Source: Deltaproteobacteria bacterium
GTDB taxonomy: Bacteria; Desulfobacterota; Desulfobaccia; Desulfobaccales; Desulfobaccaceae
DNA: 40,176 nucleotides
Direction of reading: 5' to 3'
NCBI GenBank assembly: GCA_019309545.1
Contig: JAFDGA010000022.1
Coordinates: 1 to 40,176 of the forward strand
Below the pieces are notes generated by a model, which was not told where the DNA came from, did not search any database, and saw only the letters and a list, made by a program, of their open reading frames with translations. The position numbers and the translations under genes were made by a program. Shown in pieces: positions 1-40,176 of the stretch (position 1 is the first letter of the stretch; the number at the start of each line of letters is the position of its first letter).

Positions 1-31
1 ATGCTTAACAAACGAGGCACTGCCGCATCTC

Positions 32-451
32 TTGCACGAAAGTCCCATAGGCCACCTCCTCATTGGGTTCAGGAGGCATTATAGCATAATTGTGTATCTT
101 TTGGTAACACTCCCCCGCTTTGATCGGAACCGGTATGGTCGCGGCAAGTACCTTAATATTGTTCCTTCTGCCAAATCTATGAATCGGGTACGGGAGAGAT
201 TGCGGGAAATGACCAGTAGTGGGGTTCACCCCCCTCTGGAGGCACTGATCGGGAGACTGAACCGATTTCTGTGCGGCTGGAGCAATTATTTCAGCTTTGG
301 CCATCCCCGCCTGGCCTGCCGCCAGGTGAACTGGTATGTGCAAATCCGGCTGCGTCACTTTTTGAGGACGCGGAGCCAACGGCGATGTAAGCAACTTGCT
401 GGCCCCTCCTTGTATCAAGCACTGCGGGCCGCAGGGCTTATCTACCTGTGA
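32..451 (+). pseudogene. ltrA: Group II intron reverse transcriptase/maturase, C-terminal remnant
   Basis: About 139 codons remain. The stretch from roughly residue 27 (PRFDRNRYGRGKYLN) through RVRERLREMTS and LNRFLCGWSNYFSFGHP is the group II intron maturase-specific domain, which binds intron RNA during splicing and usually ends the protein. The YADD reverse-transcriptase domain of the full ~400-550 residue family is absent. The apparent TTG start is only the first usable codon in the fragment. Residues 1-26 are not maturase-like and may come from rearranged DNA. The stop lies about 50 bases before domain V, the normal arrangement for a protein encoded in intron domain IV. Confidence 0.8.
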
Positions 452-502
452 ATTCAATGCCGTCAACTCCTTGCGAATGCCTATGGCTGAATGATCATCG
501 GT

Positions 503-536
503 AAGCCGGATGCGGCAGCTCCGCACGTCCGGTTTG
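503..536 (+). ncRNA. Group II intron domain V
   Basis: A 34-base hairpin begins AAGCCGGATGCGG and closes with CCGCACGTCCGGTTT. It has the AGC near the 5' base of the stem, a short terminal loop and the asymmetric bulge at ACG on the 3' side that define the catalytic core of group II introns. It lies just downstream of the maturase stop, as expected. This core looks intact although the rest of the intron is truncated. Confidence 0.8.
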
Positions 537-814
537 ACGAGGGGGAGGGGCAAGCAGTGTATGGTCTGCTGGCCTTTTGCCACGCCGTCCGAAAGGGCTG
601 ATACTTTGGAAGTCAGTGACCTAAACAATGCTTGGTCCCTCTCTACTCTACAAGCTGTCCTGACCCCTATTTCAACCCCAAAAAGAGAGGGAGAGGACTA
701 AACCTTTTTGCAACGGTCTCAGATTAATACCAGTGACAGGGTCCACATCCTAGCTGGATAATTTAACTGATTTTTTGTAATCCTCTGAACAATCCGCTGG
801 CCGCTAAGCCCGAC

Positions 815-842
815 TTGGATGGGCGGAAGGCACTGGTATAAT
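815..842 (+). promoter_or_regulatory. Candidate extended -10 promoter for the beta-helix lipoprotein gene
   Basis: TGGTATAAT gives a perfect TATAAT (837-842) with an upstream TG, the extended -10 form. A weak TTGGAT lies 16 bases upstream (815-820). Transcription would start near 849, immediately ahead of a strong AAGGAGG at 848-854. The rest of 652-860 shows no gene. Confidence 0.45.
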
Positions 843-860
843 GATTGAAGGAGGGCTAAA

Positions 861-878
861 ATGGACGAAAAATTATAG
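861..878 (+). CDS. Five-codon leader ORF (MDEKL)
   Basis: A strong AAGGAGG sits 6 bases before an ATG that opens only five codons before a TAG. It lies between the promoter and the next gene. It could be a leader peptide whose translation affects the downstream lipoprotein gene, or the stump of a lost gene. No function is assigned. Confidence 0.25.
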   Translation: MDEKL

Positions 879-899
879 ATTTTTGTAGAGGGATGAAAA

Positions 900-1003
900 A
901 TGCAAAGACAAGGGATTCTCCTTTTATTGGTTTTAATAGTTTTTGGAGGTTGTGAGATGGGAGAAATTCAGGAAATATGGGTAGGCAACAATTTTGGCGT
1001 CCC
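900..1003 (+). other. Out-of-frame lipoprotein signal peptide of the beta-helix gene
   Basis: An ATG after AGAGGG opens a segment beginning MQRQGILLLLVLIVFGGC, a typical bacterial lipoprotein signal: short polar N-terminus, hydrophobic core and a lipobox ending in GGC. Translation continues to about WVGNNFG and would then need a -1 shift near 990-1001 to join the downstream frame at PTIQDAV. The other frame has a TGA at 953-955 and no signal sequence. I therefore infer that this is the original N-terminus, separated by a one-base deletion or a sequence error. Confidence 0.6.
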
Positions 1004-3358
1004 ACCATACAGGATGCGGTCAGAACCATTGACTCGGATAAGGTCATCCTCGGTATCCCCCCCGGAATTTATACCATTGACAGCGATTATACCATTCCAA
1101 GCAATATAACCCTAAGAGTGGAGCGCGGCGCGACCATCAACGTCCATGAGGGAGTCACATTAAATATCGATGGTGGGCTTATTGCGGGTCCTTACCAGTT
1201 CTTCGCCGGGTCTGGAAAGGTAGCTTTTGGCGGGGTTACCGAGATCTATTCTGCCTGGTGGGGGAGCCCGGATTGGAAGACTCCGGAAGGCAATGTTACT
1301 GCGCCGCCAGGGTCCCGTTATATCAAGTGCAATGGGACTGCCCCGCTGTACTATCTGAAGGATAGTGGGACGGGAAATACTGGCTGGGTTGCCGTTGGCA
1401 GTGGTGGAGGCGGAGTCGATAAATTTCTCGAGTTAAGCGACGCACCTTCGACCTATACCGGCCAGGCGGGGAATGCACTTAAGGTTAATGCTGCCGAGAC
1501 CGGGTTAGAGTGGGATGATCATTCCAGCAATACAAATAACCCCCACAGGGTTACCAAGGCTCAAATCGGTTTGAGCTCGGTGACGAATCATCGTCAACTC
1601 AAAAGAGGTTCTAACGACTTTAAAAAATTTGCCGAGAAAACCAGCCCGGCGCAGACGGACGTAATCCTCATTGAGGATAGCGCTGCAAAGTACGCCAAGA
1701 AGAAGGTTCAGATCGGCAATTTGCCTACTGGGAGTGGAGTTGAGAAGTTTATCGAGTTACGCGACGCCCCGGCAACCTATACCGGCCAGGCGGGGAAAGC
1801 ACTTAAGGTTAAGACTGATGAATCAGGTCTGGAGTTCGTCGAATCTGGCAGCGGCGCTTCTACTTTTGCCGGACTGACTGACACTCACGACTCATATTCT
1901 GGCCAGGCCGGCAAGCTTCCAGTTATTAATGCCAGCGAGACCGCCTTGGAATTCAAGGATGCCATAGACGCCAATGCCCGCCTCAAGGTGCTCCGGGAGG
2001 GCGTTCTGAAAGGAACCCGGCGAGGGATTAATTTTCATGCTGGCTCCGGCTGTTCCCTAACTGTAACCGATTATGCTGCTGAAGAGCAGGTTGACGTGAT
2101 CATAGGGCTTGCCGGAGGCGGCGGAACTTGCTTTAACAGTTGGTATGATGTGAAACGAGACTATGGCGCAGTAGGTGATGGGGTTACAGATGACAAAACA
2201 GCGATCCAAAACGCCATTGATGCGGCTGGCAATGCCGGTGGGGGTGTAGTTTGGCTGCCTAAGGGAACTTATCAGATAAGCGGCCCGCTGACCTTGAAAT
2301 CAAATATTTTACTTAAAGGAGTCGGACAGGATGCTACCAGAATCCGAATGAAGGCGGATGCTGGAGCAGTCAGCAGTTTGATTTACGGCGGCTCAGTGTC
2401 ATCCTTTGCCATTGAAGGTATGACACTCGACAACCAGGCTTCGACCCAGACATATACAGGAATGGATTGCATCTATCTGGATACATGCGAGTTCTTTCGG
2501 CTATGCGATTTGGAAATTGTCAATGTTCCAGATGTTGGGGTTTATCTAAAAAAATGCACTAATGGCCATCTTAGTCGTTGTTATTTGTATGAGTGTGGAC
2601 ATACGGATGTATCACAGTATAACGCTGGTGTGGTTATAACAGGTCCGGATTTTAACAATATGAGCGAATACATATTTTTGGATGGCTGTAGTGCTGTAAA
2701 CTGCGCTGATGAATCAGGTGGTAATAAATGGGAAGGTGCTGGATTTTATGCCCACCTATGCAGCCGCAATATATTTTTCAGTAACTGTGTTGTTTTAAAC
2801 AGCCGCAAGCATGGGTTTAAACTCCAAGGCAAACGAATCCGGTTATCCAACTGTACTACAATTGATGTAGTCGGCTTTGCTTTTTCATGTCAGCTAACTG
2901 ACATACTGGGCACCAATCTATCGGTAAGATGCCCGACAGTTTCGACTTATCAAGGATTTGAGATTTATAACAATCCTTACGCAGAAACTACGGATGATTA
3001 TACTATGTGTCTTTTCAATATTGAAGTTATTGGTGCTCAAAAAGGTATATCGATAATGGGTAAGGGGCATGGCTCAATTGACGCAGTAGCCAAGAATATA
3101 AGTTTATATAATTTTTCAATCCGGGAGTGCACAACTACTGCGTTAGCCATAGACGGGCAATGTGAAGATATTAATATAACCAATGGACACTTAATTGACA
3201 ATTCCGGGGTTATAGGGTTGTATATCCATCCTTCCGGTGGTTATTATCCTAACAGAATATTTGTTGATAATGTTGTTTCTCGGAACAATCAGCAGGGTAT
3301 GAATCAATGCCTCAAGCGATATTATAAAAGGAAATTGGAAATGTTATTCTTTAGTTGA
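977..3358 (+). CDS. Tailspike-like beta-helix protein (pectate lyase 3-like fold)
   Basis: The 793 codons show three parts. Residues 1-140 contain short beta-rich sequence. Residues about 147-326 hold three related ~33-residue modules of the type seen in phage tail fibres, plus a NPHRVTKAQIGLSSV segment also typical of them. From residue ~390 (YDVKRDYGAVGDGVTDD) a right-handed parallel beta-helix of the pectate lyase 3/tailspike type begins. Such proteins bind or cleave polysaccharides, which fits the adjacent exopolysaccharide locus, but no catalytic residues can be assigned by eye. The ATG at 977 has a poor ribosome site; the real start is probably the lipoprotein ATG at 900 in another frame. 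The last ~20 residues (after NNQQG) look unnatural, and a +1 shift near 3297 would give a more helix-like end stopping near 3382. Confidence 0.75.
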   Translation: MGRQQFWRPTIQDAVRTIDSDKVILGIPPGIYTIDSDYTIPSNITLRVERGATINVHEGVTLNIDGGLIAGPYQFFAGSGKVAFGGVTEIYSAWWGSPDWKTPEGNVTAPPGSRYIKCNGTAPLYYLKDSGTGNTGWVAVGSGGGGVDKFLELSDAPSTYTGQAGNALKVNAAETGLEWDDHSSNTNNPHRVTKAQIGLSSVTNHRQLKRGSNDFKKFAEKTSPAQTDVILIEDSAAKYAKKKVQIGNLPTGSGVEKFIELRDAPATYTGQAGKALKVKTDESGLEFVESGSGASTFAGLTDTHDSYSGQAGKLPVINASETALEFKDAIDANARLKVLREGVLKGTRRGINFHAGSGCSLTVTDYAAEEQVDVIIGLAGGGGTCFNSWYDVKRDYGAVGDGVTDDKTAIQNAIDAAGNAGGGVVWLPKGTYQISGPLTLKSNILLKGVGQDATRIRMKADAGAVSSLIYGGSVSSFAIEGMTLDNQASTQTYTGMDCIYLDTCEFFRLCDLEIVNVPDVGVYLKKCTNGHLSRCYLYECGHTDVSQYNAGVVITGPDFNNMSEYIFLDGCSAVNCADESGGNKWEGAGFYAHLCSRNIFFSNCVVLNSRKHGFKLQGKRIRLSNCTTIDVVGFAFSCQLTDILGTNLSVRCPTVSTYQGFEIYNNPYAETTDDYTMCLFNIEVIGAQKGISIMGKGHGSIDAVAKNISLYNFSIRECTTTALAIDGQCEDINITNGHLIDNSGVIGLYIHPSGGYYPNRIFVDNVVSRNNQQGMNQCLKRYYKRKLEMLFFS
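1415..1954 (+). repeat. Three phage tail-fibre-like protein modules
   Basis: Repeats at 1415-1513, 1739-1837 and 1862-1954 encode the pattern F-[IL]-x-L-x-D-A-P-x-x-Y-x-G-Q-A-G-K-x-L-x-V-x-x-x-E-[ST]-x-L-E. The first two are close copies at DNA level, with a shared CCTATACCGGCCAGGCGGGG, and the third is diverged. They are in one reading frame and seem to be structural spacer repeats. Confidence 0.8.
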
Positions 3359-3417
3359 CCGTCCTGTAGTTTACCAGGATTAGGAAAAAAGGCTCGGTAA
3401 AACTCGTTAAAATCGTT

Positions 3418-3440
3418 CCCCTCCCCGCAACGGGGAGGGG
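3418..3440. terminator. Hairpin terminator between convergent genes
   Basis: A 10-bp GC-rich stem (CCCCTCCCCG / CGGGGAGGGG) closes on a 3-base CAA loop. It is followed by TATTT on the plus strand and by several A/T bases on the other side. It lies between the end of the plus-strand beta-helix gene and the end of the minus-strand exopolysaccharide locus, so it may stop transcription from both sides. Confidence 0.6.
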
Positions 3441-3478
3441 TATTTAACTCTTGCTAACGGTTAATATTTAAACAGTTA

Positions 3479-4744
3479 CTAAAGATATTTTTGTAAGGGA
3501 GAATGTTGCGCTATGAGAGAAATTGGGTGTTTAGTTTTCAACAACTCCATATAATTTTGGAATAGAGCCTGCCAAATACTCTCAGGGCGGTAATCGTGTA
3601 AGACCCGCTGGCGGCCAGCCTTTCCCATCTGCTCTCGCAGTTCTTGGTTCAGCAACAGTTGTCTTAGGACTACCGCCAAGGCCGGGCCATTTTGAGGGGG
3701 CACCAAGAAACCTGTTACCTCATCTATTACGGCGTCCACGCTGCCATCCGCGTGGGTGGCGACCACCGGCAGCTCCATGGCCGCGGCCTCTAACAGAACA
3801 TTGGGGAAACCCTCCCGATAAGTGGGCAGTACCAAAATATCCATAGCCGCATAAGCCGATGCCATCTCTCTAAGACAACCGAGAAACCGTACTTTAGGAG
3901 TAGTTTTTAATCTATCCAATATTGCTCTTGGTACTGGATCTTGAGGTTCTTCCTGACCAATCAAAATGAGAAAAAGATCTGGAAACTCATTGGTTAAAGC
4001 TTGCCAGGCTTCGGTTAATTCCATGATCCCCTTATCTTTTACAATTCGTCCCACAAAACCCAAGACCACAGCTTCTTTGGGAATCTGATAACGCTCCCTG
4101 ATCACTTCTCTGGTGCCAGTTGGTAATCTTTGGGGATTAAATTTGACTTTGGCATCAACCCCGTTGCCGCTGCCGAATTTAATGACCTGAATTTTCTCTG
4201 GTTGACAGAGTCCTAAGGCTAGTGCTCTTTTTTTAATCGAGAAACTAACGGCAATAACCTGGTGGGCCATTTGACAGGCTAGTGTTTCTGAAAGCATAAG
4301 CAGTTTCCGCTTGATACCATTGGAGGTTATAAATCGTAAGCCACGCATCCCATAAATCACGACGGGCACGCCAGCCAGCCGCGCCGCCAGCACTCCAAGA
4401 AAACCTGCTTTGGGCGTATGGGCATGGACAATGGTAGGTTTTAATTGCCGGATAAGACGATATAGTTTGCCCAACGCCACCAGATCCTTTAAAGGAGTAA
4501 TGTAGCGCTGCATTTCAATGCCGTGAACAATCATGCCTTCTTGGAGTGCAGCTTGGTGAAGGGCTTCGCCTGGCGAAGCAACGCCATGAACTTCAAGGCC
4601 CTGATGCCTCATATAATTAGCCTGACCACGTAAAAAAAAGGCAAGGGATTCAGGGATGGTAGTAATATGAACCAGCTTCACAGCCTTGTCTAACTGATCA
4701 CCAAGAACATTGCTCATCGGTGGTCTCTTTGGTTTTGCAGCCAT
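3479..4744 (-). CDS. Glycosyltransferase family 4
   Basis: This is a GT-B fold retaining glycosyltransferase of 421 residues, the last gene of the exopolysaccharide locus. The N-terminal acceptor half contains LKPTIVHAHTPKAGFLG. The donor half has VLGFVGRIVKDKGI, LILIGQ and the E-x7-E motif in REGFPNVLLEAAAMELPVVAT, which contacts the nucleotide sugar. It probably adds one sugar to the lipid-linked repeat unit at the inner membrane face. Its start overlaps the preceding gene by 31 bases; an internal ATG at codon 10 (MSNVL) is a reasonable alternative. The sugar specificity cannot be read from sequence. Confidence 0.9.
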   Translation of the reverse strand: MAAKPKRPPMSNVLGDQLDKAVKLVHITTIPESLAFFLRGQANYMRHQGLEVHGVASPGEALHQAALQEGMIVHGIEMQRYITPLKDLVALGKLYRLIRQLKPTIVHAHTPKAGFLGVLAARLAGVPVVIYGMRGLRFITSNGIKRKLLMLSETLACQMAHQVIAVSFSIKKRALALGLCQPEKIQVIKFGSGNGVDAKVKFNPQRLPTGTREVIRERYQIPKEAVVLGFVGRIVKDKGIMELTEAWQALTNEFPDLFLILIGQEEPQDPVPRAILDRLKTTPKVRFLGCLREMASAYAAMDILVLPTYREGFPNVLLEAAAMELPVVATHADGSVDAVIDEVTGFLVPPQNGPALAVVLRQLLLNQELREQMGKAGRQRVLHDYRPESIWQALFQNYMELLKTKHPISLIAQHSPLQKYL

Positions 4745-5901
4745 TCTGAGGTCATCTCTTTTATATGGCGGTAGAATGCGATCCGCTTGGGTAACAGAAT
4801 ATCGATATGGTACTCTTTAGCTTTTTTAAGGTTACGGGCGGACATAAGAGCTTGGCGTTCCGGATCGATTGCCACCTCATAAATTTTGCGGGCCAGAGCG
4901 TCGACATCATTGGGAGGGAACAGGTCCTCGGGGGCAAGCAGTTCTGGGATGCCGCCTACTCTACTGGCAATACACGGCAGGGCTCGGGCCATGGCCTCGA
5001 GCAGGGCGCGGGGCAAACCTTCCATGCGGGAAGGCATGACAAAGAGATCCGCCTGATCCAACTGGAACCGGACCGCTTTTCCAGCCGGCAGCCTGCCAAG
5101 AAACCGGACCCGGTTGCCTAATCCCTGCATTGCCGCTCGAGCTTCTAAATCTAACCGATGCTTGCCATCACCAACAATGACCAGATGTATATCCAAACCA
5201 GCGCTGGCGCATTTGCTGACCGCGTCGATTAATATATCGGGACCCTTGTAGAGTTGGTTTAAACTCCCAACCTGAATGAGAGTAAAAGGTTCTAGGGTGG
5301 AGGGTGGGGGTCGGGGTGTGGAGACAAAGGCGCCATCAGAGAGCTCGACATCCGACACCCCCACAGAATAGGCCGGGCAAGGATAACGACGTTGGAGAGC
5401 CTGAGACGTGACATAAAGTGCTCCATTGGCCTCGCGGCAGAGACGTCTCAGTTGCAAGGGAGCCCACCAGCGCAAAAGCGGGCGTAAACAGTGTTTTATT
5501 GCACCAGGCGAAAAAGTATCGTAAGGGTCGGCTATTACTTCGACAGCAAAAGGGCGATTCTGGTTGCGAAGCTCTTGCCACACTAGCTCAGCCAGGTTAC
5601 CTTGTCTCAGGATGACGGCAGAGGGGATTGAACAGGCCAAATGAATTCTTTTTTTAAGTTCAACGAGACGCAAGAGATATTGCCAGGGACCGAGATATCC
5701 AGGTAAAGCAAAAAACGATACACTCGGCCCTGCTATTGGAATAGCGGAAGGATATTCTACAGCAAATAACCGCCCGATTACCGTAATAGAATCAAAAACC
5801 TGAAGATATCTTTCCCATAAAAGCTCAGAGGTCATACTCGGTGCAGCCGGTTGGCCATTGCAAAGAAAAAATTTCGTATCAACGACAACGGTACAATTCA
5901 T
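4714..5901 (-). CDS. Glycosyltransferase family 4
   Basis: A 395-residue GT4-type enzyme. The C-terminal half shows FTLIQVGSLNQLYKGPDILI, HLVIVGDGKHR, RFLGRLPAGKAV and RMEGLPRALLEAMARALPCIAS, the last holding the E-x7-E donor-binding motif. The N-terminal half is poorly conserved, as usual for the acceptor domain. It lies 11 bases after the upstream GT4 gene and overlaps the downstream one, so all three are probably one transcript. The likely role is sequential transfer of hexoses onto the undecaprenyl-linked unit; donor and acceptor are unknown. Confidence 0.9.
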   Translation of the reverse strand: MNCTVVVDTKFFLCNGQPAAPSMTSELLWERYLQVFDSITVIGRLFAVEYPSAIPIAGPSVSFFALPGYLGPWQYLLRLVELKKRIHLACSIPSAVILRQGNLAELVWQELRNQNRPFAVEVIADPYDTFSPGAIKHCLRPLLRWWAPLQLRRLCREANGALYVTSQALQRRYPCPAYSVGVSDVELSDGAFVSTPRPPPSTLEPFTLIQVGSLNQLYKGPDILIDAVSKCASAGLDIHLVIVGDGKHRLDLEARAAMQGLGNRVRFLGRLPAGKAVRFQLDQADLFVMPSRMEGLPRALLEAMARALPCIASRVGGIPELLAPEDLFPPNDVDALARKIYEVAIDPERQALMSARNLKKAKEYHIDILLPKRIAFYRHIKEMTSEWLQNQRDHR

Positions 5902-5912
5902 CTATAATATCC

Positions 5913-7034
5913 TCATTTCGAAAGTATTTTTGCGTATAAAGTTTGGTAATTAGAAATCATGATTTTGACATCATAGTTATCACACACGTTTTTTTTAGCA
6001 ACTGCCGCTAATTTATTTGCCTGTCCCGGATTTTTCAAAAGGTACGTAATCTTTTCTGCAAGGATGCCTGGATTTCCTGGTGGGATTAATAACCCTTCCA
6101 CCCCATCTTTGATAACATCGGGTATTCCGGCTATTTTAGTCGCCACTATAGGTTTTTCAGATGCCATTGCTTCCAGGAGGGCAATGGGTAGGCCCTCTTT
6201 AATGGAAGACATGACAAAGATATCCATTATTGCTAACATTTCTGGGATATCTGTTCTCGAACCGGTGAAGATAACCTTACCATTGAGGCCAAGTTCTGCT
6301 GCCTGGCTTTTTAAAATATCCTCCAGATGACCTCCACCCACGATTATAAATCTCACTTCAGGAATTTCTCTGGTAACTAGGGCTGCAGCTTCTAAAAGGT
6401 ACTTATGGCCTTTGGGTTCTACCAGACGACCAACTGTGCCAATGATTTTTACACCCTCGGGAATAGCCAGGCTGGTCTTTATGAGTGAGGTGTTAAACGG
6501 CCTGCTGAATCTGCTGACATCGACGCTATTATTTATACAAACAATTTTATCTGGCCTTACGCCTTGTTTGGCGAGCATGGCACACACTGCGGGAGTGACT
6601 CCCACGATTATACTATTCCTTCTCATAGAAAGAATGTCCACCAGCTTGTACAAAAAATTATTTTCTCTCCAAAAATCAATACTGGGCTCGGTGAATATAA
6701 TTGGTACTCCGGTCAGCAGGGAAGCCAGGGAACCCCAAAGATTAACTCTTGAACCATGGGCATGGATAAGATCTATTTTATTTTTCCTAATAAATTTAAT
6801 GAGTTTGGGGATTCTCACCACCCCCCATGCGCTTTTCAGACCAGGGAGATATTCCGTTTTAATCCCCAACTCTTCCACAGCAGGAATAATCTTGGACATA
6901 AAAGGGCCATATTCTCCGAAGACGATGAATTGGCAGAATTTTTTATCAAGATAGCGGGCCAAATATTTAATCATTTCCTCGGCCCCGCCTAAGTCTAAGG
7001 TGATACTTAACTGCAGAAGCTTAATTCTAGTCAT
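5913..7034 (-). CDS. Glycosyltransferase family 4
   Basis: A 373-residue GT4 enzyme that starts MTRIKLLQLSITLDLGGAEE, the glycine-rich first loop typical of this family. Further landmarks are LIHAHGSRVNLWG, IGTVGRLVEPKGHKYLL, FIIVGGGHLED, FTGSRTDIPEMLAIMDIFVMSS and the E-x7-E motif in KEGLPIALLEAMASEKPIVATKIAGIPD. It is more AT-rich than the two genes after it. It is separated from the polymerase gene by three bases, indicating cotranscription. Role: assembly of the exopolysaccharide repeat unit; sugar unknown. Confidence 0.92.
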   Translation of the reverse strand: MTRIKLLQLSITLDLGGAEEMIKYLARYLDKKFCQFIVFGEYGPFMSKIIPAVEELGIKTEYLPGLKSAWGVVRIPKLIKFIRKNKIDLIHAHGSRVNLWGSLASLLTGVPIIFTEPSIDFWRENNFLYKLVDILSMRRNSIIVGVTPAVCAMLAKQGVRPDKIVCINNSVDVSRFSRPFNTSLIKTSLAIPEGVKIIGTVGRLVEPKGHKYLLEAAALVTREIPEVRFIIVGGGHLEDILKSQAAELGLNGKVIFTGSRTDIPEMLAIMDIFVMSSIKEGLPIALLEAMASEKPIVATKIAGIPDVIKDGVEGLLIPPGNPGILAEKITYLLKNPGQANKLAAVAKKNVCDNYDVKIMISNYQTLYAKILSK

Positions 7035-7037
7035 CGT

Positions 7038-8306
7038 TTATGTCTTTCTTATTAATACAGAGGCTTCGTTTGCCAGAAAATTGCTATAGCGGCTAAGCGC
7101 TACGCCGATGATCAGCCATTCCGTATTTCCGGACAAGTCCAGACTTGCCAAGGCAAAACAGAATGCCGTGATAAAAAGAAATATTGCACCGAAATTATAT
7201 CTATCAACTTCCACTATTCTTTTGAACAGTTGGATGAATAGAAAGGCCATAAAGATTAGACCAACGATTCCTCCTTCTGCAAGAATTTCTATTATCAGAT
7301 TATGTGGATACCTATCGGGGGCCTTTGGATCATAAGATCCTCCCAAAGGTTCGAAATATCCGCCTAATCCTTTCCCCACTACAGGGTTGTTCTGAAAGAC
7401 CCTGAGCCCTAACTTTCCCAAATACATACGTCCTAAGACATTTTCGTCGGTTTTTATAGTACTTGACTCGGTTATTAAATTAAGATAGCGATATGAGGTC
7501 TCAGGCTTTAAGACCACAGGAGTTACAACAATTACTACTGTAATCATAAGTATTGCAACATATTTAATGATATATTTGCCCTTGTGGTAAAACATCATCA
7601 AGCATGATACACATAAGCCACAGAACAAGCCAATAATCGGGCCCCGAGACGCGGTCATGATTATTATAAATATGGCCGTAGCGATAACAAGACCTCTTGA
7701 AACCAGTCCAGTAGTTCCCCGCAGGCCAGAGAGGTTAGTCAAAGAAATAACTAGGGCCAGGACGCCCATTCGAGATACTTCAATAGGATTCAAACCCAAT
7801 ATAGTGGCTCTTTCCGAGCTAAGATCATCCTTCCAAAATAGTAACTCCGCAGCAACAATTAGAGCAATTATTTGAATGGCCAGGCCGAGATAATTTAAAG
7901 AACGGCTCTGAACTTTTGAAGTAAGCATAATCATGACCGGCAAAAATATTCGCATACCGAAAATCTCGAATTTTCTAATTCCATATTCTAGATTCGTAGT
8001 CCATAACAAAGAAAGCAAGAGATAGCCCACAAAACAGGCAAACGATGCAATGATAAGCCAATCAGGCGAAGATTCCCGGATTCGGGGATTACAAAGAAAT
8101 GCCAGAAGATGAATAAACGCCGGGATAAAAAGGAGGGTGAAATAGGGAATCTCAAAGTTTAAGATTTTAAAATAGACCAGTGGAAATATCAGATAGATAA
8201 AGCCGAGGAATAATAGCGGCACCGCTAACCAGACAATTTTTCCCCATAACTTAACGGTTAGGCTCAGCAGGACCAAAGCACTAAGTGTTAATGCTAGGTA
8301 GACCAT
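7038..8306 (-). CDS. wzy: O-antigen/exopolysaccharide polymerase (Wzy/WaaL-like)
   Basis: A 422-residue integral membrane protein with about 10-12 hydrophobic segments. The Wzy_C signature is visible: SRGPIIGLFCGL, then a large periplasmic loop containing GLGGYFEPLGG and YPHNLIIEILAEGGIVGLIF. In this family the loop arginines and histidine take part in joining lipid-linked glycan units in the periplasm. Placement between GT4 genes and near a Wzx flippase favours polymerase over ligase, but the two cannot be separated by sequence alone. Confidence 0.85.
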   Translation of the reverse strand: MVYLALTLSALVLLSLTVKLWGKIVWLAVPLLFLGFIYLIFPLVYFKILNFEIPYFTLLFIPAFIHLLAFLCNPRIRESSPDWLIIASFACFVGYLLLSLLWTTNLEYGIRKFEIFGMRIFLPVMIMLTSKVQSRSLNYLGLAIQIIALIVAAELLFWKDDLSSERATILGLNPIEVSRMGVLALVISLTNLSGLRGTTGLVSRGLVIATAIFIIIMTASRGPIIGLFCGLCVSCLMMFYHKGKYIIKYVAILMITVVIVVTPVVLKPETSYRYLNLITESSTIKTDENVLGRMYLGKLGLRVFQNNPVVGKGLGGYFEPLGGSYDPKAPDRYPHNLIIEILAEGGIVGLIFMAFLFIQLFKRIVEVDRYNFGAIFLFITAFCFALASLDLSGNTEWLIIGVALSRYSNFLANEASVLIRKT

Positions 8307-8342
8307 TTAATTCCCTTTTATGAGCATCTTAATTCTGGCCAG

Positions 8343-9458
8343 CTACTTTCCTTTGGTTGATGAACAGATCTCTTCCAAAAATTCAACCGTTTCCCTGGCC
8401 GCCACCCTCCACGATAGGTGCTGTTCAGCAAACTGACGCGCCTGCTCACCAAGCGAATGTCGATTTTCCCTGATAAGCTCATAAAATTCTTTTATCTCTA
8501 AGGAAAGCTGAGCAATGGTCGTATAACTGCCATTTGCAATAAAGGGCTGCGCCTCAGTTAAAATAGGATCTTTATGCCCCAGAAGGGTAGGCAAGCCGCA
8601 GGCTAAATAAGTCCTCGTCTTTAATGCTTGGGTTTCCTGCGTATTTTTGCGATATCCGGCTAAGGCACCAATACCGATATCCGCGGCGGAAAGGGTATGA
8701 GATAAATCTTCGGGAGGTTGCCAGGGGATGAGGCGGACTCGCGGTAGCACTTCTTTGGAGGCCATATTTTTAATCACACTAATCGGCAGATTTCCTACAA
8801 GCCACAAATAGAAATTTTGCAGCTCTGGGGTTTCCAGGCATTGGAGCAGAATATCAATCCCATGCCAGGGAGCCAGAGCGCCAATCATAACCAGGAGGGG
8901 TGCGTCAAGGGGGGTATCAAATTCTTGACGCAAGGATGGGTTATAGCCGTGAAAAACAAAAGAATCGATATCGACGCCATTCTTGGCCAGCAGGAAAGGC
9001 TTCTCTTTCTTGCCTGATCTGACGGCGTAGCGATAAATTTCTTCAGAAACTGCGGCAATCCCAGCCGCATGACTATAGATCCATGATTCAGTAACATAAC
9101 AGATGGCCAGATTAGCGAATCTGCGTTGTACCCAAAATTCTGGTAAAGTTTTAGTGTTCAACTCTACCACATAAGGAATCTTATGGCGGACAACCTCTTT
9201 AATACTAAATATGTCACCACTGCCAAAGCGGTAATAAATTATATCGGGATGAAACTCGTTGAGCACTTTTCGAGTTAACTTGGCCATCAGATATTTTCGC
9301 TTTATGACAGAGGCGAGGCCGGAATTATACTCGAGTGGACTGAGCAATTCAATTTCAAAGCCCTCATCTGCCAGGCCTTTAACCATTTGTTTTACATGAT
9401 CTCGCGCCCCACTTTTAGGACCTGCCATCGGGTAGCTTGTAAGATAAAGGACTTTCAT
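8343..9458 (-). CDS. Glycosyltransferase, GT4-like
   Basis: A 371-residue GT-B type protein beginning MKVLYLTSYPMAGPKSGARDHVKQMVKGLADEGF. The donor half contains PLLVMIGALAPWHGIDILL and LSAADIGIGALA. Unlike its neighbours it lacks a clear EGxP...E segment; the matching position reads QALKTRTYLACGLPTLLG, seen in more divergent members that fix K rather than the first E. It lies between the flippase and polymerase genes. The likely role is sugar transfer to the repeat unit; specificity is unknown. Confidence 0.85.
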   Translation of the reverse strand: MKVLYLTSYPMAGPKSGARDHVKQMVKGLADEGFEIELLSPLEYNSGLASVIKRKYLMAKLTRKVLNEFHPDIIYYRFGSGDIFSIKEVVRHKIPYVVELNTKTLPEFWVQRRFANLAICYVTESWIYSHAAGIAAVSEEIYRYAVRSGKKEKPFLLAKNGVDIDSFVFHGYNPSLRQEFDTPLDAPLLVMIGALAPWHGIDILLQCLETPELQNFYLWLVGNLPISVIKNMASKEVLPRVRLIPWQPPEDLSHTLSAADIGIGALAGYRKNTQETQALKTRTYLACGLPTLLGHKDPILTEAQPFIANGSYTTIAQLSLEIKEFYELIRENRHSLGEQARQFAEQHLSWRVAARETVEFLEEICSSTKGK

Positions 9459-9468
9459 TTATATTTTG

Positions 9469-10770
9469 CTATCCTCCTGTCTTTGCTTTTGGGACAGCTA
9501 AGGCATGCAAGTTTATAAAAAACAGCATGATATACATGACCGACATGATAACACTGTATACTAGAATAGCTAACAGGGGAGACCATTTGGCCTGGTAGGT
9601 GAGGTAGAGGCCGCCTGCAACCAGTATTAACCGCATTGCATCCCAGAACACTTGCCAACCCAATTTTTCCAAAACGTAAAGTGTCTGTGAAAGCGGAATC
9701 ATGACAAATTTAAGAAAAAACATCGGTGCCATGATCTGGACATATTTACCACTTTCCTCCCATACTGCCCCAAAAAAGAGTCCGAATATTTGGGCACCAA
9801 GTAAAACCAGTATCAAGGTAGGCAAGAGCGCCAGCAAAGAAAGTTTATTGACTATTTTCAGAAACAGTTTTTTTAAGTTATGAGGTTTCTCTCTGAAAAT
9901 GCTTGCCGCTTCGCCCAGGTAGACCTTAGCACTGGCCTGACTTAAGAGCCCTATCGGCCCATCGATCATCCGCTGACTGAGCATAAACCATCCTGCCACT
10001 TTGGGGCCATAAAAACTAGCCAGCAAAATGGTAGGCAATTGTAATCCCAAGACATTCATTAGACCAGAACCGGTTGCTATAATTGGAAACTTACGATACC
10101 GCCAGCCAGCCCACCTCATCCCTTTAAACGATATCTTTCTTAACGGTTCCTTATCCCTTTTAAACATTGAGAGAGCAAGAAAGCTATTACCACTAGCCCG
10201 TCCTACTATTTCCCCAATTAGAAGCCCAATTAGACCCTCATGCCATAGTCCTACTCCGATCTGAGTGCTAACCTGTCCAAAACTTCTGGTAACGTTGGTT
10301 CTGGCAAGCTGGACAAAAGACCCTTTTCTCACTGCCCAGTAAGTAAGTATTTGATATGAACCGCCGCCTAACAAACCTAGCGGTATCAGGTATAAAAATG
10401 GCTTCATTACCATCATATTAACCATATAACAAAGTTCAGTACCTAACAAGAACATAACCACTAACGTTAATAAGCTAATAAGTAATACAATTATAGATGA
10501 TAAAGCTAATATATTTGCTGCAGTACCGTCGTCATCAGGCAATGGAATGGCCATTTCATAGCGTAATGACACAATAATTACTAAAATTGATAAAATTGAC
10601 GCATATACTGCAAAGACGCCAAAATCACTAGGACTGTAAATACGAGTAATAATTGGGGAAGTTGTAATTACCAATAACTGTCCAAGTGCTGTCCCACTTA
10701 TTAGAACTAGAACATTAGCGGCAAAGCTCCCTTTTCGAGGAATTATTGCTTTGAGGGCTGAAATATTCAT
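9469..10770 (-). CDS. wzx: Polysaccharide flippase, Wzx/PST family
   Basis: A 433-residue protein with about 12 membrane segments and the PST/MOP entry sequence SPIITRIYSPSDFGVFAVY. Family members move undecaprenyl-diphosphate-linked oligosaccharide from the cytoplasmic to the periplasmic face before polymerisation. The gene is AT-rich compared with the dehydratase and kinase genes further upstream in the locus. About 660 bases holding an IS4 remnant separate it from the next upstream gene, so it may need its own promoter. Confidence 0.9.
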   Translation of the reverse strand: MNISALKAIIPRKGSFAANVLVLISGTALGQLLVITTSPIITRIYSPSDFGVFAVYASILSILVIIVSLRYEMAIPLPDDDGTAANILALSSIIVLLISLLTLVVMFLLGTELCYMVNMMVMKPFLYLIPLGLLGGGSYQILTYWAVRKGSFVQLARTNVTRSFGQVSTQIGVGLWHEGLIGLLIGEIVGRASGNSFLALSMFKRDKEPLRKISFKGMRWAGWRYRKFPIIATGSGLMNVLGLQLPTILLASFYGPKVAGWFMLSQRMIDGPIGLLSQASAKVYLGEAASIFREKPHNLKKLFLKIVNKLSLLALLPTLILVLLGAQIFGLFFGAVWEESGKYVQIMAPMFFLKFVMIPLSQTLYVLEKLGWQVFWDAMRLILVAGGLYLTYQAKWSPLLAILVYSVIMSVMYIMLFFINLHALAVPKAKTGG

Positions 10771-10967
10771 ACATTATTAACTTAACAAAATATCAATGGT
10801 CATACTTGGGTTGCTCCAACTATCAGGTCTTAAAAACTTAGCAGTAAGCGCAGTGCCGTCCGGTTAACGATACTTAAAAAGTGCCAGTAATAGTTAAGAA
10901 AATAGTCCCCATAACTGCCAATTATGTTATAATGTTTTAGCGAAAAAGCGAATAACCAAAAGGAGTT

Positions 10968-11316
10968 ATGGAGACTATGGCACATCTTGACACAATCTTG
11001 GGGCAAATGCTACAACTAGTACCGAGACATGTTTTGACCATATCGTTGCTCCCATTCCTGGGCAGGTCCGAAACCCAGAAAATTTTTATATTGGTCACAG
11101 TTTGGCGCCATGCTCTGCGCTCAGTTGAGTAGTCGCAAGAGTCTCAGAGATTTGGTGTTTAGTCTCAATCAACACGTCAAAAAACTGTATCACCTGGGCC
11201 AGTCCGCGGTGAAACGCTCTACCCTGACAGAAGCCAATGAACTACGTCCGGCCATTATTTTTGAAAAGGTTTATCACAAGTTATTGCACCGCTTATATGG
11301 CGAGATGACCCGCGGC
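10968..11316 (+). pseudogene. IS4-family transposase remnant (DUF4372-type N-terminus)
   Basis: Fragments in two or more frames rebuild the N-terminus of an IS4-group transposase. METMAHLDTILGQMLQLVPRH comes from the ATG at 10968. After a frame change, WSQFGAMLCAQLSSRKSLRDL (from about 11092) and KKLYHLGQSAVKRSTLTEANELR follow. A ribosome site (AAGGAG) and a TATAAT-like box lie upstream. Homology stops near 11316, so the catalytic DDE domain is missing. The remnant lies between the flippase and deacetylase genes, and shows that transposition has disturbed the locus. The flanking 10771-10967 and 11317-11428 show no gene. Confidence 0.75.
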
Positions 11317-11428
11317 GTAACCTTTGGGAGATCATCTGTCCTAAAAAACGCCCTCCGTCCTCGGCCAATAACCAAATTCCTTTACTCAATTTCTGTGCCG
11401 GACACTGATGCACTTCACTCAGGTCTGT

Positions 11429-12418
11429 TCAGGATGACAATCCTTGAGTCAATGGCATAGCGTTTAAACTGATCGTCTTCTGGGTTATGGCTTTGACATA
11501 TTCTTTCTGAGTTAAGTTGATGATCTCGCCTCGCCTTTGCCGTTGTTCAATTAGGTGCAAGATCTCTGCCAAGATCTCGTACATCCTGTTGCCAGTAATA
11601 AAATTATGAGGATGGGTGTATAGATGCACCACCCGGTTATTGCTAACTGCATCAGCAATAATGTTTTTCCATCGTTGAATAATCAGCGATGCCGGCATTT
11701 GCTTCTTTAAGCCATACAGCCAGGTTAGCACAAACCCTGAAGGTATCCGCACCAGAGTCTCGGCTGGCGGATGGGGCTGGGATTGTTGCTTGACATTTAA
11801 CTCGACGCACACATTTCGGATTTTGTCGAAATACTTTATCAACCGGTTGGTGGAGAGATTAGGTTTCAGGAAAACCTCTCGATAACCGATAAACCCAGCC
11901 CGTTTCAGTTCTTCCGTATAACCGATCATATTAATGGGATAAACAAAAGTCATCTCCGCTCGATTTCTAAAGCTGCTAATTCGCTGCAACGCCGCCATCT
12001 CCCGGAGGAACTCCTCCCGGCTGACAAAGAACTCGATTAAGGGAACATGGGTAAAGCCATGGGCGGCAATTTCATGCTGGCTCTCTTGGGCAACCAGCTT
12101 AAACGCCGTTGGATTTAACCAGCCCTCGAAGCATTGCAAGGCTGCCTCTTGTTTGAAGCTTTCCAACCATGATTTCCCATTTAACCATACATCCGCAAAG
12201 AGGTCCTGATGGGCAAAATATTCTTCTATTGACATAGTAAAAGCACCGACAAATGCAAAGGTCGCTTTGATGTTGTGGCGATCCAAGAGCTCAAGCAAGT
12301 GCTCATACGTTTTATTCAGGTTTGCGTTTGTTAAAGCGACCCGCAGACCATCGGAAAGATGATGGGAAATACCCCATTTGCCTTCACAATCGAATGAAAT
12401 GATAAAGGTCCCCGGCAT
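11429..12418 (-). CDS. Polysaccharide deacetylase (NodB-like, carbohydrate esterase 4)
   Basis: A 329-residue protein starting FIISFDCEGKWG, where the CE4 aspartate is kept and the second metal ligand position is Glu instead of Asp, as in several exopolysaccharide-linked members. The HGFTH segment (HEIAAHGFTH) supplies the two metal-binding histidines. FVYPINMIGY takes the place of the usual arginine motif. The likely role is removing N- or O-acetyl groups from the polysaccharide or a lipid-linked precursor. No signal peptide is seen, so it may act in the cytoplasm. The C-terminus lies about 110 bases from the IS4 remnant. Confidence 0.82.
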   Translation of the reverse strand: MPGTFIISFDCEGKWGISHHLSDGLRVALTNANLNKTYEHLLELLDRHNIKATFAFVGAFTMSIEEYFAHQDLFADVWLNGKSWLESFKQEAALQCFEGWLNPTAFKLVAQESQHEIAAHGFTHVPLIEFFVSREEFLREMAALQRISSFRNRAEMTFVYPINMIGYTEELKRAGFIGYREVFLKPNLSTNRLIKYFDKIRNVCVELNVKQQSQPHPPAETLVRIPSGFVLTWLYGLKKQMPASLIIQRWKNIIADAVSNNRVVHLYTHPHNFITGNRMYEILAEILHLIEQRQRRGEIINLTQKEYVKAITQKTISLNAMPLTQGLSS

Positions 12419-12606
12419 TTGTTAATTTCTTCTCTTTAGCTGTTCAAGTCAAAGAGCTATCCTCTGTAGTACTTTTTTCAGGCATCGGGCGTTTCTAATG
12501 TCTGTTTCATAGGGATAAAGTCTGAGGTCTTTGCAAAGACGGTCCTGAAATCCGGCAAAACATCTATGGTGGCCCTCATTGTCAAGACAAAAAATCGGTT
12601 AGTTTA

Positions 12607-12648
12607 TGTCACAGCGGGGGGTGACAATTGTGAACATAAGTTCTTATA
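12607..12648. promoter_or_regulatory. Dyad cluster upstream of the deacetylase gene
   Basis: The gene-free stretch 12419-12785 contains a perfect dyad TGTCAC-N8-GTGACA (12607-12626). Next to it is TGAACATAAGTTCTTAT (12631-12647), itself a GAAC-N4-GTTC dyad. A similar TGAAC-N5-GTTCTTAT occurs at 31333-31350, at nearly the same distance upstream of the export lipoprotein start. Operator function is a guess based on symmetry, position and recurrence. Confidence 0.35.
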
Positions 12649-12785
12649 TAATGTTAGTGGCAGAATCTTGTAGTCCAAGACCAGTTGGCCGCTGGCCGGT
12701 ATGCTCGGACCGTAAAGTTTGCATTTTTGAACCCCTTTCCGATCCCTACCTGTGCCTTAATACACTGTTTAAATTTTGGGGTCCA

Positions 12786-13871
12786 TTATATAGATTCATA
12801 GAACACTCGGATCGGCACCCGATACTCCGGGAAAAAATCTGAATCGTTGGCAGAGTTACCCCCGGCAGCCAGCCTTCGGGTTTTTAAGAATTGATAATAC
12901 TTTGTGTCGTGAATAACCTTACCTATGTAATAGTGAGTTTGGCACGGGGAAAAAGAGGCCTTGAACTTGAACAAAGTATCATTAGGCTGATATCCGCCCC
13001 CTAGATGGAAATATTTTATGCCACGACTCTTGGCCCAAAGCGCTACCTCGAAAAGTAAGAGATTATTAGCAGCCAGATGGCGCATTTCATAACTTGAACC
13101 AGCAAGAAAGTAATGTATAACAGTATCTGTAAATAGAAAAATCGACGAAGCAATTATCTCATTCTGGTATATACCATGAAATAAGGCCATATTATTATTT
13201 AGTAACTTAACCATAGCCTTAAACCAGTCTTTGGAAAAAAAATAATATTTATGGGCATTAACTCTATCCATAGTGGCATAGTAGAGGTTATAAAAAGCAT
13301 CTAAATTTGCAAATTTTTCATCATTTACTATAATTACCTTGTTTTTTTGTGCTTTTTTTACTGCGGCACGGCAGCCCTTGGTAAGCTGCTTCCATAAACC
13401 AGCTATACTTAAGGTAAGATCAATTACGACAGTGTCATTCCAGTGTTGAATGAATACCTTTTTGGGGGTGTAAGAATGATTTTTTAAAACCGGATTGAAG
13501 CGTATAAATTCTGAAACGATGCAGTTTTCCTTGCAATATTGATTAAATATATCAAAAAAGGCGTCCATATTAACTCTTTCACTGCTGCGTAAATACCCGC
13601 CGTAGCCATAAGGTGTGATTATATCTACGATATTGTTGGGAAGATCATTAAAAATAGGTATATTATTAATCTGTCTCGTTAGAAAAGGATTTAATACGAA
13701 ATCCTTATCTGTTTCGTAATATACAAAACAAGTGGCCTGACCATCCCCATTGAGTTCCCAGAGATAGGCATATTCTGGCGTAAAGAATATATCACAGCCT
13801 AAAAGATTACAAAGAGCTTCCCATTTCTGCCTCATGGGGACATCTTCCCAAGTAAGTATTTCATAGAACAT
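12786..13871 (-). CDS. FemAB/GNAT-like acyl- or aminoacyl-transferase
   Basis: A 361-residue protein with the double GNAT arrangement of the FemAB / Acetyltransf_6 (BioF2-like) group. Landmarks are LTKGCRAAVKKAQKNKV at the first domain, then ALFHGIYQNEIIASSIFLFTD and KYFHLGGGYQPNDTLFKFKASF near the C-terminus. Relatives move an acyl or aminoacyl group to an amine on cell-wall or capsule precursors. Its position after the ATP-grasp and DegT-like genes suggests it attaches a substituent made by that module. It is markedly AT-rich and has no clear ribosome site before the ATG, suggesting recent acquisition. Substrate unknown. Confidence 0.75.
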   Translation of the reverse strand: MFYEILTWEDVPMRQKWEALCNLLGCDIFFTPEYAYLWELNGDGQATCFVYYETDKDFVLNPFLTRQINNIPIFNDLPNNIVDIITPYGYGGYLRSSERVNMDAFFDIFNQYCKENCIVSEFIRFNPVLKNHSYTPKKVFIQHWNDTVVIDLTLSIAGLWKQLTKGCRAAVKKAQKNKVIIVNDEKFANLDAFYNLYYATMDRVNAHKYYFFSKDWFKAMVKLLNNNMALFHGIYQNEIIASSIFLFTDTVIHYFLAGSSYEMRHLAANNLLLFEVALWAKSRGIKYFHLGGGYQPNDTLFKFKASFSPCQTHYYIGKVIHDTKYYQFLKTRRLAAGGNSANDSDFFPEYRVPIRVFYESI

Positions 13872-13901
13872 TATATCAAGTTCCCCAAGGAATGCTTCTT
13901 T

Positions 13902-14022
13902 GAGCGTTAAGGTCTGCCATGACCCTAAACCAAACTCGCCGGCTAATAATTAGCCAGGGAAAGGGCTTAAATCATCCTTACCGCAAGGACAGGTACAGGG
14001 TTTATAGCTGATCTTAACGCTC
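13902..14022. repeat. 121-bp element with 10-bp terminal inverted repeats and nested dyads
   Basis: Perfect arms GAGCGTTAAG (13902-13911) and CTTAACGCTC (14013-14022) enclose further nested symmetry: TAAACC (13926-13931) with GGTTTA (13999-14004), and a central GGCTAAT-A-ATTAGCC (13941-13955). It fills most of the 185-base gap between the FemAB-like and DegT-like genes. It could be a small non-autonomous mobile element or a structured transcript segment. No clear target duplication is visible. Confidence 0.45.
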
Positions 14023-14056
14023 CATGGAGTTTTAATACCCAGTCAGCCGGGTCGGT

Positions 14057-15154
14057 TTAATCACTGTATTCCTCACCATACTTACGGATGAGTGCAATAA
14101 CGTATTCCATGTCAGCCTCAGTATAACGCAGGTCACAATGAATGGTGAGCATTCGCTGACTGAAATCAATATCCACTTGAGGGATTTCCTTGGTGGCCGA
14201 CTCCTCAAAGGGCCACAGGATAGTAGGATAGATTCTGGCCGCGATTAATTTTTGGCTTAGGTGGGATCGCCGCTCGGGGGAGTCCACCACCAGAATTGCG
14301 GCATAAGGACAGGTGTCCGCGTCGGTTACCGGTTGCAACACTTTAACCCAGGGTAAATCCGCCAATCCGGCCGAGACTATTCCATGGTTCCGGCGTCGAC
14401 GTTCTCGCCAGATTTCTATTGGAAAAGTTGGAAAAACATTGGCTGACCAACTCGTCATCCCCGATACTTTACCGATGGCGCAGCCAGTGCGCAGCGAATC
14501 CTCGCCGGAAACCGCCAGACCGCGAAAGTTATCCTTCTCAATCGGGTAATCTTCCAGATACAAAGTCTTAAGCGCCATGGCAGCTAATTTCTCCAGGGCA
14601 ACGACTTGGTGCTCAGGAGTTACCGGCAAGGCGGGAGGCAGGGGATGGCCGGCCGGTGACCATAAGAGCCCTCCGTCAGGTACCGGAAGGGTCTTCCGGA
14701 GGTGGACCACACACCAGTCGGCGTCGCTGGTCCAGGCCCATTTCGAGCAGGGGTCATGGAAGTGGTCTTCGACCACTTCCATCTGGCTGCGGTCAAGTGC
14801 CCCCATGTCAGGTTTGGCGCGCAGTCCGAATAGATTGGTCACGAATAAGACATCACCCGGTTTCGGTTCGATTTTGTCTAATTGAGGCCCGGACTCCCAT
14901 GGGTGGTCAGGATATAATTTCACCTCCATTAAGGGAGTGAAACAGAAGATACAGGCTTGGCAGAAATAGCTGGGAACCCAGAGTCGTCGCCAACCGCGGT
15001 TAGCGCGGCCATATTCCATCAATGCCCGTAACGCCTGCCGTCCTGAACCGTAAAGCGAATGGTTATCCCCCCAAGGCATGGGTGAGACAGTACTAGGCCA
15101 AGAGGTAAGCAAATGGAAATGCGAACCATGTTCCCAATTTTTAGCAAAGGTCAT
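14057..15154 (-). CDS. DegT/DnrJ/EryC1-like PLP-dependent protein, copy 1
   Basis: A 365-residue divergent member of the DegT aspartate-aminotransferase fold. SLYGSGRQALRAL (residues 34-46) matches the usual SGRAAL helix. VVED (Asp130) matches the aspartate that pairs with the PLP ring nitrogen, and LRKTLPVPDGG contains the presumed Schiff-base lysine Lys154. ATG 15154 follows AAGGAG by 10 bases. It is a tandem paralogue of the next gene upstream. It probably transaminates a keto sugar or related intermediate for the exopolysaccharide, but the family resemblance is remote and another PLP reaction is possible. Confidence 0.75.
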   Translation of the reverse strand: MTFAKNWEHGSHFHLLTSWPSTVSPMPWGDNHSLYGSGRQALRALMEYGRANRGWRRLWVPSYFCQACIFCFTPLMEVKLYPDHPWESGPQLDKIEPKPGDVLFVTNLFGLRAKPDMGALDRSQMEVVEDHFHDPCSKWAWTSDADWCVVHLRKTLPVPDGGLLWSPAGHPLPPALPVTPEHQVVALEKLAAMALKTLYLEDYPIEKDNFRGLAVSGEDSLRTGCAIGKVSGMTSWSANVFPTFPIEIWRERRRRNHGIVSAGLADLPWVKVLQPVTDADTCPYAAILVVDSPERRSHLSQKLIAARIYPTILWPFEESATKEIPQVDIDFSQRMLTIHCDLRYTEADMEYVIALIRKYGEEYSD

Positions 15155-15271
15155 TGCACCGGTTCTCCTTGTTACATATTAAGAATAATATCTTCCAACC
15201 TTGGATAACTTACTCTTGCTTTTACTGAATTATAATGATTTGGAGGCCAACACCTGGACAAGGGTTTACCT

Positions 15272-16510
15272 TTAGCCATTACCATACTCGCGGATAAGGT
15301 AACTAACATATTCCATGTCAGCCCTGCCATACCGCAGGTCACAATGGATCGAGAGCATCCGTTGACTAAAATCTAAATCTTCAGGAGATATTCCCTTGAC
15401 CACCGGTTCATCTAGGGGCCAAAGAATAGCAGGATAAACCTGCGCCGCCATTAATTTTTGGCGCACCCGGGCTCGCCGCTCGGGGGAGTCGAAAACTAAA
15501 ATCCCGGAAAACGGAAAGGTAGTTAAGTTATCCTCCGGTTGCAGCACCTCCACCCATGGTAGGTCCGCCAAACCGGCAGAAAGTATCTGATGGTTGAGGC
15601 GCCTTTGTTGTCGCCATATTTCCATTGGGAAAGTCGTAAATAGACAGGAGGTCCATTTTAGCATTCCTGATGGCTCACCTGTGCCGATATGCCCCTCCCC
15701 CAAGATCGCCAAATGCCGAAATTTTTCTTTCTCAATCGGATGACCGTTAAGATACAGAGCCTTTAGTGTCATGGCGGCCAACTTCTTTAATGAAGAAACC
15801 TGGTGCTCGGACGTAAGCGGCACTGCCGGAGGGAGTGAATGTCCGGCTGGTGACCAGAGGATACCCCCATCCGGTAGGGGGAGGGTCTTCCTCAGGGAGG
15901 CCACACACCAGTCAGCGTCGCTGCTCCAGGCCCATTTTGAACCAAGGTCATGCGAGTGATTTTCAATGATCTCAATTAAGCCGCGGTCGATTTCCGGCAT
16001 CGGTGGTCTGGCTCGCAGCCCGAAAAAATTCATCAGAAGCAACACATCCCCAGGTCTGAATCCAAATTGGCCCAAGTCGGGCTTCGAGTTCCAGGGAGAA
16101 TCAGGATATAATTTTAGCTCGATTCCTGTGGTTAGCAGAGCGGCCACCACAATTTGGCAGAAATAGCTTGGTATCCACAGGCGCTGCCAACCGCGGTGAG
16201 CCTGGCCAAACCTTATCAAGGTCTGTAAGGCCTGCCGGCCAGAACCATAAGACGAATACTTTTGCCCCCAAGGCTTAGGTGAGTCAGATCTGGGCCAGGA
16301 TAACATCAAGTGAAACTCTGAGCCCTGCTCCCATCTATCAGAGGGGAAAAGCATATGCTGGGTATGAAGAAACTTGCGCTCCATTACATAATCATTACCC
16401 TTTAAGACGCCTTTTGCCACTCCTCCTGGCCAGCAGGGAGGCCGTTTTTTCCTATTTCCAGGGAAACTGCTGGCAACCACATCATGGCCATATTTGCCAA
16501 GCCCTATCAT
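15272..16510 (-). CDS. DegT/DnrJ/EryC1-like PLP-dependent protein, copy 2
   Basis: This is a close paralogue of the following gene over ~350 residues; WGxxxSxYGSGRQAL, RLWxPSYFCQ and SSDADWCVxxLRKTL match in both. The lysine is kept (Lys208), but the expected PLP-ring aspartate is Asn184 (IIEN instead of VVED), which may weaken or change activity. The ATG at 16510 overlaps the ATP-grasp stop as ATGA, suggesting translational coupling. However, the first 42-52 residues have no counterpart in the paralogue, so starts at 16384 (MERKF) or 16354 (MLFPSD) are also likely. Pairing as a heterodimer with copy 1 is possible. Confidence 0.75.
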   Translation of the reverse strand: MIGLGKYGHDVVASSFPGNRKKRPPCWPGGVAKGVLKGNDYVMERKFLHTQHMLFPSDRWEQGSEFHLMLSWPRSDSPKPWGQKYSSYGSGRQALQTLIRFGQAHRGWQRLWIPSYFCQIVVAALLTTGIELKLYPDSPWNSKPDLGQFGFRPGDVLLLMNFFGLRARPPMPEIDRGLIEIIENHSHDLGSKWAWSSDADWCVASLRKTLPLPDGGILWSPAGHSLPPAVPLTSEHQVSSLKKLAAMTLKALYLNGHPIEKEKFRHLAILGEGHIGTGEPSGMLKWTSCLFTTFPMEIWRQQRRLNHQILSAGLADLPWVEVLQPEDNLTTFPFSGILVFDSPERRARVRQKLMAAQVYPAILWPLDEPVVKGISPEDLDFSQRMLSIHCDLRYGRADMEYVSYLIREYGNG

Positions 16511-17598
16511 TGCAATGGCTTAGCTGAGCTTTTCCCTTGACTTTCAATTGTTGGGCATTGAATTATGGAGGCAGTCGGACGTCTCAGCCGGCCGTAGCCT
16601 GAGGCCGGTAATTCTAAAGCAGTGTGATTAAGATACACTTCATCCCAATACCGTAGGACAATTCCTAATTTTACCTGTGGCTGTTCCAGTTCCTCCTGAA
16701 AGATTAAATCGCGGATGGCCATTTCCGGTTCATTAAAGCCCATGACGGCTCGCATTATAGTGGTAGAGGAGCAGCGGGGGTTTATCTCGAAAATCGAGAG
16801 ACAGCCTTTGTGCCGCCTTAGTTGGAAATTACAGGGACCAAGCGGCCTTAACTTGCCGGCTACTTTTTCGCAGTAGTCAGAGATTTCCGGATAATCAGCA
16901 AAGATGGCGCGGTAAGTTAATCCCGCCGTCAATTCCCGCTTGCTGACAATGCTACCGACCACTCTGCCCTTACGGTCGACATAGATTCCCACCGTATATT
17001 CCTCTTTTTCCTCAGGGAGCCACTCTTGGACGACTGCATCTTCTAAATATTGTTGGAAGAATTTGAGCTCATGCTGATTGCGGACCAAGACCGTGCCTTT
17101 AGAACCGGAGGCGCGCCTCGGCTTGAGGAAAAGCGGGAAACCGAACTTGTTGACCAAGGCCTTGACCCCGTGTTCATCACTGGCAAGGGTAGTTTCAGGG
17201 CAAAGGAAACCGTGACGGGTAAGGAGCTCGGTCATCTGCCATTTGTCCATACATGCGGTCATGATCTCCGGGGCACTGATCACGAAACAGGTACGAGTAT
17301 AGTTCTCAACCACATCAAGATGATTGGTTAAAAATCGAAGTTCAGGTTCTGACCCAATGAAGGCAATATCAATTTTTTCATCCTCGCATAGGCTTACCAA
17401 TTTATCCATATAAGTGGGATCAGATGCCGGGGGCACAATATATGCCTCATCAGACAAGAAAAAACCAGCCGAAAGGGGGTTCATGTCGGTCGAGATGAGG
17501 CGTATAGCCAATGACGATTGTCGCAAGGCCTTAACAATTGTAACCCCACCGGGTGAACCAACCCCGGTCACTAAAACTGTTACTTTTTTTGTATGCAT
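16507..17598 (-). CDS. ATP-grasp ligase (carbamoyl-phosphate synthase-like)
   Basis: A 363-residue ATP-grasp enzyme. An N-terminal pre-ATP-grasp Rossmann part (VLVTGVGSPGGVTIVKAL) is followed by MDKWQMTELLTRHGFLCPET, the nucleotide-binding FPLFLKPRRASGSKGT, VVQEWLPEEKEEYTVG and the metal-binding FEINPRCSS. Such enzymes activate a carboxylate as acyl phosphate and join it to an amine. It overlaps the PHP gene by 19 bases and shares an ATGA with the DegT-like gene, so the three are tightly coupled. An amide-forming step on an exopolysaccharide building block is the best guess; substrates are unknown. Confidence 0.85.
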   Translation of the reverse strand: MHTKKVTVLVTGVGSPGGVTIVKALRQSSLAIRLISTDMNPLSAGFFLSDEAYIVPPASDPTYMDKLVSLCEDEKIDIAFIGSEPELRFLTNHLDVVENYTRTCFVISAPEIMTACMDKWQMTELLTRHGFLCPETTLASDEHGVKALVNKFGFPLFLKPRRASGSKGTVLVRNQHELKFFQQYLEDAVVQEWLPEEKEEYTVGIYVDRKGRVVGSIVSKRELTAGLTYRAIFADYPEISDYCEKVAGKLRPLGPCNFQLRRHKGCLSIFEINPRCSSTTIMRAVMGFNEPEMAIRDLIFQEELEQPQVKLGIVLRYWDEVYLNHTALELPASGYGRLRRPTASIIQCPTIESQGKSSAKPLQ

Positions 17599-18335
17599 AA
17601 CTGACCAACCAGCAGTCGATTTATATCCCCGAGATGTTCCACTTTGTGGGCATCAGATCCCAGGGTTACTCTCGCCCCGTGTTGAGCACATAACTCCAAC
17701 AACTCTTTCCAGATTGCTTGATGGTACCTGGAGTTGATCTCAAATGCGACTCCTCGTTGAGCCGCTTTTTGTATAACTCGCGCGAAATCCTCTAGGGGGA
17801 ATAGTCCGAATTTTTTGAGGTATACGCCGCCTACGTGACCTATCACCGACACTTGAGGATTTTCTAAAATCGCTAAAGTCGCCTCTAACTCCAGATGGCG
17901 CGCCTTGTCCGGGGTAATTTCCTTGGAATAGTTTGCAACATTTGTACCTACTCCGGGATAACGGTGCACCACTCCCATGACAAAGTCCACCGAAGCAGCA
18001 TAATGTTCTGGAAAATTTAATCTACCCTGGAAGTCAATTACTCTGGCCTCAACACCTTTAAAGATCTTTATGTCGGGAAAGACCTCCCGACATCGATCAA
18101 CTTCCTTTAGAAAAGCCAGGAACCAGCCATTAAGCCTGGCCTCATCAAGGGTCACATGTTCTGGGAAGGCGATAGCGCTCAATCCCTGTTCCACTGCTGA
18201 CCGGACGTAGCTTTCCAAATTATCTTCGCCATCCGTGAAAACCGTATGTAGATGAAAATCGACCGCGGGAATGTCTCCGGCCAGTATTGCAGCCGGTGAA
18301 AAACTGGGAATATTTTTTATAAACTTTGACATCAA
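17580..18335 (-). CDS. PHP-domain metal-dependent phosphoesterase
   Basis: A 251-residue PHP (polymerase and histidinol phosphatase) protein. Motifs in order: VDFHLHTVFTDGE (His28, His30), AFPEHV, GVEARV, VIGHVGG, EINSRYH and LGSDAH. Together these form the usual multi-metal site, so it is probably a phosphatase or related hydrolase. A GAGGAG lies about 12 bases before the ATG. Its overlap with the ATP-grasp gene suggests that it hydrolyses a phosphorylated precursor or product of that enzyme. A YwqE/CpsB-type tyrosine phosphatase, also PHP-fold, is an alternative role. Confidence 0.85.
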   Translation of the reverse strand: MMSKFIKNIPSFSPAAILAGDIPAVDFHLHTVFTDGEDNLESYVRSAVEQGLSAIAFPEHVTLDEARLNGWFLAFLKEVDRCREVFPDIKIFKGVEARVIDFQGRLNFPEHYAASVDFVMGVVHRYPGVGTNVANYSKEITPDKARHLELEATLAILENPQVSVIGHVGGVYLKKFGLFPLEDFARVIQKAAQRGVAFEINSRYHQAIWKELLELCAQHGARVTLGSDAHKVEHLGDINRLLVGQLCIQKK

Positions 18336-18381
18336 TCTAGCAAACTCCTCTTTGGATGTGTTAAACTTTGGACATTTTAGT

Positions 18382-19002
18382 TCAGAAATCTTCCACTTCA
18401 GTCACATTCTGATTCATCCTCACTCCTTGACGCCTCAGTACCATGGGAATAGTACTAAAAATTATCTTAAGATCTAGCATCAAGGACCAATGCTCGACAT
18501 ACCAAACATCATAAATAAATCTTTGTGACCAGGGGATGTCATTGCGACCGTTTATCTGTGCCCAACCGGTAATTCCGGGTTTGACCGCCAAACGTTTTTT
18601 TTGAAAGTCGTTGTAACGTTCTGCCTGATAGGGCAAGGTAGCGCGGGGACCGACAAGACTCATCTCTCCTTTAATAATATTGAAAAGCTGGGGGAGCTCA
18701 TCTAAGCTTAAGTACCTGAGAACCTTTCCGACCCAGGTAATCCGGGGGTCGTTTTCAATAAAGCTGTAACATGGCCCGATAAACTCTGCGTTACAGACCA
18801 TTGTCCGGAATTTCCACACTCTGAAAATCTGACCATTCTGACCCACCCGTTCCTGGCGGAAAAAGACCGGTCCGGGAGAGTCAAGGCGAATTAGTATAGA
18901 AATCAATATGAATAATGGGCTGGAAACCATTAAGCCAATGAAAGCGAGGCTTAGATCGAGCCATCTTTTAAACTTCCACGTTATAGCGTGCTGGGACTTC
19001 AT
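18382..19002 (-). CDS. Phosphoglycosyl transferase (PglC/WcaJ-type initiating enzyme), copy 1
   Basis: A 206-residue bacterial sugar transferase. One re-entrant hydrophobic N-terminal helix (KRWLDLSLAFIGLMVSSPLFI) is followed by FFRQERVGQNGQIFRVWKFRTM, LRYLSLDELPQLFNIIKGEMSLVGPRATLP and VKPGITGWAQINGRNDIPW. The DE in SLDELPQ is the catalytic Asp-Glu dyad. It transfers a phosphosugar from UDP-sugar to undecaprenyl phosphate, starting the repeat unit. The ATG overlaps the DegT stop (ATGA). At about 200 residues it is the short PglC size without the WcaJ membrane domain. Confidence 0.93.
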   Translation of the reverse strand: MKSQHAITWKFKRWLDLSLAFIGLMVSSPLFILISILIRLDSPGPVFFRQERVGQNGQIFRVWKFRTMVCNAEFIGPCYSFIENDPRITWVGKVLRYLSLDELPQLFNIIKGEMSLVGPRATLPYQAERYNDFQKKRLAVKPGITGWAQINGRNDIPWSQRFIYDVWYVEHWSLMLDLKIIFSTIPMVLRRQGVRMNQNVTEVEDF

Positions 19003-20138
19003 CTCAAGATTACCCGCAATGACTCCGCCACTTTTGCAACCGTGTCGATCTCCATATGGGAATACAGGGGTAACGCCAGTCCTTGGGCGGCCGCGGTTTC
19101 AGTTATCGGAAGCTTCCCGAGATATGACCCCCCAATTTCCTGATAAACTTTTTGTTGATGTAAGGCCGGATAGAAATATTTCTTGGCCTGGATGCCTTGT
19201 TTTTTAAGGTAGTCATAAACTTCGTCTCGGGAATACCGTGCTTCCTGGGCATTAATAAATAGGGTAAAATAATTCCACGAGGACTGAAAGTTAGCGGGAA
19301 TTGTCTGGTAAGACACCCCTGCTAGTTCTCCTAAGGTTTTTTTGTAAGCCTGGATGAGTTCCTGCCTACGCCGCACCAACTCATCCAGGTGGGTGAAATT
19401 ATAGCGAGCGACAATGGCATTGATCTCGGGGATTCGGGCTGAAAGTCCCAGCCAGGCAATATCCTCCCCATCAGCGGTCTTGCCATAGTCTCGCATCCGG
19501 CGCAGCTTCTGCGCTAGTCTATCGTTACGAGTAGTTATCAACCCTCCTTCCATGGCACTGACTACCTTGGTCGGACTGAGGGAAAAGACCTCGGCGTCAC
19601 CAAACCCTCCGGCATAATGCCAGGTATTATGGTCTCCCTGATATCTCGAGCCTAACCCCTGGGCCGAGTCATACAGCAAGGCTAGGTGGTTATCTTGGGC
19701 TAACTGTGCAAAGGCCTCATAATTTGGCGGACAGCCAAAGACATTGACCGGCATCACTGCGGCGGTGCGAGGGGTGATAGCGTTGGCCACAGCCTCAGGA
19801 TCAAGGGTGCAAACTCCAGGAGTAATCTCTGCAAAAACCGGGATAAGACCATTCCATATCACCGCCAGCGCGGTGGCGGTCCAGCTGAAGGCCGGCAGGA
19901 TAACCTCGCCCTTCAGTTCCATGGCACGCATGACCAGCATTAAGCCAGCCGTACAAGATTGGACCATGATAGTGTGCGGCACTTCCAGCTTCTCTTCTAC
20001 CACCATTTCAAATTGCCGGGTGAACGTCCCCGTGGTAACCTGCCCGCTTTCCCATGCCTGACGGAACTCGTGAACCACTTCGTCGAAATTATGTAGAGTC
20101 GGAAAGACGATGGGGATTGTAGATTTAGCTTTAAGCAA
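18999..20138 (-). CDS. DegT/DnrJ/EryC1/StrS sugar aminotransferase
   Basis: A canonical 379-residue member. SGQVTTGTFTRQFE precedes SCTAGLMLVMRA; LLYDSAQGLGS carries the PLP-ring aspartate (Asp157), and FSLSPTKVVSAMEGG the Schiff-base lysine (Lys191). It is expected to place an amino group from glutamate on a 4-keto-6-deoxy nucleotide sugar, the product of the PglF-type dehydratase further upstream. It overlaps the phosphoglycosyl transferase gene by four bases. A C3/C4 amino choice cannot be decided by eye. Confidence 0.9.
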   Translation of the reverse strand: MLKAKSTIPIVFPTLHNFDEVVHEFRQAWESGQVTTGTFTRQFEMVVEEKLEVPHTIMVQSCTAGLMLVMRAMELKGEVILPAFSWTATALAVIWNGLIPVFAEITPGVCTLDPEAVANAITPRTAAVMPVNVFGCPPNYEAFAQLAQDNHLALLYDSAQGLGSRYQGDHNTWHYAGGFGDAEVFSLSPTKVVSAMEGGLITTRNDRLAQKLRRMRDYGKTADGEDIAWLGLSARIPEINAIVARYNFTHLDELVRRRQELIQAYKKTLGELAGVSYQTIPANFQSSWNYFTLFINAQEARYSRDEVYDYLKKQGIQAKKYFYPALHQQKVYQEIGGSYLGKLPITETAAAQGLALPLYSHMEIDTVAKVAESLRVILR

Positions 20139-20222
20139 TTTTATTTATCCCTCCCATTAAGTTGTCGCTTCGCATATACCGAGCCAAAGTAAACATTATT
20201 TAATAAAATAGCCTACAATTTT

Positions 20223-21164
20223 TTATTTTTTCCTGAACTCCATAACCCAGAAGGTTCGCTGCCAGACCCAATCAACCTGGAAACCTTCTATTCCCGCTGG
20301 CACCTGCTCCACGGGCGGCTTATATGCAAAGACCGGGCTTAGATTCAAGATCCATTTACCCAACCAAGTCTTTTCCTTACCTGGGGCTAGCCCTTCATCG
20401 CTGATGACTATTTTGGCTCCCGGCTTGGCCACCCGATGCATTTCTGAAATGGCGCGCTTTTGGTCCGCGATTACGTCCATGGCCCCCATGTGTAAGACCG
20501 CATCAAAGGTCGCAGTGCGGTATGGTAAATAGGAAGCATTACCCTGGACTAGTTCAACCTGAATTCCCCTACGCCGCATTTTTGAATGTGCCACCTTGAG
20601 GCTCTCAGAGGAGAGGTCCATGCCATCCAGTTGTGCATCTGGGCCGATCTGTTTGGCGATAATCGCCAGGTTCTGCCCGGTCCCCACACCAGTTTCCAGG
20701 ACCGTATCATTTTTTTTAAGTTCCAATCGATCAATAATTTGCTTCCGAGCCCGGGTTTCCCATAAAGCAAACTCCCAGATGCCGAGACCAAAAAATCTAA
20801 TGGCATCAGGAAATTTGAAGTTTAGCAAAGAGCCGAATCCGGCTTCGGACGGACATCGCCCTTTATGGCTGACGAGCTTGCCCAGGGCTTCTAAAAATCC
20901 TCGGACATTGGCCAAACTAAGGTTCGATCCATGGCTGGAATCTTCGCGTCGGTCATACATTGACTGGCTTTGGAGATCTAAATCCGCAAGCGATTCTGGA
21001 AAGGTAAGATCAGGCAAGCCGTCTTTGATCTCAAAATGCCGGTTACAGGAGAGGCACTCCAGCACACCATGCACTATTTCATAACAATCCTGCTCTGTAA
21101 CTTTTAACCTAAGCCGGTTATTGCAGGCCGGGCATCCGAGGTAATCTATTGAGTTAATATGCAT
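20223..21164 (-). CDS. SAM-dependent methyltransferase with Zn-ribbon N-terminus
   Basis: From the chosen ATG (21164, preceded by AAGGATTACT) the protein has about 313 residues. An N-terminal Trm112-like zinc ribbon (CPAC, then CLSC) comes first. A class I methyltransferase follows with motif I VLETGVGTGQNLAII, DGMDLSSESL, and LPYRTATFDAVLHMGAMDVI. An in-frame ATG at 21209 would overlap the preceding gene and lacks a good ribosome site. In this context O-methylation of the sugar or acyl group is likely; the exact target is unknown. Confidence 0.85.
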   Translation of the reverse strand: MHINSIDYLGCPACNNRLRLKVTEQDCYEIVHGVLECLSCNRHFEIKDGLPDLTFPESLADLDLQSQSMYDRREDSSHGSNLSLANVRGFLEALGKLVSHKGRCPSEAGFGSLLNFKFPDAIRFFGLGIWEFALWETRARKQIIDRLELKKNDTVLETGVGTGQNLAIIAKQIGPDAQLDGMDLSSESLKVAHSKMRRRGIQVELVQGNASYLPYRTATFDAVLHMGAMDVIADQKRAISEMHRVAKPGAKIVISDEGLAPGKEKTWLGKWILNLSPVFAYKPPVEQVPAGIEGFQVDWVWQRTFWVMEFRKK

Positions 21165-21186
21165 AGTAATCCTTATAACACGGTTA

Positions 21187-21819
21187 TTAAAGCTTCTTGG
21201 CGGGTACACCTATAACTGTAATTCCGGGCTTAACATTGGCGAACACTGCGCTACCGGCACTAACTTTGGCAAACTCTCCCACCTTAATATGAGGAATAAT
21301 ACAGCCATGACTGCCCACTTCCACTCCCCTACCTAATTTCACAAAGCCACTGATGCTAATGTGCGTATGAAAAGTACAACCATCACCGACAATGACATCG
21401 TGTCCAATGGAGGTAAAAACGTTGATAGTAACGAAATCTCCGATTTTATTATTATTGCCAATGAGGGCATAAGGACATATGACACATCCCTGACCTATCT
21501 TAATATTAATTCCTTTGACAACGGTAGGGTGGATTATAGAGATAAAATTGGCCCCTTTGTTTAACATCTGTTGAGCGATTTCTAATTTTAGAGACGTTGG
21601 CGATGCCACTCCCATTACCAAACGATCGTCTTTCCGAGGCCGATAGTCTTTGATATTGCCCATGATCGGTAAATTACAGCTATATCCCTTGAGAGCCTCG
21701 GGATTATCGTCTAGAAAACCTGCCAACTCCCAGTCCCTTTCTTGGGTTGGTATAGCTTGCACCCATGACAATAGATCCCGGCCAAATCCTCCCGCTCCGA
21801 CAATAATTAATTTATTCAC
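21187..21819 (-). CDS. NeuD/PglD-type sugar O/N-acyltransferase
   Basis: A 210-residue protein with an N-terminal Rossmann-like part (KLIIVGAGGFGRDLLSW) and a left-handed beta-helix of hexapeptide repeats from about residue 95 onward (HPTVVKG, IGQGCVICPYALIG, IGDFVTINVFTSIGHDVIVGDG). His140 in SIGHD fits the catalytic base of PglD. Relatives acetylate the C4 amine of UDP-bacillosamine precursors with acetyl-CoA. Next to ACP and KAS III genes, it may instead take a longer acyl group; that is inference. Confidence 0.88.
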   Translation of the reverse strand: MNKLIIVGAGGFGRDLLSWVQAIPTQERDWELAGFLDDNPEALKGYSCNLPIMGNIKDYRPRKDDRLVMGVASPTSLKLEIAQQMLNKGANFISIIHPTVVKGINIKIGQGCVICPYALIGNNNKIGDFVTINVFTSIGHDVIVGDGCTFHTHISISGFVKLGRGVEVGSHGCIIPHIKVGEFAKVSAGSAVFANVKPGITVIGVPAKKL

Positions 21820-21852
21820 AGAACCTTATCCCGTATCACGTTTACAAACCGT

Positions 21853-22620
21853 TCAGCTGCAATAATATCCGCCATCAACGATCATGGTGGAACCGGTTAT
21901 CCAGCGGGAGGCATCTGAAAGCAGAAAAGAAGCGGCAGCAGCAATATCCTCAGGTTTACCGAATCCTAATAGGTGCTTTTTATCAAAGGCTAATTTATAT
22001 TCCTTGGTTAAAGTCTTACAAAGTTTTTCCAGCATTGTTGTTTCCACGGCGCCGACGATAATGGAATTGACTCTAATGGCGCGTGGCGCCAACTCACAGG
22101 CCAGGGCTCGCACCGCCCCATCGATCGCAGCTTTACTGGCACAATAGATACTGGTCCCAGCTATCCCCCGTAAGCTAAATACGGAGGACATAAAAATCAG
22201 GCTGGCATTATCAGTTAATAAAACTCCCTTCTGGCAAAAGCCTCTGGCCAGCATCAAAACCGCCTTAATGCTGGGATCAAATACCGCATCAATATATTTT
22301 TCACCAATAATTCCAACCGGTATGACGTTGGTGATTCCCGCGGCATGAAACAGACCAGAGAACCGCCCCACCTCTTGCGCAATCTTTTTTATCATGACTG
22401 GAATTTCATCCAGCGCGGTCAGATCGAAAATATACTGGGCGTGCCCTTCCCCTGATAAGCTGTCGAAGGTTTTTTGCAAGCGCTCAGCATTTCTGGCCAG
22501 CAGCACCACTTTGGCCCCCAAGTTGCTCAGATATCGGGCCGTGGCCTTGCCAATCCCTGAGGAGGCGCCGGTTACTAAAATTCTCTTGCCGGTCAGGTCC
22601 ATAGGATTAAAAGTCACCAA
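21853..22620 (-). CDS. Short-chain dehydrogenase/reductase (FabG-like)
   Basis: A 255-residue SDR with the cofactor motif TGASSGIG (residues 17-24), the NAD(P) ring motif HAAG, catalytic Ser145/146 (MSSVFSL), Tyr159 and Lys163 (YCASKAA), and the C-terminal ITGSTMIVDGG. It may reduce a beta-ketoacyl-ACP from the neighbouring KAS III enzymes to a beta-hydroxyacyl-ACP, as FabG does. Sugar oxidoreduction is the alternative. The frame opens at a TTG (22620) with GTG three bases on and ATG at 22602; the best start is unclear. Confidence 0.88.
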   Translation of the reverse strand: MVTFNPMDLTGKRILVTGASSGIGKATARYLSNLGAKVVLLARNAERLQKTFDSLSGEGHAQYIFDLTALDEIPVMIKKIAQEVGRFSGLFHAAGITNVIPVGIIGEKYIDAVFDPSIKAVLMLARGFCQKGVLLTDNASLIFMSSVFSLRGIAGTSIYCASKAAIDGAVRALACELAPRAIRVNSIIVGAVETTMLEKLCKTLTKEYKLAFDKKHLLGFGKPEDIAAAASFLLSDASRWITGSTMIVDGGYYCS

Positions 22621-22623
22621 CCT

Positions 22624-22683
22624 CTAACCCCCCAGGTAACCTTTGTAACCGCCCTTGCGAATATCTGGTTCGTAGTCTTCCAT
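22624..22683 (-). CDS. 19-codon ORF between ACP and SDR genes
   Basis: An ATG 29 bases after the ACP stop opens MEDYEPDIRKGGYKGYLGG before TAG, just ahead of the SDR start. It has no good ribosome site. It could be a leftover of an earlier gene or a coupling peptide that brings ribosomes to the SDR start. It may also be chance. Confidence 0.2.
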   Translation of the reverse strand: MEDYEPDIRKGGYKGYLGG

Positions 22684-22712
22684 TTGGTCAAAGACTTCTA
22701 ACCTTAGAAGAG

Positions 22713-22943
22713 CTAAGCTTCCCTGACCTCTTGCAGCAGACCCCACAACTCATTAAGGGTCTGACAAGCTCTCAGCTTTTCTCCATCTATAGCGATGCCA
22801 AAATGCTCATCGAGCAGGACAATGGTGCTGACAATAGCCAACGAGTTCCAATTCCCATTGCCAAGCACAAAACCAGGGTGCAGCTCGGTTGGTTCCACTT
22901 CCAAAATATCGGCCAGATCATTCATAAAAGCCTCATTTGCCAT
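22713..22943 (-). CDS. Acyl carrier protein
   Basis: A 76-residue acidic four-helix carrier protein of normal length. Helix II begins NSLAIVSTIVLLDEHFGI, with Ser34 as the phosphopantetheine site; the usual DSL is NSL here, preceded by GNGNW, so it is not the housekeeping AcpP. A GAGGAG lies 8 bases before ATG, and the gene follows KAS III copy 2 by 12 bases. It probably carries the acyl chain made by the adjacent condensing enzymes and hands it to an acyltransferase. Confidence 0.88.
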   Translation of the reverse strand: MANEAFMNDLADILEVEPTELHPGFVLGNGNWNSLAIVSTIVLLDEHFGIAIDGEKLRACQTLNELWGLLQEVREA

Positions 22944-22955
22944 AAATAAGCTCCT

Positions 22956-23981
22956 CTAAATAATAATGATCATGGTTGCCGCCCATGAAAAACCAACCCC
23001 GAAGCCAACTAGTAAGCATCTATCTCTTTTATTGATTTTTCCTTCTTGCAGCGCCATTTCCAAGGCGATCGGAATAGTTGATGAACTGGTGTTAGCAAAC
23101 CTCTTTAAATTAACGATGAATTTTTCTTTAGGAATTTTGATCTTCCGCCTCAGAGCTTCCAGCAAAAATTTGTTTGCCTGGTGGAAAATGAAAAAGTCGA
23201 CGTCTGTTAAATCCATTTGAGATTTTTTCAAAAGTTGATTAACCACCTTTGGGACTTTATCCAGGGCAAAATTGAAAATCTCGGCTCCGTCCATAAACAG
23301 TTCTTGGTCTGAGCGGATATTACCGGAGGGGTCAATCTTTTCCCGCGCCGTCTCCGGGGTGGGACGAATGCGCCACCCCCCCGCTGGAATGATCAAATCT
23401 TTGGCGCCTTGGCCATCCGTGCCGAATGAAAATGGTCCGATCGCCTCCACTTCGGTCTCCAGGGCCGAGATTAAAGTAGCGGTAGCGCCATCGCCAAAAA
23501 TAGGACGGGTGCTGCGATCTTTAGGATTAATAGTCTTGGATAGAGTTTCGCCGGTGATCAGCAGCACATTGGTGGCCTGTCCAGTTTCAATCAGTCCTTT
23601 CGCTAAGCCCAGGCCGTGGACAAAGCCCGCGCAACCCGAATTTACATCCACTGCCCCACAGCGCATTGGCAGTCCTAAACGTTTCTGCATAATACATGCC
23701 GAGGCAGGAAGAAAGTAATCCGGGGTCTGGGTACAGAATAGCAAAAAATCAATGTCTGATGAGGTCCAGTTACTGTTGTTCAACAGTTCTTGGGCCGCCC
23801 TAACTCCGAGATCAGAGGCGCATTCGGCTGGTCCGGCAATGCGGCGCGATTCTATCCCAATATTCTCAAAAATTTTGGTAATGGTTGGATCACCAAACTC
23901 CTCAACCAACTGGTCGTTGGTAAGTTGGGTGGGGGGCAGATATACTTTAATCCCCCTTATTGCAGCTTTTCTTAGCTTCAC
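22956..23981 (-). CDS. 3-oxoacyl-ACP synthase III-like enzyme, copy 2
   Basis: A 341-residue KAS III (FabH-type) enzyme with the full Cys-His-Asn triad: Cys117 (NSGCAGFVHG), His267 (FIFHQANKF) and Asn297 (RFANTSS). Family members condense an acyl-CoA with malonyl-ACP to give beta-ketoacyl-ACP; some relatives instead transfer acyl groups to other acceptors. It is a paralogue of the gene just upstream, with the same triad spacing. It sits 12 bases before the dedicated ACP, so the two probably work together. Confidence 0.9.
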   Translation of the reverse strand: MKLRKAAIRGIKVYLPPTQLTNDQLVEEFGDPTITKIFENIGIESRRIAGPAECASDLGVRAAQELLNNSNWTSSDIDFLLFCTQTPDYFLPASACIMQKRLGLPMRCGAVDVNSGCAGFVHGLGLAKGLIETGQATNVLLITGETLSKTINPKDRSTRPIFGDGATATLISALETEVEAIGPFSFGTDGQGAKDLIIPAGGWRIRPTPETAREKIDPSGNIRSDQELFMDGAEIFNFALDKVPKVVNQLLKKSQMDLTDVDFFIFHQANKFLLEALRRKIKIPKEKFIVNLKRFANTSSSTIPIALEMALQEGKINKRDRCLLVGFGVGFSWAATMIIII

Positions 23982-24076
23982 CGTTAATCTTTATCTTCCA
24001 AGTATTAAATTTGGGTCCACTAAAGCTGAGGAATGCACCTGACTTTTCCTAAAATAATGCATTCCAATTCCCACCT

Positions 24077-25102
24077 TTAAATAAATTTTACCATAGCCCC
24101 CGCCCATGAATAACCGACTCCGAAGCCGAGCAGTAAGATTTTGTCGCCCTTGTTTATCTTTCCCTGGGCCTGCGCCAGTTCCAGAGCCATGGGGATGCTC
24201 GCTGACACTGTATTCCCATAGGTTTCCATATTAATGCAAAACTTCTCTGTCGGAATTTTGGTCTTTTTGCGAAGCCATTCGAGCATATGTTGGTTGGCCT
24301 GATGAAAAACGAAATAGTCAACTTCGTCAATCTTCATGCCACATTTTTCGAGGAGCTGTCTCAGGACCAGGGGAACAGTTTTAAAAGAAAAGTTGAAAAT
24401 TTCCGGACCGTCCATAAACAGATTTTGAGCCGAGCGGAAAATACCCTTGCCGTCGTCCTTCTCAATTGCAGTTGCCGGGCTTATGGGCAGTCGCAACCCT
24501 CCGGCTGGAACCATTAACATGTCGGCCCCTTTGCCGTCGGTCCCAAATACGAAAGGACCGATCAACTCTTCTTCGGTATCAACGGCCACGATCAACGTTG
24601 CAGCGGCGCCATCGCTAAAAATGGTCCTGGCGCTGTGGTCTTGGGGATTAATGAATTTGGTATAGGTATCCGCAGTGATAAATAGAACATTCTCCACTAG
24701 GCAAGTCTCAATGAGCCCTTTGGCTACCGCTATCCCATAAACAAAACCCGAGCAACCCAGATTTAGATCAAAAGCCCCGCAGCTGGTTTTAAGACCTAAA
24801 CGGTCTTGCATGATACAGGCCGTAGTCGGTAGAAAATAATCTGGGGTTTGCGTACAGAATATCAAGAAGTCTATATCCTCAGGGCGACATACCCCGCTCT
24901 CAAACAGCTTTTGCCCGGCCGCCACACCTAAATCTGAAGCGCATTCATTGGCAGCCGCCACACCGCGTACCGCGATCCCGGTCTTTTGAAAAATCTTTAA
25001 GACATTCCGGTCTTGATACTCCTGGGCCAGCTGCTCATTAGTAAGCTTTCCCGCGGGTAGATGGCTTCTAATCGCCCTGATGGCTGCCCGGCGCTCTCTC
25101 AC
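24077..25102 (-). CDS. 3-oxoacyl-ACP synthase III-like enzyme, copy 1
   Basis: A 341-residue KAS III paralogue with Cys117 (NLGCSGFVYG), His267 (FVFHQANQH) and Asn297 (TYGNTVS). It is the same length as copy 2 and aligns without gaps around the active site; both share CTQTPDYFLP and LFMDGxEIFNF. Two intact triads argue against simple decay after duplication. The two may use different primers, act as a heterodimer, or one may transfer acyl groups. Confidence 0.9.
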   Translation of the reverse strand: MRERRAAIRAIRSHLPAGKLTNEQLAQEYQDRNVLKIFQKTGIAVRGVAAANECASDLGVAAGQKLFESGVCRPEDIDFLIFCTQTPDYFLPTTACIMQDRLGLKTSCGAFDLNLGCSGFVYGIAVAKGLIETCLVENVLFITADTYTKFINPQDHSARTIFSDGAAATLIVAVDTEEELIGPFVFGTDGKGADMLMVPAGGLRLPISPATAIEKDDGKGIFRSAQNLFMDGPEIFNFSFKTVPLVLRQLLEKCGMKIDEVDYFVFHQANQHMLEWLRKKTKIPTEKFCINMETYGNTVSASIPMALELAQAQGKINKGDKILLLGFGVGYSWAGAMVKFI

Positions 25103-25162
25103 TGTTATCTCTCTTAAATCCTAAGTTTCCTCAATTATTCGATTGAAACCGAAATACAAAAC

Positions 25163-25810
25163 CTAAATCGAGTTTTGCTGAGTAGTAGTTCCCAGAAATT
25201 CCTCACTGCCCACGCAGCCTGGCTGATTGATACCCTGACGCCGGAGGATTTTTCCGATTGTCATGGCGATGATCTTTAGATCCAACCACAGAGATTGGTG
25301 ATCTACATACCATAAATCCAAGGCAAATTTATCTTCCCAAGAGATGGCATTGCGACCGCTGACCTGGGCCCAACCCGTGATGCCAGGCTTTACTTCATGA
25401 CGGCGCCGCTGTTCCGGGGTATAACGTTCGAGATACTGCATTAACAAAGGCCGGGGTCCTACCAGACTCATTTCTCCCTTGAGAACATTGAATAGCTCGG
25501 GTAGCTCGTCCAGCGAGGTAGATCTAAGGAATTTACCCAAACTGGTTAGCCGCTCCGCTTCCGTTAATAGGCAGCCATTTTCGTCATAGTTATTGCTCAT
25601 GGTACGGAATTTAATGATTTGGAAAGCTCTGCCATATAATCCGGTCCGGGGTTGGCGAAATAATACTGGACAACCCATGGAAAACCGGATTAGAACCGCA
25701 ATAATTGCCATCACCGGGGCACAGATGGTTAGCCCCAGGCTTGCTCCCACCAAATCAAGAATCCGTTTCCACTCGGTATATTTCTGATATTGCATAGGCA
25801 CAAATAGCAT
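25163..25810 (-). CDS. Phosphoglycosyl transferase (PglC/WcaJ-type), copy 2
   Basis: A second 215-residue bacterial sugar transferase with KRILDLVGASLGLTICAPVMAI (membrane helix), LFRQPRTGLYGRAFQIIKFRTM, LRSTSLDELPELFNVLKGEMSLVGPRPLL (catalytic DE) and VKPGITGWAQVSGRNAISWED. It starts a lipid-linked glycan on undecaprenyl phosphate. The start is uncertain: ATG 25810 lacks a ribosome site, and 25795 (MQYQKY) is an option. The upstream 25811-26039 is AT-rich without a gene. Why two initiating enzymes are present is unclear. Confidence 0.92.
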   Translation of the reverse strand: MLFVPMQYQKYTEWKRILDLVGASLGLTICAPVMAIIAVLIRFSMGCPVLFRQPRTGLYGRAFQIIKFRTMSNNYDENGCLLTEAERLTSLGKFLRSTSLDELPELFNVLKGEMSLVGPRPLLMQYLERYTPEQRRRHEVKPGITGWAQVSGRNAISWEDKFALDLWYVDHQSLWLDLKIIAMTIGKILRRQGINQPGCVGSEEFLGTTTQQNSI

Positions 25811-26039
25811 CCATGTTAGATTTTTGGAATTAGGCTACATTAATGATCTAATCTTTTTTGACCGACCTAATATCGTCACCACTATTATGGTTTTTTGTCT
25901 AAGGAGGTAATTATAAATCTTTTTTTTCAAACCTCTAGAAATCGACCGTATCGAAAAATTTGAGCAAATAAGAGGTTGCGGAGCGTGACCCGTGCAGTTT
26001 TCGGCCGGCCTAAAGACAGTTTGGGACAGAGGGCCATGG

Positions 26040-27974
26040 TTACTGGTGGCTGGCCGGGACATAATTTGGAATAATGGCTTTGAACTTGGCGATCAGGCCC
26101 GGCGCATCCTGTTGATGAACCAACGCGGCGATCTCCTCCAAGTAATTCTCCCAGACCTCCGCCTCCGGCTGGGTGGCCAAGGCTCTTAAGATCAGGGGAT
26201 GATCAGTAGGAAATGACTGTTCATCGCGGTTGAACAGTTCTTCGTAAAGCTTTTCCCCGGGACGCAGGCCGGTATAAATGATTTCGATGTCGGTGCCTAG
26301 ATTCTTGCCGGCCAGCAGGATAAGTTTTTCCGCCAGTTCACGAATCTTGACAGAACGGCCCATATTTAAAACAAAGATATCGCCTCCTTGCCCCATGTAG
26401 GCGGCTTGCAAGACCAGTTGCACCGATTCCGGGATAGTCATAAAAAAACGCTCGATGTCGGGATGAGTGACGGTCAGGGGACCGCCCTGCGCAATCTGTT
26501 GTTTGAACAGTCGGACCACACTGCCGGCGCTGCCTAGCACGTTGCCGAAGCGGGTGATCAAGAACCGAGTGGAATTGCAGTTATTGATTGCTTGGACGTA
26601 TTTTTCAACAATCCTTTTGCTCACCCCCATGACGCTAGTCGGGTTAACGGCCTTATCGGTAGAGATCATCACAAAGCGTTCGGTTCCGACTGCCAGGGCA
26701 GCTTTTACCAGGTTGCGGGTGCCAAGAATATTATTGTACGCTGCCTCGATGGGGGCCTGTTCCATCAGCGGCACATGCTTATAGGCCGCAGCATGGAACA
26801 CCAGGTCCGGGCGATACTGGCGGAATAATATATTAAGACCAGGTAAATCGTTTATGCTCGCCACTACTGTCTGAAAATCTAGATCTGGGAAAAGGTGCTT
26901 TAAAGACATCCCTATTTCCAAGAGGGAGTTTTCAGCCCGTTCCAGGAGCACTAACGCGCGGGGCTTAAACCTGGCCAGCTGGCGGCACAGTTCCGAACCG
27001 ATGGAACCCCCGGCTCCGGTCACCAGGATGGTCCGTCCCTGGATAAATTCGACGATTTGATCCCATTCGATATGAACGGGGGGACGGGGCAACAAATCCT
27101 CGACATCGATATCCCGGACATCCGCCAGCCGGTAATGGCCATTTAAAACTTCGCTGAATGAGGGGACGATCTTGAGCTCCACCTCAGAGCGCCGGCACTC
27201 CTTAATAAGGTCGTTTAACAGGCTCTTGGGGGCCTCCGGAAAGGCAAAAATGATTTCCTGGATGCAGTAGCGATGGAGGGTGGGAATTATCTGATTAAGA
27301 CCACCAGTGATGCGGATACCATGGAGGCGGTAGCCATGGAAGTTGACTTTGGGGTCCACCAGGGCCACCGGCAAGTAGCCATTGGGATTGCTGAGCATCT
27401 CGCGAATCAGAGATTCGGCTACTTTAACCGGTCCGACTACCATGATGCGGCGAGGATTAGGTTTTCCCACCTTACAGAAGGTATGTTCTCGTAGATGCCG
27501 AGCCAGGAAGCGCCCGCCGCTGGTTAGGGCTACTACCCACAAAAAGTCCATGATATAAATGGACCGGGGGATCTGACCGAGATAAGGGGCCAGGAAAAAG
27601 TCCAAGATGATAAGCACCGGTAGGCTCATTAAAGTGGCCCGCAGGAGATTTAGAATATCCGTAAAACTGACGTAGCACCAAAGCCCCCGGTAGAGGTCAT
27701 GATAATGAAAAAAGAACCCCTGAACCAGCAATACCAGGGGAAGCGTGCGGACCATAGTGTGATAATAAACATCCGGGATGACACCCTCAAACCTTAGATA
27801 GAAGGAGAGTAGATAAGCCGCGGTTAGGATGGCGACATGAACCAAAATGGCCAGAGGCAAGCGGTAGGGGCTCAACCACTCCAACCAGCGCCCTATTCGC
27901 AAGTCATTCCAATTCCTAAAAATCGCGCCAACATCCATTGCTTGCCCTTGCGCTAGCCGTCCTTTGCTTTTCAT
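26040..27974 (-). CDS. Membrane-bound nucleotide-sugar 4,6-dehydratase (PglF/WbpM/CapD type)
   Basis: A 644-residue protein with four to five N-terminal membrane segments (about residues 35-160). A Rossmann-like middle domain (RRIMVVGPVKVAESLI) and a C-terminal extended SDR domain follow: TGAGGSIGSELCRQLARF, FHAAAYKHVPLMEQ and STDKAVNPTSVMGVSKR. This family removes water from UDP-GlcNAc to give UDP-4-keto-6-deoxy-GlcNAc, the first step to bacillosamine and related sugars. Length is normal. Its product is the likely substrate of the DegT aminotransferase and NeuD-type acyltransferase in the same cluster. Confidence 0.92.
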   Translation of the reverse strand: MKSKGRLAQGQAMDVGAIFRNWNDLRIGRWLEWLSPYRLPLAILVHVAILTAAYLLSFYLRFEGVIPDVYYHTMVRTLPLVLLVQGFFFHYHDLYRGLWCYVSFTDILNLLRATLMSLPVLIILDFFLAPYLGQIPRSIYIMDFLWVVALTSGGRFLARHLREHTFCKVGKPNPRRIMVVGPVKVAESLIREMLSNPNGYLPVALVDPKVNFHGYRLHGIRITGGLNQIIPTLHRYCIQEIIFAFPEAPKSLLNDLIKECRRSEVELKIVPSFSEVLNGHYRLADVRDIDVEDLLPRPPVHIEWDQIVEFIQGRTILVTGAGGSIGSELCRQLARFKPRALVLLERAENSLLEIGMSLKHLFPDLDFQTVVASINDLPGLNILFRQYRPDLVFHAAAYKHVPLMEQAPIEAAYNNILGTRNLVKAALAVGTERFVMISTDKAVNPTSVMGVSKRIVEKYVQAINNCNSTRFLITRFGNVLGSAGSVVRLFKQQIAQGGPLTVTHPDIERFFMTIPESVQLVLQAAYMGQGGDIFVLNMGRSVKIRELAEKLILLAGKNLGTDIEIIYTGLRPGEKLYEELFNRDEQSFPTDHPLILRALATQPEAEVWENYLEEIAALVHQQDAPGLIAKFKAIIPNYVPASHQ

Positions 27975-28123
27975 GCCACCCTCCTGGGGCCAGTCTGATT
28001 TGATATACAGGACTACTTCGCACCGCTTGCTAGACGGTTTAGCATCTTCTCTGACTGGGGGGGAAACTGGTCTCCGAAATTATCGCTGAGATCAGATTTG
28101 CCTGCGAAGACGGCCAAAGCTTC

Positions 28124-30301
28124 TTATAAGGTCCGATATAGCCACCCAGGAATATGGAATTGGCGTTTGTTGAGGACCACTCCCAGGACGTGGGCTTGGG
28201 CTTTTTCCAGCGCCGCTTGGGCCTGTTGAACCACCTCCCAACGGGTGCGTTCCGACTCAACCACCAGCACCACCCCGTCGGCCAGGCGGCTCAGTCGGGT
28301 GACCGTGGCAGCTTCCTGGAAGGGCGGGGTATCGATGATGATGAAGCGATATTCCCGCTTCCAGAGGTCGAGCAGGTCGACAAATTGCCGGGATTCAAAG
28401 AACCTAGCTAGGTTCACTTGGCCCTGGCCAGCGGTTAAGATGTCCAGATTATTAATATTGGAAGGTTGAATGCTGTTGCTGAGGCCGCTGGCCTGGGCTA
28501 GCAAGTCAGCAAGGCCTGGGGCTTGGCTGACCTTAAACACCTGGTGGATCGAAGGCTGGGCCAGATTGGCATCCACCAACAGCACCCGGCTACCGGTCTG
28601 ATTAACCAGATTGATTGCCAGGTTGGCTGCAAAGGTGCTCACCCCTTCGCCGCTATAGCAACTGGTAACTGCCAGCAGTTGCGCGGTGTCAGCCGCGGTC
28701 TTGTCACAGAGCATGTTGGCCGGCAACAGGCCGCAACGCTCTGTCATCTCTTCGGCCATATCCCAGACCGGTGCCACTCGGGGCAGCAGCAGTGGGACTC
28801 CGGCCACCAAGTAACCTTTAGCCTTCTGGCCTTCAAAGCGGGGAATAGCTGCCAATACCGGCAGTTGCAGTTTTCGGGTCACCTCATCCGGCGTCCTGAA
28901 GGAATGATCCATATACTCGCTCAGGAAGCCCAGTCCCACCCCTCCAAAGGCTCCTACGAAAAACCCCAAGGCCAGGTTGAGTCCTTTGCGCGGCCGCACC
29001 GGCTTCACCGGGGAAGAGGCCGGCTGTACCACACTGATATTAGAAATCTTTTCCATTTCCAGGGCCCGGTCGATTTTGGCCTGCGAGAACTTGTCGGCGT
29101 AATTGCGAAAATTATTCCGCTGAATTTCTATTTCCCGCTCCAGCCGGGCAATCTTGACCTCGGCCTCATTGATTCCAGCAAGTTCGCTCTGGGCCTGGAC
29201 CAGCTCCTGTTTCAGGACCTTAGCCTTGGCCTGGAGTTCGGACACCATGGCCTGTTCAGCGAGCAGGGCCAGGTTAGTCACCTTGGCGTGGGTGGCACCC
29301 TCTTTATCGATCAAAGCCTGGACCTCGGCAATCTGCTGGCGCACGTCCTTGACCAGCCGGTTTTTCTCGGTCATAGTAGCTCGCAGCTCCTTTTCCTGGA
29401 TTTGCAGTTCAAGAAGCCGCTGTTGTAAGAAGTCCAGGGGGTTGCCGGAATAGCCAGCAATCCTGGAGCGCACCAGAGTCGAGGGCGCGCTGGCCAGGGT
29501 CTTTTGCATGGCTCCCACCCGGGACCGGGATGCGGCCAGTGCCGCCTCGGTCCCCTCCAACTGCCGCTGCAAGTCGCCGATTCGATTTAACAGAATGGTG
29601 CGCTGTTCGGTAACCGAGGCAATGCCACTCTGGTTTTTCAATTCCTTCAGGGCATTCTCACTCTCTGCCAGTTGGACTCGTAACTGCTCGGTCTGCTGGT
29701 TAAAAAATTCATCGGATCCATAAGTCCGGTGGGCCCTGATATGATGATCGCGGAAGAGATCGACAAACTTGGCCACCACCGCCTGGGCCAGCTTCGGGCT
29801 TTTGGCTTCATATGCTACCGCGATGATGTTACTGTTCTCTTTGTTTTCCAGCTCCAGGCCTTGGGTTAGACTCCGAACAGCCTTATCCCGCTCCAAGGCA
29901 ACGTCTTCACTGGAGGCGGCTGAGGCTTGGCCCACCGAACTGGAAGGCAACTGCCCTTCCAGAATTGCCTGATAGCCAATGGCATCCACAACCTGTTCGG
30001 CCAGGGCCCGGCTCTGGAGAATCTGCAGCTCGGTTTTAATCTCATTTTCCCGGGATTGCCCGATTGAGACTACCTGCCCAGTAGACGCGGTGGGGTCCAG
30101 GGTCACACTCTCCCGCCCCAATCGCACCATGAGCTGGGCCTCGGATCTGTAAATCTTGGGGCTCAGGAAAGTGACCAGGGTGGTAACTACCATCACCGCC
30201 AAGAAAAACAGGGCGATCTTCCACCGCTGACGACAGACAATCAGATAGATATCCCGTAAAGAGGTCTCTGATCTATTGGAGGGAGCTATTTTAGAGAGCA
30301 T
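28124..30301 (-). CDS. Wzz / BY-kinase-like chain-length protein with degenerate Walker A
   Basis: A 725-residue fused protein: Wzz N-terminus with TM1 (residues ~28-46), a long coiled coil (~200-420), PVKPVRPRKG and TM2 (~441-460), then a MinD/BY-kinase-type domain. Walker A' VLLVDANLAQPS and Walker B FIIIDTPP (Asp657) are kept. Walker A reads GEGVST, where Val554 (codon GTG, 28640-28642) replaces the ATP-binding lysine. The C-terminal tyrosine cluster is missing, with only one Tyr in the tail. It probably controls chain length and export with Wza by structure rather than by tyrosine phosphorylation. The gap to the dehydratase gene (27975-28123) shows no gene. Confidence 0.88.
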   Translation of the reverse strand: MLSKIAPSNRSETSLRDIYLIVCRQRWKIALFFLAVMVVTTLVTFLSPKIYRSEAQLMVRLGRESVTLDPTASTGQVVSIGQSRENEIKTELQILQSRALAEQVVDAIGYQAILEGQLPSSSVGQASAASSEDVALERDKAVRSLTQGLELENKENSNIIAVAYEAKSPKLAQAVVAKFVDLFRDHHIRAHRTYGSDEFFNQQTEQLRVQLAESENALKELKNQSGIASVTEQRTILLNRIGDLQRQLEGTEAALAASRSRVGAMQKTLASAPSTLVRSRIAGYSGNPLDFLQQRLLELQIQEKELRATMTEKNRLVKDVRQQIAEVQALIDKEGATHAKVTNLALLAEQAMVSELQAKAKVLKQELVQAQSELAGINEAEVKIARLEREIEIQRNNFRNYADKFSQAKIDRALEMEKISNISVVQPASSPVKPVRPRKGLNLALGFFVGAFGGVGLGFLSEYMDHSFRTPDEVTRKLQLPVLAAIPRFEGQKAKGYLVAGVPLLLPRVAPVWDMAEEMTERCGLLPANMLCDKTAADTAQLLAVTSCYSGEGVSTFAANLAINLVNQTGSRVLLVDANLAQPSIHQVFKVSQAPGLADLLAQASGLSNSIQPSNINNLDILTAGQGQVNLARFFESRQFVDLLDLWKREYRFIIIDTPPFQEAATVTRLSRLADGVVLVVESERTRWEVVQQAQAALEKAQAHVLGVVLNKRQFHIPGWLYRTL

Positions 30302-30361
30302 AATCTTTTCCTAACAGTTAATAACCAAATTGGATTTTCCCTGTTAACCTTTACAACTTGC

Positions 30362-31108
30362 TCAATAGGGACGCGGCCGAGCACCGGTGGTATCGATTCC
30401 CAGACGGCCTGCACCGCCCGGACCGATGGGATAAAAATAAGTGAAGCCGAACTGGGGCACCATTTTGTTGATATATTGGTCGATCCACTGATTGACTTTG
30501 CTGATGCCGCTGCGCGGCACATAGACAATATCTTGCGGGTGTAAATAAAAGGCCTTGGTCCTTTTCCCGCCCAGGGCGTCGGCTACATTGAGTACCGCAC
30601 CGTAGGACTCGCCATTTTTCTGGCGAATGATCAAGATATTGGGGGAGGCAGTCTTGACATCGACCCAGCCAGCGGAGATGATGGCCTCCAACACGCTCAT
30701 ATCGCCCGGCATCTCCACAAAACCAGGCCGGTTGACTTGGCCCCCCACATAGATCCGCCGTTTGATCTGCGTCCGGGCCAGCACCATGATCTCCGGCTGT
30801 TCCAGGAGCTCAGAATAGGTCTTCATCAACTCCTGTCGCAACTCCTCCCGAGTTTTGCCCTCGGCCTTGATCTGGCCAATAAGGGGCAGGGAAATAGTAC
30901 CCCCCGGACTGATCGTCTGGCTCTCGTTAAACTGGGGAGTATAAGTGAACTTGATCTCCACCACATCGCCGGCCGCAAACACATCCTTGCGGGCCGGTTC
31001 AGCCGCCAGCTGTTGGGGCGTCACCGCCGGTTGCGGGCCTGCACAGCCCATGACCCCAATCACCAGCCATAAACTCAAGACCATCTTATTCTTTAGAAAT
31101 AATCGCAT
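30362..31108 (-). CDS. Polysaccharide export lipoprotein (Wza-like)
   Basis: A 248-residue lipoprotein with signal KMVLSLWLVIGVMGC (lipid Cys22), a polysaccharide export domain (FAAGDVVEIKFTYTPQFNE, ISLPLIGQIKAEGKTREEL) and an SLBB domain (RIYVGGQVNRPGFVEMPG). It would form the periplasmic and outer-membrane export channel with the Wzz-like protein. It is shorter than E. coli Wza (about 380) and lacks its later domains, as many small Wza-type exporters do. GGGGAGG lies just before the ATG. It is the first gene of the long minus-strand locus. Confidence 0.92.
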   Translation of the reverse strand: MRLFLKNKMVLSLWLVIGVMGCAGPQPAVTPQQLAAEPARKDVFAAGDVVEIKFTYTPQFNESQTISPGGTISLPLIGQIKAEGKTREELRQELMKTYSELLEQPEIMVLARTQIKRRIYVGGQVNRPGFVEMPGDMSVLEAIISAGWVDVKTASPNILIIRQKNGESYGAVLNVADALGGKRTKAFYLHPQDIVYVPRSGISKVNQWIDQYINKMVPQFGFTYFYPIGPGGAGRLGIDTTGARPRPY

Positions 31109-31308
31109 CTCCTCCCCTTACTTGCTGAACTTTAGAAAATAGCCAGTTTACTGACCTGCGCCCGGCCCTCCGGCTCAGCTCCATGTTTGCGATAAACAAG
31201 TTGAAAACCCTTTCGAATTACTTTATTACTCAAAAAATATGCCAAGAGATCAGTTTAAACAAAACTATAAGTTATTTAAAATCATTATGGATTATCTTCA
31301 ATATATAA

Positions 31309-31350
31309 TGAACTTTTTTCTGTTCACCATTATGAACGTCTTGTTCTTAT
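31309..31350. promoter_or_regulatory. GAAC/GTTC dyads upstream of the export lipoprotein gene
   Basis: Within the gene-free AT-rich 31109-31423 lie two adjacent dyads: TGAAC-N8-GTTCA (31309-31326) and TGAAC-N5-GTTCTTAT (31333-31350). The second closely matches a site 12631-12647 upstream of the deacetylase gene. The block is ~200-240 bases before the start of the first exopolysaccharide gene, a fitting place for an activator or repressor. No strong -35/-10 pair could be fixed. Confidence 0.4.
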
Positions 31351-31423
31351 TTATAAACAAAGTCTCGAAAAATACTTCGAAAGCACGGTGGGCTGAATTG
31401 TAAACTGATTCCCAGGGTTATGA

Positions 31424-32080
31424 AGGCTGGACTTTTTCTGCCCGCGGGACCCAACGCATACGAAACACTCTTTGGTCCAGATGGGGTGTCAGAGGGTCTG
31501 TCAGATGGCCGCTGGTTATGAAAATTCCAACGACGCCGATTTTCTGCGGATTGACCCGGCCCCGAGGCTGGCCCTGGGCAAAGATCATCAGGCCGGGGCC
31601 GGTCAGTCCATGCTGTGCAGGCTGGAGAATGACATCCTGGGCAACGAGGCTGGGCTGCTGGCATTGGACGCCGCCCTGACCCGCTGCAAGGATACCCTGT
31701 TAAAAAAGAAGAACAAAAAACGACTGATCATTGACCTGGATTCCCCTGAGGACCCGGCCCACGGCAAGCCGGAGGGAGTGGCCTACAATGGGCATTTTGC
31801 CAAGGATCGGCTTTGTGGTCACCAGCCCACGGCTATCTGCCGCTAAAGTGGTCAAGGTCTATAATGGCCGGGCCGAAATGGAAAACCGGATCAAGGAGGG
31901 CAAAAACACCGGGCGGGGGGACAAGACCGGTCAGACGCCTGATCAAAGTGGGGGCCGGGGTTTCTTATCACGCCGGGCGGTGATATGTGCATATCGCCTC
32001 GGCCTTTCCCCTGGTGCACCATTATCAGGCGGTACTGGGGTGGGATGCTTAGGTCGATCTTCCATAAAAATTTGCTTATC
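31424..32080 (+). mobile_element. IS1380-family insertion sequence remnant
   Basis: The N-terminal transposase part reads RDPTHTKHSLVQM, MAAGYENSNDADFLR and LALGKDHQAGAGQ, through to IDLDSPEDPAHGKPEG. Near 31800 the sequence jumps, in another frame, to GFVVTSPRLSA, KVVKVYNGRAEMENRIKEGKNT, typical of the C-terminal third. About 200 residues including most of the DDE core are missing and later parts are shifted again (KVGAGVSYHAGR). It is dead. Terminal inverted repeats were not identified. It marks the right edge of the exopolysaccharide locus. Confidence 0.82.
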
Positions 32081-32280
32081 AAGGGGGGGTGGTATGCAAA
32101 GCCTCTGTGAAAAATTAATTGATTTTGGGTAAAAGTCTTTCTACCATGCGGTTAAGGGAGGATTGGGCTCCCAAGATGGAAATCCTGGGGAATTGCCCCT
32201 GAGCAAAAAAAGTTCCCAAAACCATTTTTTGACTGTGGTCGCCGAGGTTGCCGCATAATTCCGGATGAGAGGAGGAAAGC

Positions 32281-32349
32281 ATGAAAAAGTCAGCTGTGTT
32301 ACTATCATCTCCTAAACTTGGCGGAGCTGGGAGCATAAGCTATTTATGA
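32281..32349 (+). CDS. 22-codon ORF with strong ribosome site, likely gene stump
   Basis: AGAGGAGG six bases before ATG opens MKKSAVLLSSPKLGGAGSISYL and ends 20 bases before the convergent Thi4 stop. The lysine-rich start looks like the beginning of a secreted protein that was cut off by rearrangement near the IS1380 remnant. The rest of 32081-32369 shows no gene. Confidence 0.25.
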   Translation: MKKSAVLLSSPKLGGAGSISYL

Positions 32350-32369
32350 TAAATATCAGGGCCTTGAGG

Positions 32370-33158
32370 TTACCGCTCCGCGGCCAGCCGGGCCTCGATC
32401 AGTTCAGCGGCCCGCTCTCCGGAAAGCAACATACCGCCAAAAATCGGCCCCATGCGATTGGTACCCCAACTGGCAGTAGCGGCCATGCCGGAGACGAACA
32501 ACCCCGGATAAACTTCCTTGGTGTATTCCACGGTTTGGACTTCCCCAACGTCGGCCCACATGGAGCGTTCACCCATGATGCCGCCGGTCTCAGTGAACAG
32601 CACCGCCGGAGGGTTCTTGCGCAGAAAGACCTTGACGATATCGACATCGTGGCCGGTGGCATCAACCACGTATTTGCTGCGCACAGTCATGGGATCGACG
32701 TGGAGACCGGCAATTTCCACCGGCGACCAGCCGATCACCAGGCCGGTGACCCGGTTTTCCCGGACCATGACATCTTCGACGTGAATGCAATTAAAGACCC
32801 GGGCCCCGGCCTTCATGGTCTGCGACCCTAAAGTGGTCACCGCTTCAATAGCATCGGCGGTATAATAACCCTGGTCATAAGGCCGGGCCGTGATGCCTAA
32901 TTCATCCAAAATGCGTTTTGCCGGTTCCTGCACCACGATTTCGTTAAACATCATGCCACCGCCCCACATCCCGCCGCCGATCGTCAATTTGCGCTCAAAA
33001 ACGGCAACCTTACGCCGTTTCTGGCCCAACCGCCAGGCGGCCACCAGCCCTGACACCCCGCCGCCGACGATGGCAACATCCAGATCCACACAATCCAGCA
33101 ACTTCTCTGTGAAGCGCTCCACGATTGCCCGAGTTATAATGACTTCATCCAGGGTCAT
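32370..33158 (-). CDS. thi4: Thi4-type thiazole synthase, sulfide-dependent form
   Basis: A 262-residue FAD/NAD-binding-fold protein: [53 protein letters not shown] and [24 protein letters not shown] are Thi4 hallmarks. At the position where the yeast suicidal enzyme has its sulfur-donating cysteine, the sequence is AGLHVDP (His153), as in archaeal enzymes that use free sulfide. It makes the thiazole part of thiamin from NAD and glycine with sulfide. This suits an anaerobic sulfidic cell. An AAAAGGAG lies upstream of the ATG; no TPP riboswitch is seen. Confidence 0.9.
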
Positions 33159-33189
33159 GGGGGTATTCTCCTTTTCAAAATTACTGCCC

Positions 33190-33218
33190 AGATTAGATTA
33201 TCTTCAAAGATTTGTCAA
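33190..33218 (-). promoter_or_regulatory. Candidate promoter of the Thi4 gene
   Basis: On the minus strand a perfect TTGACA (33213-33218) is followed after 17 bases by TAATCT (33190-33195); TCTAAT at 15 bases is an alternative -10. It lies about 30-60 bases before the start codon. The 112-base gap holds nothing else. Confidence 0.45.
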
Positions 33219-33270
33219 ACTAACTATCTCGTGTCTAAATCCAGCCTGCCCTCCTCTAGAGCCCGGGACT

Positions 33271-34623
33271 TCACTTCGAGGTTGGACCTGGGCTTGCAGT
33301 GGTCAACAGATTGCCCAGTTCTTGCCGCCAGGCAGCCAAGGACTTTTTTGATACCAGGGCGTCGAGGGTTTGTTCCCCCTGGATAGAACGCACTCGGAGC
33401 AGGTCCGGTTCCTTAGCGTCAAAGGTCTCCAGTTTGAGGAGTGGTTTGTCTTGCGACCCGATGAGCTGCAAAGAAAACTTCGGATCTTTAGGGCTGGGGT
33501 TGGTTGAGGGTACAAGTCGCTCATATTCCAGTTCCTTGAGTCTCCATAAAACTCTTCCCAGGCGCATTGCCGGTTTTTTCTCAACCCGCCCATCCGGAAA
33601 GGTCAGACGCCAATCGTCTTTTTCTTTGGTGGCCTTAACTTGCTGATCCGGCGGTCCCCAGTTCATTTTCTCCACTTCAGCCTCTTTGCCTCTCCACAGT
33701 CGGCGATCCTCCAACTGGCTGGCTGAAGTCGGCAGGCCTTCCAGAAGCTCCCGATCAACCTGAAATATCGGTAATCTCCCTGTTTTATGGGCGTAGCACA
33801 GCTTGCCTTTCTTAGCCCCTAAAAGCAGGGTTTCCTTTTGTTTATCCTGCGAAACGGTGATGCGCGCCGCCGGCACCGGGGCCAGGCCATAGATCTCCAG
33901 ATTCTCGGGTTTCTCCGAGACAAATTCTTGGGCCCGCAAGTTCCTGAGCTGACGCAGTAAAGATTCAACCCTGTCCGTCCGGATACGGGTTTGGGGATGA
34001 TCTTCCCAAACCCAGGTTTCCGGACTGGTTTTTTTCAGGGTTAGATCGACCTTGGCAGTTCTTACCTCCAAGGCATTGGCCTTTTCCGGGGAAATGGTAA
34101 AAACAGTTTTATCCCGAAGGGCAGTAAGGTTCTTGTCCAACGCTTCTTTGTCAATGGCACTGATTAACAACACTTTGCCGGTCGCGTCAGGCTGGGCATA
34201 ATAGCCCCGGCCACCCGGAACTTTATGGCCGATGCGCAGCTGATAGGTCTTGGGGTCGGCAGCGAAATCCACTATCAGGTCCGGATGGTCTAGGCCGTAG
34301 TCAACTAATTTTTCCGGCTCGACCTCTATCTCCCGCTGTTTTTCTAAACCGGCCAGGGTATCCCGCAGCGAATTGACGGCAAAATCATCCGCCGGGGTAG
34401 GCAAAGGTTGAATGATTTGCCACTTCTTATTTTTGGTTAACTTGATTTCCCGGCCGTCCCGTTTCAGGGAAATGGCGGTAATTTTATCCGCCGGGACCGC
34501 AAAGACCTTTTTGGCTGCCTTTTCTTCTGCCTCTTTCTGGGACTGATAATGTTCCGAAATGAAAAAGCCCCCGGCCACCACCAACAGCACGACCAGGTAG
34601 GGCAAGAGCTTCTTGATACTCAT
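33271..34623 (-). CDS. DUF4340-domain protein
   Basis: A 450-residue protein with an N-terminal membrane anchor (LLPYLVVLLVVAGGFFISEHY) and repeated beta-rich DUF4340 units, e.g. FAVPADKITAISLKRDGREIKLTKNKKWQIIQPL and VDYGLDHPDLIVDF. It lies last in an ABC operon and overlaps the GldG-like gene by four bases. Known DUF4340 genes sit next to GldF/GldG-like transporters, but their molecular role is unknown. It is probably a periplasmic partner of that transporter. Confidence 0.85.
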   Translation of the reverse strand: MSIKKLLPYLVVLLVVAGGFFISEHYQSQKEAEEKAAKKVFAVPADKITAISLKRDGREIKLTKNKKWQIIQPLPTPADDFAVNSLRDTLAGLEKQREIEVEPEKLVDYGLDHPDLIVDFAADPKTYQLRIGHKVPGGRGYYAQPDATGKVLLISAIDKEALDKNLTALRDKTVFTISPEKANALEVRTAKVDLTLKKTSPETWVWEDHPQTRIRTDRVESLLRQLRNLRAQEFVSEKPENLEIYGLAPVPAARITVSQDKQKETLLLGAKKGKLCYAHKTGRLPIFQVDRELLEGLPTSASQLEDRRLWRGKEAEVEKMNWGPPDQQVKATKEKDDWRLTFPDGRVEKKPAMRLGRVLWRLKELEYERLVPSTNPSPKDPKFSLQLIGSQDKPLLKLETFDAKEPDLLRVRSIQGEQTLDALVSKKSLAAWRQELGNLLTTASPGPTSK

Positions 34624-36095
34624 CGCCGCCGCCTCCGTCTCAGATAGGCATTAACCCCTGCCATAATCATGGCCAGCGGAATCAGCACCAACGACATCAA
34701 GAGCAACACCCAACTCTGGTACCCGGTGAGCATCAGGGGCTGGGATTTCTTCTCCTGCCGCCCCACCGTGATCTGGCTCTCTTGCTCAGCCAGAAAATTT
34801 ACGGTATTTAAAAACAAATCACCGTTACCAGAGAGGTTAAAATAATTGTTATCAGCAAAACCGGTATTGCCGAAAACCGCCAGATAATATGTCTTATCTT
34901 TATCCTGCCCTTTTTCTTGGGGTTTGTCGACATTTTTGTCTTCTTTGGCGTCCGTTGGTTCAGCGGGCGGCTCTGCACCGGTCTGGCTTCCCGGCGGCTG
35001 AATTTCCGCCAGTACCGCCAGGGGAAAAGGCCCTTTTTGATCCTGCCCAGCATCAAAACCGACCTTACCGGCTTTGATCCACTCCTGGCCTTTTTTGGCC
35101 CAACTGCTCTCCATGGTGGTCGCCAGGGTAAACAGATGAATTCTTTCCGGTGTACTGGGGTTGAGGGTAAGAGGCCGGGCTAAAGGGAATAGGGTCACCA
35201 CATTGGTGAATTTCTGGGTTATCTTGTGATCTCCATAATTAATCACCATGGGCATGGTGACACTGGCTCCCAGGGCCTGACTGACTTGGTTGACGTCCAG
35301 GATCATCCGGTCATCGAGATCGACCCCGTAGGCGGCCAGGAAATCCTTCAGGCCGCCGTCATTAAAAGGTTCCAGGAGGATAAACAGCCGGCCGCCCTGG
35401 TCCAGGTAGGTTTTCAAGGCCACGATTTCGTGGGGGAATAGCGGTTTCTCCGGACCAGCCACCACCACTACCGCCGCGTCGCCGGGCACCTGGGGTTGGG
35501 AAACCAGATTAAGCGCGAGCACCTCAAACCCCTCATTCTGCAGGGCCTTAGCCGCGGTCTGGAAGCCATTCCGCCCGGCATCGTCAATGCCCCGTTCGCC
35601 GTGCCCGGTAAGAAAATATATCTTCTTCTGCTCCGGGTTGAGCAATTTGCGGATGGCGTTGGTAATCTCCTCCTCGGTGCTATTATTCGCCATCTGCTTG
35701 CGGCCCTGGTATTCCAGCAGGACATTGCCGGGATAGCGGAAACCGGCCTGTTGGGCTACCAGGGGGTGGCGCTCCGGATCAACAAAGTCATAGGAAATCA
35801 GGCGGTTCCGATAATGGTAATTTTCCAGCAGAGCTTTAGCCTCCTGACGCTCAGACTGACCCTCTGGATAAAAAACCGTCATCTGCAGCGGCTCTTTGAC
35901 CTCACCCAGCAAGTTTTTGGTGGTTGCGGTGAGCGATTGACTCTTATCTAAGGTTACATCCCACCGCCAATGATAGCGTTCTCCCAACAAGGCCAGAAAT
36001 GCCAGAATTATCAGCACCACCACAATAGCCGTAGCCGATCCGGTGCCATAGATCAAGGTTCGTTTGGTTTTCCAATCTGCCAGACCCATGCTCAT
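34620..36095 (-). CDS. GldG-like ABC auxiliary membrane protein
   Basis: A 491-residue protein with one N-terminal membrane helix (ATAIVVVLIILAFLALLGE), a large soluble part of the ABC_transp_aux type (DVTLDKSQSLTATTKNLL, IYFLTGHGERGIDDAGRNGF, GGRLFILLEPFNDGGL) and a C-terminal helix followed by a run of arginines. In Bacteroidetes the homologue GldG works with GldA/GldF; outside that group the substrate is unknown. It has a lysine/aspartate-rich insertion near residues 375-405. Four-base overlaps with both neighbours indicate translational coupling. Confidence 0.87.
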   Translation of the reverse strand: MSMGLADWKTKRTLIYGTGSATAIVVVLIILAFLALLGERYHWRWDVTLDKSQSLTATTKNLLGEVKEPLQMTVFYPEGQSERQEAKALLENYHYRNRLISYDFVDPERHPLVAQQAGFRYPGNVLLEYQGRKQMANNSTEEEITNAIRKLLNPEQKKIYFLTGHGERGIDDAGRNGFQTAAKALQNEGFEVLALNLVSQPQVPGDAAVVVVAGPEKPLFPHEIVALKTYLDQGGRLFILLEPFNDGGLKDFLAAYGVDLDDRMILDVNQVSQALGASVTMPMVINYGDHKITQKFTNVVTLFPLARPLTLNPSTPERIHLFTLATTMESSWAKKGQEWIKAGKVGFDAGQDQKGPFPLAVLAEIQPPGSQTGAEPPAEPTDAKEDKNVDKPQEKGQDKDKTYYLAVFGNTGFADNNYFNLSGNGDLFLNTVNFLAEQESQITVGRQEKKSQPLMLTGYQSWVLLLMSLVLIPLAMIMAGVNAYLRRRRRR

Positions 36096-36862
36096 CCTCT
36101 CCAGCGCCGGGATTCTAACTGGCGTTTGGTCAGAAACAGGAAGAAATAGATAAAAAGCAGATAAAACAGCAGGTCCCGGCTATCGATTACCCCCCGGGAA
36201 AAGGTTTCAAAGTGGCTCATCAGCGAGATGTATCTGAAAAAGGCCTGCCACCCTGAGGGGCCCAATTCTTCATACCACCCGATGACCCAAAAAAGTAATA
36301 ACAGGCCAAAGGTGACCACCGCGGCAATAATCTGATTTTCGGTGAGGGTGGAGCTGAACAGGCCCAGGGCTAAAAAGGTCCCGCCCAGTAAGAATAAGCC
36401 CAGGTAGCCGGTTAAGATCTGCCCCCAATCCAGGGGCGTCACCCAGGCAAACACCAGGCCGTAGATCAGGGTCAGCCCCAGCAGCACGGCATAAACCAAT
36501 AAGGCCGCCAGGAATTTGCCCAGGATCACTCCCCAATCGGTCAGGGGATAGGTAAACAATAACTCCGCGGTGCCGGAACGTTTTTCCTCAGCGAACAGGC
36601 GCATGGTGATCAGCGGCACCAAGAACAGGAATACTACCGCCAGGGTACCCAATAAGGGGCGAAATACCATCTGGCCGGGATTCAACTGCGAGGCCAAATA
36701 AGGATTCTGGGCGGCCTGAAAACTGAGCAGATTGTAATAGGCCACGTTGGAAAAAAAGAAATACCCCCCCAGGATGAGAAAAAAGGTCCCGGTGAGGTAA
36801 AAAATCGGCGTACTGAAATAGACGGCCAACTCTTTGCGCAAAACCGCCAGACATCCGTTCAC
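36092..36862 (-). CDS. ABC-2 type permease (GldF-like)
   Basis: A 256-residue membrane protein with six predicted helices. LAVYFSTPIFYLTGTFFLILGGYFFF is the first, and MRLFAEEKRSGTAELLFTYPLTDW is the typical cytoplasmic coupling segment of ABC-2 permeases. It would form the membrane channel with the ATPase encoded just upstream and the GldG-like protein just downstream. The exported substrate is not known. Confidence 0.9.
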   Translation of the reverse strand: MNGCLAVLRKELAVYFSTPIFYLTGTFFLILGGYFFFSNVAYYNLLSFQAAQNPYLASQLNPGQMVFRPLLGTLAVVFLFLVPLITMRLFAEEKRSGTAELLFTYPLTDWGVILGKFLAALLVYAVLLGLTLIYGLVFAWVTPLDWGQILTGYLGLFLLGGTFLALGLFSSTLTENQIIAAVVTFGLLLLFWVIGWYEELGPSGWQAFFRYISLMSHFETFSRGVIDSRDLLFYLLFIYFFLFLTKRQLESRRWRG

Positions 36863-37794
36863 GCTGCTTTATTCTCCTCTTCGGTAACCAGGTTGAGGAA
36901 GACGTCCTCCAGGGTAAACTCCTGGGCTCTGAGTTCCAACAGGTCCCACCCCGCCTGTACCACCTGCCGGGCCAGGGTCGGCCGCATTTCCTGACCTTTG
37001 TCCACCTCCAGCAAATAATTGCCGTTGCCACTGGCGGTAACGGCCCTGATCCCCGGCAGGACCTTAAGAGTGGCAACAATCTTATCCTCTGGCCCTTTCA
37101 CTACCATGGCCAGGCGGGCACTTTCGCCTAACTGGCGGGTCAGGTTGGCCGGTGTGTCACTGGCGACAATCTGGCCCCGGTTGATGATAATCACCCGCTG
37201 ACAGAGCTGACTCACTTCTGGCAAGATGTGGCTGCTTAAAAATACCGTATGGTTGCCGGCCAAGTCTTTGATTAACTGCCGGATCTCGACAATTTGGGAG
37301 GGATCTAGACCGATGGTGGGTTCATCCAGGATCAACAGCGGCGGCCGGTTGAGCAAGGCTTGCGCCAGCCCCAGGCGCTGCCGGTAGCCTTTGGAAAGCG
37401 ACGCAATCAAGGTATGTCGAACATTTTCCAGGCCACAGTCAACAATGGCTCGATCAATCTCAGTCTTTTGCTGGCGGCCCTCCACTCCCTTGGCACGGGC
37501 CGCAAAGGTTAGGAACTGGGTAACGTCCAGATCCCGATACAGCGGCACATTTTCGGGCAAGTAACCCAAAGACTGCCGCACCTCCAGGGGTTGCGTCAGG
37601 CAGTCATAGCCATTGATAGTGGCCGTTCCCGAGCTGGGAGGCATATACCCGGCCAGAATCTTCAGAGTGGTGGTCTTCCCGGCCGCGTTAGGCCCCAGAA
37701 AACCGACAATTTCGCCATCGGCAATCTCAAAATTGAGCTGTCGGATGGCCAGGGTGGGCCCGTAATATTTTGTTAACTCTTTAACCTCGATCAT
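36859..37794 (-). CDS. ABC transporter ATP-binding protein (GldA-like)
   Basis: A 311-residue ATPase with Walker A GPNAAGKTT (Lys40), Q-loop LGYLPENVPLYRDL, signature LSKGYRQRLGLAQAL, Walker B LLILDEPTIGLDP and H-loop VFLSSHIL. The C-terminal ~90 residues form the extension common in ABC-2 exporters. It is the first gene of the four-gene operon. No clear ribosome site precedes the ATG. The downstream partners identify it as the engine of the GldF/GldG-like transporter. Confidence 0.92.
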   Translation of the reverse strand: MIEVKELTKYYGPTLAIRQLNFEIADGEIVGFLGPNAAGKTTTLKILAGYMPPSSGTATINGYDCLTQPLEVRQSLGYLPENVPLYRDLDVTQFLTFAARAKGVEGRQQKTEIDRAIVDCGLENVRHTLIASLSKGYRQRLGLAQALLNRPPLLILDEPTIGLDPSQIVEIRQLIKDLAGNHTVFLSSHILPEVSQLCQRVIIINRGQIVASDTPANLTRQLGESARLAMVVKGPEDKIVATLKVLPGIRAVTASGNGNYLLEVDKGQEMRPTLARQVVQAGWDLLELRAQEFTLEDVFLNLVTEEENKAA

Positions 37795-37837
37795 CGTGTT
37801 CTGAAACTCGCTTCAGGGCCTTCGCCCGATAATGAAT

Positions 37838-37877
37838 TTAAATTTTAAAATTTAACAAAAGAAATATTCTGTTGCAA
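37838..37877 (-). promoter_or_regulatory. Promoter and 18-bp palindrome upstream of the ABC operon
   Basis: On the minus strand TTGCAA (37872-37877) and TAAATT (37849-37854) are 17 bases apart. The -10 lies inside the perfect palindrome TTAAATTTTAAAATTTAA (37838-37855). Two small hairpins (GGGC-CTTC-GCCC, and CTGAA..TTCAG) follow at 37801-37827 in the leader. The rest of 37878-38070 is AT-rich with no gene and no clear nitrogen-control promoter. Confidence 0.35.
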
Positions 37878-38083
37878 GAGATAAATGCCGGACATCTTCC
37901 ATTACCTCTTCGGAAATCCTGGCTGCTTAAGAAAAGACTTATAGTATACCCGGCTACTTCGCCTACAATTTTGTATAATTCTATAAATATAAGTTAGCGA
38001 AAATACAAGCATAATATTTTAGAATCAGAATTGCTTATTCTTGTTTAATAATTTTTTATTCCCCCACAAAAGGAGGCTGAAAG

Positions 38084-39166
38084 ATCAGAAAGTTTTCATT
38101 ACTGTTATGGAGCGTTGGGATTCTACTCCTCGAAGAGGTCCCGGTCTGGTCTGGTGATCCGACCGGGGCCGAGACCTTAAAAAAAAGACCCGGGTCTGGC
38201 CGCGGATTATGTCCGGGTGTTGATCTGTGGATTTTTGGTGATGTTTATGCAGCCCGGGTTTGCCTGTCTGGAGGCCGGGTTTTGCCGGGACAAAAATTGC
38301 ACCAACCTTTTCACCGAGAATGTCATGGACTTTGTGGTCGGCTCCCTGGCCTTCTGGGTCCTGGGTTTTGGCATCATTATGGGTACTGACTGGAAAGGAC
38401 TGATTGGGACCTCTCATTTTTTCCTGGCCGGTGACAGTTACGATGTCGGCACCTATATCAGCTTCTTCTGGCAGTTAGTGTTTGCCGCTACCGCTGCCAC
38501 CATTGTCTCCGGTGCTATCGCCGAACGCCTGAAGTTCCAGGCCTATCTGGTATATTCCGTAGTCATCTGTCTGTTTATCTATCCGGTTTGTTCTCACTGG
38601 GTCTGGGGTAGCGGCTGGCTCTCCAAGCTGCCTTTTGGCCTGGGGCATTTAGATTTTGCCGGCTCCGGAGTGGTACATGCCGTCGGTGGTTTAATCGGCC
38701 TGGCCGGGGCTATTGTTCTCGGACCGCGCTATGGCAAGTTTGATAAAAACGGCAAGCCCCGGGCCATAGCATCGCTCTGGCCGCCCTGGGTACCTTTATC
38801 CTGTGGTTCGGGTGGCTTGGATTTAACCCCGGGTCAACCTTTTCGGCCCATCACTTGAGGATTTCAGTGATCGCCGTCAATACCACGATGGCCGCGGCGA
38901 CCGCCTCCATGACTGCTTTATTCATTATATATGCCAAAACCAAGCGCTTCGATCTAGGTATGGCTTTAAACGGGGCCTTGGCTGGACTGGTGGCCATCAC
39001 TGCTCCCTGTGCCTGGGTAGCTTCCTGGGCCGCGGTAATAATCGGCATCATTTCCGGTATTGTCATGGTGGTCGGGGTTTTCTCCCTGGAAGCTTTAAAA
39101 GTTGATAATCCGGTCGGTGCGGTGTCGGTTCACGGTTTCAATGGCCTCTGGGGGCTTTTGGCAGTG
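38084..39166 (+). pseudogene. amt: Ammonium transporter (Amt), decayed
   Basis: Amt landmarks are clear: LICGFLVMFMQPGFACLEAGF, FFWQLVFAATAATIVSGAIAERLKF, VVHAVGGLIGLAGAIVLGPRYGKF, TFILWFGWLGFNPGS and VSVHGFNGLWG. The gene is broken at least four ways. After AGGAGG (38071-38076), ATC at 38084 occupies the place of the start codon before a signal peptide (RKFSLLLWS). Eight A's near 38179-38186 should be seven (TLKK/DPGLAADY). A short deletion shifts the frame near 38770. The last ~100 residues are gone, replaced by an outer-membrane barrel gene. A GTG at 38217 opens only a partial product. Confidence 0.85.
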
Positions 39167-39958
39167 GTAGTTCTGGTTTTATGTTTGACGGGATTAATGG
39201 CGGTCTCTTCAGTCAGCGCGGAAGAAAAAGAAAAGCCTTCCGCCGACTTCGCGGTTGATATCCTGAGCCAATATGTTTGGCGGGGTTACGCCCTGAGCCG
39301 GGACAGCGCCGTCTTCCAGCCTTCGATGACCGTTAGTTATATGGGGTTTTCGGTAAATGTCTGGGGAAACTACGATACCGACCATAATAATCCTTTTTCT
39401 CCCCCGCAGGGAGGGGCTGAGTGGAATGAGACCGACTTTACCTTATCTTATGGTCGGGAGCTTTACAGTGGGGAAATCATAAAGTCATTTTCGGTGGATC
39501 TTGGAACCATTTACTATGCCCTGGACGGGGTGTATGACTCCTGGGAACTCTATGGGGGTTTTGGGGTCGATGTAAATTACCTTACCGCGTCAGTAACCGC
39601 CTACCGGGAAGCTTCTCATTATCCGGGGTGGTGGCTTCAGGTTGGGATCGGGCGTAGCTTTGCCATGCCTTTTGCGAATGCGACCCTGGATCTGGGAAAC
39701 GATTACGTCTTCCAGTTTTCCGAAGACGCCGCCGCTTATCCTGACCCGGATGATCCTACCAAGTCATTCGATGGCCCCCTAGCGGGCCACATCTACGCCT
39801 CGATGAGTTTCCCGGTTTACAAGTATGTCACTATAACCCCGAGGATTGGCTTCTGGTACGCTCTCGGCGGCGACTCCACCGATTTGATCGATGGGCTCTC
39901 CTGGGATGAAGATCATAACCATATTTACAGGGGCGTGAACGTCTCCTTTGCTTTTTAA
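38855..39958 (+). CDS. Amt C-terminal segment fused in frame to TorF-like outer-membrane barrel
   Basis: One frame runs from about 38771 to 39958. It begins with Amt helices (RISVIAVNTTMAAATASM ... NGLWGLLAV) and passes directly into the hydrophobic core of a signal peptide ending SSVSA (cleavage near 39221). A ~245-residue barrel follows: DILSQYVWRGYALSRDSAVFQPSMTVSY is typical of TorF-like putative porins, and the protein ends in Phe (VNVSFAF), as outer-membrane proteins do. The barrel gene seems to have lost its own start; TTG at 39158 is a weak candidate. Whether it is expressed is unknown. Confidence 0.7.
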   Translation: MRISVIAVNTTMAAATASMTALFIIYAKTKRFDLGMALNGALAGLVAITAPCAWVASWAAVIIGIISGIVMVVGVFSLEALKVDNPVGAVSVHGFNGLWGLLAVVVLVLCLTGLMAVSSVSAEEKEKPSADFAVDILSQYVWRGYALSRDSAVFQPSMTVSYMGFSVNVWGNYDTDHNNPFSPPQGGAEWNETDFTLSYGRELYSGEIIKSFSVDLGTIYYALDGVYDSWELYGGFGVDVNYLTASVTAYREASHYPGWWLQVGIGRSFAMPFANATLDLGNDYVFQFSEDAAAYPDPDDPTKSFDGPLAGHIYASMSFPVYKYVTITPRIGFWYALGGDSTDLIDGLSWDEDHNHIYRGVNVSFAF

Positions 39959-40176
39959 AAAAACCAAGGGGCTTAATTTTCCCGAGACCTTGGGGATCCG
40001 TAATGATTTCCCCAAATTGCTCACTGCATGCCTCCCGGAGATTATCAGTAAACGCCCAAACTTGCGAGGGCCGGTGAATGATTTCGGTTAGTTAGGTATT
40101 GGATCCGCGATCCTCTGTAGTGTCGGCATATATTTTTATCAGATTATGAAGATCTACACTGAATATTGACCCCCCA
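39959..40176. other. Gene-free right end
   Basis: No convincing gene is seen in this short end. CCAAGG (39965-39970) and CCTTGG (39988-39993) could form a loose hairpin after the barrel gene, but no T-run follows. Confidence 0.3.

Follow-up and report, generated by a model that had tools for sequence, protein, structure and literature searches.

Intact members of a family of tailspike-like proteins encoded in Desulfobacterota have about an even chance of being exported proteins that act on the surface polysaccharide of their own producer. In the proposed mechanism, a Sec-type N-terminal signal, recognized by motif, would carry a phage-type cap and a right-handed beta-helix out of the cytoplasm. 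The exported beta-helix would then bind, and most likely cleave or edit, the surface polysaccharide made by the products of the neighboring genes. The N-terminal part would swap between virion-type modules and signal sequences with the polysaccharide-recognizing body being kept, so that the same body could be used on a phage tail as well as in a polysaccharide locus. This reading draws on the anatomy of the genes, the in-frame signals of the relatives, the genomic contexts, and a same-genome pair (L071/L072); export, trimerisation, catalysis, and the substrate are predicted from them. One copy lies in the window, the whole contig analyzed here (G000:C22, 40,176 bp), which belongs to a genome of 2.43 Mb in 96 contigs.

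The body of the window gene is an open reading frame of 793 aa on the forward strand (977-3358), whose ATG at 977 is an internal or alternative start. It contains both a tailspike-type cap and a right-handed beta-helix. The cap domain (1004..1276, +; TIQDAV...IPSNITLRVERGA...SAWWG) is matched by profile A2 with an E of 1.9e-33, the window sequence being among the rows of this profile, and the same cap is present in the tailspikes of viral contigs. The cap is followed by three copies of a tail-fibre spacer unit of 32-33 aa (1415..1513, 1739..1837, and 1859..1954, all +), each with matches to PHROG tail or virion families and to tail proteins of Caulobacter phages; the giant phages of Caulobacter carry the same spacers in their tail proteins at 31-35% identity. 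The pectate-lyase-like beta-helix (2147..3306, +) is recognized by Pfam (PF12708/PF13229), with Pect-lyase_RHGA_epim at E 1.9e-17 and Beta_helix at 8e-7, and the rhamnogalacturonase/epimerase-type pectate-lyase match starts at aa 391 of the body. PHROG returns 40 families at E<=1, the best of them mostly tail or tailspike families (3e-21, 5e-19), and these matches, tail spikes on the beta-helix among them, cover the beta-helix and the spacer region (spacers at aa 136-326). Sequence matches of the beta-helix in the PDB include mannuronan epimerases, the Sf6 tailspike, and a carrageenase. No N-terminal virion-binding (head-binding) module was found in the window gene, in which the signal frame is followed by the cap. 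The search of 395 genomes of the phylum gave no close relative of the window beta-helix (aa 391-793) beyond its first ~90 residues, and no second copy of the gene was found in its own genome.

The signal-sequence frame (MQRQGILLLLVLIVFGGCEMGEIQEIWVGNNFGV; 900..1001, +) lies upstream of the body, directly after a GAGGG ribosome-site-like stretch, within an open reading frame (900-1109) whose frame differs from that of the body. Its hydropathy is 3.20; signal-bearing relatives score 2.17-3.38, and nine signal-less ones at most 1.67. The stretch EIQEIWVGNN aligns with LGKEIWVGDP of the relatives, immediately before the cap, with a score of 26, which is reached by 7 of the 52,997 10-mers in the six frames of the window. 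The relatives run continuously across the point at which the frame changes in the window copy (1001..1004, +). The assignment of the signal frame to the same gene as the body is therefore supported by the EIWVG match, by a hydropathy in the signal-bearing range, and by the in-frame signals of the relatives. Past ~3307, the best reading is found in a frame other than that of the body, with a stop at 3379-3381; the probable natural C-terminus (3307..3381, +; NASSDIIKGNWKCYSLVDRPVVYQD and then the stop) was read directly and is proposed on its beta-helix-like sequence.

The sequence-only reading had placed at 900-3382 a lipoprotein signal joined to a tailspike-like body with tail-fibre spacers. 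The spacers and the tailspike-type beta-helix are confirmed by Pfam, PHROG, and the three spacer copies. These positions do not form a single frame, because both the signal frame and the C-terminal stretch differ from the frame of the body; as judged within the window, the gene is frame-broken or mis-assembled. The joining of signal and body holds by homology and by the relatives, in which the two are joined in frame, and fails in the window copy, where the signal is off frame. The cysteine of FGGC fits a loose lipobox, again in the frame off the body. Since the sites in the relatives are mostly AxA-type and resemble signal-peptidase-I sites, the lipoprotein character is not conserved and may, with some uncertainty, be specific to the window copy rather than a family trait.

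The neighbors of the tailspike-like gene in the window are polysaccharide genes. A group 1 glycosyltransferase (3479..4744, -) is 57% identical to the glycosyltransferase that adjoins a phage-like ORF in another locus of the same genus (L030). It is followed by the polysaccharide locus (4714..31108, -), which encodes glycosyltransferases, a Wzy_C protein, a flippase-like Polysacc_synt_3, two Bac_transf, a DegT aminotransferase, Polysacc_synt_2, Wzz/AAA, and Poly_export. The exopolysaccharide locus claimed beforehand is thus real, spans 27 kb, and is convergent with the ORF 977-3358. The claimed absence of phage genes is likewise upheld, as the 40,176-bp window showed no phage structural genes; what is left of the C-terminal part of a group II intron maturase (2-451, +) is located at the contig end, and an Rfam search of positions 1-4000 gave no match, the intron included. 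Inside the polysaccharide locus, two tandem ketoacyl-ACP synthase III-like genes are situated beside a short-chain dehydrogenase (22956-25102, -). Toward the other end of the contig, the ammonium transporter gene amtB (38217-39958, +) shows a mid-gene frame change, and its second half continues into the gene of a TorF-like outer-membrane protein, a run-on that is possibly an assembly error or a real fusion.

Relatives from the same order are encoded in one frame, which starts with a signal-like N-terminus and continues, in most of them, with a 'YKPxLGARG' module, 'KEIWVGDP', and the cap; the YKP module is absent from the window copy. In the window's order, 15 of the 29 genomes contain members matched by a profile built on the signal, the YKP module, and the cap. 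The cap-only profile finds them in 14 of the 395 sampled genomes of the phylum, and in 12 of 141 genomes of the order of G304. The family occurs in one Desulfobacterota order, probably Desulfobaccales, and is scattered in others. Members assigned to polysaccharide loci comprise the window copy and L018, L021, L028, L066, L068, L071, L073, L095, L096, L117, L118, L119, L120, L124, and L125, the contexts being read by ORF and family search and several of the loci classed by eye from ORF starts. An export signal is present in frame in all 15 scorable relatives at polysaccharide loci, as called by hydropathy and motif, with an internal start codon having to be chosen for some of the 15. The proposed search for lipobox-bearing homologues near polysaccharide loci thus yields signal-bearing relatives, whose signals are mostly of the signal-peptidase-I rather than the lipoprotein type, and the closest relatives are not all prophage tail genes. 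Proximity of cap genes to sugar-transferase genes exceeds expectation about tenfold: with the window excluded, 7 of 36 have a Bac_transf gene at a distance of up to 10 kb, where 0.68 would be expected (P ~5e-6 by simulation), and 8 have one within 20 kb, where the expectation is 1.37. No signal is seen in L032, nor in L030 and L067, two short ORFs in polysaccharide loci that were not scored as full cap proteins. The latter (L067:9971-11522) is a truncated member followed by a transposase-like ORF on the opposite strand. Another observation concerns L121 (4598-6646, +), in which a signal-like N-terminus immediately precedes a phage-type N-terminal module (GGKAYFYDAGSTTLKPV...); the surroundings showed no phage genes. 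The bodies are highly diverse across the family, and no catalytic residues could be identified across them.

Contrary to expectation, signal-like N-termini are common on the Desulfobacterota prophage copies: they are called in 7 of 9 copies in prophage operons (L019, L033, L069, L094, L122, L123, L126), the other two being L072 and L116. Unlike the window copy, L019, L033, L069, L072, L094, L116, and L123 are encoded among phage structural genes. L019 is located between head and tail genes, with the terminase, portal, and major head protein nearby, and L094 occurs with terminase and portal. L033 lies downstream of the tape-measure gene and two further genes; L069 shares two of the neighbor families of L033, its own start overlapping the stop of the tail gene upstream. 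L126 is placed between a fibre-like ORF and an endolysin, and L122 adjoins a fibre-like ORF, its phage context resting on the similarity to L126 and on ORF reading. L123 is accompanied by portal, major head, and internal virion proteins and has an Mtd-like sequence after its signal. Directly upstream of this spike, in a podovirus-like prophage, two fibre-like ORFs with signal-like N-termini are found (L123:10032-10712 and 10898-11920, -). Close to the signal-less L072 are genes for a tail fibre and virion structural proteins, and close to L116, equally without a signal, genes for a terminase and a tail protein. On free viral contigs, a scan with L069 showed a signal on none of 5 related spikes; viral contigs yielded no relative when the window protein, the YKP+cap profile, the window spacers, L072, L123, or L122 served as the query, and the N-terminal parts of L069 and L094 had no informative match among annotated phages. 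With signals present on prophage copies, a signal alone is not diagnostic of capture or domestication, and readings based on conversion, exclusion, or late attachment open up.

The exchange of N-terminal parts is illustrated by two members of one genome (G028), L071 and L072, which share 52.6% identity across 701 aa and are set apart chiefly by their N-termini. L071 bears a signal and belongs to a locus with a glycosyltransferase, a GDP-mannose dehydratase, and Bac_transf, and L072 starts with a phage-type module, without a signal, in a phage structural locus. Such a pair is what a capture would be expected to leave behind. In a second genome (G007), L018, beside a Wzz-like gene, and the prophage copy L033 group together in the cap tree at 93/95 support. 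Throughout this tree, phage and polysaccharide-locus members are intermixed and most branches are weak; genes may have moved between phage and polysaccharide loci in either direction. The suggestion of a captured phage domain consequently stands in part: the occurrence of the family in both prophages and polysaccharide loci and the L071/L072 pair speak for it, and the signals on 7 of 9 prophage copies weaken the signal as a mark of capture.

A single-sequence AlphaFold2 model of the window beta-helix alone reached a pLDDT of 37 and was set aside. The model of L071, built with ten sequences, has a mean pLDDT of 55.5, with residues 65-270 mostly at 70-90. Its best Foldseek matches are mainly phage tailspikes, and VIA-align gives Z 19.7 with the Sf6 tailspike (rmsd 3.7, 320 aligned), Z 19.4 with PfbA (rmsd 3.7-4.0 over 300-320 residues), and Z 17.9 with the EPS lyase RbmB (rmsd 4.0, 301 aligned). 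Because of the low mean pLDDT, these matches mainly support a tailspike-like beta-helix, not an activity.

The family resembles phage tailspike depolymerases, such as Sf6 gp14 and the tailspikes of Acinetobacter phages, in the order of the cap and the Pect-lyase-type right-handed beta-helix, in the tail-fibre spacers, and in the fold matches of L071. It departs from them in that the polysaccharide-locus members carry an export signal instead of a virion-binding head and that the window copy has no surrounding phage genes. The function is likened, by analogy, to that of RbmB of Vibrio, which degrades the biofilm polysaccharide of its own producer (PMC11637428): RbmB is a signal-bearing beta-helix protein, as the polysaccharide-locus relatives are by the signal call, and the same role is predicted for the present family. 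The likeness is drawn from the fold of L071 rather than from sequence, and the RbmB paper makes no mention of phage or tailspike parts. The prophage relatives recall lambda Lom, whose gene lies between tail genes and is expressed in lysogens and whose product is exported to the outer membrane (PMC12309495), in being putatively exported proteins encoded among phage tail genes; Lom itself is an outer-membrane beta-barrel of unrelated fold. The best PDB sequence matches to the start of the beta-helix are the mannuronan C5-epimerases (Poly(beta-D-mannuronate) C5 epimerases 4 and 6), yet the match spans only ~100 residues of the window protein.

Several points count against an exported protein that acts on its producer's polysaccharide: the window copy is not continuous, the signals are called by hydropathy and motif, the L071 model has a low mean pLDDT, the bodies are highly diverse, L030, L067, and L032 lack a signal, and prophage copies bear signals too. 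The discontinuity could mean that the window copy has no function and is the decaying residue of a prophage or mobile segment, which is a weighty possibility, if short of probable. Two frame changes within 2.4 kb, the maturase remnant next door, the loss of the YKP module relative to the relatives, and the truncated relatives L067 and L030 would agree with such decay. However, the body otherwise stays open for 793 codons, and amtB at the other contig end is frame-changed as well, which makes sequence error toward the contig ends a reasonable alternative; the maturase remnant (2-451) agrees just as well with decay. A start at 977, which would yield a cytoplasmic protein and make the upstream hydrophobic frame a product of chance, is improbable. 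The ATG opens the body frame behind an AGGA-like site, as would suit a gene that, like L032, L030, and L067, lacks a signal, but the hydropathy of the upstream frame matches that of signal-bearing relatives and the frame ends in the family motif EIWVG.

The main functional rival concerns the signals in prophages. Exported tailspike relatives could shield the cell from phages by stripping or occupying the polysaccharide receptor (superinfection exclusion, lysogenic conversion), with prophages bringing the genes and polysaccharide loci keeping them. Signal-bearing copies inside structural operons, the overlap of the L069 start with the upstream tail gene, the precedent of lambda Lom (PMC12309495), and the single recognition body shared by the L071/L072 twins are in line with this reading, which is nevertheless unlikely, as genes placed last in tail operons would probably be expressed late rather than in the lysogen, and many copies adjoin no prophage. 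The signal-bearing prophage spikes could also be real virion parts, exported before lysis and joining the virions outside the cytoplasm. The assembly of tailed phages is understood to be cytoplasmic, which, together with the absence of signals on two of the nine prophage copies and on all five spikes of free viral contigs, renders late attachment a slim prospect, even though L033 and L069 occupy the tailspike slot after the tail genes and their signal is followed by a retained phage N-terminal module, and L123 combines its Mtd-like sequence with two further signal-bearing fibre-like genes. The exported, self-directed protein and its rivals are in part answers to separate questions, and their probabilities do not have to add up to one.

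Tailspikes, EPS lyases, and exported prophage proteins are each already known, and no description of signal-bearing tailspikes or tailspikes domesticated in polysaccharide loci was found in the literature searched, in which subscription journals are poorly covered. A wider scenario, offered as a speculative proposal that is more doubtful than probable, holds that Desulfobacterota phages often put export signals on the spikes of their structural operons and that hosts repeatedly moved these into polysaccharide loci to trim or mask the phage receptor, with one shared pool of polysaccharide-recognizing bodies fitted with interchangeable heads, for the virion or for export. It is customary to regard phage depolymerases and bacterial EPS lyases as two distinct pools; with one cap family present on both sides, and two members of a single genome told apart by their heads, exchange between the pools can be tested directly. 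The export signals on spike-like proteins in prophage operons conflict with the usual view of cytoplasmic tailspike assembly and point to an unrecognized role in conversion, exclusion, or polysaccharide turnover. Taken from sequence, the family suggests that bacteria and their phages may use exported tailspike-like proteins on cell-surface sugars.
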